DNA from: Saprospiraceae bacterium
GTDB lineage: Bacteria > Bacteroidota > Bacteroidia > Chitinophagales > Saprospiraceae
DNA length: 64,000 nt
NCBI GenBank assembly: GCA_022842725.1
Contig: JALHOZ010000001.1
Span: 275,309 to 339,308 of the forward strand
Direction: 5' to 3'
In this document: in pieces, positions 1 to 64,000 of the stretch
Numbering within the stretch: position 1 is the first letter of the stretch
How the letters are laid out: each line of letters starts with the position of its first letter
Notes under the pieces: generated by a model
What the model was told of the DNA's origin: nothing
Database searches by the model: none
Seen by the model: the letters and a program-made list of their open reading frames with translations, nothing else
Translations under genes and position numbers: made by a program

Positions 1-3000
1 CTGTGACTGTGACGGTAACAAATAAACCCAATGCCGGACCCGATCAAACAGTTTGCGCGGGCTCATCATACAATATATCAGGTACACAACCTACTACAGG
101 AACATGGTCAGCAAGACCAGGTAACCCTTCTTCAGGTGCTACCCTAGGCTTACTTCCTGCAGGTAATGCAACGGTTACATTTTCGAATGCAGCAAGCGGT
201 ACTTACGGATTTATATATTCAACACCGACTTGTGCGGATACGATGGTATTTACGGTCAATCCGAGACCGGTTGTCAGTATTACCGGCTCCAACAGCATTT
301 GTGTCGGTGCAACTACCATGCTTTCTCCTACATCAGGGGGCACATGGGTTAGCAATAATCCGGGCGTTGCTTCAGTTACAAACGGAGGTTTGGTTACAGC
401 CCTTGCAGGTGGTTCAGCCACCTTTACGTTTACAAACAGTAACGGTTGTACCAATACAACCAATGCGGTAACCGTCAACCCTCCGCCAACAGTAGCGATT
501 AGCGGTACTTCAGCAGTTTGTATCGGTTCTACCACAACCTTGATACCATCTACAGGTGGTACGTGGGTTTCTGTATTCCCTGCCATTGCTTCAGTCACCA
601 ATGGAGGAGTAGTGACCGGAGTATCTGCTGGTATGGGTAGATTTGTATTTACAGAAACTTCTACAAATTGTATATCAGATACGTTGAACGTTCAGGTCAG
701 ACCAGTACCAACCATTTCTCTGGCATCTACTACCATCTGTATTTTCGGTACAACCAATGCTTTACCGGCAACAGGTGGTACCTGGTCTTCGACAAATACA
801 ACAATAGCCACTGTTTCAAATGCCGGTCTGGTGACAGGTGTTGGCGCAGGAACTGTTACTTTAAGATGGACAGAAACCACAACAGGTTGTCAGTCTGCTC
901 CTTCCAGTCCTTTGACTGTATTGCCTAGCCCAACAGTAACTCTTGCACACGCTGTAAGATGTATCGGTACAGGAACAACAGCTTCAGCTACTCCTTCAGG
1001 CGGTACGTGGGTTTCATTGAATACATCGGTAGCTACCATAGATGCGAACACCGGTGCGATTACAACACTTGCATCAGGTATTGCAACGTTCAGATATACC
1101 AGTTTGAATGGTTGTCAGAATACAACATCTCCGTTGACTGTCAATCCGGGTCCAACCGTACTGGCAGGTTCAAGCACCCTGTGTCCTACAACGACTACAA
1201 ACCTTACTCCTTCGACAGGAGGAACATGGTCAAGTGCAACAACAGGTGTTGCTACAGTGACCAATGCAGGTTTGGTTACAGCAGTGGCACAAGGAACATC
1301 AATCATGACGTATACAGAAACCTCTACAGGTTGTCAGGGTTCTTTGACGATAACTGTTCAGCCGAGACCACTTATTACGGCAGCAACGCCGAATCCTATT
1401 TGTGTTGGTTTTACATCTAATGCAACCAATACAACAGGTGGAAGCGGAACATGGACAAGTTTGAATCCGGCAATAGCTACCATCAATAATTCAGGTTTGA
1501 TTACCGGTATTTCTGTTGGTACAGCAACGCTTTTCTTTACTTCGTCTACTACTTTCTGTCAGTCTTTGCCTACTACTATCACCATAACCAACAGACCGGT
1601 AGTAAGTATTACTGGTCCTACACAAGTGTGTACTGGTTTTACGACGACAGTATCTCCGACTTCAGGTGGTACATGGGCGAGTAGTAATCCTGCTGTAGCT
1701 ACAGTTGATAATGGTGGAAATGTTTTAGCAGTTAGCCCGGGTACAGCGTTTTTCACATTCACGGCTTCTTCAGGTTGTGTATCTGATCCGACTGCACCGA
1801 TTACTGTTTTTGCCAATCCACCAACATCCTTCACAGGACCAAACAGCATTTGTGTGGGTCAAACCACTACAGTGAACCCTACAACAGGAGGAACATGGTC
1901 TTCTTCAGCAACAGGCGTAGCTACCATTACCAATGCAGGTTTGATTACAGGTGTATCTGCAGGAACTTCTCAATTGGTGTATACTCAGACTGCCACAGGT
2001 TGTCAATCCACACCATTGACAGTAACTGTCAATCCTAAACCAACAGTAGCTTTGACAGGTCCGGGTAATATTTGTATTGACAGCACATCTACAGTTACCC
2101 CTACAACAGGTGGTGTCTGGGCTTCAAGTAACGCTGCGGCGGCTACTATTACGAATGCAGGTATTATTACCGGTATAGCGCAGGGAACAGCAATCTTTAC
2201 TTTTACTTCCACAGCAGGATGTCCTTCTGATCCGATCATCAGCGTGGCAGTGATGCCAAGACCTACGATTACGATGGGACCTGCTAATATTTGTATCGGT
2301 ACGACTACAACCCTGACAGCTTCTGCTACAGGTACCTGGTCTGCCAACAACCCTTCGATTGCAACCATCAACAGTCTTACAGGTGTTGTCACAGGTGTTG
2401 CTGAAGGTATTGCAACATTCAGATTTACTTCAACAAATGGTTGTGTTTCTCAGAATTCAGGTATTGTTACCGTTAGTCCTAAACCAATTACGGTTTTGAA
2501 CGGACCTAACAGTATTTGTGTGGGTAGAACAACCAATATTTCTCCTACAACAGGCGGAACATGGCAAAGTACCAACATTGCTGTGGCAACCATCAGCAAC
2601 GCAGGTTTGATTACCGGTGTTTCTGCAGGAACAGCAAGATTTATTTTTACCAATACAACAACAGGATGTATTTCTGATACTTCTGTAGTAGTAACAATCA
2701 CTCAGGGTCCTGCGGTATCTATCACAGGTGATGACGAATTGTGTATCGGTGAAACTACTAATTTATCTCCGAATTCAGGTGGTACATGGGCTTCAAACAG
2801 TCCTCTTGTAGCAAGCGTGACGAATGGAGGTTTAGTTACAGCATTGACAGCCGGACAAGCAACTTTTGTTTTCACAGATGCAGCTGGTTGTAAATCCGAT
2901 CCTACACTTCCTGTTATTGTTCACCCTAAACCATCAGTGGCTGTCTCCGGACCATCTCTGATTTGCGTCGGCGGAAATACCAATTTATCTCCAAATTCAG

Positions 3001-5288
3001 GAGGTACCTGGGTATCAAGTGCATCAGGAATTGCTTCAGTAACAAATGCAGGTTTGGTTACCGGTGTTAGTCCGGGATCTGCTACCTTTGTTTTTACAGA
3101 TGCTGCAACCACATGTCAATCTGATGCAACCAGTCCTGTGACTGTAGCTGCATCACCTACTCCAACGATTACTGGACCAACCGACATTTGTGTGGGTGGT
3201 ACGACAACCCTTGCACCATCTACAGGTGGTACATGGATCAGTAATAACCCTGCGGTTGCTACAGTAAACAACGATGGTATCGTTACTTCTATCGGACCTG
3301 GTAAAGTTACTTTTACCTTCACGTTAACAGCAACAGGTTGTACTTCAGCGGCTCCTACAGATACAGTTTCAGTTTCACACTGTTTGAATCCTGACTTCAA
3401 CGCAACTTTTGTTGATGTTCCGGTGACAGGAGATGTAAATACAAACGATAGTGTTGATCCTGCGACAGAATACGGACCTCAGGTATTGGTATCCAGTCCT
3501 GCGGGATCTTTATACACAATTCAGTTGAATGAAGACGGAACTTACGAGTTTCAGGCTAACATGGTAGGGGTTTATGTTTTCAACGTACCTGCTTGTACAC
3601 CTCCACAGGAGTCAGGCTGTCCTACAGCTGAATTAACCATTACCGTTACGGATTTTGTTGATCCTGCAGCTCAGCCAGTTGCCAATGTTGACTTTGCAAC
3701 TACCTTCCAGAATACAGCAGTGACATTATTGACACTTGCTAACGACGGATGTATGAGAATCGCAGGTTGTAGTTTGAATCCTGCATCAGTTTTGGTTACC
3801 GTTGCTCCGGCAAACGGAAGTACTTCAGTAAATGTAGCCAATGGAAATATTACTTACACTCCAAACACAGGGTATGTAGGTATAGATGTGTTGACTTATA
3901 CAGTTTGTGTTACCGGTGAGCCAACCAATTGTGCAACTGCCAAACAGTTTATCACAGTTTCAGCATCCAATGCAGACAATACAACTATCGCAGCGGATGA
4001 CTTTGCAGTTGGTCCTCAGGACACACCGATTTCAGGTAATGTCAGTACAAACGACAGTGACCCTGAAGGAGATGTTCCTTTGGAGGTAACTCCATATACT
4101 TCAAATGTACCAGAAGGTAATTTTGCTCTTCTCGCAGACGGAAGCTGGACCTTTACACCGGCAGAATGGTTCTACGGACCTGTTGAATTTACATATACCT
4201 CTTGCGATACTGTAGGTGCTTGTGCGAATGCGACACTCCACTTATTGATTGTTCCTGATCTTACGATTAAAGTAAGAGTTTATTTGGAAGGATCATTGAT
4301 GGAAAATGCTAACGCATTGGCTACAGATGGTAGTGGAAGACCATTGATGAGAGATAATCTCAGAGTCAATCCATTTACCGGAAGGAGATATATTCCTAAT
4401 TCTGATCCGTTCAGATTCCCGGTTAAATCACCAGTATTTACATTGAATAGTCCTAATGCAGTTGATACTGTTACTTTGGATGTTGCAAATACCTTAGTAA
4501 GACCAATAACTTGGGTAGTTGGAGCACCATCAGAAACATCATTTGAACCTGAAGGTACCGGTGTGATGACCAAATTTGCGACTATTCCTAATCCATCAAC
4601 AGTATTTGCTGTAACAGGACAGGAAGCCATCGTAGATTGGGTGTATATCGAATTGAGAGATAAGACCAATCCTGCTAATATCATAACAACCAGAACAGGT
4701 TTGTTACAAAGAGACGGAGATGTGGTTGATCTTGACGGTATCCATGGATTGAGATTCCCTGGAATAGCGGTCGACAACTATTATGTTGCCGTAAGACATT
4801 TCAGACACCTTGGAGCCATGACAGCAGCTGCTCAAACACCTGCCCAGCTTTTTGATCTGGTTGACTTTACAAAGGCTGATCTTCCGGTGTTTGACTTCGG
4901 TGATGATCATCCGGTATATAGTTCTGTTGATTTTACAGGATTAGCGATGAATACAGAAGCGTTTTTCGGATACAGGGCTTTATGGGCCGGTGATTTTGAC
5001 GGTAACGGAAAGATCAAGGCTTCAAACCCTGGTGACGATATGAACGTCGTATTTTTTGATGTTTTGGATTATCCGACAAACAGTACTGCTTTCGGTGGTA
5101 ATTTTAATGCCAACTTCGACTTTGCATACGGATATCTCTTAGGAGACTTCGATATGAACGGTAAGAGTAAGTTTGATAACCCGAATGACGATAAGAACAT
5201 GATGTATATTCAGTTATTGTTCTATCCATTGAATATCAACCAAGGTTTCATTGCAAACTTTGACTTTTTCATAGAACAGTTGCCTTAG
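1..5288 (+). CDS. Giant secreted Ig-like (BIG2-type) repeat protein, 5' truncated by window edge; C-terminal D/N-rich dockerin-like repeat pair
   Basis: Frame open from window start (GTG at position 3 is probably internal). About 14 repeats of the type GGTWxSxNPxVATVxNxGLVTGVxxGTATFxFTxxxGC. Ends with two copies of GDFDxNGKxKxxNPxDDxN. Confidence 0.9.
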   Translation, partial: VTVTVTNKPNAGPDQTVCAGSSYNISGTQPTTGTWSARPGNPSSGATLGLLPAGNATVTFSNAASGTYGFIYSTPTCADTMVFTVNPRPVVSITGSNSICVGATTMLSPTSGGTWVSNNPGVASVTNGGLVTALAGGSATFTFTNSNGCTNTTNAVTVNPPPTVAISGTSAVCIGSTTTLIPSTGGTWVSVFPAIASVTNGGVVTGVSAGMGRFVFTETSTNCISDTLNVQVRPVPTISLASTTICIFGTTNALPATGGTWSSTNTTIATVSNAGLVTGVGAGTVTLRWTETTTGCQSAPSSPLTVLPSPTVTLAHAVRCIGTGTTASATPSGGTWVSLNTSVATIDANTGAITTLASGIATFRYTSLNGCQNTTSPLTVNPGPTVLAGSSTLCPTTTTNLTPSTGGTWSSATTGVATVTNAGLVTAVAQGTSIMTYTETSTGCQGSLTITVQPRPLITAATPNPICVGFTSNATNTTGGSGTWTSLNPAIATINNSGLITGISVGTATLFFTSSTTFCQSLPTTITITNRPVVSITGPTQVCTGFTTTVSPTSGGTWASSNPAVATVDNGGNVLAVSPGTAFFTFTASSGCVSDPTAPITVFANPPTSFTGPNSICVGQTTTVNPTTGGTWSSSATGVATITNAGLITGVSAGTSQLVYTQTATGCQSTPLTVTVNPKPTVALTGPGNICIDSTSTVTPTTGGVWASSNAAAATITNAGIITGIAQGTAIFTFTSTAGCPSDPIISVAVMPRPTITMGPANICIGTTTTLTASATGTWSANNPSIATINSLTGVVTGVAEGIATFRFTSTNGCVSQNSGIVTVSPKPITVLNGPNSICVGRTTNISPTTGGTWQSTNIAVATISNAGLITGVSAGTARFIFTNTTTGCISDTSVVVTITQGPAVSITGDDELCIGETTNLSPNSGGTWASNSPLVASVTNGGLVTALTAGQATFVFTDAAGCKSDPTLPVIVHPKPSVAVSGPSLICVGGNTNLSPNSGGTWVSSASGIASVTNAGLVTGVSPGSATFVFTDAATTCQSDATSPVTVAASPTPTITGPTDICVGGTTTLAPSTGGTWISNNPAVATVNNDGIVTSIGPGKVTFTFTLTATGCTSAAPTDTVSVSHCLNPDFNATFVDVPVTGDVNTNDSVDPATEYGPQVLVSSPAGSLYTIQLNEDGTYEFQANMVGVYVFNVPACTPPQESGCPTAELTITVTDFVDPAAQPVANVDFATTFQNTAVTLLTLANDGCMRIAGCSLNPASVLVTVAPANGSTSVNVANGNITYTPNTGYVGIDVLTYTVCVTGEPTNCATAKQFITVSASNADNTTIAADDFAVGPQDTPISGNVSTNDSDPEGDVPLEVTPYTSNVPEGNFALLADGSWTFTPAEWFYGPVEFTYTSCDTVGACANATLHLLIVPDLTIKVRVYLEGSLMENANALATDGSGRPLMRDNLRVNPFTGRRYIPNSDPFRFPVKSPVFTLNSPNAVDTVTLDVANTLVRPITWVVGAPSETSFEPEGTGVMTKFATIPNPSTVFAVTGQEAIVDWVYIELRDKTNPANIITTRTGLLQRDGDVVDLDGIHGLRFPGIAVDNYYVAVRHFRHLGAMTAAAQTPAQLFDLVDFTKADLPVFDFGDDHPVYSSVDFTGLAMNTEAFFGYRALWAGDFDGNGKIKASNPGDDMNVVFFDVLDYPTNSTAFGGNFNANFDFAYGYLLGDFDMNGKSKFDNPNDDKNMMYIQLLFYPLNINQGFIANFDFFIEQLP
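240..3390 (+). repeat. About 14 tandem Ig-like repeats, period ~220 nt (~73 aa), within first giant ORF
   Basis: Recurrent 'GG-T/V-W..S..' and 'NGC/TGC' motifs in translation; each unit carries a Cys pair. Confidence 0.85.
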
Positions 5289-5298
5289 GGCAATTCAG

Positions 5299-5375
5299 GT
5301 GTATCCCGACTGTTTTTTAATCTTTTTTCGGTCAAAGATTGAAAAACAAAAGGGTCGGGATACACCCTTTTTTTA
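5299..5375 (+). terminator. Long-stem intrinsic terminator between giant ORFs 1 and 2
   Basis: GGTGTATCCCGAC (5299-5311) pairs with GTCGGGATACACC (5355-5367). Inner near-perfect stem TGTTTTTTAATCTTT/AAAGATTGAAAAACA. Followed by T-tract. Confidence 0.85.
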
Positions 5376-5404
5376 TCTCGTTTTTTTATTATAAAAGTTA
5401 GGAA

Positions 5405-8400
5405 ATGAAAATAAGAAACTTATGGTGTGCCATAGTATTTGGTATACTGTTTTTCCAGAACGGGTTTTCCCAAATTACCAATTTGGATTACCAAATACGG
5501 TTTAATCCTGCCAATTGCAGATGGGATTGTTTTATTGTAATCAATGGAGGGTCTGCAACCTCACCTTCACAAAGGACACAAAGTAATGCCCAGTACTCAG
5601 TGGTTGTACCCACAGGTTCGACGGTGTCCGTTGCTCAAAATTTTAATCCCATTCAGAATAACCTGAATTATACAGGAACAATTCCTACCGTTTGGTCGGA
5701 AGGAAGCCGGATAGTTTCACCTGCAGTAGAACCACAGTCGGATTTTTATGGGTTTACACCTTCATTAAACCCAACTTCATGGTTTAATAATATTGTTGCG
5801 GGAGATACCATCAGATTATTTTCATTAAACATTACCCCAACGCCAAATTGTGCTTCAGGCGTCAGAATTTTCAGAAATGGAATAGATCCCCCATCATCTG
5901 CCCCTGGTATGGGAGGTGGTGACTTTTCCAATGGTTATACCCTGGGTGGTATAGCTCAAAGATATCGGGCAAATCTGCCTAAAGTAAATCCTCCTGCTCC
6001 GGTTTTAAATGCAACCACCACATGCAGCAGAGGTGTCGAAATAGACCTTTCAGTGACAACAACATCTTGTCTTAATCCAATGACATACAGCTGGTCAGGA
6101 CCCAATGGTTTTACCGCTACCACACAAGATGTCAATATAAATCCGGCTACTTTGGCTAACACAGGACAATATACTGTAACGGTTACCAATGCAAGAGGTT
6201 GTTCTGCAACCAGAACAATAGAGGCCGTCTCCAAACCGAACGCAGGAAATAATTTTACAGGGTGCGCATCACAACAATATAATTTACAAGGAACGGAACC
6301 CAATACCGGGACATGGTCTCCTTTAGGAGCCAATCCTGCAGGGGCAACTTTAATTCCCGGTGCCAATGGTGCTGCTTCCGTTAGTTTTGATGGAACAGCA
6401 ATTGGTAATTATTCATTTATATATGATACCGGAGCATGTAAAGATACAGTAGTTGCTACCATAAACCAAGCTGATGCAGGTGATGATCCTGCCTCTGTCA
6501 ATTGTAATGTCACTGGTACAGCGTCATTAGGTGCTACCGGTACAGGTTTTTGGTCTTTAGGAGCAGGTAGTGCCGGAACAGTAAATTTTTCAAATGCATT
6601 AGACCCTAATACCACCGTATCCGGATTCAGCGTTCCTGGTATTTATTATTTTGTCTGGACATCCCAGTCATGTACAGACATGGTGCAGTTGACCGTAGAT
6701 GACGAATGCAGTTGTGCCATTACAAATAATGTATTAAATGCTGTCAATCCATCAACTTACTGTGGTTTGAGCAGCAATATCACCATAACAGGGTCTAACC
6801 CGACACCTGCCGGAGGCGAATACCTTTGGATTTACAGTTTGAACAACGGATTGTATTCAAGTGCAACGGGTACCAATAATCAACAAAATTATACTACAGG
6901 TATCCTGGGACAAGGAGCACACCGATTCAGACGTGTCTATAGTTTGCCAAGCGCACCCGGATGTCTGGATACTTCAAATGTGGTGTTATTGACGGTGAGC
7001 GAATCACCTGCTGCGCCTACAAACTTAACAGCAAACCCCAATCCTTCCTGTATAGGTCAAACGATAAACTTAAGTGTAACCAATATAAGCGGGATAACGT
7101 ATACGTGGACTGCTTCTTCTGCAAATGCAGGACTAAACAATTCCACATCTTCTACAAATACTATGTTGCCGGTTTCTTCAGGAAATTATGGTGTTTCAGT
7201 GACTGCTTCATCTAACGGATGTACTTCGTCACCGGCTTCCATTAATGTTCTGGTGTATGATACACCACCAACACCGAATATCAACTCTGTCACTTTTACA
7301 AACCCAACCGTTTGTAATGGTAGTGACGGAACCATTTCTTTTTCCGGGCTTACGCCGAATACATCTTTTATTATTAACTACACCCGAAACAGTACAAATC
7401 AATCCGCCAATGTTACTACGTCAGGTACCGGAGTGGGTATCATTACCGGACTTTCCGCGGGAACTTACACGAATTTTACGGTGGTGACATTTAACGGATG
7501 TCCTTCGGGTACTTATGCCGGTCCGGTAAACCTTGTGGACCCCAATGCACCTGCGGCTCCGGCCAATCTGGCTGCAAGTCCGAACCCAACTTGTCAAAAC
7601 GTGCCCATCAGTCTTTCTGTTACCAATAATCCGGGAGCAACGTACACGTGGTCTTCCACATCAGCCGGAGCAGGATTAAATTCAAGTATTACCAATACAA
7701 ATACCATGCTGCCTACAACCAGTGGGTTTTTTAACATCATGGTTACACAAACAGTAGCAGGCTGTACCTCACCGGCTGCCAATCTTGGAATTTCAGTAAA
7801 TGCATCGCCTCCTACACCAACAGCAGGTAGTGTGACTTCAACAAATCCGACAACTTGTGGAGGTGCAAACGGCACGATTACATTATCTGGGTACCTTACC
7901 AATACTTCTTATACAGTAGATTATTTATTCAATGGTAATCCGGTGACAACCACCATAACCAGTAACGGTTCTGGAAATATTGTTATCAGCGGAAGAAGTG
8001 CCGGTTCTTATTCAAATTTCAGAATTACCAATGTGTCAGGTTGTGCATCCGCAGTGTTTCCCGGACCGGTTGTTTTGACCAATCCTTCGGCTCCTGCAGC
8101 ACCTTCTAACCTTACTGCTAATCCGAATCCTGTATGTATGGGGTTGACGGCAGCTCTAACCGTGACGAATAATCCGGGAGCAACTTATACCTGGACAGCA
8201 AGCAACGCCAACGCTGGTTTGACTGCTTCTGCAAATTCAAATACATCAATGGCACCTTTAAGTACGGGAACATACACCATAAGCGTGACCCAAACTGTCG
8301 CAGGATGTACATCTCTTCCTGCTTCCCTGAGTGTAGTTGTAAATCCCGGTGCACCGGTTTTGACAGGTGTGACAGGAACGAATCCTTCTACTTGTAGTGG

Positions 8401-11400
8401 AAGTGATGGAATCATTACTATTTCAGGTGCAGCAAATAATACAACATATACCGTTAATTATACGAAAAACGGAAGTCCGGTTTCAACATCTTTAACTTCC
8501 AATGCTTCCGGACAAATTGTGATTTCAGGACAAACATCTGGTGTTTATGCTTCTTTCAACGTAACCAACAGCTCAAACTGTACTTCTAATACACTTGCAG
8601 GACCTGTTTTATTGACAGACCCGAATGCTCCTTCAGCACCGGCAAACCTTACTGCCAATCCAAATCCTGTTTGTGCCGGAACAACAGTAAATTTATCTGT
8701 GACCAATAATCCGGGAGCAACCTATACCTGGACAGCTTCAAATGCAAATGCAGGTTTGGTAGCTTCAACTAGCAATACTACGACAATGACGTCTAATGTT
8801 GCAGCTACTTACACCATTTTGGTTTCTCAGACAGTTGGTGGATGTACTTCACCCACAGCATCAGTGCAGGTTGTGGTAAATCCTTTGCCTGCAACTCCGG
8901 TAGCCGGACAATTTACGTCAACGAACCCATCGACTTGTGGCGGAACCAATGGAAGCATCAGTATTTCAGGTTTAATTCCAAATACTCAGTATTCTTTACA
9001 ATATTCAAGAAATAATGTCACTCAAAATATAAGTTTGACAGCTAATGGCACAGGAATCATAACGATTCCTAATCTTACAGCCGGAACGTATAATAATTTC
9101 CGCTTGACCAACAGTAATAATTGTCAATCAGGAGTTTCAACTCACTCAATAAGTTTATCTGATCCGGGCGCACCAGCTATTCCACAGAATCTGACGGCCA
9201 TCCCAAATCCCGTTTGTCTCGGAGCATCAGTTAATCTATCAGTGACCAATAATCCGGGAGCAACTTACCTTTGGACTGCTTCCTCCGCCAACGCAGGTCT
9301 TACGACTTCTTCGACCAATACGACTTCAATGTTGGCTACCGTCGCCGGTTCATATACTATTAATGTAACTCAGACGGTTGCAGGTTGTACTTCAGATCCT
9401 GCACAAATCTCTGTTGTTGTAAATGCGAATCCACCTTCATTAAGTGGTACAAATGTCACAGGAGTAAACCCAACATCTTGCGGAGGATCAAATGGTCAGA
9501 TTAATATTTCCGGGTTGGCAAATAATACAATCTATACGTTACAATACAGTGTAGGAGCAAATACATTAAACGTTACAGTAACTTCTAACAGTTCTGGTAT
9601 AGCTTCAGTTACAGGGTTATTGGCAGGTAGTTATTCGAATTTCAGATTGACCAATGCGTCTTCTTGTTCTTCCAATACTTTCCCTGGTCCGATAGTTCTT
9701 TCAGATCCTTCTGCACCTGCGATTCCGGGATTGACAGCTTCACCAAACCCTGCTTGTCTGGGAACAACGGTTAATTTTACAGCAACCGGAGCATCAGGGG
9801 CCACATTTTCGTGGTCAGCAGGCTCTTTACAAGCTGGTTTGGGTTCTTCCAATACTGCTACAAACTGGATGATGCCGACTTCAGCAGGAACTTTTGTGAT
9901 CAGCGTGACCCAATCTTTGGGAAGTTGTTCTTCACCTGCTGCTACAGTTTCTGTATTGATCAATCCTGTTCCGCCTACACCAACAGCGGGTAATGTAACC
10001 AGCACTAACCCAACAATTTGTGCCGGTACAAACGGAACAATATCTCTTGCAGGATATCCGGCAAATCAGACATACAATGTTACTTACAGCAGAAATAATG
10101 TTCAGGTAACTGTTTCTGTTACTTCAAATGGTGTTGGTATTATCACGATTTCAAACCTTACAGCAGGCACATACAGTAATTTTTCTGTTACAAGTGCTGC
10201 AGGTTGCGCTTCCGGTATTTTTGCCGGACCTGTTAGTTTGAATGATCCGAATTCACCAGCTGCTCCTGCCAATCTTAATGCAGTACCGAACCCGGTATGT
10301 ATTGGAAATCAGGTAAATCTGAGTGTTACCAATACATCAGGTGCTACCTATACATGGACCGTGAGCCCTGCAGGAGCAGGTTTGGGTACCAGCACTTCAA
10401 ACACAAACACAATGAATCCTACTTTGGTAGGTTCATATACAGTTCAGGTATCACAGACTATTGCAGGATGTACATCACCTAATGCGAGTGTGGTAGTTGT
10501 TGTTAATCCGGTACCAGCTACACCTGATGCGAATACAGTTTCCAAAGTTGATCCCACATGTGATAATGCTAACGGAAGTTTACTTATATCAGGATTGGTA
10601 GCCAATGCAGATTATACCGTTCAATATTCTTATAATAACAGTCCAAGATCAGTTAATGCAACTTCCAATAATTCCGGAGTTATTACAATTACAAATCTTG
10701 CCGGCGGTCAATACACAAATTTCAGGTTGACCAATGCTTTTGGTTGTACTTCAGGACTTTATGCCGGACCGGTCAATCTGATTAATCCGGGTTTGCCTTC
10801 TGCACCGAGCGGAATACGGTTTTCACCGGATTTTGTTTGTATTAAAAATAATGTGGTATTAAATGTTGATCCGATTCAGGGAGCAACCTACAATTGGTAC
10901 ACTTCCAGCCCGTTGGCAGGATTGTCTCAAAGTACTGGCGCTTCAACTTCAATGGTCCCTGCAGCAGCCGGATTGTATGCTATTAGTGTGACTCAAACCA
11001 TAAACGGTTGTACATCACCTCCGGCATCTATTGTAGTGGAAGTGAGAGGAGATTGTTTTAATCCTGATTTTGATGTAACATATGTTGATATTCAGGTTAC
11101 CGGAAATGTAAGTACCAATGATGGTGCTTCAGGTGCTTCATATACTTCAATTCAACCGGTGGCGGGCAATCCTTCACCATGTATTCCTTCTTTGCAAAAT
11201 GACGGTACATACATTTTTGTGTGTAGTGTTGCAGGGGTTTACCAGTTTGAAGTGAATTCATGTACCTCTTCCTGTGATGTTGTCCCTTTGGTTATCACGG
11301 TATTGATGCAGAATGTCAATAATAAACCACCGGTGGTAAATCATGATTATGCAAGGACAAAAATGAATATTCCAATTGAAATAGAAATTTTAGTAAATGA

Positions 11401-13588
11401 CAGATGTCAGAATTCATTGAGTTGTGCTTTAAATAATCCAACGATTGTTACACCTCCTACAAGAGGAAGTTATAATGTTTTGACCAAAATGTATTCACCT
11501 AACAGTAATTTTATCGGAATTGACTCATTCAGGTATGAAGTATGTCAGACGCCTGTAGCTTCTCCGGTTAATTGTCAGAGAGCCTGGGTGTATATTACGG
11601 TTGTATCATTACAGGCACCGAATATTACCAATGGAATGGACGATTATGCTCAATCAGCTTATAATACGGCTCTTTCCAGAAGTGCTGCTTCAGGCTTATT
11701 GGCCAACGATACAGATCCTGAAGGTGACAATCAATCTGTTGTTGCATTTACATCAAATATTTCAGGTGTTGGAAATCTTGCAGTAAACAGTGATGGTAGT
11801 TATACTTTCACACCGGCTACAGGCTTTTACGGACCTTATTTCTGGCCTTACAGAGTTTGTGATAATCTCGGAGCTTGCGATAATGCGACTTTACATATTT
11901 TGGTAGAACATGAAAATCTGGCCAGTAAAGTTGGTAATTTTATTTGGTTGGACAATAATGCCAACGGAATTCAGGACATCGGAGAATCCGGTATGGCAAA
12001 TTGTCAGGTAAGACTGTACAATGATTCCGGAGTTATGGTGGCTTCAACCACAACAAGTGCTAACGGAGCTTATGAATTCGAAAACATAGCTGCAGGTAAC
12101 TATTTCATGAGGGTTATGACACCAACGAATTATGTTTATTCACCGGCACATGTGGGCGATCCGCTGACAGATAGTGATATTACCGGAACCATGGGAGCGG
12201 GTACAACCGGTTTTTTCCAGGTTGTTCCGGGAGAAGACAGAATGGACATTGATGCTGGAATGTATATTTGTTCAAGAGTATCGGGATACCTTTGGTATGA
12301 TTATCTGATGAATGACAGAAAAGATAATTTTGAAAATGGTATGAACGGACTTTTTGTCGAATTGTGGCGTAATGTAAACGGTACTTTTGAAAAAGTGGCA
12401 CAGGCTACTACAGGCAGACAACCGGGTACCGCCTCAGAAGACGGATATTTCAATTTTCCATGTGTTCCTCCGGGAGAGTACTATCTGAGGGTTGATTTGC
12501 CATTGATCGGTTTGGTAAGGGTCAGACCAAATATTGGCAATGATCCGACAAGAGACAGTGACCTGACCAATGCAAACGGTCCAATGACAACCAATACATT
12601 CAACCTGACACCGGGCCAACACAAGTCCGATCTTGCAGGCGGATTTTATCCAATGGCATCAGCAGGTAACAGAGTTTGGGTCGACGAAAACCATAATGGT
12701 ATTCAGGAAGATGGCGAACTACCGGTATCAGGTGTTGTAGTTGAAGCTCGTGATGCAAATACACATGCTATCAAAGGAGTTTCAACAACAGATGAAACAG
12801 GTGAATACAATATTGAATATCTCGAAAAATCAGATGTTTATCTGAAGTTCAGACTTCCTTCCACCCATACTGATTTTACAAGAACCTATGCACGGATTGG
12901 AGATGATGCCATGAATAGCGACGTTGACAATTCATTCGGACCTTGGACAACCAGAGCTGTAGCCATGGAGCCAAATCTTTTAAATCCTCATATAGACCTT
13001 GGTATCGTCGCAGGTGTACTTCCGGTGACCTGGGTCAATGTCAATGCTTCAAAGGATCAGAAAGGTCAGCATGTCATCCAATGGGAAACGGCCAATGAGG
13101 TCAATCTCAGTCATTATATTGTAGAAAGAAGTATGCACAATACAGACAATTTTGTACCTGCAGGCGACAAAATATTGCCTCTTGAAGGACAAAACATTAA
13201 TAAAATTTATAGTGCATTAGATAGGGATAATCAGAATTTTGGTGTCTATTATTACAGAATCAAACAAGTTGATTTAGACGGTAAGTTTACTTATAGTTCC
13301 ACCGTTTCTTTGAGAAATGAATATGATTATAATGTGAGCGTTTATCCTTCACCGGCAACTCAATCAACCATCGTCTCTGTAAGTCTGCCAAAAGAAGGAC
13401 ATATCTCCATTGATCTGTTTGATCTGAACGGAAAACACATTGCCAAACTAAGGGAATCAAGTGAGTTTGACAAAGGTAACCATCCGATTGAATTAAATCT
13501 CTCAAACATCAACAGTGGCGTATATTCATTATCGATTGTCATTGAAAATCAGGTTGTCACCAAGAAGCTGGTGATTTTATCAAAATAA
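5405..13588 (+). CDS. Giant secreted repeat protein with SdrD_B-like domains and T9SS type-A-like C-terminal sorting domain
   Basis: Signal peptide MKIRNLWCAIVFGILFFQNGFSQ. Seven ~180-aa tandem repeats. Three SdrD_B-like domains (GNFIWLDNNANGIQDIGESG..., GNRVWVDENHNGIQEDGE...). C-terminus VSVYPSPATQSTIVSVSLPKEGHISIDLFDLNGKHI...SGVYSLSIVIENQVVTKKLVILSK. Confidence 0.92.
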   Translation: MKIRNLWCAIVFGILFFQNGFSQITNLDYQIRFNPANCRWDCFIVINGGSATSPSQRTQSNAQYSVVVPTGSTVSVAQNFNPIQNNLNYTGTIPTVWSEGSRIVSPAVEPQSDFYGFTPSLNPTSWFNNIVAGDTIRLFSLNITPTPNCASGVRIFRNGIDPPSSAPGMGGGDFSNGYTLGGIAQRYRANLPKVNPPAPVLNATTTCSRGVEIDLSVTTTSCLNPMTYSWSGPNGFTATTQDVNINPATLANTGQYTVTVTNARGCSATRTIEAVSKPNAGNNFTGCASQQYNLQGTEPNTGTWSPLGANPAGATLIPGANGAASVSFDGTAIGNYSFIYDTGACKDTVVATINQADAGDDPASVNCNVTGTASLGATGTGFWSLGAGSAGTVNFSNALDPNTTVSGFSVPGIYYFVWTSQSCTDMVQLTVDDECSCAITNNVLNAVNPSTYCGLSSNITITGSNPTPAGGEYLWIYSLNNGLYSSATGTNNQQNYTTGILGQGAHRFRRVYSLPSAPGCLDTSNVVLLTVSESPAAPTNLTANPNPSCIGQTINLSVTNISGITYTWTASSANAGLNNSTSSTNTMLPVSSGNYGVSVTASSNGCTSSPASINVLVYDTPPTPNINSVTFTNPTVCNGSDGTISFSGLTPNTSFIINYTRNSTNQSANVTTSGTGVGIITGLSAGTYTNFTVVTFNGCPSGTYAGPVNLVDPNAPAAPANLAASPNPTCQNVPISLSVTNNPGATYTWSSTSAGAGLNSSITNTNTMLPTTSGFFNIMVTQTVAGCTSPAANLGISVNASPPTPTAGSVTSTNPTTCGGANGTITLSGYLTNTSYTVDYLFNGNPVTTTITSNGSGNIVISGRSAGSYSNFRITNVSGCASAVFPGPVVLTNPSAPAAPSNLTANPNPVCMGLTAALTVTNNPGATYTWTASNANAGLTASANSNTSMAPLSTGTYTISVTQTVAGCTSLPASLSVVVNPGAPVLTGVTGTNPSTCSGSDGIITISGAANNTTYTVNYTKNGSPVSTSLTSNASGQIVISGQTSGVYASFNVTNSSNCTSNTLAGPVLLTDPNAPSAPANLTANPNPVCAGTTVNLSVTNNPGATYTWTASNANAGLVASTSNTTTMTSNVAATYTILVSQTVGGCTSPTASVQVVVNPLPATPVAGQFTSTNPSTCGGTNGSISISGLIPNTQYSLQYSRNNVTQNISLTANGTGIITIPNLTAGTYNNFRLTNSNNCQSGVSTHSISLSDPGAPAIPQNLTAIPNPVCLGASVNLSVTNNPGATYLWTASSANAGLTTSSTNTTSMLATVAGSYTINVTQTVAGCTSDPAQISVVVNANPPSLSGTNVTGVNPTSCGGSNGQINISGLANNTIYTLQYSVGANTLNVTVTSNSSGIASVTGLLAGSYSNFRLTNASSCSSNTFPGPIVLSDPSAPAIPGLTASPNPACLGTTVNFTATGASGATFSWSAGSLQAGLGSSNTATNWMMPTSAGTFVISVTQSLGSCSSPAATVSVLINPVPPTPTAGNVTSTNPTICAGTNGTISLAGYPANQTYNVTYSRNNVQVTVSVTSNGVGIITISNLTAGTYSNFSVTSAAGCASGIFAGPVSLNDPNSPAAPANLNAVPNPVCIGNQVNLSVTNTSGATYTWTVSPAGAGLGTSTSNTNTMNPTLVGSYTVQVSQTIAGCTSPNASVVVVVNPVPATPDANTVSKVDPTCDNANGSLLISGLVANADYTVQYSYNNSPRSVNATSNNSGVITITNLAGGQYTNFRLTNAFGCTSGLYAGPVNLINPGLPSAPSGIRFSPDFVCIKNNVVLNVDPIQGATYNWYTSSPLAGLSQSTGASTSMVPAAAGLYAISVTQTINGCTSPPASIVVEVRGDCFNPDFDVTYVDIQVTGNVSTNDGASGASYTSIQPVAGNPSPCIPSLQNDGTYIFVCSVAGVYQFEVNSCTSSCDVVPLVITVLMQNVNNKPPVVNHDYARTKMNIPIEIEILVNDRCQNSLSCALNNPTIVTPPTRGSYNVLTKMYSPNSNFIGIDSFRYEVCQTPVASPVNCQRAWVYITVVSLQAPNITNGMDDYAQSAYNTALSRSAASGLLANDTDPEGDNQSVVAFTSNISGVGNLAVNSDGSYTFTPATGFYGPYFWPYRVCDNLGACDNATLHILVEHENLASKVGNFIWLDNNANGIQDIGESGMANCQVRLYNDSGVMVASTTTSANGAYEFENIAAGNYFMRVMTPTNYVYSPAHVGDPLTDSDITGTMGAGTTGFFQVVPGEDRMDIDAGMYICSRVSGYLWYDYLMNDRKDNFENGMNGLFVELWRNVNGTFEKVAQATTGRQPGTASEDGYFNFPCVPPGEYYLRVDLPLIGLVRVRPNIGNDPTRDSDLTNANGPMTTNTFNLTPGQHKSDLAGGFYPMASAGNRVWVDENHNGIQEDGELPVSGVVVEARDANTHAIKGVSTTDETGEYNIEYLEKSDVYLKFRLPSTHTDFTRTYARIGDDAMNSDVDNSFGPWTTRAVAMEPNLLNPHIDLGIVAGVLPVTWVNVNASKDQKGQHVIQWETANEVNLSHYIVERSMHNTDNFVPAGDKILPLEGQNINKIYSALDRDNQNFGVYYYRIKQVDLDGKFTYSSTVSLRNEYDYNVSVYPSPATQSTIVSVSLPKEGHISIDLFDLNGKHIAKLRESSEFDKGNHPIELNLSNINSGVYSLSIVIENQVVTKKLVILSK
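7010..11050 (+). repeat. Seven tandem ~540-nt (~180 aa) two-domain repeats in second giant ORF
   Basis: Repeat starts (PxTPxxxxVTxTNPTxCxGxNG...) at about 7264, 7809, 8350, 8890, 9430, 9970, 10513. Paired with (A)PANLTANPNPVCxGxxVxLSVTNNPGATYTWTAS... Confidence 0.85.
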
Positions 13589-13599
13589 AACCAAAAATT

Positions 13600-13636
13600 T
13601 CCGGAAAAAGTATGAAAGTACTTTTTCCGGATTTTT
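13600..13636 (+). terminator. Intrinsic terminator after second giant ORF
   Basis: TCCGGAAAAAGTA TGAAAG TACTTTTTCCGGA followed by TTTTT. Confidence 0.85.
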
Positions 13637-13797
13637 CCCGGAAAAACCAAAAACCGACTAAGCTAATAAGAATTTTATTCTGATTATGTATTTTTTATCG
13701 GAATTAAATCAATAATACTTGGAAGGCTTTCCTGGAGATTATAAAAGTTTGAATTCTAAGAATTCGTTTTTACATTACATTTTCAAGGTAGCTAAAC

Positions 13798-16700
13798 ATG
13801 ATAAGAAAATTTATCGCCCAATTCTTTTTTATTTTTTTAATGACTATCCCGTTTACAGTTTCTGCACAATTGGATTCTGTAAAATATATATTGGTTTATG
13901 ACACAACAACGTGTCTCTACAATGTGTGTATTAAAATTGTCGGAGGGAGTGCCACTAGTTTAGGGCAACGTACACAGGCAAACTCAACCATCAGTATGGT
14001 GATGAGTGCATCTGACACGATGGAAATTGTTCAATTGTATATGCCTTTGAGATATAATCAAACGTATACCGGGACAGAGCCCACCACCTGGAATATTTCT
14101 ACCCAGGTATTTGCTCCTGCAGCACAGCCTCAAAGTAATTTTTACACTATAGTACCTGCATTATCTCCGGCTTCACAATATAATAATCTTGCTACCGGCG
14201 ATACCATTAAGTTGTTTTCAATCAGAGTATGGAATAAAGCAACCGGAGAACCCTTATTAAATTGTGGACGTACCATCAGATTTTTCAGAAATGGAATAGA
14301 CCCGGGATCAGGAGCTCCCGGAATGAACTCCGGAGACTTCAGCAACGGATTTACAGTAGGTTCTTTTAAACAGTTATACAGAGGAAATCTCAACCCTGTA
14401 ACTCCACCAAAACCAAAATTAAATTATGAAATTAATTGTACAAACGATATAAGTCTGGATTTACAGCCTCAAACCACACTTTGCCAACAACCTTTAAAAT
14501 TCGGTTGGTCAGGACCCGGTTATTCTTCTTTGAATGAAGATATCATGATCACACCGGCTTCAACCTTTAACAACGGTATTTATTCGGTCACCGTGACTGA
14601 TGAATATGAATGTGAAGAAATTCTCGATATCGAACTTGAAAGAAAACCAAACGCAGGAACTGATATTGTACTTTGTGGCGGTGGTTCAACCACATTGTCA
14701 GCAAGTGCAGATAATCCCGGTACATGGACTTCTGACCCTTTAAACGGACCGGGAGCCAATATTTCAAATACTTCCAATCCATCAACCAATGTAACTTTTG
14801 CACCGGGATCTACCGGTGTTTACGCATTTATATACGAAGCTTCGGTTTGTAGTGACACAGTAAGAGTCACTGTACTGGATGCGGTTTCCGTAAATATTGT
14901 CGGAGATAATCAGTTTTGTCCCGGCAATTCTGTGACATTAAGCACAGATGCCGGAAGCGGTTTTGTTTGGAGCACCGGTGCAACAACACCTGCTATCGAC
15001 GTGTCAGCACCAGGAACTTACAGAGTGACCATCACAGATATGGTAGGTTGTACTGCGACGGCAAGTCGCGTTGTTACAGCCTTAACTCCTCCAAATGCAG
15101 TTATATCAGGAGATAATGATGTTTGTCAGGGAGGAAGCGTCACTTTTACAGCCAGTGGAGGCGTAAGTTATGAATGGAGTTCAGGGTTTCCGGGAGCAAC
15201 CATAACCGTTTCAGACAACAGCCCTCAGGTGGTCACCGTGACCGATGCCAATGGATGTACCGATACAGCCGAAAAATCATTGATCATCAATCCTGAGCCA
15301 AATGCTTCTATATCCGGTGATGATGCTGTTTGTACAGGTGGAAGTGCCACTTTTACTGCAAATGGAGGTGTGAGTTACCTTTGGAATTCTGTCACACCCG
15401 GCGCATCGATCGTTGTTTCAAACAATACCCCGCAAGTGGTTCTGGTCACTGACGCCAACGGATGTACAGCAACAGCCGAAAAAACATTGACAATTAATCC
15501 GGAACCTGTAGCCACCATAAGTGGAGATGATGAAATTTGTGCCGGTAATACGGCCATCTTCACCGCAAATGGTGGGAATACTTACCTTTGGCAATCCGGT
15601 TCTTCAAGTGCTACCATTACGGTATCTAATAATACCACACAGGTGGTTACCGTAACCGATGCCAATAATTGTACAGCCACAGCTGAAAAAACATTGACCA
15701 TCAATCCTAATCCTGTTGCTTCCATTTCAGGCGATAATGAGGTTTGTGACGGCGAAAGTGTCACTTTTACTGCAAGCGGAGGTATAAGTTATGAATGGAA
15801 TCTTGGTACACCAGGAGCGAACATATTGGTTTCTGATAATTCCACTCAGGTTGTTACCGTGACGGATGCCAATGGTTGTACAGATACAGCTCAAAAAACG
15901 TTAAATATTTTAGCTTCACCTGTTGCCGTTATTTCAGGCGACAATGAAGTGTGTGACGGTGGAAGTGCCACTTTCACTGCCAGTGGCGGAGTAAGTTATT
16001 TATGGAATATTGGTGCGCCTGGCGTTACCATTTCGGTTTCAGATAATACAACCCGAATAGTGACCGTCACTGACAGTAACGGATGTACAGCCACAGCAGA
16101 AAAGACTTTAACAATAAATACAAATCCAACAGCTAACATTTCCGGTGATGATGAGGTATGTTTAGGTGGAAGCGCTACGTTCACTGCGAATGGTGGGGTG
16201 ACTTACATTTGGAGTGTCGGTAATCAGACAACCCAAAGCATTATCGTTTCTACAGCAACAAATGCCATAGTGACGGTTACCGACGCGAATGGATGTACAG
16301 ATACGGCTGAAAAAACATTGTCCATTAATCCAAATCCGGTTGCTTCGATTTCAGGGGATGACGAGGTTTGTATGGGAGGAAGTGTTACATTTACCGCAAA
16401 TGGCGGAAATACCTACCTTTGGAGTATCGGTAATCAGACAACACCAAGTATCACCGTTTCCAACGGAACACCTGTCGTAGTGACAGTAACGGATGCGAAC
16501 GGATGTACAGATACAGCTGAAAAAACATTGTCCATTAATCCAAATCCGGTTGCTTCGATCTCAGGGGATGACGAAACTTGTTCAGGCGGCAGTGTCACGT
16601 TTACCGCAAATGGCGGAACTTCTTATGATTGGAATATAGGCGGCCAAACAACTCAAAGTATAACTGTTTCCACGGCAACTACAGCAATAGTGACAGTTAC

Positions 16701-19700
16701 CGATGCAAATGGATGTACAGATACTGCTGAAAAAACATTAACAATCTATACTAATCCTACAGCGAGTATCTCAGGTGATGATGCTGTTTGTTTGGGTGAA
16801 AGCGCAACTTTTACGGCAAATGGCGGAACTTCTTATAATTGGAATATAGGTGGACAAACAACCCAAAGTATAACTGTTTCCTCGGCAACTACAGCCACAG
16901 TGACGGTTACCGATGCGAATGGATGTACCGATACCGCAGAAAAAACATTGACCATTCATCCTGTTCCTGATGCCGGTGCAGATCAGAGTGTAAATTGTTA
17001 TGCTACAGATGTGGCGACGCTTCAAGCAATGGGAGCAGGAACATGGACACTGGTTTCGGGACCCGGCACAGCAACCATTACAAATTCCAATGCACCAAAT
17101 ACAACCGTCAGTGGATTTTCAGGACCAGGCACATATGAACTGATCTGGTCAAATGGATTCTGTGAAGACAGAGTTTTGATTACCGTAGGAAATAATTGCG
17201 CTTGTCCTCCGGGAGATAATCAGATTACATCACCTGCAATTACAGAATCGTGTGGAACATATCCTGTAACCAATATAATAGGAAATAATGCAACACCTTC
17301 AGGTGGAAGCTATATTTGGGAAATGGAGACTAACGGAGGTGGATTTGTTGCCGCTTCAGGAACCAACAATCAAAAAGATTACACCACACCGGTTTTGAAT
17401 CCGGGAACATACAGAATCAGAAGAGTTTACAATGTGATGGCCAATGGTCAGGATTGTGTATACGAAAGTAATATAGTACAAATAGAAGTTTACGCCAACC
17501 CAACAGCTTCCATCACAGGTAATGACGAAGTGTGTGACGGCGGAAGTGTGACGTTTACTGCAAATGGCGGAACATCTTATGATTGGAATATAGGCGGCCA
17601 AACAACCCAAAGTATAACTGTTTCCACAGCAACTACAGCAATAGTGACAGTTACCGATGTGAATGGATGTACAGATACGGCTGAAAAAACATTGACCATC
17701 AATACTAATCCTACAGCGAGCATCTCAGGTGATGATGCTGTTTGTTCAGGTGGAAGTGTCACGTTTACCGCAAATGGCGGAACATCTTATGATTGGAATA
17801 TAGGTGGACAAACAACCCAAAGTATAACTGTTTCCACGGCAACTACAGCTATAGTGACGGTGACAGATGCGAACGGATGTACAGATACGGCTGAAAAAAC
17901 ATTGACGATCAATGCAAATCCTACAGCCGTTATCTCAGGGGATGACGAGGTTTGTTTGGGAGGAAGTGTTACGTTTACCGCAAATGGAGGAAATACCTAC
18001 CTTTGGAGTATCGGTAATCAGACAACACCAAGTATCACCGTTTCCAACGGAACACCTGTCGTAGTGACAGTAACGGATGCGAATGGATGTACAGATACTG
18101 CTGAAAAAACATTAACAATCAATACTAATCCTACAGCGAGTATCTCAGGTGATGATGCTGTTTGTTTGGGTGAAAGCGCAACTTTTACGGCAAATGGCGG
18201 AACTTCTTATAATTGGAATATAGGTGGGCAAATAACTCAAAGTATAACTGTTTCCACAGCAACTACAGCCATAGTGACGGTGACCGATGCGAATGGATGT
18301 ACAGATACTGCTGAAAAAACATTGACGATCAATACAAATCCGGTTGCTTCAATTTCAGGAGATGATGATGTTTGTTCAGGCGGTAGCGTAACTTTCACTG
18401 CAAATGGTGGTGTGAGTTATCTTTGGAACATTGGCAGTCAGACAACCCAAAGTATCACCGTTTCCACGGCAACTACAGCAATAGTGACGGTAACCGATGC
18501 GAATGGATGTACAGATACCGCAACAAAAACGTTAACTGTTTATCCTGTACCGAACGCCGGTGCAAATCAAAGTGTAAATTGTTATGCTACAGATGTGGCG
18601 ACGCTTAATGGGACAGGAACAGGAACATGGACACTGATTCCGGGACCCGGCACAGCAACCATTACAAATTCCAACGCACCAAATACAACCGTCAGCGGAT
18701 TTTCAGGATCAGGCACATATGAACTGATCTGGTCAAACGGATTTTGTGAAGACAGAGTCCTGATTACCGTAGGAAATAATTGTGCTTGTCCTCCGGGAGA
18801 TAATCAGATTACATCACCTGCAATTACCGAAGCTTGTGGAACATATCCTGCAACGACTATCATCGGAAATGATGCAACACCATCAGGTGGCACCTACGTT
18901 TGGGAAATGGAGACTAACGGCGTAGGTTTTGTTGCCGCTTCAGGAACCAATAATCAGAAAAATTACACTACACCGGTTTTAAATCCGGGAATATATAGAA
19001 TCAGAAGAATATATAATGTAATGGCTAATGGCCAGGATTGCGAATACGAAAGCAATATTATACAAATAGAAGTTCATGCCAATCCAATAGCTTCAATTTC
19101 CGGCGACGACGAAACCTGTTCTGGCGGCAGTGTCACTTTTACTGCAAATGGTGGTGTAAGTTACCGATGGAATATCGGCAATCAGACAACCCAAAGCATT
19201 ACTGTTTCCACAGCAACAACAGCCATAGTGACGGTTACAGATGCTAATGGATGTACAGATACCGCTGAAAAAACATTGACCATCAATGCAAATCCTACAG
19301 CCGGTATCTCAGGGGATGACGAGGTTTGTTTGGGCGGCAGTGTCACGTTTACAGCAAATGGAGGAACTTCTTATAATTGGAATATAGGCGGCCAAACAAC
19401 CCAAAGTATAACTGTTTCCACTGCAACAACAGCCATAGTGACGGTGACAGATGTGAATGGATGTACAGCCACCGCTGAAAAAACATTGACGATCAATACA
19501 AATCCTACAGCCGGTATCTCAGGGGATGACGAGGTTTGTTTGGGAGGAAGTGTCACGTTTACTGCAAATGGAGGAACTTCTTATGATTGGAATATAGGTG
19601 GACAAACAACTCAAAGTATAACTGTTTCCACGGCAACTACAGCAATAGTGACAGTGACCGATGCAAATGGATGTACGGATACTGCTGAAAAAACATTGTC

Positions 19701-22700
19701 CATTAATCCAAATCCGGTTGCTTCCATTTCAGGAGATGATGATGTTTGTTCAAGCGGCAGTGTAACTTTCATTGCAAATGGTGGAAATACTTACCTTTGG
19801 AGTATTGGTAATCAAACAACCCAAAGTATCACCGTTTCCACGGCAACTACAGCAATAGTGACGGTGACCGATGCGAATGGATGTACAGCTACTGCTGAAA
19901 AAACATTGACGATCAATACAAATCCGGTTGCTTCCATTTCAGGAGATGATGATGTTTGTTCAGGCGGTAGTGTAACTTTCACTGCAAATGGTGGAGTAAC
20001 TTACGATTGGGGATTGGGTAATACAAATGCCATCATTACCGTTTCTGACAATACGCCTTGGGTAGTCACTGTGACTGATATCAATGGTTGTACAGACACT
20101 GCAACAAAAACGTTAACCGTTCATCCTGTACCGGACGCCGGACCGGATGTTTCTTTAAATTGTTATGTAACTGATGAAGCATTCCTTAATGCGATAGGTT
20201 CAGGAACATGGTCTTATGCTAACGGACCTGGACTTCCTTATATTTTGGATGTAAATCAGGCTAATACTATAGTAAATAATTTTCCATCTCCTGGTACATA
20301 CAATTTGATATGGTCAAACGGATTTTGCGAAGACCTGATGTCGATTACTGTCGGAGACCTTTGTGATTGTCCGACGGGTGTAAATAATATTTCTGCACCG
20401 TCAAATACAACAGCATGTAATGAATTTCCACAAACAATGATTATCGGTAACGATGCCACACCTTTTGGCGGCAACTATATTTGGGAAATCTCGATAAACG
20501 GAGGAGCTTTTGCTAATGCTCCCGGATCAAATGTCACAAGAGATTATATTACAAATATACTTAACGAAGGAACTTATACTTTCCGAAGAATTTACCGGGT
20601 AATGGCCAATGGTCAGGATTGTATTTACGAAAGTAATCCAATCACAATAACTGTTTTTCCAAATCCGGTAGCTACGATTTTAGGTGAAGACGCAGTTTGT
20701 GATGGTCAAAGTACAATCTTTACTGCAAATGGTGGAGTAACTTACGATTGGGGATTGGGTAATACAAATGCCATCATTACCGTTTCTGACAATACGCCTT
20801 GGGTAGTCACTGTGACTGATATCAATGGTTGTACGGCAACTGCCCAAAAAACGTTAACCATTCACCCGAATCCTATCGCTTCTATAACCGGTGATGATTT
20901 TGTTTGTCAAGGTGGAAGTGTTGACTTTACCGCTGAAGGTGGATTGTTATACAGTTGGAATACAACAGAAGCAACTCAAACTATTTCTGTTTCAGATGCT
21001 TTAACAAAAATTGTCACTGTAACAGATGCCAACGGATGTACAGATACCGCTGAAAAATCACTTAATTTTTACACAAACCCAACAGCCTCTATCACAGGTG
21101 ATGATTTTGTTTGTGAAGGCGGAAGTGTAGACTTTACCGCTGAAGGTGGGTTGTTATACAGTTGGAATACAACAGAAGCAACCCAAACTATCTCTGTTTC
21201 AGATGCTTTGACAAAAATAGTCACAGTCACTGACATAAACGGATGTACAGCCACTGCTGAAAAAACATTGACAGTTCACCCTGTTCCTGATGCAGGTTCG
21301 GATATTTCTGTAAACTGTTATGTATCTGATGTCGTAAGCATGAATGCAAATGGTTCAGGTACCTGGTCTCAAGGGATTGTTTCAGGAACTTTTATCATTT
21401 CGAATGTTAATAATGCGATTACAACAATAAGTGGATTTAGTGCACCGGGAACCTATCAGTTTTATTGGTCCTCACCATTCTGCGAAGACGTAGTCACCAT
21501 CACCGTAGGTGACAATTGTGATTGTCCTTCAGGTGATAACCAAATCATAGCACCGGCTTTAACAGAAATATGTCAATCATATCCTGCGACCGTGATTACA
21601 GGAAATGACGGAAGCCCGACAGGCGGAACATATGTGTGGCAAATCAATGCCAACAACACTGGTTTTGTATCAGCAGGAGGCATCAACAATACAAAAGATT
21701 ATACGACATTAGTATTACCTGTCGGCAATTATATCATCAGAAGAGTTTATACGGTTGTGGCCAATGGTCAGGATTGTATCTACGAAAGCAATCCGGTGAA
21801 TATAACGGTAAATCCAAATCCTGTAGCTACCATTTCCGGTGACGAAACAGTTTGCCAAGGCGAAAGCACAACTTTTACGGCGAGCGGCGGAACAAATTAC
21901 CTTTGGAGCACAGGTCCGAATACACCAAGTATTACGTTGTCTGCAGCTTCAACGGTTATTGTTACTGTAACAGATGCCAACGGATGTACAGCAACCGCTG
22001 AAAGAACATTGACGGTAAATCCAAATCCTGTAGCTACCATTTCTGGTGACGAAACAGTTTGCCAAGGCGAAAGCACAACTTTCATTGTGAGCGGAGGAAC
22101 AGATTACCTTTGGAGTACAGGTCCGAATACACCAAGTATTACGTTGTCAACAGGTTCCACAGTCATGGTAACCGTGACAGATGCCAACGGATGTACAGCA
22201 ACTGCTGAAAGAACATTGACGGTTAATCCTAACCCTACAGCCACCATTTCCGGTGACGACGCAGTTTGTTTAGGCGAAAGTACAACGTTCACTGCGAATG
22301 GCGGAACAGATTACATTTGGAGTACAGGTCCGAATACACCAAGTATCACGTTGTCTACAGCTTCAACAGTAATTGTTACCGTAACAGACGCCAACGGATG
22401 TACAGCGACTGCCGAAAGAACGTTGACGGTTAATCCTCTACCAAATGCCGGCCCGGATCGATCTGCCAATTGTTATGTAAGTGATATTGTCACCTTAGTA
22501 GCGACAGGAACAGGTACCTGGTCCTGGGCATCAAGCAGTTTGACGGCAACGATCGATAACGTCACTTCTGCAACTACCACCATCAGTGGTTTCCCATCAG
22601 CAGGAACCTACGAATTGATTTGGTCCAACGGAAATTGTGAAGACGTAGTAACCATCACTGTAGGCGACAATTGTGATTGTCCTTCAGGTGATAATCAAAT

Positions 22701-25700
22701 CATAGCTCCGGCTTTAACAGAAATTTGTCAATCCTATCCTGCAACTTTGATTACAGGAAATGACGGAAGCCCGGCAGGCGGAAGTTACGAATGGCAAATC
22801 AATGCCAACAACAGCAGCTTTGTATCAGCAGGTGGCATCAACAATACAAAAGATTATACGACAGAAGTATTACCTGTCGGAAATTATATCATCAAAAGAT
22901 TATATACTGTTGTAGCCAATGGTCAGGATTGTATCTATGAAAGCAATCCGGTGAATATAACGGTAAATCCAAATCCTGTAGCTATAATTTCCGGTGACGA
23001 AACAGTTTGCCAAGGTGAAAGCACAACTTTCACAGCGAGCGGCGGAACAGATTACCTTTGGAGTACAGGTCCAAATACACCAAGTGTTACGTTGTTTACT
23101 TCTTCAACGGTTTTTGTTACTGTAACAGATGCCAACGGATGTACAGCGACTGCTGAAAGAACATTGATGGTCAATCCGAATCCTGTAGCCACCATTTCCG
23201 GTGACGACGCAGTTTGTCAAGGAGAAAGTACAACTTTCACTGCGAATGGTGGAGTAGATTACGTATGGAATACCAGCAATCAGACAACCCAAAGTATTAC
23301 GGTTTCTACAGCAACAAATGCCGTAGTGACAGTAACAGACGCCAACGGATGTACAGCAACTGCTGAAAGAACTTTGACAGTAAATCCAAATCCTGTAGCC
23401 ACCATTTCCGGTGACGACGCAGTTTGTTTAGGAGAAAGTACAACTTTCACTGCGAATGGTGGAGTAGATTACCTTTGGAATATCAGCAATCAGACAACCC
23501 AAAGTATTACGGTTTCTACGGCAACAAATGCCGTAGTGACAGTGACTGATATCAACGGATGTAAAGCAACTGCTGAAAGAACGTTGACGATTAATCCTCT
23601 TCCAAATGCAGGTCCTGATCGTTCTGCCAATTGTTATGTAAATGATGTCGTCACCCTGGCAGCAACGGGAACAGGTACCTGGTCCTGGGCATCAAGCAGT
23701 TTGACGGCAACCATTAATAATACAAGTTTTGCATCAACCACCATAAGCGGTTTCCCATCAGCAGGAACCTACACATTGATTTGGTCGGACGGAAATTGTG
23801 AAGACGTAGTCACAATCACTGTAGGCGACAATTGTGATTGTCCTTCAGGTGATAATCAAATCATAGCTCCGGCTTTAAGAGAAATTTGTCAATCCTATCC
23901 TGCAACTTTGATTACAGGAAATGACGGAAGCCCGGCAGGCGGAAGTTACGAATGGCAAATCAATGCCAACAACAGCAGCTTTGTATCTGCAGGTGGCATC
24001 AACAATACAAAAGATTATACGACAGAAGTATTACCTGTCGGAAATTATATCATCAAAAGAGTTTATACTGTTGTGGCCAATGGTCAGGATTGTATCTACG
24101 AAAGCAATCCGGTGACTCTGACCGTTCATCCAAATCCTGTAGCTACCATTTCAGGAGACGAAACAGTTTGTTTTGGAGAAAGTACGACTTTCACAGCAAC
24201 CGGCGGAGTAGATTACCTTTGGAATATCAGCAATCAGACAACCCAAAGTATTACGGTTTCTACGGCAACAAATGCCGTAGTGACAGTGACTGATGTCAAC
24301 GGATGTACAGCAACTGCTGAAAGAACTTTGACAGTAAATCCAAATCCTGTAGCCACCATTTCCGGTGACGACGCAGTTTGTTTAGGAGAAAGTACAACTT
24401 TCACTGCGAATGGTGGAGTAGATTACGTATGGAATACCAGCAATCAGACAACTCAAAGTATTACGGTTTCTACGGCAACTACATCAATAGTGACAGTGAC
24501 TGACGTCAACGGGTGTACAGCGACTGCCGAAAGAACGTTGACGATTAATCCGAATCCTGTAGCCACCATTTCCGGTGACGACGCAGTTTGTTTAGGAGAA
24601 AGTACAACTTTCACTGCGAATGGCGGAGTAGATTACTTATGGAATATCAGCAATCAGACAACCCAAAGTATTACGGTTTCTACGGCAACAAATGCCGTAG
24701 TGACAGTGACTGATATCAACGGATGTAAAGCAACTGCTGAAAGAACGTTGACGATTAATCCTCTTCCAAATGCAGGTCCTGATCGTTCTGCCAATTGTTA
24801 TGTAAATGATGTCGTCACCCTGGCAGCAACGGGAACAGGTACCTGGTCCTGGGCATCAAGTAGTTTGACGGCAACCATTAATAATACAAGTTTTGCATCA
24901 ACCACCATAAGCGGTTTCCCATCAGCAGGAACCTACACATTGATTTGGTCAGATGGGAATTGTGAAGACGTAGTAACCATCACTGTAGGCGACAATTGTG
25001 ATTGTCCTTCAGGTGACAACCAAATCATAACACCGGCTTTAACAGAAATATGTTTTGAATTTACTACTACCCAAATCCTAGGAAATGATGCAACTCCGTC
25101 AGGCGGAAGTTATGAGTGGCAAATCAATGCCAACAACAATGGTTTTGTATCAGCAAGTGGCATCAACAATACAAAAGATTATACGACAGAAGTATTACCT
25201 GTTGGAAGTTATATCATCAGAAGAATGTATACAGTTGTGGCCAATGGTCAGGATTGTATCTACGAAAGCAATCCGGTAAATATAACGGTAAATCCAAATC
25301 CTGTTGCCACCATTTCCGGTGACGACGCAGTTTGCCAAGGCGAAAACACAACTTTCACAGCAACTGGCGGAACAGATTACCTATGGTCAACGACAGAAAC
25401 CTCTTCAAGCATTACGGTTTCAACAGCATCAACCGTAATCGTAACCATAACAGATGCAAACGGATGTACAGCAACTGCAGAAAGAACATTGACGGTTCAT
25501 CAAAATCCTGTAGCCACCATTTCCGGTGATGATACAGTTTGTTTGGGAGAAAGTACCACTTTCACTGCGAATGGTGGAGTAGATTACCTATGGAATACCG
25601 GCAATCAGACAACCCAAAGTATTACGGTTTCTACTGCAACAAATGCCATAGTGACCGTGACTGATGCTAATGGATGTACAGCGACTGCCGAAAGGACATT

Positions 25701-28700
25701 GACGGTAAATCCTCTTCCAATTGCCACTATTGTGGGAATCACAGATGTTTGTGCCGGTGAATCTTCAGTTTTTACAGCATCAGGAGGAACAAGTTACCTT
25801 TGGAGTTCTTTAGAAAATACCGACATCATTACAGTGTCAGACAATATTACCAGAATTGTAACGGTAACAGATGTCAACAATTGTACATCAACAGCACAAC
25901 AAACATTGACCATACATTCTTTCCCGAATGCCGGAGACATTCAGTTGGCCAATTGTTTTTCCAAAGATTCTGTTACCATGAATGCAACAGGATCAGGAAC
26001 ATGGAGATTTGTTTCCGGTCCGGGATCGCCGACAATTATGGACATTAATCAATCCAATACAGTCGTAACCAATTTCCCTGCAGCCGGAAAATATATCCTG
26101 GGCTGGTCAAACGGAAATTGCGAAAGTTTGGCAGAAATCAACGTTGGAGATCTTTGTGATTGTCCTTCCGGAATTAATTCAGTATCCGGACCTGCAAATA
26201 CCAGTGTTTGTGTAGTTTTCCCTTCAGAAACTTTGTCTGGAGTTTTAACGGCGCCTCAGGGAGGAACTTATCAATGGTTTTATTACAAAGATAATGGCAC
26301 CGGCAGTATAGTAGGAACCAATCAGGATTATACAACAGGTGATTTGGATTTGGGTAATCATAAATATCAACGAGTATATCGACTGATTGCCAATAATCAA
26401 ACCTGTGTTTACAACAGTAATACTATTAATATTGATGTAAACCCTGAACCAATAGCGTCTATCACAGGTGATAATGTGATTTGTCGTGGTTCTTCCACAG
26501 TATTGACAGCACAAGGAGGAGCACAGTACCTTTGGAGTTCTTCGGAGCCAAACCAATCTATAACCGTCAATGACGATGTTGAAAGAACAGTGACCGTGAC
26601 TAATGTTTTCGGATGCACAGATGAAGTGTCATTCTCAGTAACATTAAATGAAAATCCGGTAGCAGTTATTTCAGGCCCTGATGCTGCATGTTTAGGATCA
26701 TCTGTTACTTTCACGGCTTCAGGAGGCGTTCAATATCTGTGGAGCAATGGTGAGCCAACTAATGAAATATCAGTATCTGATGATACGCAAAGAAGTGTGA
26801 CCGTTACAGATGCCAATGGTTGTACTTCAGTAGCTTCCAAAACGCTTACCATTTTGCCTCTTCCGGATGCAGGAAATGACAGAGTAGCTAATTGTTTCTC
26901 TTCTTCTATTGTAACCATGAATGCATTTGGTTCCGGAACCTGGTCTTTATTGTCCGGTCCGGGTATACCATCTATCTCCGATATTACCAATCCGAATACA
27001 ACTGTTTCGGGATTTCCGGCTTCAGGCACCTACGTGTTGGTTTGGAATGATGGTAATTGCGAGGATGCGGTCTCTATCATCGTTAATGAAAACTGTGATT
27101 GCCCCGACGGAGACAACCGTATCAACGATCCGAATGTCAATGTCTGTAAAATCTTTACTTCTTCCATATTGGAAGGAAATGACGCAAACCCTGTTGGTGG
27201 TACGTATAGCTGGGATTATGCATTAAACAGTGGTGCATTCGCAGCAGCCCCGGGCATCAACAATACAGAAGATTATATTACCGGCGACTTAGGACCGGGA
27301 ACACATAGTTTTGTCAGAAAATATTCAGTTATCATAGATAATAAAGAATGTTCTTACGAAAGTAATACCATTGTCCTTAGGGTAAACAATGAGCCTGTAG
27401 CGGATATTACCGGAAACAACGTGGTTTGTTCCGGCGTTTCTACAGAATTTATTGCTACAGGCGGTGATTTTTACCTCTGGAATGACGGAAGCACAAATCC
27501 AAACATTTTGGTTTCTGTTGCAGGTGACTATTTTGTAACTGTAACGGATGCCAATGCTTGTACCGCAACAGCAAGCAGAACCTTAACCGTTCTTGACAAT
27601 CCTGTAGTTACCATTACCGGAGAAGACAGAATCTGTGACGGTGGTACAGCGACCTTTACTGCTTCCGGAGGAAATGAATATGTATGGAGTTCCGGTGAAA
27701 ATATATCTGTAATTTCGGTTAGTGATGAAACAGAAAGAATTGTCACCGTAACCGGAAGTAACGGATGTTCGGCCATAGCTTCTAAAACCCTGGTTGTTAC
27801 TGAACAACCTTCAGCTGGTCCGGATCTTTTGGTAAATTGTTACACCAGAGATCAGGTAACATTAGCTGGTAGCGGAACAGGTACGTGGATAGTTGATCCT
27901 TCAAGTTCAGGTATTCTTACCATTTCAGACGTTAATGATCCGAATGCAGTACTTTCCGGTTTTTCAACAGCCGGCACGTATACACTTATCTGGTCAAATG
28001 GATTTTGTGAAGACCAGGTGACCATCCTTGTTCTCGACAATTGTGATTGCCCGAATCAGGACAATTCATTGACTCCGGGACAGGAAGATACCGCTTGTGA
28101 TACATACCCTTCAACCCTTTTATCAGGAAATGAGGCTTCACCTGCAGGTGGTTTTTACAGATGGGAATACAATCTGAATAACACAGGTTATGCACCTGCT
28201 CCGGGCAATTTTACCGACAAGGATTATACAACAACCGTTTTGGGCGTGGGAAGTCATCTTTTCAGAAGGATTTACACCGTACAGGCCAATGGAATTACCT
28301 GTGAATATATCAGTACAGATGTGCTGATAACCGTGAATCCAAATCCTGTTGCCGCCATCGTTGGTGCAGATTCGGTTTGTGAAGGTTTATCAACCACATT
28401 TACTGCGTCAGGAGGAACAACATATTTATGGAACACAGGACAGACAAATCCTACGATTTCAGTTTCAGACGATCAGACAAAATTTGTAACCGTAACCGAT
28501 GACAACGGATGTTCTGATGTTGCTTCAAAAACCCTTACCATATTTAATAATCCTACAGCTTCGATCGAAGGTGAAACATCCGTTTGTCAAGGCGATGAAG
28601 TTTCTTTCACGGCTCTTGGGGGCAATCTTTTTGTCTGGAATAATGGCTCGGATAATCAAACCATACAAGTTAATGTCGCCGGCACTTATTTTGTTACGGT

Positions 28701-30267
28701 TACAGATGCCAATGGTTGTTTTGCTGTTACTTCTAAAACCTTAACCGTTTTCAATAATCCTGTAGCATCCATTTCTGGTGCGGACAGAATATGTTCAGGT
28801 GAATCAACTCAGTTTACAGCTGTCGGAGGTGTTTCTTATCTTTGGAATACCAATGAGTCAACCTCTTCAATTGAGGTAAGTGATGATACTGAAAAAATAG
28901 TTGTTGTCACAGATAATAACGGTTGTACAGCATCGGCATCAAAAACTTTGATTATATCTCCGCTTCCGGATGCAGGACCAGACCAGTCGGCCGATTGTTA
29001 CAAAGAAGCTGTTGTGACATTGCAGGCTTCAGGAAATGGTCGTTGGACGGCAGCTTCTTCAAATCCGACATCTGTACTGATCGTCAATCCGTTGTCGCCA
29101 ATTTCTGAAGTTCGTGGATTTGTCAGATCAGGAGTTTATACCTTCATCTGGAATGACGGTTTCTGTGAAGATATGGTCATCGTTACCATTGGCAATAACT
29201 GTCCTTGCGAAGATGTTTTAAATGAAATTTATGAACCTTCTGAAACCGTATTCTGCGACGTTGTGACAGAATTGACCTTAAACGGAAATCAGCCTGCATC
29301 AGGCAATGGTTCCTTCCTTTGGGAATACAGTTTTAATGGCAGCGGGTTTATTTCTGCTCCGGGTATCAATAATCTGTCTGCTTATCAGGCGCAAAACCTG
29401 AATCCGGGTACACATAGCTTCAGAAGATTTTATCTTTTTGATAATGAAAACGGAACCGTATGTATTGATTCAAGCAATATGATCTCTGTCACGGTCATTC
29501 CACCGGTGAATGCTGAATTTGATGTTGATATCAATCCGAATCCGGTTTGTGCTGGTGATACAGTCCATGTAAGTATAAATGCTATGGTAGCAGGCACTTA
29601 TGAATGGAATGTGATTTCAGGAAATGCAGATATACAGACGTACTCTGACCATGCCATCATCATTCCTCAAAGTGAAGGTAAAATTGTATTTACCGTAACA
29701 CAAACCACTGAGTTTTGTAATTTTGTTTCTCAACCTTTACCTTTTGAATTTACTGTCAATCCAAGACCAAGAGTTGCTTTGGGCAGAGATACCATTATCT
29801 GTGATCAGGATCAGGGATTTGAACTGAGTATCGATGGTGATTATGTTGACATTACCTGGGACAACGGCTCTAAAGAAAATTCGATTTTTGTCGAGGAGTC
29901 CGGTGTATACAAAGTAAGTGTGACAGACGAAAACGGATGTACAGGTTATGACGAAATCACCATAAAAGATTTCTGTTGTAAAGTATACTATCCGAATATC
30001 ATCAGTTTGTCCAGCGCAAATTACATCAACAGACAATTCCAGATAAAAGAGTCAGGTTGTGTCATTTCTTCAGAATTGTGGATTTATGACAGATGGGGCA
30101 ATTTGGTGTATAAATCTGACGATGGTTTGGCACCTTGGGACGGTATTTTTAAAGGAGATTATGTCGAGCAGGGGGTTTATGCTTTTATTTTCAAATTTAA
30201 AGCCCTCGACGAAAATGATGAGGAATTTGAAGAAAAAATATCAGGAGATATCACCATTCTTCATTAA
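13798..30267 (+). CDS. 5489-aa secreted repeat protein with gliding-motility/T9SS type-B-like C-terminal domain
   Basis: Signal peptide MIRKFIAQFFFIFLMTIPFTVSAQ. Dozens of ~70-aa repeats (ISGDDxVCxGGSVTFTANGG...VTVTDANGCTxTAEKTLTINPNP). C-terminus CVISSELWIYDRWGNLVYKSDDGLAPWDGIFKGDYVEQGVYAFIFKFKA...ISGDITILH. Confidence 0.93.
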   Translation: MIRKFIAQFFFIFLMTIPFTVSAQLDSVKYILVYDTTTCLYNVCIKIVGGSATSLGQRTQANSTISMVMSASDTMEIVQLYMPLRYNQTYTGTEPTTWNISTQVFAPAAQPQSNFYTIVPALSPASQYNNLATGDTIKLFSIRVWNKATGEPLLNCGRTIRFFRNGIDPGSGAPGMNSGDFSNGFTVGSFKQLYRGNLNPVTPPKPKLNYEINCTNDISLDLQPQTTLCQQPLKFGWSGPGYSSLNEDIMITPASTFNNGIYSVTVTDEYECEEILDIELERKPNAGTDIVLCGGGSTTLSASADNPGTWTSDPLNGPGANISNTSNPSTNVTFAPGSTGVYAFIYEASVCSDTVRVTVLDAVSVNIVGDNQFCPGNSVTLSTDAGSGFVWSTGATTPAIDVSAPGTYRVTITDMVGCTATASRVVTALTPPNAVISGDNDVCQGGSVTFTASGGVSYEWSSGFPGATITVSDNSPQVVTVTDANGCTDTAEKSLIINPEPNASISGDDAVCTGGSATFTANGGVSYLWNSVTPGASIVVSNNTPQVVLVTDANGCTATAEKTLTINPEPVATISGDDEICAGNTAIFTANGGNTYLWQSGSSSATITVSNNTTQVVTVTDANNCTATAEKTLTINPNPVASISGDNEVCDGESVTFTASGGISYEWNLGTPGANILVSDNSTQVVTVTDANGCTDTAQKTLNILASPVAVISGDNEVCDGGSATFTASGGVSYLWNIGAPGVTISVSDNTTRIVTVTDSNGCTATAEKTLTINTNPTANISGDDEVCLGGSATFTANGGVTYIWSVGNQTTQSIIVSTATNAIVTVTDANGCTDTAEKTLSINPNPVASISGDDEVCMGGSVTFTANGGNTYLWSIGNQTTPSITVSNGTPVVVTVTDANGCTDTAEKTLSINPNPVASISGDDETCSGGSVTFTANGGTSYDWNIGGQTTQSITVSTATTAIVTVTDANGCTDTAEKTLTIYTNPTASISGDDAVCLGESATFTANGGTSYNWNIGGQTTQSITVSSATTATVTVTDANGCTDTAEKTLTIHPVPDAGADQSVNCYATDVATLQAMGAGTWTLVSGPGTATITNSNAPNTTVSGFSGPGTYELIWSNGFCEDRVLITVGNNCACPPGDNQITSPAITESCGTYPVTNIIGNNATPSGGSYIWEMETNGGGFVAASGTNNQKDYTTPVLNPGTYRIRRVYNVMANGQDCVYESNIVQIEVYANPTASITGNDEVCDGGSVTFTANGGTSYDWNIGGQTTQSITVSTATTAIVTVTDVNGCTDTAEKTLTINTNPTASISGDDAVCSGGSVTFTANGGTSYDWNIGGQTTQSITVSTATTAIVTVTDANGCTDTAEKTLTINANPTAVISGDDEVCLGGSVTFTANGGNTYLWSIGNQTTPSITVSNGTPVVVTVTDANGCTDTAEKTLTINTNPTASISGDDAVCLGESATFTANGGTSYNWNIGGQITQSITVSTATTAIVTVTDANGCTDTAEKTLTINTNPVASISGDDDVCSGGSVTFTANGGVSYLWNIGSQTTQSITVSTATTAIVTVTDANGCTDTATKTLTVYPVPNAGANQSVNCYATDVATLNGTGTGTWTLIPGPGTATITNSNAPNTTVSGFSGSGTYELIWSNGFCEDRVLITVGNNCACPPGDNQITSPAITEACGTYPATTIIGNDATPSGGTYVWEMETNGVGFVAASGTNNQKNYTTPVLNPGIYRIRRIYNVMANGQDCEYESNIIQIEVHANPIASISGDDETCSGGSVTFTANGGVSYRWNIGNQTTQSITVSTATTAIVTVTDANGCTDTAEKTLTINANPTAGISGDDEVCLGGSVTFTANGGTSYNWNIGGQTTQSITVSTATTAIVTVTDVNGCTATAEKTLTINTNPTAGISGDDEVCLGGSVTFTANGGTSYDWNIGGQTTQSITVSTATTAIVTVTDANGCTDTAEKTLSINPNPVASISGDDDVCSSGSVTFIANGGNTYLWSIGNQTTQSITVSTATTAIVTVTDANGCTATAEKTLTINTNPVASISGDDDVCSGGSVTFTANGGVTYDWGLGNTNAIITVSDNTPWVVTVTDINGCTDTATKTLTVHPVPDAGPDVSLNCYVTDEAFLNAIGSGTWSYANGPGLPYILDVNQANTIVNNFPSPGTYNLIWSNGFCEDLMSITVGDLCDCPTGVNNISAPSNTTACNEFPQTMIIGNDATPFGGNYIWEISINGGAFANAPGSNVTRDYITNILNEGTYTFRRIYRVMANGQDCIYESNPITITVFPNPVATILGEDAVCDGQSTIFTANGGVTYDWGLGNTNAIITVSDNTPWVVTVTDINGCTATAQKTLTIHPNPIASITGDDFVCQGGSVDFTAEGGLLYSWNTTEATQTISVSDALTKIVTVTDANGCTDTAEKSLNFYTNPTASITGDDFVCEGGSVDFTAEGGLLYSWNTTEATQTISVSDALTKIVTVTDINGCTATAEKTLTVHPVPDAGSDISVNCYVSDVVSMNANGSGTWSQGIVSGTFIISNVNNAITTISGFSAPGTYQFYWSSPFCEDVVTITVGDNCDCPSGDNQIIAPALTEICQSYPATVITGNDGSPTGGTYVWQINANNTGFVSAGGINNTKDYTTLVLPVGNYIIRRVYTVVANGQDCIYESNPVNITVNPNPVATISGDETVCQGESTTFTASGGTNYLWSTGPNTPSITLSAASTVIVTVTDANGCTATAERTLTVNPNPVATISGDETVCQGESTTFIVSGGTDYLWSTGPNTPSITLSTGSTVMVTVTDANGCTATAERTLTVNPNPTATISGDDAVCLGESTTFTANGGTDYIWSTGPNTPSITLSTASTVIVTVTDANGCTATAERTLTVNPLPNAGPDRSANCYVSDIVTLVATGTGTWSWASSSLTATIDNVTSATTTISGFPSAGTYELIWSNGNCEDVVTITVGDNCDCPSGDNQIIAPALTEICQSYPATLITGNDGSPAGGSYEWQINANNSSFVSAGGINNTKDYTTEVLPVGNYIIKRLYTVVANGQDCIYESNPVNITVNPNPVAIISGDETVCQGESTTFTASGGTDYLWSTGPNTPSVTLFTSSTVFVTVTDANGCTATAERTLMVNPNPVATISGDDAVCQGESTTFTANGGVDYVWNTSNQTTQSITVSTATNAVVTVTDANGCTATAERTLTVNPNPVATISGDDAVCLGESTTFTANGGVDYLWNISNQTTQSITVSTATNAVVTVTDINGCKATAERTLTINPLPNAGPDRSANCYVNDVVTLAATGTGTWSWASSSLTATINNTSFASTTISGFPSAGTYTLIWSDGNCEDVVTITVGDNCDCPSGDNQIIAPALREICQSYPATLITGNDGSPAGGSYEWQINANNSSFVSAGGINNTKDYTTEVLPVGNYIIKRVYTVVANGQDCIYESNPVTLTVHPNPVATISGDETVCFGESTTFTATGGVDYLWNISNQTTQSITVSTATNAVVTVTDVNGCTATAERTLTVNPNPVATISGDDAVCLGESTTFTANGGVDYVWNTSNQTTQSITVSTATTSIVTVTDVNGCTATAERTLTINPNPVATISGDDAVCLGESTTFTANGGVDYLWNISNQTTQSITVSTATNAVVTVTDINGCKATAERTLTINPLPNAGPDRSANCYVNDVVTLAATGTGTWSWASSSLTATINNTSFASTTISGFPSAGTYTLIWSDGNCEDVVTITVGDNCDCPSGDNQIITPALTEICFEFTTTQILGNDATPSGGSYEWQINANNNGFVSASGINNTKDYTTEVLPVGSYIIRRMYTVVANGQDCIYESNPVNITVNPNPVATISGDDAVCQGENTTFTATGGTDYLWSTTETSSSITVSTASTVIVTITDANGCTATAERTLTVHQNPVATISGDDTVCLGESTTFTANGGVDYLWNTGNQTTQSITVSTATNAIVTVTDANGCTATAERTLTVNPLPIATIVGITDVCAGESSVFTASGGTSYLWSSLENTDIITVSDNITRIVTVTDVNNCTSTAQQTLTIHSFPNAGDIQLANCFSKDSVTMNATGSGTWRFVSGPGSPTIMDINQSNTVVTNFPAAGKYILGWSNGNCESLAEINVGDLCDCPSGINSVSGPANTSVCVVFPSETLSGVLTAPQGGTYQWFYYKDNGTGSIVGTNQDYTTGDLDLGNHKYQRVYRLIANNQTCVYNSNTINIDVNPEPIASITGDNVICRGSSTVLTAQGGAQYLWSSSEPNQSITVNDDVERTVTVTNVFGCTDEVSFSVTLNENPVAVISGPDAACLGSSVTFTASGGVQYLWSNGEPTNEISVSDDTQRSVTVTDANGCTSVASKTLTILPLPDAGNDRVANCFSSSIVTMNAFGSGTWSLLSGPGIPSISDITNPNTTVSGFPASGTYVLVWNDGNCEDAVSIIVNENCDCPDGDNRINDPNVNVCKIFTSSILEGNDANPVGGTYSWDYALNSGAFAAAPGINNTEDYITGDLGPGTHSFVRKYSVIIDNKECSYESNTIVLRVNNEPVADITGNNVVCSGVSTEFIATGGDFYLWNDGSTNPNILVSVAGDYFVTVTDANACTATASRTLTVLDNPVVTITGEDRICDGGTATFTASGGNEYVWSSGENISVISVSDETERIVTVTGSNGCSAIASKTLVVTEQPSAGPDLLVNCYTRDQVTLAGSGTGTWIVDPSSSGILTISDVNDPNAVLSGFSTAGTYTLIWSNGFCEDQVTILVLDNCDCPNQDNSLTPGQEDTACDTYPSTLLSGNEASPAGGFYRWEYNLNNTGYAPAPGNFTDKDYTTTVLGVGSHLFRRIYTVQANGITCEYISTDVLITVNPNPVAAIVGADSVCEGLSTTFTASGGTTYLWNTGQTNPTISVSDDQTKFVTVTDDNGCSDVASKTLTIFNNPTASIEGETSVCQGDEVSFTALGGNLFVWNNGSDNQTIQVNVAGTYFVTVTDANGCFAVTSKTLTVFNNPVASISGADRICSGESTQFTAVGGVSYLWNTNESTSSIEVSDDTEKIVVVTDNNGCTASASKTLIISPLPDAGPDQSADCYKEAVVTLQASGNGRWTAASSNPTSVLIVNPLSPISEVRGFVRSGVYTFIWNDGFCEDMVIVTIGNNCPCEDVLNEIYEPSETVFCDVVTELTLNGNQPASGNGSFLWEYSFNGSGFISAPGINNLSAYQAQNLNPGTHSFRRFYLFDNENGTVCIDSSNMISVTVIPPVNAEFDVDINPNPVCAGDTVHVSINAMVAGTYEWNVISGNADIQTYSDHAIIIPQSEGKIVFTVTQTTEFCNFVSQPLPFEFTVNPRPRVALGRDTIICDQDQGFELSIDGDYVDITWDNGSKENSIFVEESGVYKVSVTDENGCTGYDEITIKDFCCKVYYPNIISLSSANYINRQFQIKESGCVISSELWIYDRWGNLVYKSDDGLAPWDGIFKGDYVEQGVYAFIFKFKALDENDEEFEEKISGDITILH
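14880..28960 (+). repeat. Inner ~70-aa (207-216 nt) Ig-like repeats arranged in runs of 2, 3 or 5
   Basis: Recurrent (N)PxASISGDDxVC...DANGCTxTAEKTLTI motif, with runs interrupted by spacer modules. Confidence 0.9.
16960..29510 (+). repeat. Eleven copies of a ~520-nt Cys-rich spacer module (PxAGxDxSxNCY...GTWxx...FCED..TVGxNCxCPxGxN...)
   Basis: Starts at about 16960, 18541, 20125, 21279, 22434, 23594, 24757, 25917, 26855, 27802 and 28960. Confidence 0.88.
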
Positions 30268-30286
30268 AATAAATAAATAGACTGAT

Positions 30287-30318
30287 AAAAGGGGATTTCT
30301 TTTGGAAATCCCCTTTTT
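30287..30318 (+). terminator. Intrinsic terminator after 5489-aa ORF
   Basis: AAAAGGGGATTTC TTTTG GAAATCCCCTTTTTC. Confidence 0.85.
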
Positions 30319-30461
30319 CTTTTGATAAGGGATTTTTCTATTATAAAAATATTTTTTTCTTAACCGGATGGAAAGAATTACCATGCAGTTTTTCCTCTAA
30401 TCAGGTTATATCCAACGGCAAAAAAAATATCAAAAAAAGTGTAATAATAAAATTTATGTAT

Positions 30462-30469
30462 TACCTTTG
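30462..30469 (+). promoter_or_regulatory. Bacteroidota -7 box TACCTTTG upstream of tRNA-Cys
   Basis: Matches TAnnTTTG consensus, 19 nt before mature tRNA. Confidence 0.6.
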
Positions 30470-30487
30470 CACTTCCAAAATTTTTTT

Positions 30488-30558
30488 GGTCGGGTGGCCG
30501 AGCGGCTAGGCAGAGGTCTGCAAAACCTCGTACAGCGGTTCGAATCCGCTCCCGACCT
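30488..30558 (+). tRNA. tRNA-Cys (anticodon GCA)
   Basis: Acceptor stem GGTCGGG/CCCGACC; anticodon arm GAGGT-CTGCAAA-ACCTC; T arm AGCGG-TTCGAAT-CCGCT; U discriminator; CCA not encoded. Confidence 0.95.
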
Positions 30559-30563
30559 CACCC

Positions 30564-30597
30564 AAAGAGACCATTTCAATTGAAATGGTCTCTTTTT
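30564..30597 (+). terminator. tRNA-Cys intrinsic terminator
   Basis: Perfect palindrome AAAGAGACCATTTCAATTGAAATGGTCTCTTT plus T-run. Confidence 0.9.
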
Positions 30598-30609
30598 TCA
30601 ATATAGTTC

Positions 30610-32988
30610 ATGGATATACTCGAACATTTTCCCGGTCATTTTATCAGTATTTCTCAGGATCAGCATATTTTTACTATCCATACCTCTACAGATTGTGTAC
30701 TCCAGATATCTTTGGTGAGTGATGATATAGCAAGAATTCGATACGCTACGGAAGGTATTTTTGAAAATGATTTTTCATATGCTGTTGATGAAAAAAACAC
30801 CCTGAACCCTACACATTTTTCATACAACATACTGGAAGAATTTGTCGAAATTGCCTCGCGAAATCTTAAAGTGGTAGTGCGTAAAGATGACCTCAAAATT
30901 TCTTTTGTCGAAAATTCCGGAAGGATTATTTGTCGGGATGATAAAGGATTTCATTGGCAACACAATGAAACTTTTGGGGGAAATATTGTCAAAAGCTGTA
31001 AAGTTATACAGGAAGGGGAACATTTTTATGGCCTGGGCGATAAAACCATGCATCCTAACCTGAGAGGTCGCAAACTGACCAATTGGGCAATGGACATCTA
31101 CGGGTTTAAAAAAAATGAAGACCCTATTTACAAAGCCATACCATTTTATTTAGGTATCCACCACGATATCGGTTACGGTATATTTTTTGACAATACCTTC
31201 AAATCTTTTTTTGATTTCGGTAGTGAAAGAAAAACAGTGACCAGTTTTTGGGCTGAAGGCGGTGAGATGAATTACTACTTCATCTACGGACCTAAACTTT
31301 TGGAAGTCATCCAAAGATATACATTACTTACCGGTCGGCCTGAGCTGCCGCCTATGTGGGCATTGGGTTTTCATCAGTCAAAATGGAGTTATTATCCCGA
31401 ACAAAAAGTTAGAGATATCACACAAAAGCTCAGGAAACTACAGATTCCTTGTGATGCCGTTTATTTTGATATTGACTACATGGACGGCTTCAGATGTTTT
31501 ACCTGGGATAAAGGGAAATTTCCAAATCCGAAAAAATTTGTCGCTGAGTTGAAATCACAAGGATTTAAATCCATTGTCATCATTGACCCGGGCATTAAAA
31601 AAGATAAAACCTACGATATATATAATCAGGCTTTGGCCAATGATTATTTTTGCCGAAGAGCAGACGGACCTTATGTAAGTGGTAAGGTTTGGCCGGGAGA
31701 TTGTTATTTCCCGGATTTTACCGATCCAAAAGTTAGAAAATGGTGGGGTGGTCTTCATCAGGAATTAATAGAAGATACCGGTGTCAGAGGAGTTTGGAAT
31801 GATATGAACGAACCTGCCGTATTGGAGACAGAAACAAAAACTTTTCCTTTAGATACCCGCCATGATTATGATGGCAATCCGTGCAGCCACAGAAAAGCCC
31901 ATAATATTTATGGCACTCAAATGGCCAGGGCAACCTACAGAGGATTAAAAAGAATCAAAAAAGATGTCAGACCTTTTGTAATCACCCGTTCTGCCTATGC
32001 AGGTGCACAACGTTACGCTTCGACCTGGACCGGGGATAATATTGCTTCCTGGGAACATCTTTGGTTGGCAAATGTCCAGATTCAAAGATTAAATGTGACA
32101 GGTTTTGTTTTCGCAGGAACAGATATAGGTGGTTTTATTGACCATCCTACACCTGACTTATTTATCCGTTGGGTTCAAATGGGTGTTTTCCATCCTTTTT
32201 GCAGGATTCACAGCAGTGGAGATCATGGTGAGCAGGAGCCTTGGTCATTCGGAGAAGATGCTTTACAAATCGTTCGCCGGTTTATTGAGTTGAGGTATAC
32301 TTTATTGCCTTATTTATATACAGCGTTTTATAAACATATTGCGGAGGGTACACCCATCATTCAACCAATAGCCGTTTTTGATCAGTTTGACAAAGAAACT
32401 TTGTACAGAGCTGACGAATTTTTATTTGGTGAAGACATGTTGGTATGTCCGGTACTCGAACCAAATGCTCCGAGCAGATATGTTTATTTACCTGAAGGTT
32501 TGTGGTACCATTATTTTACCTCAGAAGTTTTTGAAGGCAAAAAAGAAGTTGTGGTACCTACACCTTTAGATACATTACCATTATTTGTCAGAGCCGGATC
32601 TGTCATTCCACATTTTCCGGTGATGCAATATGTCGGTGAAAAAGAAGTCGACATTCTTACCCTTTATGTGTATTTTGGTCAGGGTGTGTATCAAAGTCTT
32701 ATGTACGAAGATTCCGGTGATGGATATGCCTACGAAGCGGGAGATTATAATAAAAAAACGTGGATTACACGGTCATCTCAGGATTCCTTCGAACTTACCC
32801 TCGAATCCCGGGGTCATTACCAGCCTACGTATAAAAATTATAAAATCGTTTTATTCGGATTGCCTTTCAAACCATCCGTTATTCAAATAAACGAAAAAGA
32901 AATCCATCCCGATAGTTTGGTTGAAAACCAAATGAAGTATGAATTGGTTATAGAAAGCAAACTTTTTTTACAACTAAAGGTACAATAA
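30610..32988 (+). CDS. Glycoside hydrolase family 31 alpha-glucosidase
   Basis: GH31 signatures DIDYMDGFRCFTWD, GVWNDMNEPAV, TGDNIASWEHL; DUF5110-like C-terminus. Confidence 0.93.
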   Translation: MDILEHFPGHFISISQDQHIFTIHTSTDCVLQISLVSDDIARIRYATEGIFENDFSYAVDEKNTLNPTHFSYNILEEFVEIASRNLKVVVRKDDLKISFVENSGRIICRDDKGFHWQHNETFGGNIVKSCKVIQEGEHFYGLGDKTMHPNLRGRKLTNWAMDIYGFKKNEDPIYKAIPFYLGIHHDIGYGIFFDNTFKSFFDFGSERKTVTSFWAEGGEMNYYFIYGPKLLEVIQRYTLLTGRPELPPMWALGFHQSKWSYYPEQKVRDITQKLRKLQIPCDAVYFDIDYMDGFRCFTWDKGKFPNPKKFVAELKSQGFKSIVIIDPGIKKDKTYDIYNQALANDYFCRRADGPYVSGKVWPGDCYFPDFTDPKVRKWWGGLHQELIEDTGVRGVWNDMNEPAVLETETKTFPLDTRHDYDGNPCSHRKAHNIYGTQMARATYRGLKRIKKDVRPFVITRSAYAGAQRYASTWTGDNIASWEHLWLANVQIQRLNVTGFVFAGTDIGGFIDHPTPDLFIRWVQMGVFHPFCRIHSSGDHGEQEPWSFGEDALQIVRRFIELRYTLLPYLYTAFYKHIAEGTPIIQPIAVFDQFDKETLYRADEFLFGEDMLVCPVLEPNAPSRYVYLPEGLWYHYFTSEVFEGKKEVVVPTPLDTLPLFVRAGSVIPHFPVMQYVGEKEVDILTLYVYFGQGVYQSLMYEDSGDGYAYEAGDYNKKTWITRSSQDSFELTLESRGHYQPTYKNYKIVLFGLPFKPSVIQINEKEIHPDSLVENQMKYELVIESKLFLQLKVQ

Positions 32989-33030
32989 AATTGAATGTAT
33001 AACCATTATTGATTCAGTGATAAAACATTT

Positions 33031-33846
33031 ATGATAAAATATACAATTTTAGTCTATATCTTGATGGTTATTCCGTTTACGGGTTTCACTCAAAAAGGTT
33101 ATGAAGTCGGTGGTTGGCTGGGCACGTCTGTTTACCATGGAGATTTGAATCCTGAAATCAATTTTAAATCACCTGGTTTGGCCGGAGGTATCCTGGGTAG
33201 ATACAATTTTAATTCCAGGGTTTGTATGAAATTTTCTTTCAACTACGGATTTATTAAAGCTGCGGATGAAGGCTCAGACAATAACTTTAACCGCAACCGG
33301 AATCTGAGTTTTCAATCACACATTCTGGATATTTCTCCGGTTTTTGAGTTTAATTTTTTGGACTATGTTCATGGCAGCAGAACAAAATATTTTACACCCT
33401 ATCTTTTGGGAGGACTCAATTTGTTTTATTTCAATCCGACAGCAGAATTGGATGGGCAAAGGTATTCTTTGCGCAAAATGGGTACCGAAGGACAGGCTGT
33501 AGGCAAAGAGTATGGACCCGTTCATGCCGGTATAATCATGGGATTGGGTTTCAAATGGGATATCAATTATGATTACAGCATCAATGTGGAATGGAGCACA
33601 AGACTACTCTTTACTGACTATCTGGATGATGTGTCAACCGTATACGCTGACGCTGCTTTAATCAGGGCCAGAAGGGGAGATGTAGCTGCGGCATTAGCTG
33701 ACCGTTCGCTGATTGAAGGTCTTGGTGCGGCCGGCAGACAAAGAGGAGACAGCAAAACCAATGACAGCTATTCGTTTCTGGGTATTGGTATTGTTAAATA
33801 TTTTGGCAGTATCGACTGTCCTGAAATTTCCAAAATCAGGAAGTAA
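33031..33846 (+). CDS. DUF6089-like outer-membrane beta-barrel protein
   Basis: Signal peptide; EVGGWLGTSVYHGDLNP...; barrel-like alternating strands. Confidence 0.75.
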   Translation: MIKYTILVYILMVIPFTGFTQKGYEVGGWLGTSVYHGDLNPEINFKSPGLAGGILGRYNFNSRVCMKFSFNYGFIKAADEGSDNNFNRNRNLSFQSHILDISPVFEFNFLDYVHGSRTKYFTPYLLGGLNLFYFNPTAELDGQRYSLRKMGTEGQAVGKEYGPVHAGIIMGLGFKWDINYDYSINVEWSTRLLFTDYLDDVSTVYADAALIRARRGDVAAALADRSLIEGLGAAGRQRGDSKTNDSYSFLGIGIVKYFGSIDCPEISKIRK

Positions 33847-34141
33847 AGTTTTTTAAATTTTCTTTTTTAATAGAAAGGGTAACCAATTTTGCAGTATTCA
33901 GGAAACTTTCTTTCCAAAAAATCGTTATAGGATACATTTAGAGATTTTAAAAACATGATTAAAGAATCGTGGGTAAATCGGTGTGTAATAAACAAAGAAT
34001 CAGGAATGATTTTTTCTTTATGATTCTTTCGGCATTACACGCAATATAGATATTGTATTAAACGAAAGTTCGATACATCCAAAAATTAAACAGGTAGTTT
34101 GTTAACATTAATATTTACAAAAAAAAATAAAAATTGAAAAC

Positions 34142-34573
34142 ATGAAAGGTAAAGTTCTTATTCCAACATTATTATTGTTATTTATAGGTTCGTTGAGCAT
34201 TCAGGCTCAGTCTATAAAAGGTATCTGGAAAACGATAGATGATACAGATGGAAGAGAAAAATCCCATATTGAAATTTACGAAGAAAACGGGAAGTACAGA
34301 GGTAAAGTGATCAAATTGCTTCCCGGAGCCACGGCAACACATTGTAGTGCCTGCAAGGGGAACAACAAAAACAAACCCATAACAGGCATGATCATTCTTT
34401 GGGATTTGGAACCGGTAGGAAAATCATTTGACAATGGTACCATCCTGGACCCGAAAACAGGTAAAGTGTATGATTGTAAAGTATCCTTTCAGACTCCGGA
34501 CAAATTAGATGTAAGAGGGTACATGGGGCTTTCTCTGCTGGGTAGAACTCAAACCTGGTACAGGGTAAAATAA
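34142..34573 (+). CDS. DUF2147 domain-containing secreted protein
   Basis: Signal peptide; GIWKTIDDTDGREKSHIEIYEENGKYRGKVIKLLPG...DNGTILDPKTGKVYDCK. Confidence 0.88.
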   Translation: MKGKVLIPTLLLLFIGSLSIQAQSIKGIWKTIDDTDGREKSHIEIYEENGKYRGKVIKLLPGATATHCSACKGNNKNKPITGMIILWDLEPVGKSFDNGTILDPKTGKVYDCKVSFQTPDKLDVRGYMGLSLLGRTQTWYRVK

Positions 34574-34638
34574 TCTTTGGTTTATACAATATCGGGCGGC
34601 ATTCAATCGTTATCAAAAAGTACCTTAAAATTGAATGC

Positions 34639-34860
34639 ATGAAGCACAATTACACTGATTTTACCACCATTTATTATCTTTACAATGAGCTTGATTTATT
34701 TTCAAAGCTTGAATACGAATTTGCTCTTGATGAAGATAGTACCCTTGTTGAATCTTTCGAAAATATGAGCGAAGGTCGCGATATTTTGCCGGAAATCAGT
34801 TTGTCACCCAAACTTTCGGTTATCGAAAGCATACTGGCGTACAGCCGTCAAAATGTCTGA
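34639..34860 (+). CDS. Small conserved-type hypothetical protein (73 aa)
   Basis: Intact small ORF in coding-strand context, acidic; no domain recognised. Confidence 0.55.
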   Translation: MKHNYTDFTTIYYLYNELDLFSKLEYEFALDEDSTLVESFENMSEGRDILPEISLSPKLSVIESILAYSRQNV

Positions 34861-35087
34861 TTTTTTTATCAGTACAACACTTTTAATTTGTACTTACCGA
34901 ATAGAAACTTCCTTTATTTCATTCAATAAGTTGTAATTAAATATATTATTATTTGGTATTTGTGTGTTCCGAAATAAACGCATACCACGTTGCCGGATGA
35001 CCGAATATATTGCAAATAAAAGTGTCTGTATCATTATAATGTTATAATTCTTAAGTAATTATTAGTCAAATAATAAAAAATTTGTAT

Positions 35088-35095
35088 TATCTTTG
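35088..35095 (+). promoter_or_regulatory. Bacteroidota -7 box TATCTTTG
   Basis: TAnnTTTG consensus 30 nt upstream of ATG of the 270-aa glycogen-synthase-like gene. Confidence 0.55.
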
Positions 35096-35125
35096 TGCTC
35101 CTTTTTATAAAAGCAACAGCACTCA

Positions 35126-35938
35126 ATGAGTAAAAAGAAAATACTTTTTGTCACTCAGGAATTAAATCCGTATACAGAGTTATCCATTCTTTCAGATATT
35201 GCCCGAAAAATTCCGGCTATAGCGCATGATAAAGGTTTTGAATTTCGTGTTCTTATGCCAAAATTCGGAATCATCAACGAAAGAAGACACCGATTGCACG
35301 AAGTAGTGCGCCTGTCAGGAATGAATATCATCGTTGACGATGAAGATTACCCTTTGATTATTAAAGTTGCTTCGTTACCCGGAGTAAGATTGCAGGTTTA
35401 TTTTTTGGATAACGAAGAATTTTTTAAAAGAAAGGCAGTCTTTTATGATGACGACGGCTCAGCATTTGACGACAACCAACAAAGATTGGTTTTTTTCTGT
35501 AAAGGAGTCATGGAGACTGTTAAAAAATTTGGTTGGGCGCCTGATATTGTTCATTTACACGGCCAAATGACAAGCCTTATCCCTTTATACATTAAAGAAG
35601 CGTATAAAAATGATCCGGTTTTCAGAGATGCTAAAATCATTTATTCAATGTATGAAGAGGGTTTGGGTAAAACCTTCAACAAAAACTTTTTAGACATTGC
35701 AGCAATCAACGACCTTGAATCGCAAAATCTGGAGGTTTTTGAAAGCAATGGAGAAATAGATCTGAATAAAGGTGCATTAAAATTTTCTGATGCAATCACC
35801 GCGGGCAACGAAAATCTGAATGATTACGTTATACAACAAGCAAAAGACAATGACAAGTTTTTCCTCGAACATATCGAGGGCGTGGATGAAGTTTCAAAAT
35901 CCATGTTGGAATTTTATGAAAAAGTTTTAGAAAAGTAA
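35126..35938 (+). CDS. Glycogen/starch synthase-like protein (N-terminal GT5-like half only)
   Basis: KKILFVTQELNPYTELSILSDIARKIPAIAHDKGFEFRVLMPKFG...PDIVHLHGQMTSLIPLYIK. Confidence 0.85.
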   Translation: MSKKKILFVTQELNPYTELSILSDIARKIPAIAHDKGFEFRVLMPKFGIINERRHRLHEVVRLSGMNIIVDDEDYPLIIKVASLPGVRLQVYFLDNEEFFKRKAVFYDDDGSAFDDNQQRLVFFCKGVMETVKKFGWAPDIVHLHGQMTSLIPLYIKEAYKNDPVFRDAKIIYSMYEEGLGKTFNKNFLDIAAINDLESQNLEVFESNGEIDLNKGALKFSDAITAGNENLNDYVIQQAKDNDKFFLEHIEGVDEVSKSMLEFYEKVLEK

Positions 35939-35958
35939 TTTAGTCACCTTAAGGTATC

Positions 35959-37332
35959 ATGCAGGTAAATTATCCATTTTTCCACCGGAAACAAGTGCGT
36001 AACTTGTTTATTTTTGTTTTTGGTCTATCCATATTTTTATTTTCCTGCAAAGATGAAATCATTGTCGGCAGTGAATTATTGAATGACGAATTAATTCTGG
36101 TAGATGTCACGGATGAAGTTGAAATCAACAGCTTCACAGAATTCGGAGAACCATTTAATGCCTTTAATTCTGCTTTAGTAGGAAGAAGATTAGCACATGT
36201 AGGCCAAATCAACGATGGTTTATTCGGAAGTTTGAATGCAGAACTGGCGCTTTCATGCAATATTGTGACGTCAACACCACCCAATTATCCCATCGGGACA
36301 AAAAGTTTACAGGCTGACTCTTTGGTGCTGAGTTTGTTGTTTGACACGTTGGCTACGTATGGCGACCTTTCAGCCCCGTTCAGAATTGAGGTCAGACAAT
36401 TGGATCAAAAAATGCCAACAGGAGCGATCGTAAAATCTGATTATTCCTTTTTACTGGGAGACCTTCTGGTAGATACCCTGATCCAAATCAAACCTAAAGA
36501 TTCAGTTACAGTATATAATTTTACGGATAAAAAAAATGTAAAAGTTGTCCCTCAATTGAGATTGGTCTTACCAAAATCTATGGCTGAGGCATTGTTGAAC
36601 AATAAGGAAGCAGCCGTTTCTGACACATCTTTTGTCAATTTCCTGAAAGGTCTTCATATCAGGGCAATTCCTCAAAATGATAATGGTATTTTTGGTTTTA
36701 ATCTGTCAGCCTCTGCACTTGTGAGCAATACCAGCAACAAACTTTTTATGTATTATACAGAATCAGATACCTTAAAAAAGACTTATAGTTATCCGATTTC
36801 AAACCGTTTTGTAAATACCGGTCAAAGAGATTTTACAGGATCCGTTGTAAGCCAACATGTAGAAAATAATGATCTTTCCAATCAATTGACCTTCCTTCAG
36901 GGTTTTGGTGGTCCAAGAGTAAAAATCACATTATCAAATCTGGATATCCTGAAAAATAAAATAATCAACTATGCAGAATTAACGGTAACGGCTGACAAAA
37001 CATCCGGTCTAAATGATATTTATCCTGCAGCAAGTCAGTTGTTTGCCTTTCAAAAAAATTCAACAGATTCATTAATTCATATTGCTGATATTTTTCGACC
37101 TGAAAATGCCTCACTTGAATTTGGAGGAATCAAAAAAGAAGCGGATGGTAAAGTCGTGTATAAAATGAATATTACCAATCAACTAAAAATGTTTTTGAAA
37201 GATCCGACCATCAAGCCGGATATTTATTTGCGAACACCTTTTCAGGAAGATTTTGTGCAAAGGTCGGTCATATATGGTGCAAAACATGATTTGTACAAAA
37301 TGAAATTAAAAGTTAACTTTACAACAAATTGA
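35959..37332 (+). CDS. DUF4270 family lipoprotein
   Basis: Lipobox-like LFSC|KDE; DUF4270-like pattern GSELLNDEL...; gene neighbourhood. Confidence 0.8.
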   Translation: MQVNYPFFHRKQVRNLFIFVFGLSIFLFSCKDEIIVGSELLNDELILVDVTDEVEINSFTEFGEPFNAFNSALVGRRLAHVGQINDGLFGSLNAELALSCNIVTSTPPNYPIGTKSLQADSLVLSLLFDTLATYGDLSAPFRIEVRQLDQKMPTGAIVKSDYSFLLGDLLVDTLIQIKPKDSVTVYNFTDKKNVKVVPQLRLVLPKSMAEALLNNKEAAVSDTSFVNFLKGLHIRAIPQNDNGIFGFNLSASALVSNTSNKLFMYYTESDTLKKTYSYPISNRFVNTGQRDFTGSVVSQHVENNDLSNQLTFLQGFGGPRVKITLSNLDILKNKIINYAELTVTADKTSGLNDIYPAASQLFAFQKNSTDSLIHIADIFRPENASLEFGGIKKEADGKVVYKMNITNQLKMFLKDPTIKPDIYLRTPFQEDFVQRSVIYGAKHDLYKMKLKVNFTTN

Positions 37333-37336
37333 TATT

Positions 37337-39175
37337 ATGTGCGGTATTGTAGCCTATATCGGTAAAAAACAAGCTTATCCTATCATCATCGAAGGCCTGA
37401 AAAGACTGGAGTACAGAGGGTATGATAGTGCCGGTGTTTCTATATTTTCTGACAAACTTGTAGTTGTTAAAAAGAAAGGAAAGGTTTCAAAACTTGAAAA
37501 TGCGGCAGCAGCAGCTAACACCACAGGTACTATAGGTATAGGTCATACACGATGGGCCACACATGGTGAACCCAATGACAAAAATGCACATCCTCATCTT
37601 TCTGGCAATGGCAGGTTGGCATTGATACATAACGGTATTATTGAAAATTACGCAACCTTAAAAAAAGCATTACAAAATCTTGGGCATGAATTTATAAGCG
37701 ACACCGATACTGAAGTTCTCGTTCACCTTATAGAAGAATATCAAAAAAGAGAAAACCTCTCTTTAAGTGAGGCTGTCAGAAAAGCTTTACAAAAAGTTGT
37801 AGGAGCATATTCTATTGTTGTCATGGATGAAAATGATCCTGATGTATTGGTGGGTGCCAGAAAATCAAGTCCTTTGGTTTTGGGTATCGGCGATGATGAA
37901 TTGTTTTTAGCGTCGGATGCAACTCCTATCATAAAGTACACCAATAAAGTGGTATACCTGAATGACGAGGAAATGGTATCCATTTACAGAGATGGTACTT
38001 ATGAAATTAAAAACCTTCATAATGAAATCAAAGTTCCCACAATCCATGAATTGGATCTGAAGCTGGAAGAGCTTGAAAAAGAAGGTTTCGAACATTATAT
38101 GCTGAAAGAAATATACCAACAACCTACCACCATCAAAGAAAGTATGAGGGGGCGCCTGAATGCTGATGAAGGTTGGGTTTTAGTTGGTGGAATGCAACAA
38201 TATTTCAGCAGAATTATGAATGCAAAAAGAATCATTTTTGCAGCTTGCGGTACGTCCTGGCATTCAGCGTTGGTAGGTGAGTATCTGTTTGAAGAATTAG
38301 CAAGAATTCCCGTTGAAGTAGAATATGCTTCAGAACTGAGATACAGAAATCCCATTATCCACGATGATGACGTTGTCATAGCCTTGTCTCAATCCGGTGA
38401 AACTGCCGATACTTTAGCTGCTTTGGAATTGGCAAAAGAAAAAGGAGCTTTGATTTACGGTATCGTAAATGTAGTCGGTTCATCCATTTCCCGTATTACG
38501 CATTGCGGGTCATATATTCATGCCGGACCGGAAATAGGTGTTGCTTCAACAAAAGCTTTTACCAGTCAGATTACAGTTTTGACTTTGATGGCTTTAAATC
38601 TTGGATATAAAAAAGGTACCATCACCGAGGATTATTTCCGAAGGTTGTTATTTGCCCTTGAGGCAATACCTGATAAAGTGGAAAAGGTGTTGAAACAAAA
38701 TGAAAAAATAAAATATATCGCCTCAGAAATTAAGAATGTAAACAACTCATTATATTTGGGGAGAGGATATAATTTTCCTGTGGCACTGGAAGGGGCTTTA
38801 AAACTGAAAGAGATTTCCTACATTCATGCAGAAGGTTACCCGGCAGCTGAAATGAAACACGGACCCATTGCCCTGATAGACGAAAATATGCCGGTAATCG
38901 TCATAGCTACCAACCAATCTGCATACGAAAAAGTGATCAGCAATATTCAGGAAGTGAAAGCAAGAAAAGCGATCGTCATTTCCGTAATCACTGAAGGTGA
39001 AGAAAAGATCAAAGCCATGTCCGATTATTTTATCGAAATACCGGAGACAGAAGAACCTTTGACACCTTTATTGTCTGTAATTCCACTCCAATTGCTGGCA
39101 TATCATATTGCAGTCATGAGAAATTGTGACGTCGACCAACCACGTAATCTTGCAAAATCAGTTACTGTAGAATAA
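37337..39175 (+). CDS. glmS: Glutamine--fructose-6-phosphate aminotransferase (isomerizing)
   Basis: MCGIVAYIGKKQAYPIIIEGLKRLEYRGYDSAG; SIS motifs; C-terminal NCDVDQPRNLAKSVTVE. Confidence 0.98.
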   Translation: MCGIVAYIGKKQAYPIIIEGLKRLEYRGYDSAGVSIFSDKLVVVKKKGKVSKLENAAAAANTTGTIGIGHTRWATHGEPNDKNAHPHLSGNGRLALIHNGIIENYATLKKALQNLGHEFISDTDTEVLVHLIEEYQKRENLSLSEAVRKALQKVVGAYSIVVMDENDPDVLVGARKSSPLVLGIGDDELFLASDATPIIKYTNKVVYLNDEEMVSIYRDGTYEIKNLHNEIKVPTIHELDLKLEELEKEGFEHYMLKEIYQQPTTIKESMRGRLNADEGWVLVGGMQQYFSRIMNAKRIIFAACGTSWHSALVGEYLFEELARIPVEVEYASELRYRNPIIHDDDVVIALSQSGETADTLAALELAKEKGALIYGIVNVVGSSISRITHCGSYIHAGPEIGVASTKAFTSQITVLTLMALNLGYKKGTITEDYFRRLLFALEAIPDKVEKVLKQNEKIKYIASEIKNVNNSLYLGRGYNFPVALEGALKLKEISYIHAEGYPAAEMKHGPIALIDENMPVIVIATNQSAYEKVISNIQEVKARKAIVISVITEGEEKIKAMSDYFIEIPETEEPLTPLLSVIPLQLLAYHIAVMRNCDVDQPRNLAKSVTVE

Positions 39176-39199
39176 TTCATAAAAAAAACAAAATCAGGA

Positions 39200-39901
39200 A
39201 TGACCAAAGAAATGTTAAGTCTGGAATACAACAGCACAAGAGATAAATTATATTACCCGGAGTACGGACGTTTTATTCAAAAACTCGTTTTGCACTGCAG
39301 GTCCGTTGAAAATAAAGAAGAAAGACAGGCAGAGGCAGAAATGATCATCGAAATGATGCAACAAATGAACCCTCCGGTCAAAAATATCAACGAATATAAA
39401 AACAGACTTTGGAGACATTTTTTCAGAATGGCTGAATGGGATATTGATGTTGATGTTCCCGGCGAAGAGAGGCCAACACCTGAAAGTACGCAACTCAATC
39501 CTGAAAAAGTACCTTATTTCCAACATGAATTTAACTGGAGACATTATGGTTTTATAACCAGAAGATTGATTGACAAAGCTTGTGCATTGGAAGAAGGTCC
39601 TATCAAACAAGGTCTCGTTGAAGCCATTTTATCTTATATGAAATTGGCATACAGAACCTGGAATAAAGAACATTTTGTCAATGATGAATTGATTAAATCA
39701 GATTTGGGTGTCTTGTCAAAACATCAGATTAAAGTTGATGATGATCACATGATTGAAAATTTGGTCAAACATATTAATATTCAGCCGGTCAATACTTTCC
39801 AAAAAAGTAATAATAAAAATCAGAACAACAGAAATAAACAAAAAAATAAACCACTTAGTGCCCGAAACAGCAATTTTAAACCGTCAAAACAAAAAAGATA
39901 A
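39200..39901 (+). CDS. DUF4290 domain-containing protein
   Basis: LEYNSTRDKLYYPEYGRFIQKLVLHC...; basic Asn/Lys-rich tail. Confidence 0.82.
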   Translation: MTKEMLSLEYNSTRDKLYYPEYGRFIQKLVLHCRSVENKEERQAEAEMIIEMMQQMNPPVKNINEYKNRLWRHFFRMAEWDIDVDVPGEERPTPESTQLNPEKVPYFQHEFNWRHYGFITRRLIDKACALEEGPIKQGLVEAILSYMKLAYRTWNKEHFVNDELIKSDLGVLSKHQIKVDDDHMIENLVKHINIQPVNTFQKSNNKNQNNRNKQKNKPLSARNSNFKPSKQKR

Positions 39902-39931
39902 ATCTTCTTTTGGTTAGTGTTTTCAGAAACA

Positions 39932-40543
39932 TTACAGGTTTGACTCTATTTGTTTGCTGATGGCCATTAATCCTTTGATTTCGCTGTCTAGTTGTTCCAG
40001 ATAGGCCTGATCATCTGAAAAAAACATAAACCAGGCAATAGAACTGATTGTAACTGCGGTAATAGCATATTGCCAAATTGGTAGGGTATAGCTGCTATCT
40101 TCAATAAGTCTGAAACCCATATAACAAATAATGGGGAAAAAGAGAAGAAAAGCAAATTTGACGGCAGTAAACCGGGTATCCTTAATTAAATATCCGTCAT
40201 ACATATACTGATCAATATTATTTTGATGTTCCTGCAATTGAAATATGGCTTTCTTTAGTTTTTTTGTGGTATAAATATAATATGCTATACCCGCCACTAA
40301 AACGATGGCAAACAAAAATATACCGTTAATGATATGTATCAGGCTCATAACGGCCAGTACAATAATCAACCCGTTTAACATGATCGGATATTCTTTATTA
40401 TCCGTATCTTCTTTCATTTTTAGGATTAATTGTTTTTTTCTCTCCTCAATCCATTGTTCAGAATGGGAAGTATGTTGATGTTCTGAATCGGCAATTAAAT
40501 CCTGTATTCCTTTTGTGGCATCTTCTCTGTACACTGGTTTCAT
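39932..40543 (-). CDS. Hypothetical membrane protein
   Basis: Two pairs of hydrophobic segments; no family recognised. Confidence 0.65.
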   Translation of the reverse strand: MKPVYREDATKGIQDLIADSEHQHTSHSEQWIEERKKQLILKMKEDTDNKEYPIMLNGLIIVLAVMSLIHIINGIFLFAIVLVAGIAYYIYTTKKLKKAIFQLQEHQNNIDQYMYDGYLIKDTRFTAVKFAFLLFFPIICYMGFRLIEDSSYTLPIWQYAITAVTISSIAWFMFFSDDQAYLEQLDSEIKGLMAISKQIESNL

Positions 40544-40938
40544 TTTTATAATTTTAATGGGTTGTATAATTATGAAAATTATTCGTAAATTTTAATAAAA
40601 CGGATAGTTTTGGCAATCAGGAAGGAATTCCTCTTTTGGCAAAACAAAGTCAGGTTGGCAAAATAGGATTGAATTTGCAAATATAACATATATTTATAAT
40701 ATGTAAATGATTCAAAACTATTATTCTTAAAAAATAATTATTTCTTTTTTTCATTGACTCAGTGTATAAAATGAGTTTTTATGTCTACAGGACCAAATGT
40801 AACCGGTTTTACCGGCAAGGTGTAAAATCCTGAAGCTTCTTTTTGAAAAAAATGACATCCATTTGGCCTCATTATTGTTGTAGTGTATGAACAAACGAAT
40901 CATATAAAATCTAAAATACAAAGTAGTAAAAAAATAGT

Positions 40939-42468
40939 ATGGACACTAAATTTCTTAAAACCTTAGGGTTGAAAAAACAAAATGCAGGAACGTGGACGGG
41001 ACTTAAGTCTTCTGAAAGCAAACAATATATTGTTTCTTATTCGCCGGTTGATGGTAAAAAAATTGGAGAAGTTTCTGTTACTTCCAAAAAGGAATATGAA
41101 AAAGTAGTTGATACAGCATCCAAAGCATTTTTGGCATGGAGAGAAGTACCTGCACCAAAAAGAGGTGAAATCGTCAGACAATATGGTGACGAATTGAGAA
41201 AATACAAAGATGATCTGGGCAAACTGGTCTCCTATGAAATGGGAAAATCCCTGCAGGAAGGTTATGGCGAAGTTCAGGAAATGATAGACATTTGCGATTT
41301 TGCTGTCGGCCTGTCGAGACAATTATACGGCCTGACCATGCACTCTGAAAGACCATTACATCGTATGTACGAACAATGGCATCCGTTGGGAATAGTAGGT
41401 ATTATTTCTGCTTTTAACTTTCCGGTTGCAGTTTGGTCATGGAATGCTATGATCGCGATGGTTTGCGGAGATGTTTGTATTTGGAAAGCAAGTGAAAAAA
41501 CGCCTCTTTGTGCAGTAGCTTGTCAGCAAATATTGCATAAAGTATTGAAAAAGAATAAATTACCTGAAGGAATCAGCAGCATAATTACCGGAGATTACCA
41601 GGTAGGAGAGTGGCTTACCAGCGATAAAAGAGTTCCATTGATATCTGCAACAGGTAGTACAAGGATGGGTAAAATTGTAGGATCAGCAGTTGCTCAACGT
41701 TTGGGCAGAAGCCTCCTTGAATTGGGTGGTAACAATGCCGTCATCGTCACTGAATCTGCAGATTTGAATCTGGTTCTTGTCGGGGCTTTGTTTGGTGCAG
41801 TGGGGACTTGTGGTCAAAGATGTACTACAACCAGGAGATTGATTGTCCATGAAAGTATGTACAACCAGGTTAAAACAAAATTGGTGGCAGCCTATAAACA
41901 ATTAAAAATTGGTAATCCTTTAGACAGTAAAAACCATGTCGGACCATTGATCGACCAAAACGCTGTCGAAGCTTACTTATCTGCTTTAGATGCTGCCAAA
42001 GAGCAAGGAGGTAAAATTCTTGTGCCCGGTGGCGTCCTTTCCGGAAAAGGTTATGAAAGTGGTTGTTACGTAAAACCGGCGATTGTAGAAGCAAACAACG
42101 ATATGGCAATCGTTCAACATGAGACTTTTGCACCTATCTTATATCTGATAAGTTACAAAGGTACTGTTGAAGATGCTATTCATATACAAAATGATGTTCC
42201 TCAGGGCTTGTCATCTGCTATCATGACAACCAATCTGAGAGAAGCAGAGAAATTTTTGTCTTATGCAGGTTCAGACTGTGGTATTGCTAATGTCAATATC
42301 GGAACTTCCGGGGCAGAGATCGGTGGTGCTTTCGGAGGAGAAAAAGAAACCGGAGGAGGTCGCGAATCCGGTTCTGATAGCTGGAAAGCGTATATGAGAC
42401 GTCAAACAAATACGATCAATTACAGCACACAACTTCCTTTGGCTCAGGGAATTAAGTTTGATTTTTAA
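40939..42468 (+). CDS. ALDH7 (antiquitin-like) aldehyde dehydrogenase
   Basis: HPLGIVGIISAFNFPVAVWSWN, LELGGNNAVIV, GTCGQRCTTTRR catalytic Cys motif. Confidence 0.93.
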   Translation: MDTKFLKTLGLKKQNAGTWTGLKSSESKQYIVSYSPVDGKKIGEVSVTSKKEYEKVVDTASKAFLAWREVPAPKRGEIVRQYGDELRKYKDDLGKLVSYEMGKSLQEGYGEVQEMIDICDFAVGLSRQLYGLTMHSERPLHRMYEQWHPLGIVGIISAFNFPVAVWSWNAMIAMVCGDVCIWKASEKTPLCAVACQQILHKVLKKNKLPEGISSIITGDYQVGEWLTSDKRVPLISATGSTRMGKIVGSAVAQRLGRSLLELGGNNAVIVTESADLNLVLVGALFGAVGTCGQRCTTTRRLIVHESMYNQVKTKLVAAYKQLKIGNPLDSKNHVGPLIDQNAVEAYLSALDAAKEQGGKILVPGGVLSGKGYESGCYVKPAIVEANNDMAIVQHETFAPILYLISYKGTVEDAIHIQNDVPQGLSSAIMTTNLREAEKFLSYAGSDCGIANVNIGTSGAEIGGAFGGEKETGGGRESGSDSWKAYMRRQTNTINYSTQLPLAQGIKFDF

Positions 42469-44003
42469 TTTTTTGATTCCATTCTTGCCAAAGCAGTTTT
42501 AGCTTTTTGATGGAGACTGGTACTATATCCTTCCGGATGTAGTACCAGGCATTCCTGATAATATTGTTTTGCGAGTCCAAAGTTCTGCTGCTTTTCGTAC
42601 AAGTGACCAAGACTCAATGCCGAACTGCAAGCATAATATTTAACTCCTGTACTCAAAGAGAGTGCCTTTTTGTAATGTATGATAGCATCTTCATGCATAA
42701 GAAGAGCATCACTGTTTTTAGCAATTCTGTAATAATATTCTTCCTTTTCTTCAGTTGTAAAACGATCCGGACTTACACTTTTAAGTTCTTCCATGGATCG
42801 GGTATAATAACCACCGTCATATAGTAATCTTGACTTAAGTAATACAGGATTTGGCGCACCATCTCGGGATTCTGTCAAAGCCTGACTGTCTTCATCTATT
42901 AAAGACTTTCCGGCTTTTAAAATTTGTTGTTTATAATATCCGGATTTTCCCGGTTTACTACCAAATAATTGTTCGTACCAATAAAGTTTTTGATAGGCTT
43001 CTTTTATATAATGGCGGCCTTTAAAACCATTTACAAATTTCAGAATGTGTTGATTGGCATCTTTATCCAATCTGTAAAGTTTGTATTTTCCTAATAAAAA
43101 ATCCAGGTAAAGGAAGGGAAGTTGTCCGGGTGATTTATGGCGCTCCTCCAAAATTTTGATGGCATCATTGTTTTTTCCGGACTTTTGAGTAATCGTAGCT
43201 GTTAAAAAAATAAGAAGCGGGCTTTGAGATTCATTAAGTTTATATTTTTGGATGACCGTATAAGCCAGCTCCTTTTCCTGTTTTGTATAAAACAGGATGT
43301 ATATGTAAATAGCCAGAATCTCGTCTTTAAATAAAGGATAGTTATGGATACGGTTGACCAGAACTTCAATTTCTTTAGTGCCCTGACTTACAGACCCTTT
43401 TATGCCGGATAATTTTTGCACCCATGCCGGCAAACTTTGAGCCAATGCATGAATAATGCTGAGGCTTTTATAATTTTCATGAAATTCGGGAAACCGTTTT
43501 GTGTTTTCTTCCAGTAATTGATAGGCTTCATATACATCATAGGCTGCTTTTGTTTTTTCATTAAATTTTAAATGAATGGTAGCCCATTGTAATAAAATTT
43601 CTGCCTGACAAAACCTGTAATAGGGTGATGTCGGATCACCTTTTTTAATATTTTCCAATAATGTTTTTTTTCTCTTGAGTGCCCGGTCATATTGCGTCTG
43701 CTCCTCCTGTATAAAAAGCGTAAAAAACCATGTATAACTTTCAAGGAAATCATACATTTTGTTTCCGGGTTCTGCCAGCCTTCTTTCGTGCAAATCTTGT
43801 GCTACTTCTTTGATTTGCAGGTTCAGCGTTTTTTTCTGAATTGCAAGAACATGTTGATTGATATGAAAATATAGTTTTTTAGGAACATGGGCAGTATTTT
43901 TAACCCCACCATTCACAACAGATACCGGACTCAAAAAACAAGTCAAAAGTATAAAATGCACCCAACTCCCCTTTAAATGAATATTCAGGGATTGGAAAAA
44001 CAT
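42465..44003 (-). CDS. TPR-like repeat protein, probably secreted/periplasmic
   Basis: Hydrophobic N-terminus; TPR-like helices in C-terminal half (EDAIIHYKKALSLS..., GLAKQYYQECLVLHPEG). Confidence 0.75.
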   Translation of the reverse strand: MFFQSLNIHLKGSWVHFILLTCFLSPVSVVNGGVKNTAHVPKKLYFHINQHVLAIQKKTLNLQIKEVAQDLHERRLAEPGNKMYDFLESYTWFFTLFIQEEQTQYDRALKRKKTLLENIKKGDPTSPYYRFCQAEILLQWATIHLKFNEKTKAAYDVYEAYQLLEENTKRFPEFHENYKSLSIIHALAQSLPAWVQKLSGIKGSVSQGTKEIEVLVNRIHNYPLFKDEILAIYIYILFYTKQEKELAYTVIQKYKLNESQSPLLIFLTATITQKSGKNNDAIKILEERHKSPGQLPFLYLDFLLGKYKLYRLDKDANQHILKFVNGFKGRHYIKEAYQKLYWYEQLFGSKPGKSGYYKQQILKAGKSLIDEDSQALTESRDGAPNPVLLKSRLLYDGGYYTRSMEELKSVSPDRFTTEEKEEYYYRIAKNSDALLMHEDAIIHYKKALSLSTGVKYYACSSALSLGHLYEKQQNFGLAKQYYQECLVLHPEGYSTSLHQKAKTALARMESKN

Positions 44004-44022
44004 AAAAATGAGCTTTTTAGGA

Positions 44023-44775
44023 TTATTCTCCCGGTGACTCCGTCAATGTATCCGGAACAAGTACCCTTCCGCAGTGTTCGCAGGCTACGATTTTTCTCAT
44101 CATACCAACTTCAATTTGTAGCTGAGGTGGTATTCTGTTAAAACATCCTCCGCAGGCACCTCTGTTGATACTGACGACAGCCAAACCATTTCTGTACGTC
44201 TTACGAATCTTTTCGTAAGATTTTAATAACCTTTCGTCAATATCTTTTTTGGCTTTATCAGAATCTTTACCAAGTTTTGCTTCTTCTTTTTCTGTTTTTT
44301 CAATGATTTTGGAAAGTTCTACCTTTTTGTTTTCCAAATCTTTTTGACGACTGTTCAGTTTGACCTGTATGACGTCCATAGCTTCAATTTTTGACTCTTT
44401 AATGGCTGAAGTTTCCTTCATTTTTTTCTGAGAAAGCTGAATCTCCAGTTTTTGAAGTTCTATTTCTTTTGTCAGAGCTTCAAACTCCCTGTTGTTTTTA
44501 ACATTATCCAACTGCTTTTGATATTTTTCAATCAATGCCTCAGATTGTTTAATATTTGCCTGATGATTACCAATTTCACGTTCCTGGTCAGCTATCGTAT
44601 TTTCAAGCTTTTTAATTCTTGTCTGCAAACCGGTTAATTCATCTTCCAGGTCACTTACTTCAATAGGAAGTTCGCCTTTTAAGACTGAAATTTCATTTAA
44701 TTTTGAATCAACGTGTTGTAGTGAATAAAGCGCTAAAAGTTTTTCTTGAATGGTTTGATCTTTTACTGCTGCCAT
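44023..44775 (-). CDS. Coiled-coil C4-type zinc-ribbon protein (CT398-like)
   Basis: Long coiled coil; GACGGCFNRIPPQ...CEHCGRVLVPD zinc ribbon. Confidence 0.88.
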   Translation of the reverse strand: MAAVKDQTIQEKLLALYSLQHVDSKLNEISVLKGELPIEVSDLEDELTGLQTRIKKLENTIADQEREIGNHQANIKQSEALIEKYQKQLDNVKNNREFEALTKEIELQKLEIQLSQKKMKETSAIKESKIEAMDVIQVKLNSRQKDLENKKVELSKIIEKTEKEEAKLGKDSDKAKKDIDERLLKSYEKIRKTYRNGLAVVSINRGACGGCFNRIPPQLQIEVGMMRKIVACEHCGRVLVPDTLTESPGE

Positions 44776-44790
44776 GATAAAAATATTATA

Positions 44791-45594
44791 TTAAAGATAA
44801 TGAACAGGGTTCGTTATATGTTTTGTGAAACGGACTGCAAAGGTACTAAATTTATTTTGTAATAAACCAAAAAGTAGGTCAATTGTATATTTTTCACTCT
44901 CAAAATGTCCGATATCAACTATGATTATTTGGTTATTGGCTTCAAAGAACTCATGATATTTAAAATCAGATGAAATAAAAACATCTGCCTGTACCGAAAT
45001 AGCAGCTTTGGTAAGAAAACTTCCTGATCCGCCACATAGCGCAATTTTTGATACCGTTGGTTTTATTATTTCTGTATGTTTAATCCATTGAAGTTCCATT
45101 TTTGACTTCAGGTGATTAAAAAAATCTTTAATAGGCATAGGTTCCGGTAGCCAGCCATACATTCCTGCACCGATAGCCTCAAGGTTATTACCTGTTTCAT
45201 TTTTTTTAGGCGCAAGGATATTGATTTCCTGTAATCCGATTTGTTCGCAGAATTTAGTATTCACACCATAAAAAAAGGCATTATCCAAATTGGTATGGAT
45301 AGCAAAAATGGCTATATCGTTTTTTATTGCTTTAATGATTACTTTTTCGACATAATGAGCACCTGTTATTTTTTTTAGTCCGCTGAAAATGATCGGATGA
45401 TGAGCAATGATGAGATTACATCCTGAATGAATGGCTTCATCAATGATGTTTTCTGTAGAATCCAAACAAACCAATATTCCCTGAACAGGCCAATCCGGAT
45501 TTCCGGTAATCAACCCGGCATTATCATAACCTTCCTGCCAATTTTGTGGAGCTATTGAATCTAAAAATGAAATGACTTCATTGATTTTTATCAT
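44791..45594 (-). CDS. Nif3-like dinuclear metal centre protein
   Basis: QNWQEGYDNAGLITGNPDWPVQGILVCLDST...IIAHHPIIFSGLKKI...VDIGHFESEKYT. Confidence 0.93.
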   Translation of the reverse strand: MIKINEVISFLDSIAPQNWQEGYDNAGLITGNPDWPVQGILVCLDSTENIIDEAIHSGCNLIIAHHPIIFSGLKKITGAHYVEKVIIKAIKNDIAIFAIHTNLDNAFFYGVNTKFCEQIGLQEINILAPKKNETGNNLEAIGAGMYGWLPEPMPIKDFFNHLKSKMELQWIKHTEIIKPTVSKIALCGGSGSFLTKAAISVQADVFISSDFKYHEFFEANNQIIIVDIGHFESEKYTIDLLFGLLQNKFSTFAVRFTKHITNPVHYL

Positions 45595-45609
45595 GTTGTT
45601 TTTAATAAA

Positions 45610-46122
45610 TTAACTTTGATTTTTCAATTTCTGTTCTATGCCGGTTGTTGAATAATTTGGTATCAGTGACAGGGTTTTTACTTTTCCTCCATGCATAAGT
45701 ACAAAATCAGCACCTACAATTTCTGATATGGGATAATCTCCACCTTTAACCAGGATATCGGGTTTGATTTCCTTAATTAAATTCAAAGGGGTATCTTCTT
45801 CAAAAAGGATTAATGCATCTACGGATTCCAGGGCTGCCATCACCTGAAGTCTTGCACTTTGATGATTAATGGGCCGATTAGGACCTTTTAGGTTACGAAC
45901 TGAAGAGTCCGTATTAATTCCTACCACTAAAAAGTCACCTTCATTTTTAGCTTCTTCGAGGTAGGTAACGTGACCTACATGGATGATGTCAAAACAGCCA
46001 TTGGTAAAAACCACCTTTTTGCCTTCGGACTGTATTAATCTGATAGTTTCAGAAAGTGTGTATATGTCTAAAAATATTTTCTTTTTAGAATCAAGCACGG
46101 TTGTAAATATATTTTTGAACAA
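45610..46122 (-). CDS. rfaE2: D-glycero-beta-D-manno-heptose 1-phosphate adenylyltransferase
   Basis: VVFTNGCFDIIHVGHVTYLEEAK nucleotidyltransferase motif; GDYPISEIVGADFV. Confidence 0.92.
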   Translation of the reverse strand: MFKNIFTTVLDSKKKIFLDIYTLSETIRLIQSEGKKVVFTNGCFDIIHVGHVTYLEEAKNEGDFLVVGINTDSSVRNLKGPNRPINHQSARLQVMAALESVDALILFEEDTPLNLIKEIKPDILVKGGDYPISEIVGADFVLMHGGKVKTLSLIPNYSTTGIEQKLKNQS

Positions 46123-46130
46123 AAATGATA

Positions 46131-46170
46131 AAAAAAAAGGTAGCCCGTATCAATACGAGCTACCTTTTTT
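46131..46170 (-). terminator. Intrinsic terminator after OmpA gene
   Basis: AAAAAAGGTAGCCCGTATCAATACGAGCTACCTTTTTT hairpin with A/T tracts on both sides. Confidence 0.85.
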
Positions 46171-46186
46171 AAATTATTAGGACAGA

Positions 46187-47959
46187 TTAATAACCTGCAT
46201 TTTTATTACCAATAAACTTGGAAGTTTTAGTTGATTTTGAAGTACCTGACTTCTCCATGGAAGAACTGTTTACTTCCGGTGCAGTCATTTCCTGATCACC
46301 CGGCTCACAAAGTCTGAACTCAACTCTTCTGTTCATGTAATGTTCTTTTTCTTTTGAGCCCGGAGTTAAAGGTTTTTCTTTACCACCATACATCAATTTG
46401 AATCTTGATCTGTCAATTCCGTAAGTGCTTGTCAGATAATTTACTGCATTTTCAGCTCTTCTGTAAGATAAACCCTGGTTATAAGCGTTTGAACTTCTTA
46501 CATCTGTATGACCAACAACAGCTACACAAACATCAGGACACATTTTTAAAACATTAGCTACGTGATGTAAATGTCCGTAAAACTCAGGTTTGATTTTGTC
46601 TTTGTCCAGATCAAAATGAATCATAGGTAAAAACCATTTACCACAATCACTTTTTCCTGCCATTTTCATGTCAATAGACTTGTTGACATCTTCCATCGTG
46701 ATACAACATTTAACGTCTGCTACACCGTCGCTATTTACAACGTATCCCGGTGGAGAATATGGTTCTTTGTCTTTGTAATCTGCGATTCCGTCACCGTCAC
46801 TATCCAATGCAATACCTCTGGTGTCTACAGGTGCGCCGGCCGGTGTATTATTTTCCTGATCCAACATATCAATAACCCCATCACCATCTGTATCGGTAAG
46901 GTCAAGTACAGGTCTTTGTTTCAGGTCTGCGATATCGTTCATACCGGCATCCAAAGGATTTAACCAGTAAAGAGGTTCTGTTTTTTTGTTGAAATTACCC
47001 AAATTGATACCCAATCTTATATTGGTGTAATGGCCCATATCTACATTATTGGTTGCATCAAGTGCTGTTCTGAAATGAATTCCATCCAGATAATCATTGT
47101 CAGAAGCCATAACCTGATGCTCAATACCAATATTAATTCTTTTATTGATTTTTCTGGATATACCCATACTTGCGATAAAAACAACATGGACGTTAGTTTC
47201 ATCTCCCAATCTGAAAATTCCTTGTTTTTTGAATCCCGGTGTTTCGTATTCACCATCATAAAGATCTCTGATATTGCTAACAATAGCCCTTCTACCTGCT
47301 TTAGTGTCAAAGTTTTCATTGCCTACAACTCCGGAAACATCATATGGCTGACCATTGCCAGCAAATAAGTCCAAAGAAACTTTGTGAGTTGATAAACCGG
47401 TACCGATGGCTGTATACCAATTCCATTTATTTCTTTCTTTGTGGAACAATAAATTTCCGATATTGATAACTGCCTGCAGGGATAAATACCCGTATTGAGT
47501 CCTGTAGCTTGGGTGCCAACCTGCTCCTGCTGATTTATACTGTTCGTAATAATTCCAGTTATTAGGAGCGCCTGATGCTTCCACCAAACCACCTCCAAAA
47601 TTTGGAGTATACCACGCTTGCGGATCAATACCTTTGGCCTGACCGTAAAAAAAGTCTCCTCTGACAGAAAATACATAATGAATGGCTTTTCTTATGTGAA
47701 GGCCAAGACCATACCCACCCGGAACTCTAGTATCTACATCGCCATCAATAAAATAGTGACCCAGGTGAACACCTAATTCCCAGGCATCTTTTGGTTTGGC
47801 AGAATATTTGCCCTGTCCCATTTTCCAGTTTTTATTCTGTTCGGGATTTACAGTCATTTCGTCTGTAATATTTGCTTTTGTCCATGTGTCATCCTGAGCA
47901 TATCCAATTACGGATAATGATAGGGACACGAAAAATGTGTAAAAAAGTTTACGCAACAT
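46187..47959 (-). CDS. OmpA family outer-membrane protein with Asp-rich calcium-type linker
   Basis: TDTDGDGVIDMLDQE...DSDGDGIADYKDKEP; OmpA domain VAVVGHTDVRSSNAYNQGLSYRRAENAVNYL. Confidence 0.93.
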   Translation of the reverse strand: MLRKLFYTFFVSLSLSVIGYAQDDTWTKANITDEMTVNPEQNKNWKMGQGKYSAKPKDAWELGVHLGHYFIDGDVDTRVPGGYGLGLHIRKAIHYVFSVRGDFFYGQAKGIDPQAWYTPNFGGGLVEASGAPNNWNYYEQYKSAGAGWHPSYRTQYGYLSLQAVINIGNLLFHKERNKWNWYTAIGTGLSTHKVSLDLFAGNGQPYDVSGVVGNENFDTKAGRRAIVSNIRDLYDGEYETPGFKKQGIFRLGDETNVHVVFIASMGISRKINKRINIGIEHQVMASDNDYLDGIHFRTALDATNNVDMGHYTNIRLGINLGNFNKKTEPLYWLNPLDAGMNDIADLKQRPVLDLTDTDGDGVIDMLDQENNTPAGAPVDTRGIALDSDGDGIADYKDKEPYSPPGYVVNSDGVADVKCCITMEDVNKSIDMKMAGKSDCGKWFLPMIHFDLDKDKIKPEFYGHLHHVANVLKMCPDVCVAVVGHTDVRSSNAYNQGLSYRRAENAVNYLTSTYGIDRSRFKLMYGGKEKPLTPGSKEKEHYMNRRVEFRLCEPGDQEMTAPEVNSSSMEKSGTSKSTKTSKFIGNKNAGY

Positions 47960-47994
47960 AGATTTAATTTTACTGTGATATATATATATAAGGA

Positions 47995-48002
47995 CAAAAA
48001 TA
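47995..48002 (-). promoter_or_regulatory. Bacteroidota -7 box TATTTTTG upstream of OmpA gene
   Basis: TAnnTTTG on minus strand, 36 nt from start codon. Confidence 0.45.
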
Positions 48003-48034
48003 GCCCTAATTATTTAATTTTGTTAAGTTTTATG

Positions 48035-49306
48035 TTATTTTTTAGATAATTCAAGCAAATTGTATGCCAATGCTCTGGTACTGATTAAATATGACGAAGG
48101 ATTTTCCTGATAAAGTTTGTTCAAAAACTGAAATATCGTATTGGAGGTATCTTCAAAAATCGCCTTATCTGTCATTTCAACATCAGGTTTCATCAAATAG
48201 GCAAAAACTCTGGCCATACCACAATTTGCTACAAAATCCGGAATCAAACTGACCTTTCTGTCTAATTCTTTAGCTGTATCGCCAAAAAAGATCTTATCAT
48301 CTGTGAAAGGAACATTGGCTCCGCACGATATGACTTCCATACCGTTGTTCATTAGACGGTTCATTTGTTCTGATGTCACAATTTTTGATGCAGCTCCGGG
48401 TATAAAAATATCACAGGGGACATCCCATATGGTTTGATTTATTTTTTCAAAATCCATTTCAGGGGATCGTAATGCATTTCCGTTTTTTTGAATAAACAGA
48501 TCGGTAACCTCCTTTAGGCTTAAACCGTCAGGTCTTATGATGCCGCCATTCCGGTCTATGATGCCCACTATTTTTCCGCCCAATTCTGAAAGATAGTATG
48601 CAGCGGCAGAGGCTACATTTCCCCAACCCTGGATGATTATTTTTTTTCCGGTGATATCTTTTTGTTTAAATATCCTGTAAAAGTGTTTGACAGATTCAGA
48701 GACACCGTACCCTGTTATCATGTCTGCAACCGCATATTTTTCATCAGCATCAGGAATAAAAGTTTTATCCTCAATGATTTTAGAAACACCATAACGCAAC
48801 TGACCTATGATATTAATTTTTTCTCCTTCCGTGGGTTTAAGATGACCATTAACAATTCCTTCCTGTGGATGCCACAATCCCAAATCTTCTGTAATAGGCA
48901 CTACATCTTTGATTTCGTCTACATTCAAATCTCCTCCGGTACCGTAATATGACTTAAGTAATGGCATGACAGCTTTGTACCACCTTTCCAAAACTTCTTT
49001 TCTTCTTGGATCTGTCGGATCAAAATCAATTCCTGATTTAGCTCCCCCGATAGGCGGTCCGCAAACTCCAAATTTTATCTCCATCACCTTTGCAAGTGAA
49101 ATCACTTCATCCCGCGTTAATCCTTTGCGCATTCTTGTACCTCCTCCTGCTGCTCCGTTTTTTAAGGAATTGATAACAATCCAACCTTTTGCTCCTGTTG
49201 GAATATCATTCCATTCAAAAACTACTTCAGGCTCTTTTTCCTTGTATTTTTCCAACAATGTATCGATGTCCGTTGTGGCAGAAACTTCTGTGGTAAAGGT
49301 ACTCAT
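48035..49306 (-). CDS. Glu/Leu/Phe/Val dehydrogenase
   Basis: GGGTRMRKGLTRDEVISLAKVMEIKFGVCGPPIGGAKSGI; Rossmann IIQGWGNVASAAAYYL. Confidence 0.95.
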   Translation of the reverse strand: MSTFTTEVSATTDIDTLLEKYKEKEPEVVFEWNDIPTGAKGWIVINSLKNGAAGGGTRMRKGLTRDEVISLAKVMEIKFGVCGPPIGGAKSGIDFDPTDPRRKEVLERWYKAVMPLLKSYYGTGGDLNVDEIKDVVPITEDLGLWHPQEGIVNGHLKPTEGEKINIIGQLRYGVSKIIEDKTFIPDADEKYAVADMITGYGVSESVKHFYRIFKQKDITGKKIIIQGWGNVASAAAYYLSELGGKIVGIIDRNGGIIRPDGLSLKEVTDLFIQKNGNALRSPEMDFEKINQTIWDVPCDIFIPGAASKIVTSEQMNRLMNNGMEVISCGANVPFTDDKIFFGDTAKELDRKVSLIPDFVANCGMARVFAYLMKPDVEMTDKAIFEDTSNTIFQFLNKLYQENPSSYLISTRALAYNLLELSKK

Positions 49307-49396
49307 TTTTTATTTTGTAATAATTTGAAAGATAAAGAATTATGTATTAAAATTTAAATATGTTTGTAATTAAACTATTTGAATATAAATTATTTA

Positions 49397-49404
49397 TATA
49401 TTTG
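49397..49404 (+). promoter_or_regulatory. Bacteroidota -7 box TATATTTG
   Basis: TAnnTTTG 22 nt upstream of ATG of arginase-fold gene. Confidence 0.5.
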
Positions 49405-49425
49405 CAAAATATTTAATATATTGTT

Positions 49426-50427
49426 ATGGACATAATGGATTTTTTTTCAGGGGTATCCGGTGATGAATCAGTATTATCAAACCGTTTTTTTGAATTTCCG
49501 CACAAAGATACAATTTCAACCAGTGAAATAAATAATTTTGATCTGATTTTCATGTCAGCAAACATTCCTTTTGCAAATCAGGTTCGTTCATCCCTTCAGT
49601 TATTGAGTAATCATTTTCAGAATATAAAGTCTTTTGATTGCGGGAAGACACTCAACAATGATCATCGTTTTATCTGTCAACCTCTTCAATATTGTGTGGA
49701 ACAAAATATACCGGGATTTTTTTTGGGTGGAAATGTTGACCTGGTTCACATGTTGTCTTCTCAACAAAAACGAAAAGTAACCTTTGTCTCAAATACGTTA
49801 CCTCCTTCTGACCAAATTTCGGAACAACACACTTTTTTATCTTACCAAAGACATCTGTGTGAATACAAAAGCCTAAAATACGTTGACGAATTTTGCCCGG
49901 ATTCATTGAGTCTTGGACAAATGAAATCTCATCCTCATCTGATAGAACCTATTCTCAGAGATACAGAAATTTTATACATTCATTTGAATGCACTAAGGTC
50001 GGCTGAAATCCCGGAACTTTCATCAGCTTGGCCTTCCGGATTAAATACTGAAGAATTGTGTCAGATTGCCAAATATGCCGGACACTCTCTGCAACTAAAA
50101 ACCATAATTATTGATTGTGGGGATATAGCAGAAAAAACTTTTGAACTTGGTTCAAAATTGGTTGCAGAATTGTATTGGTATTTGATGGAAGGACTCAAAA
50201 TGAAACAATCAGACCATCCCGGATTGAATACTAATATTAGTGAATATGTGGTCAATATGGCAGAATTTGACACCGAACTGGTTTTTGTAAAAAGTAATAT
50301 TACACAGAGATGGTGGCTGAAACTGGAAGAAAATGATACAAATCCTTTTCTGTCCTGTGCTCAGGAGGAATATCAGCAATCCATAAGAAGTGAAGTTCCG
50401 GAACGTCTCCTGAGACATATATTTTAG
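49426..50427 (+). CDS. Arginase/formimidoylglutamase-fold protein, apparently metal-site degenerate
   Basis: Family-like segments LGGNVDLVHML and ILYIHLNALRSAEIPELSSAWPSGLNTEELCQIAKYAGHS, but canonical metal-binding His/Asp are replaced. Confidence 0.75.
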   Translation: MDIMDFFSGVSGDESVLSNRFFEFPHKDTISTSEINNFDLIFMSANIPFANQVRSSLQLLSNHFQNIKSFDCGKTLNNDHRFICQPLQYCVEQNIPGFFLGGNVDLVHMLSSQQKRKVTFVSNTLPPSDQISEQHTFLSYQRHLCEYKSLKYVDEFCPDSLSLGQMKSHPHLIEPILRDTEILYIHLNALRSAEIPELSSAWPSGLNTEELCQIAKYAGHSLQLKTIIIDCGDIAEKTFELGSKLVAELYWYLMEGLKMKQSDHPGLNTNISEYVVNMAEFDTELVFVKSNITQRWWLKLEENDTNPFLSCAQEEYQQSIRSEVPERLLRHIF

Positions 50428-50445
50428 TAAGGGAATTTCTAAAAC

Positions 50446-50476
50446 AAAAAAAAAGGAAAGCCCGGAGGCTTTCCTT
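50446..50476 (-). terminator. Intrinsic terminator after 1443-aa T9SS gene
   Basis: AAGGAAAGCC CGGA GGCTTTCCTT perfect 10-bp stem; poly-A on + (poly-T on -) at 50446-50454. Confidence 0.85.
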
Positions 50477-50504
50477 CTTGGAATTAAATTAAGCAAATTG
50501 TTGG

Positions 50505-53500
50505 TTACTCGAGGCCTATCATTTTAGCAGTGGCAGCATATTGTCCGCTTTCTACCTTGTAGATCATAACTCCTGTCTGGTTAAGATCTGCTTTTGAAAT
50601 CTGGAATGAATTCATTCCTTTTTCAAAGTTTCCGGATTTTTTGTAAATCAATTTTCCGGTTACATCAAGAATAGTAAGGGTTGCTTCTCCTGCTTCGGGG
50701 AGGTTAAATTGAATATTGGTAATATCCTGGAATGGGTTTGGTTCGTTTTGATACAATGCAAACTGATCGTTTGAACCACCAACAAATTTTAGGGATAATT
50801 TATTGGATTCCAATGTTTTACCATTGTAAATCTCAGCTTTGGTTACATCTGAATGGATTCTTAACATATCTGATAATTTTCCTTTCTGTAAAGCTTTGAT
50901 TTCTAAGGTCAAAATCTGCTGATCTTCTACAGGTGTAAGACTGTTCCAACTCACTGTATAAAGATTCTGACCAAGTTTTGCAATATTTGATGCATCAACA
51001 GGACTTCCATTGACATAGATGTTGGCCAATTCTGCATGACGAAGATCCATTGTAAACTGGAATCCGTGTACTTCTGGGGTATTGTCAACAAACAATGGAA
51101 TCATGGCTGTTTCATTTTGCTCAAAAGATTTTTCATCAACATTTAATGTAAATGCTGATCTTGTATCGACATTTCCATCTTGTGCATTTGCAGACGCTGA
51201 ACCATTGACATCACCGATTTTTACCGAAATAAAATTCATATTGTTCATGTCATTGGTCATATTCTGAATGAAAAGTTTTTCATTGATCGGCCAAGGGAAG
51301 TTAGCATTGGCAAATTGTTGTTTTGCATCAACAAATCTCCAGCTTCCGTTACTTGGGAATTCATCATAAATACCCAAAATCAGTTTTCGGAGTTCAACAA
51401 GGTCCGTTGAATTGATTTTGTCGTCTTTGTTAATATCCGCTGCCACAATTTTATAACCGTCGTTCAGCTGATTGATACCCAAAATGTGTCTTTGGATCAA
51501 TACGAGGTCAAGTGTGCTTACACCATTGGTATAATCATCATTTTTGACTGACTGAATCTCGTAATCCTGAGAATGCTGCACATTACTGAAGGTATACACT
51601 CCACTGTTGTTTGTTGTAGCTGCACGTACCATTTCAGGAAGCATATTTGTCAGGATAGTCGTAGCACCATTTAACATTTGTCCGGTTGGTGTACTGATGT
51701 TTCCTGTAACAGTTCCTGTAAGTCCGTTTCCACAAGCTCCCTGATTATCAGCAAGCTGTAGTGTGACAACGCAAAAGTCATAATTTAATTTCTGATCCCA
51801 AACCGTCATTTTGACTGATGTTTCAGGGAAATCGAAACAATTAAACACTTTTCCTGAACTTCTTGTATTCGGCAACCATTTTTGTGCACGGCCCGCTGCA
51901 TATTCTGTTTGTGCAGTGACACCGGTTAATAATTGGCCCTGACCTTTGAATATATGTACTTCATTTAATCTGGAAAGTACCGGATGTTCTTCGTTGAAGG
52001 TATATAATAACTGATCTCTTGAAGTACAATTATCAAATGATCCGACATTAAAGTCAACAGCCCACAACTCTACCGTTCCGTTTACCATTAAAGCACTGGA
52101 AATACTTTTGCAATATGGTGTCGGTTTTTTCTTGTCTACGACCATAAAGTTTTGTTCGCAAACACTGTAATTTCCGCAACCATCAGTCACTCTCCAGCTA
52201 ACTTTGTGGTTTGACATACTTCCTACGATATCTTCAGGTATGGTGATTTTGATTTCGCCACCCTGTCCTGTCGGACCGGCATATCTGTCAGGAATACCAT
52301 TACCATTTGTGTCGTTAAATGTTCCGTCGCTGCTTGGTAAGAAACTTGAAAACTCATAGTCATAAGTTCCGTCACCCCAAAGGTCAACAAAAACTACCCA
52401 TTTCAACCAATCTGAAGCACATATTCCCTGATCCGTTGCCGTTTTGGTCAACATCACATTTTTTGCTTCACACTGATTACCGTCACCGTCAACATCACCA
52501 TGGTCGTTGATTTCAAACATTAAGTCTGCACAACTACCTAATGTAGGTTTGTCGTTGTCAACAACTTTGATGGTTTGTGTTCTTGTATAATATCCTAGCG
52601 GGAAACTGGCATTAGGATCATACGTACACCAGTCAATAACAGTCCACTTATTAAGGATTTTCATACATGATCCTGCTTCAAAATAGAAGGTATCACTTTG
52701 CAGACTTACTCCGACCTGATCACAAGGTCCGCTGACCCACGTTGGTGTGTCGTTAAAGTTCAGATCCGCACAATTGGTGGTTCTGTCCTGAGGCCATGTG
52801 ATATTTCCGTTAAATGGAGTGGTAGGTCTGATATCTATTCTTTGTACGCAAGATATATTGTTGATGCCTTTTAATCTCCAGGTTCTCAGTACGTATCCTG
52901 TTTTACATGCATTCAGGAAGTTTCTGTCTGTATATTCAACTTCCAGATTTCTGCAATTTGTCAAACCGATAGCACTTCCGGTTAAGGTCAAATCATCAAT
53001 ATTTTGTTCGCAATTGATAGTAACATTGGCAGGACAAACAATTTTCGGAGTCAATTTGTCTTCAACTCTTACGTTTACCCAAATTTCATTATAATTGTCA
53101 GGTTGACCGTTGACGACGTCGCCAAAAGTTCCGGACATGTTTCCATCATCCCATACACGCATCCAGACTTTTACAATACCAAAAGCTACATTTCCTTCTG
53201 TAGAAGTAAGATCTTCACAACAGAATTTAACATATGCGCCGTTGTCAGGGTCATAATTAGGACTGCTTGGGTTGGAAGAACCATCATTAGGATGACTTCC
53301 TGCATTATAGGTAAAATTTCCTGTGTAGTCGCAACCTTTGTCATCTCTGGTGACATCTTGTTCTCTTCTGATTTCAACATGTATTGGTGTACAGCTGTCA
53401 TAAGAACCATTATCTACACTGTTGGTAAATAATTTTGCAATTCCGTCACCATCTCCGCTTGTTGTCAATGACAAAACAATATTTTGTTTGGCAACAGCTA

Positions 53501-54836
53501 CAGGTGGCGTAAGATCCATAATATTGATAACTACCGCAATGGTTGTTGTATTTCCGCAACAATCTCTACCTGTGTAATAAAATGTTTGTAAACCTTTAGG
53601 CGCGTTGATAGCAAGATACCTTTTTGATATTGGATCATAACTGATGGTTGTACCTAATGGTCCCTGAACAGAGTATGTAGGGTTGTCATCACAATTATCA
53701 TGAAGAATTCTTGGAGCAGGTAATAAGAAGTTTCCTGCACAAACCCAAGGGTCTACACTTACTGTGATTTCATCAACAACAATCGTCGGACCTTCGTCAT
53801 CTGTTGCTTTGATTAACTGTGTAAATAATCTGGCATCGCCATTACACCAGTCTATTACATGCCATGTTCTGATGACTTTTTTGCTGTTCGCACAAGAAGT
53901 GCCACAAGCCAATACTTCTGTATCAGTCTTGGACGTCAATACATTACAGATAGGTTCTGTGATGGCTACTCCGTTGATGGTCGGATATGCGTAATAAGGA
54001 GCATATTCTGCTGCAAGTGCATTTGCCTGCGCAGTAGCTGCTGCATCTGACAGGTTGTGCGGCGGAGCCAGGTAAATTGCTTTGTATTCTCTTCTGAATT
54101 TTGCAATATAAAAATCATACACATCTTTAGGTTCGGTTTTTGAACCACAAGTCAATTGTACATTCGCCTGAGGAGCTACCACATGCGCATCAATGTCTAC
54201 CGGTCCAAAATAGTATTCTGAAATACAAGGAGCTGAAACATTGCCATACTGGTCTGTGAAGACCCATGTTCTTCTGATGATTTTAGCACCACAAGGTAAA
54301 CCTGCTGTGACTTCCTGATCTGAATTGAGGGTTGTAAAACCTCCACAGTTTTCGTCGACAAGAGGTGTCGGGAAATTTAATGTACCGGCATAAAATGCAT
54401 CGATATCAGTACATAAAAATTGACAATCGGGATTTACATTTCCCGGAGGACAGGCACAATCTTCCACTTGAGGAGGAAGTTTGTCTTCTACTAAAAGGTT
54501 ACCCCAACACTTGTTTCCGTTGCTGTTGGTTACAGTCACCTTAAAATATCCGGGTGAAGTAACAATCGGCTGATTCGTGTTGTTGTTGATCACGTTGACC
54601 GAAGCAATGGTAATGGTGAATGGAGGTCCGTACTGGCCCGCAGGGCCTTCAAGAATCATATCAGGTCGCATCAATGCCTGACAGTCGGCGTTTAATGATA
54701 CATTTACCTGATCGTTACATACCATCTGTTGTGCAGATAATTGGTATGTTGTTAATTGGGTTACAAAGAGGATTAACAGCATTAAATTAAATGCCTTAGT
54801 CCCCTTACTGAGCGTAAGTAAAACTTGCTTTACCAT
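50505..54836 (-). CDS. Large secreted protein with dockerin type I, cohesin-like region and T9SS type-A sorting domain
   Basis: Signal peptide ...LTTYQLSAQ; dockerin DINKDDKINSTDLVELRKLILG; C-terminus LYQNEPNPFQDITNIQFNLPEAGEATLTILDVTGKLIYKKSGNFEKGMNSFQI. Confidence 0.9.
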   Translation of the reverse strand: MVKQVLLTLSKGTKAFNLMLLILFVTQLTTYQLSAQQMVCNDQVNVSLNADCQALMRPDMILEGPAGQYGPPFTITIASVNVINNNTNQPIVTSPGYFKVTVTNSNGNKCWGNLLVEDKLPPQVEDCACPPGNVNPDCQFLCTDIDAFYAGTLNFPTPLVDENCGGFTTLNSDQEVTAGLPCGAKIIRRTWVFTDQYGNVSAPCISEYYFGPVDIDAHVVAPQANVQLTCGSKTEPKDVYDFYIAKFRREYKAIYLAPPHNLSDAAATAQANALAAEYAPYYAYPTINGVAITEPICNVLTSKTDTEVLACGTSCANSKKVIRTWHVIDWCNGDARLFTQLIKATDDEGPTIVVDEITVSVDPWVCAGNFLLPAPRILHDNCDDNPTYSVQGPLGTTISYDPISKRYLAINAPKGLQTFYYTGRDCCGNTTTIAVVINIMDLTPPVAVAKQNIVLSLTTSGDGDGIAKLFTNSVDNGSYDSCTPIHVEIRREQDVTRDDKGCDYTGNFTYNAGSHPNDGSSNPSSPNYDPDNGAYVKFCCEDLTSTEGNVAFGIVKVWMRVWDDGNMSGTFGDVVNGQPDNYNEIWVNVRVEDKLTPKIVCPANVTINCEQNIDDLTLTGSAIGLTNCRNLEVEYTDRNFLNACKTGYVLRTWRLKGINNISCVQRIDIRPTTPFNGNITWPQDRTTNCADLNFNDTPTWVSGPCDQVGVSLQSDTFYFEAGSCMKILNKWTVIDWCTYDPNASFPLGYYTRTQTIKVVDNDKPTLGSCADLMFEINDHGDVDGDGNQCEAKNVMLTKTATDQGICASDWLKWVVFVDLWGDGTYDYEFSSFLPSSDGTFNDTNGNGIPDRYAGPTGQGGEIKITIPEDIVGSMSNHKVSWRVTDGCGNYSVCEQNFMVVDKKKPTPYCKSISSALMVNGTVELWAVDFNVGSFDNCTSRDQLLYTFNEEHPVLSRLNEVHIFKGQGQLLTGVTAQTEYAAGRAQKWLPNTRSSGKVFNCFDFPETSVKMTVWDQKLNYDFCVVTLQLADNQGACGNGLTGTVTGNISTPTGQMLNGATTILTNMLPEMVRAATTNNSGVYTFSNVQHSQDYEIQSVKNDDYTNGVSTLDLVLIQRHILGINQLNDGYKIVAADINKDDKINSTDLVELRKLILGIYDEFPSNGSWRFVDAKQQFANANFPWPINEKLFIQNMTNDMNNMNFISVKIGDVNGSASANAQDGNVDTRSAFTLNVDEKSFEQNETAMIPLFVDNTPEVHGFQFTMDLRHAELANIYVNGSPVDASNIAKLGQNLYTVSWNSLTPVEDQQILTLEIKALQKGKLSDMLRIHSDVTKAEIYNGKTLESNKLSLKFVGGSNDQFALYQNEPNPFQDITNIQFNLPEAGEATLTILDVTGKLIYKKSGNFEKGMNSFQISKADLNQTGVMIYKVESGQYAATAKMIGLE

Positions 54837-54945
54837 GAGTAAAAGAGTTTTGGTTATTAAATAAAGTAATACTCGCGGCCCTCGTCTAAAGGCCTGGCTC
54901 AGATCAGATTTAAGACTTACTTGTAATTAAGTCGGGGAATTGGTG

Positions 54946-54953
54946 CAAAGGTA
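54946..54953 (-). promoter_or_regulatory. Bacteroidota -7 box TACCTTTG upstream of 1443-aa T9SS gene
   Basis: CAAAGGTA on + strand; implies ~100-nt leader. Confidence 0.55.
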
Positions 54954-55282
54954 AGCTGACACCCCCCACCGTTGTGTTCGAAAATCAGGGTAATTTTCGT
55001 ATATTTTTTTTTAATATGTACAATGATAAAAAAATGAAAATGAAAAATATTGAAATTGTATATTTTGTAAATATATGATTATCAATGATTAACAGAATGA
55101 TTTATTTTGAAATGATGCTGTAAAAATGAGTGGCAGTTTTATTTATTTTCGTTAATCAGATTGTGATTATTTATTTTACCATTACGTCATTGTTCTGATA
55201 AAAGAACAATATTTTAGTAAAAAATCCTTTGCTTCAACTATTTTTTAATAATAATCTTTTGAATTTTTGTTTAGAATTTTTC

Positions 55283-55324
55283 AAAAAAAAAGAGCCTGCA
55301 GTTTTCTGCAAGCTCTTTTTTAAA
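55283..55324 (-). terminator. Intrinsic terminator after metalloprotease gene
   Basis: AAAAAAAAGAGCcTGCAG TTTT CTGCAaGCTCTTTTT hairpin with flanking A/T tracts. Confidence 0.85.
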
Positions 55325-55339
55325 GATTAACCTACATGT

Positions 55340-57259
55340 TTATTGTCTGACAATGGCCAGTTTTTGTTTATACTGTTTTTCACCTGAAGTGAAATTAATC
55401 AGATACATACCAGCCTGAAATGAGGATACATCCATATTAAATGTTTTGACAGTTCTGTCACCTTCCATTTGTTGAGAAAATACTAATTTTCCGGCAATGT
55501 CATATATCTGCAAAGAGCCGGTTGCATATTTTCCAAACGGGATCATCATGGTTACATCACCTGAAGTCGGATTCGGGAATACCACAAACTCGTCTTCAAC
55601 CAATTCAAAGTGTGAAGGTTCTTCTTCTTCCTTTCCTTCTCTGAAATTGGTTCCACTGATTTCTGCCAAAAGGTTATAACAACTGTTATTATTGAAAGCT
55701 CCGTTATATCCGTACACCTGAACATAATAAGTCGTTGCGGCAGTGGTGGTGTTAAAGATAATTTGTTCATCATTCGTGCCATCATTCTGAGAAATTGCAA
55801 CCTCAGAAGAATTTCTGTATAATCTCATATCGTAATCCGCAGGCAGATTTGTCATAGTCACTCTGATTCTTCTCTGAGATGAAGTATTATTAAATCTGAA
55901 CCAGTCAACATCTGTGGATGTAGAAATTCTTGCGGTAATCGGACTACCTAAAGGGATGACTTTAGCAGCATTACGACTGTTGTTTGATTCGTATATGTCA
56001 GTACAGGTACTGGTGGTCTGCGTGGTAAATGATAATATTGTCGAATAACTGCTGTTTGTACTACCGCAAACAGTGCGAACTCTGACATTATAGGTTGTGG
56101 CTGCTGTCAAACCTGACAGATTCACTGATGTGGCCGTAACATTTTGTACAGTCCAGGTTGTGGCAGTACTGACTTTATATTCAAAGCCATAACCGGTTGC
56201 CCCTGAAACAGGTGACCAACTCAATGTTGCTGTTGTGGTACCCACATTAGATGAAGACAAACCTGTGGGTGCGTTACATGCCCCGGGTGTAGGTGGCACA
56301 CAACCCAAAGAATTTTGAAGACTTGATCTGGCACCTGTTCCTTCAAGCACAGCTCTCATCCGGGATTTTTGGCCTTGTGAAAACATATACATACATGCAT
56401 CGTCTGTATAATCCATATAATTCATGGTCATCTCTACCGGATTACCTGAGCATGTAGATAAATGCGGGTAGGCAGGACATCCTCCATTGGATGTGTTATG
56501 AACAGGGGTATCACTTACAAAATCGTTTCCGCAGGTCGCATCACCCCAAATGTGTCTCAGGTTTAACCAATGTCCCACCTCGTGAGTGGCTGTTCTTCCT
56601 TTATTAAAGGGTGCTGTCGCTGTTCCGGTCGTGCCGGTATATCTGTAATCGAGTACTACGCCATCTGTGGCTGCGGTACCTCCCGGAAACTGTGCATATC
56701 CGAGGATTCCACCACCGATATTGCATACCCAAATGTTAAGATATTGATTTCGATCCCATGCATCTGTACCTCCCTGAGTCGATCTTTTAACATCGTCATT
56801 TGTTCCCCAGGTTGTTCTGGTTGTACTTTTTCGGGTGATTCCATTGGTGACAGCTCCTGTCGGCGTTCGTTGTGCCAGGCAAAACTGAACTTCAATATTT
56901 CCGACTACCGGTTGAAACAGGGTAGGCACCAGATTAAGGTCACTGTTTGCTGCACTAAAATCATTATTCAGCACATCAATCTGACTTTGAATCTGAGCAT
57001 CTGAAATATTTTCAGAAGTCGTGCGGTACAAAACATGAACCACTGTAGGAATAGTCACCGTATACCTTTGACCGGTGCCCTGAGGGTTTTGTTTTAAAAA
57101 TTCACGTATTTGATCCTCAATAATTTCCATGTTTTGAAATAATTCAGGATTTTCTTCGAGTTGTCGGTCCAAAACTTCCATAGCACCACAGTTTTTCTGA
57201 CTGTAACCTATTGACATGGTAAAAACAACAAATAGTAACACCAATAAATGTCTGATCAT
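55340..57259 (-). CDS. Pappalysin-like M43 zinc metalloprotease with FN3 domain and T9SS type-A sorting domain
   Basis: Zinc motif HEVGHWLNLRHIWGD; FN3 CNAPTGLSSSNVGTTTATLSWSPVSGATGYGFEYK; C-term VVFPNPTSGDVTMMIPFGKYATGSLQIYDIAGKLVF. Confidence 0.94.
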   Translation of the reverse strand: MIRHLLVLLFVVFTMSIGYSQKNCGAMEVLDRQLEENPELFQNMEIIEDQIREFLKQNPQGTGQRYTVTIPTVVHVLYRTTSENISDAQIQSQIDVLNNDFSAANSDLNLVPTLFQPVVGNIEVQFCLAQRTPTGAVTNGITRKSTTRTTWGTNDDVKRSTQGGTDAWDRNQYLNIWVCNIGGGILGYAQFPGGTAATDGVVLDYRYTGTTGTATAPFNKGRTATHEVGHWLNLRHIWGDATCGNDFVSDTPVHNTSNGGCPAYPHLSTCSGNPVEMTMNYMDYTDDACMYMFSQGQKSRMRAVLEGTGARSSLQNSLGCVPPTPGACNAPTGLSSSNVGTTTATLSWSPVSGATGYGFEYKVSTATTWTVQNVTATSVNLSGLTAATTYNVRVRTVCGSTNSSYSTILSFTTQTTSTCTDIYESNNSRNAAKVIPLGSPITARISTSTDVDWFRFNNTSSQRRIRVTMTNLPADYDMRLYRNSSEVAISQNDGTNDEQIIFNTTTAATTYYVQVYGYNGAFNNNSCYNLLAEISGTNFREGKEEEEPSHFELVEDEFVVFPNPTSGDVTMMIPFGKYATGSLQIYDIAGKLVFSQQMEGDRTVKTFNMDVSSFQAGMYLINFTSGEKQYKQKLAIVRQ

Positions 57260-57347
57260 TTTAATAAAAATTTATATTATGAAAAAAAACCTCTCACCTA
57301 TAGCAACAGTGAGGGCAACCTTAAATAATGCATCGGGATTGATATGG

Positions 57348-57355
57348 CAAATGTA
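57348..57355 (-). promoter_or_regulatory. Bacteroidota -7 box TACATTTG upstream of metalloprotease gene
   Basis: CAAATGTA on + strand; ~85 nt from start codon. Confidence 0.5.
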
Positions 57356-57621
57356 ACAACATTATAATATGTAGTATATATAATGAACCGTTTTTTTTAA
57401 ACATAAAAAATCTATGTAAGTTATCTTAATTTCGATAATTAGTAATATTTAAAATAATATTTCTTAAATGGGCTATTTTTTATTAGTTGACCTAATAATG
57501 TTTTAATTAAAATTTCTTTTTATAGTTTTAATTTTTTTTACTTAAAGTAAGTTTCAGGTTTTATTTTAAATTCCTGTTTTTTAAAAAAACCTTTAATGTG
57601 CGTAAAGTATTGAATACAAGA

Positions 57622-58530
57622 CTAGTCTGTCAGACTAAGGGCAATGCCTTCTTTCATAGAATAATGGGTTGTTAATAATTTTTTTGGTTTTAGTTTTTGG
57701 ATAAAAAACCGGATGAGTTCCATGCCAACCGGTAGCAATACCGCTCTTTTTTCCGGTACACCGGGAAACAATTTTCTATCTTGTTCGCAAAGTGACAAAA
57801 TGGTATGGTACAGTTTTTCGAATGATTCCAAAGAAATCGGGGTAACGTGACTTCCGTATTCACTTTTGCCACAGATGATGTTTTCAAGACTTTCAAAAGT
57901 TCCTGAAGCCCCTGCAATACTGTCTATCTCAATTCCTGAAATGGTTGATAACCAATCAGCTGTAATTTCTTCAAAATAACGGTTTACGGCTTTAAGATCT
58001 GATTGTCCGACAGGATCATTTTTAAAATAGATGGTTTTTAAAACACCAACACCCAGAGGAAAGGATTTTATGGCTTTGATACTGCCATCACTTATATATA
58101 TACATTCCGTGCTTCCTCCTCCAATATCCAGAATGACGTGATTGCCTGTTTTTATTTCCTGATGTATGAGACTTCCCTGAGCAATATACATTGCTTCAGT
58201 CAGTCCTTCGATAATATCGATGGGATGTCTAAGTATTTTTTCAGCGTCGTGCACAAACGCCAAACTGTTTGTTGCCGTTCTTAAAACAGCAGTACCTACA
58301 ATTTTTACCTTATCCGGCCTGAAAGTTGTAAGGGCATCAGCAAAAAGTTTAATTTTTTTTAGAGCCTCTTCATAGATATCTTCAGGAATCCGGTTTCCTC
58401 CTCCCGCCGACAAACTGGTGAAGTGGGTTTCTCTGTGTAATATATTGAAAGACAAAGGATTTGAAAATCCGGCTTCAGTTATAAGTAAATGAAAAGTATT
58501 GGAGCCTAAATCAATGACGGCACAAATCAT
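57622..58530 (-). CDS. Ppx/GppA family phosphatase
   Basis: MICAVIDLGSNTFHLLI; VILDIGGGSTECIYI; GASGTFESLENI. Confidence 0.94.
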   Translation of the reverse strand: MICAVIDLGSNTFHLLITEAGFSNPLSFNILHRETHFTSLSAGGGNRIPEDIYEEALKKIKLFADALTTFRPDKVKIVGTAVLRTATNSLAFVHDAEKILRHPIDIIEGLTEAMYIAQGSLIHQEIKTGNHVILDIGGGSTECIYISDGSIKAIKSFPLGVGVLKTIYFKNDPVGQSDLKAVNRYFEEITADWLSTISGIEIDSIAGASGTFESLENIICGKSEYGSHVTPISLESFEKLYHTILSLCEQDRKLFPGVPEKRAVLLPVGMELIRFFIQKLKPKKLLTTHYSMKEGIALSLTD

Positions 58531-59033
58531 TGGCCTTGTCCTTGTTGTTGTCCTATTTTTGCTGCCTGATCGATCAGATTGTTATAAAAATTGACACCAC
58601 TTTGTGCCATTTTATTAGCATAAACAGCTTTATTATCTTTATAGAAAATAAAATGTTTGCACTGATCTGTCATATATACTTCTGCTTCCCAAACGATGGT
58701 TCCTTTTACTTTAAAAAACTTTCGTGCCATGGGTTTGCAACCGGCCGGAATATTGGAAAGTCCTTCTCTGGATATAAAATTCATGTTCTGGATGATACTT
58801 TCTTTTTCGTCCTGGCTTAAGCTGAAAGGAAGATCAAAAAATATATAATCGATAAAATCACATTCTTTCATTAAATAATTGTAGTCTGAATCCGATATCG
58901 GAGGGAGTTCGTTTTTAGTTTCTGTAACGGCTTGAGTCATTTCAGGTTTTGGGCTGTCTGAAGCTTTTTCTTTACATTGGAACAACAAGAGGACCAATGA
59001 CAAAGTGAACAAATTTTTTAAAAGGATATTCAT
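58527..59033 (-). CDS. Hypothetical lipoprotein (start probably at internal Met)
   Basis: MNILLKNLFTLSLVLLLFQC|KEKASD lipobox; ORF track start at 59066 adds 11 non-signal residues. Confidence 0.7.
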   Translation of the reverse strand: MNILLKNLFTLSLVLLLFQCKEKASDSPKPEMTQAVTETKNELPPISDSDYNYLMKECDFIDYIFFDLPFSLSQDEKESIIQNMNFISREGLSNIPAGCKPMARKFFKVKGTIVWEAEVYMTDQCKHFIFYKDNKAVYANKMAQSGVNFYNNLIDQAAKIGQQQGQGQ

Positions 59034-59076
59034 ATTAAAAATTTTCGCAAAACTAATCAAAATCATGAAAATACAA

Positions 59077-59694
59077 CTAAAATTGATATTCCATTCTGGT
59101 TGTCAGGAAATATCCTCTGAATGTTATTTGTTTTCCGTCAACATCTGTATAGTCCAACATCTTATTAATGGATCTGGTATACCGGACACTCAGGCCGATA
59201 TGTTTGGAAAACTGAAATCCGGCGCCCAGAATATATGAAAAATCATGGTTTCTGAATGCTTCAGGGTCTCCGATCGGAGTTTCTAGTTGAAAGAGATTGC
59301 CATAAGAAAACCCTAAATCTGCTCTGACAACGTGATATTTTTTTTCTTCTTTAAACCAATCATGTATAGAAAAAATAAGAGGAACTTCGATATACCGCAA
59401 TACAATTTTGCTTTCAGGTTCTGAGGCAAAAAAAGTTGTGGACGAACCTCTTTCGCTGTATAAAAATTCAAGATTGACAAATTTGTTTTTATCGATTCCA
59501 TAACCAATTTTGCCTCCTGCTGACAAGCCGATTTTTCTGTATCCATACTCATTATCACCGTCGATCTGTGATAGGTTTGCTCCTACAACAGCAGTGGCTT
59601 TGAAGGCCTGTCCGGAGACATTTTGAAAGGATAGTATAAAAATTATCAGGGTTATATAATAAAGAGATCTGTCTGTTTGTGTTTTATCTGTCAT
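59077..59694 (-). CDS. Outer-membrane beta-barrel protein (PorT/OMP_b-brl_2-like)
   Basis: FKATAVVGANLSQIDGDNEYGYRKIGLSAGGKIGYGI... ends in aromatic TTRMEYQF. Confidence 0.82.
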   Translation of the reverse strand: MTDKTQTDRSLYYITLIIFILSFQNVSGQAFKATAVVGANLSQIDGDNEYGYRKIGLSAGGKIGYGIDKNKFVNLEFLYSERGSSTTFFASEPESKIVLRYIEVPLIFSIHDWFKEEKKYHVVRADLGFSYGNLFQLETPIGDPEAFRNHDFSYILGAGFQFSKHIGLSVRYTRSINKMLDYTDVDGKQITFRGYFLTTRMEYQF

Positions 59695-59983
59695 AAAATT
59701 TTTGATTTTTGCAATATCAACGGCAAATGAAGTTGTTTGGTGTTGGATATTGGCAAATTAACGCTAAAATGTCGTCATTTCGACCATAATCTAAATAAAT
59801 AAGTAAAATTTAGTGCAAAAATATTACTTTTGCCTTTATTCATATGATTATTAATGAGGTTTAATACGACTTTCTGAAAAACCTCTTCAAAAACACATTT
59901 ACTAAATATTTTTAAAAAAAGTTTGATTTTTATTATATTATGTTTCCGGTTTTCGATAATCAGTCTCTGATAAAGTATAGTTT

Positions 59984-60247
59984 ATGAAATTCAGCAAAAC
60001 TAATTTATTAAAACTCGAAGAAATTCTGGCTAAATCAGGGTATAAAATCAGGTATGAAAAAGGTAACTTTACGTCAGGTTATTGTATTGTGGATCAAAAG
60101 AAGATGATTATTATCAATAAATTTTTTGACGTCGAGGGTCGGATCCATGTTTTGCTCGATATCCTGCAAAACATCGATATTAAAGAAGAGGACCTCGATC
60201 AAAAAGATTTGACACACCTCAAAAATTTTCTCAAAGAAACCACATAA
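59984..60247 (+). CDS. Small conserved-type hypothetical protein (87 aa)
   Basis: Intact ORF preceding MBL-fold gene by 31 nt; no domain recognised. Confidence 0.65.
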   Translation: MKFSKTNLLKLEEILAKSGYKIRYEKGNFTSGYCIVDQKKMIIINKFFDVEGRIHVLLDILQNIDIKEEDLDQKDLTHLKNFLKETT

Positions 60248-60278
60248 CGTCTTTAAATCCTTGTAAAATCTAACCGGA

Positions 60279-61046
60279 ATGGAAGTAGTCTTTTTAGGAA
60301 CAGGAACATCACAAGGAATCCCTGTCATCGGATGTGGCTGTGATGTATGTCTTTCAGATGATGAAAAAGATAAGAGGCTCCGTACTTCTGTTTTGGTGAA
60401 AACGGGTGGAATCAACATTCTTATAGATGTCAGTCCTGATTTTCGACGACAAATGCTTGACAATAATGAAGATAATGTAGACGTCATTTTGCTTACACAT
60501 GAACACAATGACCACATCATTGGCATGGATGATATACGTCCTATTAATTTTAAATATGAAAAAAACATTCCGGTTTATGGTATGGGCAGGGTTTTGGAGC
60601 AGGTCAGGCAAAAATTTCATTATGCATTTTCAGACTCGGTTTATCCCGGGGCACCGAAACTGAATTGTGTGGAGATTGAGGCCGGTAAAAGCTTCTGGCT
60701 CAACGAGTCACTGGAGATTGTACCGTTACTCGTCTTTCATGCAGGATTGCCTGTTTTAGGATTCAGGATTCATGATTTTGTTTATATCACCGATGCAAGT
60801 CATTTGCCGGAGGAAACCATTTCGGCTGTGACCGGTGTCGATGTGCTCGTTATTAATGCATTGCAGCGAACCAAACATTTTTCGCATTTTAATCTCGAAG
60901 AGGCGTTGGAAATGATTCGTTTGCTGCACCCATCCAGGGCTTTTTTGACACATATGAGTCATCAGATGGGAAAACATACAACGATTTCGGACGATTTACC
61001 CGGGCATGTAGAGCCTGCTTTTGACAAAATGAGGTTAAAAATTTGA
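60279..61046 (+). CDS. MBL-fold metallo-hydrolase (PhnP-like)
   Basis: LGTGTSQGIPVIGCGCDVC; LTHEHNDHIIGMDDIRP; AFLTHMSHQMG. Confidence 0.93.
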   Translation: MEVVFLGTGTSQGIPVIGCGCDVCLSDDEKDKRLRTSVLVKTGGINILIDVSPDFRRQMLDNNEDNVDVILLTHEHNDHIIGMDDIRPINFKYEKNIPVYGMGRVLEQVRQKFHYAFSDSVYPGAPKLNCVEIEAGKSFWLNESLEIVPLLVFHAGLPVLGFRIHDFVYITDASHLPEETISAVTGVDVLVINALQRTKHFSHFNLEEALEMIRLLHPSRAFLTHMSHQMGKHTTISDDLPGHVEPAFDKMRLKI

Positions 61047-61189
61047 TTTTTCAGAACAAAATTACGAATATTGTATTCCATTTAAAGAGTTAAGCCGTTT
61101 TTTGGCGGGTTTAGTTCTGAAAATGATCGCATTACGGAGAATATCCGTATCATTTCTGCGGGTTTTATATAATAATATTATACAAACAA

Positions 61190-62146
61190 ATGATTTTACG
61201 TTTTTGGCTGATGTGGGTATTGTTTGTTCCTTTGGTGGCATCGGGACAACAGAGACCTTTATTCAGTCAGTATATGCTTAATAAATATTACGACAATCCG
61301 GCCTATGCAGGGATGGAAAGGTCATTATTTATTAATGCAGCTTACAGAAATCAATACGGAGGTCTTCCGGGCAATCCCGGTACGCTGCAGATAGGATTCC
61401 ATTTGCCTGTTTACAAGTGGTTTGGAGGTGCGGGCGCACAATTATCCCGGCACGAATCCGGGCTTATGCAGATTATCCAGGCTTCGGGAAGTTATAATTA
61501 TGTAATGAGGAGTTCTTTGGGCTTCATATCCTACGGAGCCAGATTGGGGATCAATCATGTCAGTTATAATGGTGAAAGGATCATAACTCCGGAAGGAAAT
61601 TACGAAGGAACCATCTTACATAATGACCCCGTCCTTGAGTCTGGTGTATTCAGTGGGAACGGTGTTTTTTGGGAAATGGCTATATACATAAAGAATGAAG
61701 TGTGGGAAGCAGGATTAATGTTTCATGATTTGCCTGAATCAACAAACAGCCTGGGACTGGCGACCTACACAAAAAGTCGGGGGATGCTGATTTCCGGCCA
61801 ATATACATGGAAATACGGACCGCTTAATGTAGTCCCGTCACTGATGGTAAGGTCTGATTTTCGGGTTTTTCAAAGTGATGTTGGGGTATTGGTTAATGGT
61901 TTTGAAAACTTCTACGGAGGACTCGGGGTGAGGGGGTACAACCGCTTTTCATGGGATGCTTTGGTTTTTATAATTGGCACAAATATTGGTAACCATTATA
62001 AAGTGTCGTACAGTTATGACCTTGGTCTTTCAGATTTGAGCCATGTTTATGACAGTACCCATGAAATTTTATTGAGTTACAACCTCAATAAAGCAATCGG
62101 GGCAGGGATTATGCCTAAAGTAATCCGGAATCCCAGACATTTATAG
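61190..62146 (+). CDS. PorP/SprF family type IX secretion membrane protein
   Basis: QQRPLFSQYMLNKYYDNPAYAGMERSLFINAAYRNQYGGLPGNPGT; neighbourhood with gldK/gldL. Confidence 0.93.
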   Translation: MILRFWLMWVLFVPLVASGQQRPLFSQYMLNKYYDNPAYAGMERSLFINAAYRNQYGGLPGNPGTLQIGFHLPVYKWFGGAGAQLSRHESGLMQIIQASGSYNYVMRSSLGFISYGARLGINHVSYNGERIITPEGNYEGTILHNDPVLESGVFSGNGVFWEMAIYIKNEVWEAGLMFHDLPESTNSLGLATYTKSRGMLISGQYTWKYGPLNVVPSLMVRSDFRVFQSDVGVLVNGFENFYGGLGVRGYNRFSWDALVFIIGTNIGNHYKVSYSYDLGLSDLSHVYDSTHEILLSYNLNKAIGAGIMPKVIRNPRHL

Positions 62147-62519
62147 CGTCCTTGCATAATATTTTATTCTGTTTTTTTAGTTTTTTGGCAAATATTTAAT
62201 TTCCAGCCTCAAAATGTCATTTTTTTGGCGGATTTAAATTTTTTTTAAAAAACTTTTGGTTATCAGGGATAAAAAAAAACAGACAACAGTTTAAAAAAAA
62301 TGTACATGTATAAACCTGTCATTACGATAACGCATGAATATTTTTTAAGGACAATAAAACACCAAATATTTACGTTTTGGTTTGGCTAAAGAGTAGGAAA
62401 CCGTCCAAAATATTTTAAAATTCGAATTCAAATTATTTGTTAATTTGAATAAGGTAAGTATCTTTACGGCTCTTTTTTACAAACCGTATTACATAATAGG
62501 TTAAATCGCTAAAGGTAAA

Positions 62520-63761
62520 ATGAAGAGTGTATCGAATTTCTTTTTTTTATTAGTCATTGTTTTGGCTGTATCGTCGTGCAGCAAAGAAGAACAAGGACAA
62601 CTTGTCGGAGCTCAAAACCGACCTTCTTGGAGTGGAGTCAATCCTTATGGTATGGTGTACATTCCTTCAGGGACGTTACATATCGGTCAGAGTGATCAGG
62701 ATGTATTCAGTACATATCTCCAAAGGCCAAAAGCAATATCCATTTCCGGATTTTTTATGGATGATACTGAAATCACCAACAATGAGTACAGACAATTTGT
62801 CGAATGGGTGAGAGATTCCATCGCATTGACCAAATTGGATGAAACCATTGAAGATGACTTTGGTAATACCAGACTTAATTGGGAAGCTTCAGCTGATATC
62901 GATTATAATGATGAAACTTTAGAAGACATGTACTTTCAGGGTGACATGCGTATCGATGAAAAAAGAGAGATGGATGTCGCTCAGTTTGAATATCAGTACC
63001 AATGGGTGGATTGGCAACGTGCTGCCAATGATAAAAATGCTACCAGGCAGAACATCATCAATAAAGAAAAAGTCAAAATATTTCCTGACACCCTTTGTTG
63101 GATCAGAGATTTTTCTTATTCATACAATGAACCGTTATCAAGAAATTATTTCTGGCACCCTGCTTTCGATGATTATCCTGTAGTAGGAGTAACCTGGAAA
63201 CAAGCAAATGCTTTCTGCCATTGGAGAACAAAAATCTGGAATATGTTTAAAGGCGAAAGTGAGCCTAACACCGAAGTTTTCAGATTACCTTCTGAATCAG
63301 AGTGGGAACATGCAGCCAGAGGAGGTCACGCAACTGCACCTTACCCTTGGGGAGGACCTTACGTAAGAAATGCAAAGGGTTGTCTTTTGGCCAATTTTAA
63401 GCCGGGCAGAGGAAACTATCCTGAAGATGGTGGTATGCATACAGTAAAAGCTGATGCTTACTTCCCGAACGATTACGGATTGTATAATATGGCAGGTAAT
63501 GTTTCTGAGTGGACCATTACAGCATTCCATGAAAACGCATATGTTCAGGTTCATGATTTGAATCCTGACTACAGATATGATGCAAAAGATACAGACCCTG
63601 AAGCTTTCAAAAGAAAAGTTATCAGAGGAGGTTCTTACAAAGATGTTTCCTACTATCTTCAAAACAGTACCCGTTCATGGGAGTTTCAGGACACATCCAA
63701 GTCTTACATTGGTTTCCGATGCGTTCTCACATATCTGGGACGTTCTATTGACGATTTTTAA
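62520..63761 (+). CDS. gldK: T9SS/gliding lipoprotein GldK (PorK), SUMF1-like domain
   Basis: Lipobox AVSSC|SKEE; FGE-sulfatase-like YIPSGTLHIGQ...RLPSESEWEHAARGG...GNVSEWT...VIRGGSYKD; followed by gldL. Confidence 0.88.
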   Translation: MKSVSNFFFLLVIVLAVSSCSKEEQGQLVGAQNRPSWSGVNPYGMVYIPSGTLHIGQSDQDVFSTYLQRPKAISISGFFMDDTEITNNEYRQFVEWVRDSIALTKLDETIEDDFGNTRLNWEASADIDYNDETLEDMYFQGDMRIDEKREMDVAQFEYQYQWVDWQRAANDKNATRQNIINKEKVKIFPDTLCWIRDFSYSYNEPLSRNYFWHPAFDDYPVVGVTWKQANAFCHWRTKIWNMFKGESEPNTEVFRLPSESEWEHAARGGHATAPYPWGGPYVRNAKGCLLANFKPGRGNYPEDGGMHTVKADAYFPNDYGLYNMAGNVSEWTITAFHENAYVQVHDLNPDYRYDAKDTDPEAFKRKVIRGGSYKDVSYYLQNSTRSWEFQDTSKSYIGFRCVLTYLGRSIDDF

Positions 63762-63858
63762 TTCGTCATCATATCAACAATTATTTGGCTAAAGTATCTG
63801 TGTAAGCAGAAACAGAATATCTATTTATTAATTAACCTTTTTCAAATTTTCAAAAACA

Positions 63859-64000
63859 ATGAGTTTCGTAAAATCAAAATCATTTAAGTATCTTAAAAAC
63901 TTAATCATCGGTCTTGGAGCGTCAGTAGTAATGATTGGTGCCTTGGGAAAAATCAACAGTTATTCATGGGGAGGTCCGGCAATTACAGCAGGTCTTTTAG
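63859..64000 (+). CDS. gldL: T9SS/gliding membrane protein GldL, 3' truncated by window
   Basis: Translation MSFVKSKSFKYLKNLIIGLGASVVMIGALGKINSYSWGGPAITAGLL matches GldL N-terminal TM pattern; not in ORF track. Confidence 0.85.
   Translation, partial: MSFVKSKSFKYLKNLIIGLGASVVMIGALGKINSYSWGGPAITAGLL

Follow-up and report, generated by a model that had tools for sequence, protein, structure and literature searches.

A dockerin-related C-terminal module on a giant predicted secreted Bacteroidota protein without a standard T9SS sorting domain, and its CTD-bearing neighbour

The stretch of DNA analysed here (64,000 nucleotides from a Saprospiraceae bacterium, referred to as the window) starts within ORF1, a gene for a giant predicted secreted repeat protein that ends in a conserved module of 343 aa and not in one of the standard C-terminal sorting domains (CTDs) of the type IX secretion system (T9SS). 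The module defines a family with a fixed C-terminal position and a distinct loop chemistry, it is connected to the dockerins via its relatives, and the gene directly downstream of ORF1 (ORF2) encodes a protein that does carry a CTD. We consider it somewhat better than an even bet (a probability of about 0.55) that the module is a dockerin-type plug that tethers the CTD-less giant to its CTD-bearing neighbour, rather than a standard CTD. The features on which this reading is based are collected in Table 1.

Table 1. Features of ORF1, of its C-terminal module and of the downstream paralogues (positions in the window)
Feature	Position	Strand	Basis or remark
ORF1, giant predicted secreted repeat protein, ~2032 aa	3..5288	+	open frame
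Last Big_9 (bacterial Ig) domain ahead of the module	3984..4238	+	Pfam PF17963, residues 1328-1412
C-terminal module, 343 aa, conserved family	4257..5285	+	alignments, AlphaFold, 42/297 genomes
First part of the module, rich in beta-strands, X-module-like position	4257..4982	+	DSSP of AlphaFold model
Asp/Asn loop 1, 16 residues, DFDGNGKIKASNPGDD	4992..5039	+	column statistics, 71 members
Helix after loop 1, module residues 261-270	5037..5066	+	AlphaFold/DSSP
Asp/Asn loop 2, 16 residues, DFDMNGKSKFDNPNDD	5145..5192	+	column statistics, 71 members
Helix after loop 2, module residues 312-321	5190..5219	+	AlphaFold/DSSP
Conserved C-terminal tail E-Q-L-P	5274..5285	+	P in 66/71 members
ORF2, downstream paralogue, proposed partner	5405..13588	+	signal peptide, N-terminal domain, Ig repeats, SdrD_B, type A CTD
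ORF2 N-terminal beta-sandwich domain	5468-5977	+	AlphaFold pLDDT 95.1
ORF2 type A CTD	about 13340-13576	+	TIGR04183 40.8 bits, cut-off 23
ORF3, third paralogue	13798..30267	+	same N-terminal domain, 13864-14391

Bounds and occurrence of the module

The start codon of ORF1 lies ~0.8 kb 5' of the window (about G000:C1:274498), and the full frame (L144:4478-10594) includes a signal peptide, assigned by inspection (MKTRILLAVAFLGSFFLTPNVQAQ), and an N-terminal domain. ORF1 and ORF2 are paralogues (38% identity over 349 aa), and their homology stops just past the last Big_9 domain, at the point near 4257 where the module begins (LTIKVRVYLEG...). This boundary was confirmed by a stand-alone copy on contig C45 of the same genome, in which the signal peptide is directly followed by the module. 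A preliminary description of the sequence had recognized two copies of an acidic motif in the last ~100 aa of ORF1, preceded by a VDWVYIELRD...DGDVVDLDG...RHFRHLGAMT region. Both copies are present, as loops 1 and 2, and the duplication and the preceding region stand, but the unit is the entire module and the region is a part of it: the motifs IVDWVYIELR, QRDGDVVDLDG and VRHFRHLGAMT sit in the beta-rich first 240 aa, which had been missed together with the downstream CTD-bearing gene.

The module was modelled by AlphaFold with a mean pLDDT of 90.2 and a pTM of 0.89, as a beta-rich first part followed by two loop-helix units that form a tandem F-hand fold (block-mean pLDDT >=86). A beta-helix without metal, which had been named earlier as a structure that would refute the reading of the motif, was rejected as the model has a helix after each of the two loops and nothing that resembles a beta-helix.

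No Pfam or NCBIfam family matched the C-terminal 342 aa of ORF1 at E<=1, and a comparison of 71 aligned members with both collections yielded scattered weak matches and no family that covers the module. Neither did we find a paper that describes it in the open-access literature. In the own genome the module recurs at four further loci, five full copies being alignable to the window module at 43-54% identity, and contig C6 has two more divergent copies; recurrence on this scale far exceeds chance. The suspicion that related C-termini recur in the Bacteroidota was also borne out: in an even draw of 297 Bacteroidota genomes, 42 (about one in seven) contain the module, and a scan of the GTDB collection put it at 77 loci. 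These loci are the best-scoring 77 of 462 relatives, and counts derived from them are therefore not an unbiased census, the draw of 297 genomes providing the fairer frequency. Three of the loci belong to records titled Gemmatales (L041), Gammaproteobacteria (L050) and Thiothrix (L071), which are likely to be mis-binned contigs because at least the neighbour in L041 is of a Bacteroidota type.

The position of the module in its proteins hardly varies. It ends at most 9 aa from the stop codon in 129 of the 135 ORFs that have a stop, which leaves no room behind it for a type A CTD. Secreted proteins with nothing but the module after the signal peptide were found as well, for instance four consecutive ones at positions 2913-6618 of locus L072.

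Loop chemistry and relation to dockerins and CTDs

Among the 71 members, which are diverse, the first position of loop 2 is Asp in all, an acidic residue (D or E) closes loop 1 in 70 and loop 2 in 68, and positions 3 and 5 are almost always N, D or S. Both loops of one module mostly have the same length, either 12 or 16 residues: 47 members, including that of the window, have two loops of 16 residues, and 15 (about a fifth of the family) have two of the canonical 12. In the branch to which the window belongs, four residues are inserted into both loops, before the last Asp.

The module is like dockerin type I (PF00404) in its two loop-helix units with D-x-N/D-x-D/N-G loops and in its place at the C-terminus of a secreted protein. 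The cut-off of the Dockerin_1 model was exceeded at the C-terminal loops of the module in genomes G033, G156, G014, G244, G132, G236 and G240, and 6 of the 71 aligned members gave weak matches to the model (E<=0.1, best E 0.0054). A profile made from 14 tails with 12-residue loops retrieved PDB dockerins (2vn5_B, E 1.1e-5); a single-sequence search with one canonical tail retrieved nothing, and neither the module nor the family profile found anything relevant when compared by sequence with the PDB. The loop pair of the window had no match to Dockerin_1 or to EF-hand models at E<=1, consistent with the 4-residue insertion, and its membership follows from descent within the family and not from a direct match. 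We therefore claim dockerin membership for the canonical-loop branch, whose members pass PF00404, and call the window branch dockerin-related by descent only. The dockerin-like Asp/Asn spacing that was read from the sequence before is, by descent, right in kind, with a lineage-specific loop of 16 residues: the 12-residue loops of the relatives, their Dockerin_1 matches and the loop-helix arrangement in the AlphaFold model agree with it, but the window copy is not recognized by the models.

The module also differs from the dockerins of cellulases in its carriers, which are giant proteins with repeats, made by Gram-negative bacteria that have a T9SS. The order of its parts is that of the X-module-dockerin dyads of type II cellulosomal systems (2b59, 4wi0), in which a beta-sandwich directly precedes a C-terminal dockerin. 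Such dyads came at ranks 2 and 4 in a Foldseek comparison with 350,542 PDB chains (E 0.049 and 0.11, not significant), and most of the other top matches were transthyretin-like folds, none of them significant. Unlike the X-module, however, the beta-rich part is larger (~240 aa) and has conserved motifs of its own.

The T9SS CTDs, of which a 2023 review names types A, B and C (PMC10202324) and for which there are the models TIGR04183, TIGR04131 and NF033708, resemble the module in being C-terminal and in being found on the same kinds of passenger. The three models did not match the window module at E<=1 and were absent from the matches listed for the 71 members (E<=0.1), in line with the initial observation that ORF1 lacks a standard T9SS sorting domain. 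The module is, moreover, more than four times longer than a type A CTD, it has a dockerin-like ending and, unlike the CTDs, it occurs alone after a signal peptide.

Neighbouring genes and the putative partner domain

ORF1 is part of a series of four consecutive paralogues that have the N-terminal domain in common and in which the module alternates with CTDs: the gene 5' of the window ends in a type A CTD, ORF1 in the module, ORF2 in a type A CTD and ORF3 in a divergent, weakly type B-like CTD (TIGR04131 E 1.7e-5, 24.9 bits, below the cut-off of 35). A gene of this N-terminal domain family was found directly downstream, on the same strand and usually close, of 44 of the 102 long module ORFs that have 1 kb or more of sequence behind them. 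Another 34 are followed by a different gene with a signal peptide (called in the neighbours by a simple hydrophobicity rule), often one that carries a domain that is cohesin-like by eye. For 22 of the 102 there is no signal-peptide gene within 700 nt downstream, and such a neighbour is also absent downstream of the own-genome module copies on contigs C13 and C27.

Of 45 scanned neighbour proteins, 35 match the type A CTD (TIGR04183), and several of those without a match end in CTD-like variants; the set includes the products of ORF2 and of the gene that precedes ORF1. The CTD-bearing neighbours are mostly encoded on the same strand as the module gene and close by. The own genome (4.6 Mb) contains 150 type A CTD matches, which corresponds to an estimated few percent of its genes, and at an assumed background of 4% the binomial P of finding 35 in 45 is about 1e-40.

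The N-terminal domain itself is present in only 3 of the 297 genomes, all of which contain the module, and in both of the foreign genomes among these it lies directly downstream of a module. At nine loci the gene that comes after a module gene encodes both the N-terminal domain and the module, the arrangement expected for a chain. The divergence of the module correlates with that of the downstream N-terminal domain with r 0.77 and with that of the domain in its own chain with r 0.70 (13 loci, without species control), which is suggestive only of the module tracking the downstream domain slightly more than its own. A further alternating arrangement was seen on contig C6 of the own genome (L145, 4258-13998, minus strand), where genes for module proteins (5092-6750 and 8032-13998) take turns with genes for small proteins composed of a signal peptide, a cohesin-like domain and a type A CTD (4258-5088 and 6864-7988).

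The role proposed for the N-terminal domain of the partner is that of a cohesin (PF00963). The domain in the window, a confidently modelled beta-sandwich, has no match to PF00963, and neither do the own-genome copies of the ORF2-type domain; PDB cohesins were not found by sequence or profile searches with the ORF2 domain. Foldseek did not favour a cohesin either, the best ranks being taken by adhesin and pilin domains, none significant, and a type II cohesin appearing at rank 21 (E 0.24). Real PF00963 cohesins, scoring over the cut-off, do share an ORF with the module in G014:C12 (460 aa) and G078:C14 (787 aa). A profile comparison between the N-terminal domain and the downstream domains elsewhere in the phylum gave no detectable relation, which points to at least two kinds of partner domain. 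At loci of the own genome other than the module loci (on contigs C11, C17, C5 and C57), Dockerin_1, Cohesin and a type A CTD were found together in one large open frame.

Proposed mechanism and alternative explanations

We propose that the C-terminus of ORF1 acts as a divergent dockerin-type module, in which a beta-rich domain is followed by two loop-helix units that each probably hold one calcium ion. The module would make a non-covalent contact, and its likeliest receptor would be the N-terminal beta-sandwich of the CTD-bearing ORF2, so that the CTD-less giant would be held by a protein whose transport and anchoring are the work of the T9SS. Genes with both domains in series could then give rise to head-to-tail chains (socket...plug, socket...plug, socket...CTD), closed by the CTD-bearing member. 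The specificity of the contact and the crossing of the outer membrane by the CTD-less protein are predictions of the same kind. The ligand-like positions of the loops, the loop-helix pair, the Dockerin_1 relatives, the C-terminal position, the gene order and the cohesins of G014 and G078 argue for such tethering; that Foldseek does not single out a cohesin, that a signal-peptide neighbour is missing for part of the module genes and that the models fail to recognize the window copy count against it. More tentatively, there may be a widespread plug/socket system in the Bacteroidota, in which untagged giants are held in T9SS-exported sockets, series of genes build fibres and export is possibly carried by the partner.

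The main rival explanation is that the module is a T9SS sorting signal of a further kind, in addition to types A, B and C, read by the translocon or by a shuttle, with the downstream gene as just another cargo. Type B CTDs, too, often adjoin a partner gene, and they need a cognate shuttle that is often encoded nearby (PMC12618676). The module is C-terminal like a CTD, it is found in the window where a homologous passenger has a type A CTD, and SprA is encoded in 42/42 module-bearing genomes versus 228/297 overall. At the genus level the latter association could be due to chance (P about 0.21), since the genomes without SprA belong to very few genera, and SprA co-occurrence was dropped as proof of T9SS dependence after this count. 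The proteins composed of a signal peptide and the module, like the four in a row in L072, would have nothing else to export, and the kinship with dockerins points to a binding module; both speak against a sorting signal and nothing more, an explanation that we regard as doubtful.

It is also rather unlikely that the module serves at the terminus for adhesion or as a cap, stabilised by calcium and either homodimeric or bound to a ligand other than a protein (a glycan or the cell surface), and that the neighbour reflects mere co-expression of surface proteins. The stand-alone secreted copies, the compact and confident stand-alone fold predicted by AlphaFold and the roughly one fifth of long module genes without a signal-peptide neighbour would fit such a role, but it leaves the frequency of type A CTDs in the neighbours, far above the genome-wide few percent, without an explanation. 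That the acidic motif is purely structural, without a metal, and resembles dockerins by convergence seems very improbable: the window copy scores nothing against Pfam and the Foldseek matches to X-module-dockerin dyads are not significant, but loop positions 1, 3, 5 and last are D, N, S or E almost throughout, and relatives have canonical 12-residue loops with Dockerin_1 over the cut-off in several.

What is new here is a widespread module that no family entry describes and that is tightly paired with a CTD-bearing neighbour. If tethering through this pairing is true, a class of T9SS-associated surface proteins is overlooked when CTDs are counted, assembly of the dockerin type extends beyond cellulosomes to giant adhesin-like proteins in Gram-negative bacteria, and ORF1 and ORF2 offer a testable protein pair for how CTD-less giants reach the surface.

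A gene for the type IX secretion component PorG (NF052316, 172.9 bits, over the cut-off) is located at 33031-33846, shortly after the series of giant genes, and is flanked by genes for a MalA alpha-glucosidase-like glycoside hydrolase (30610-32988) and a starch/glycogen synthase-like protein (35126-35938).
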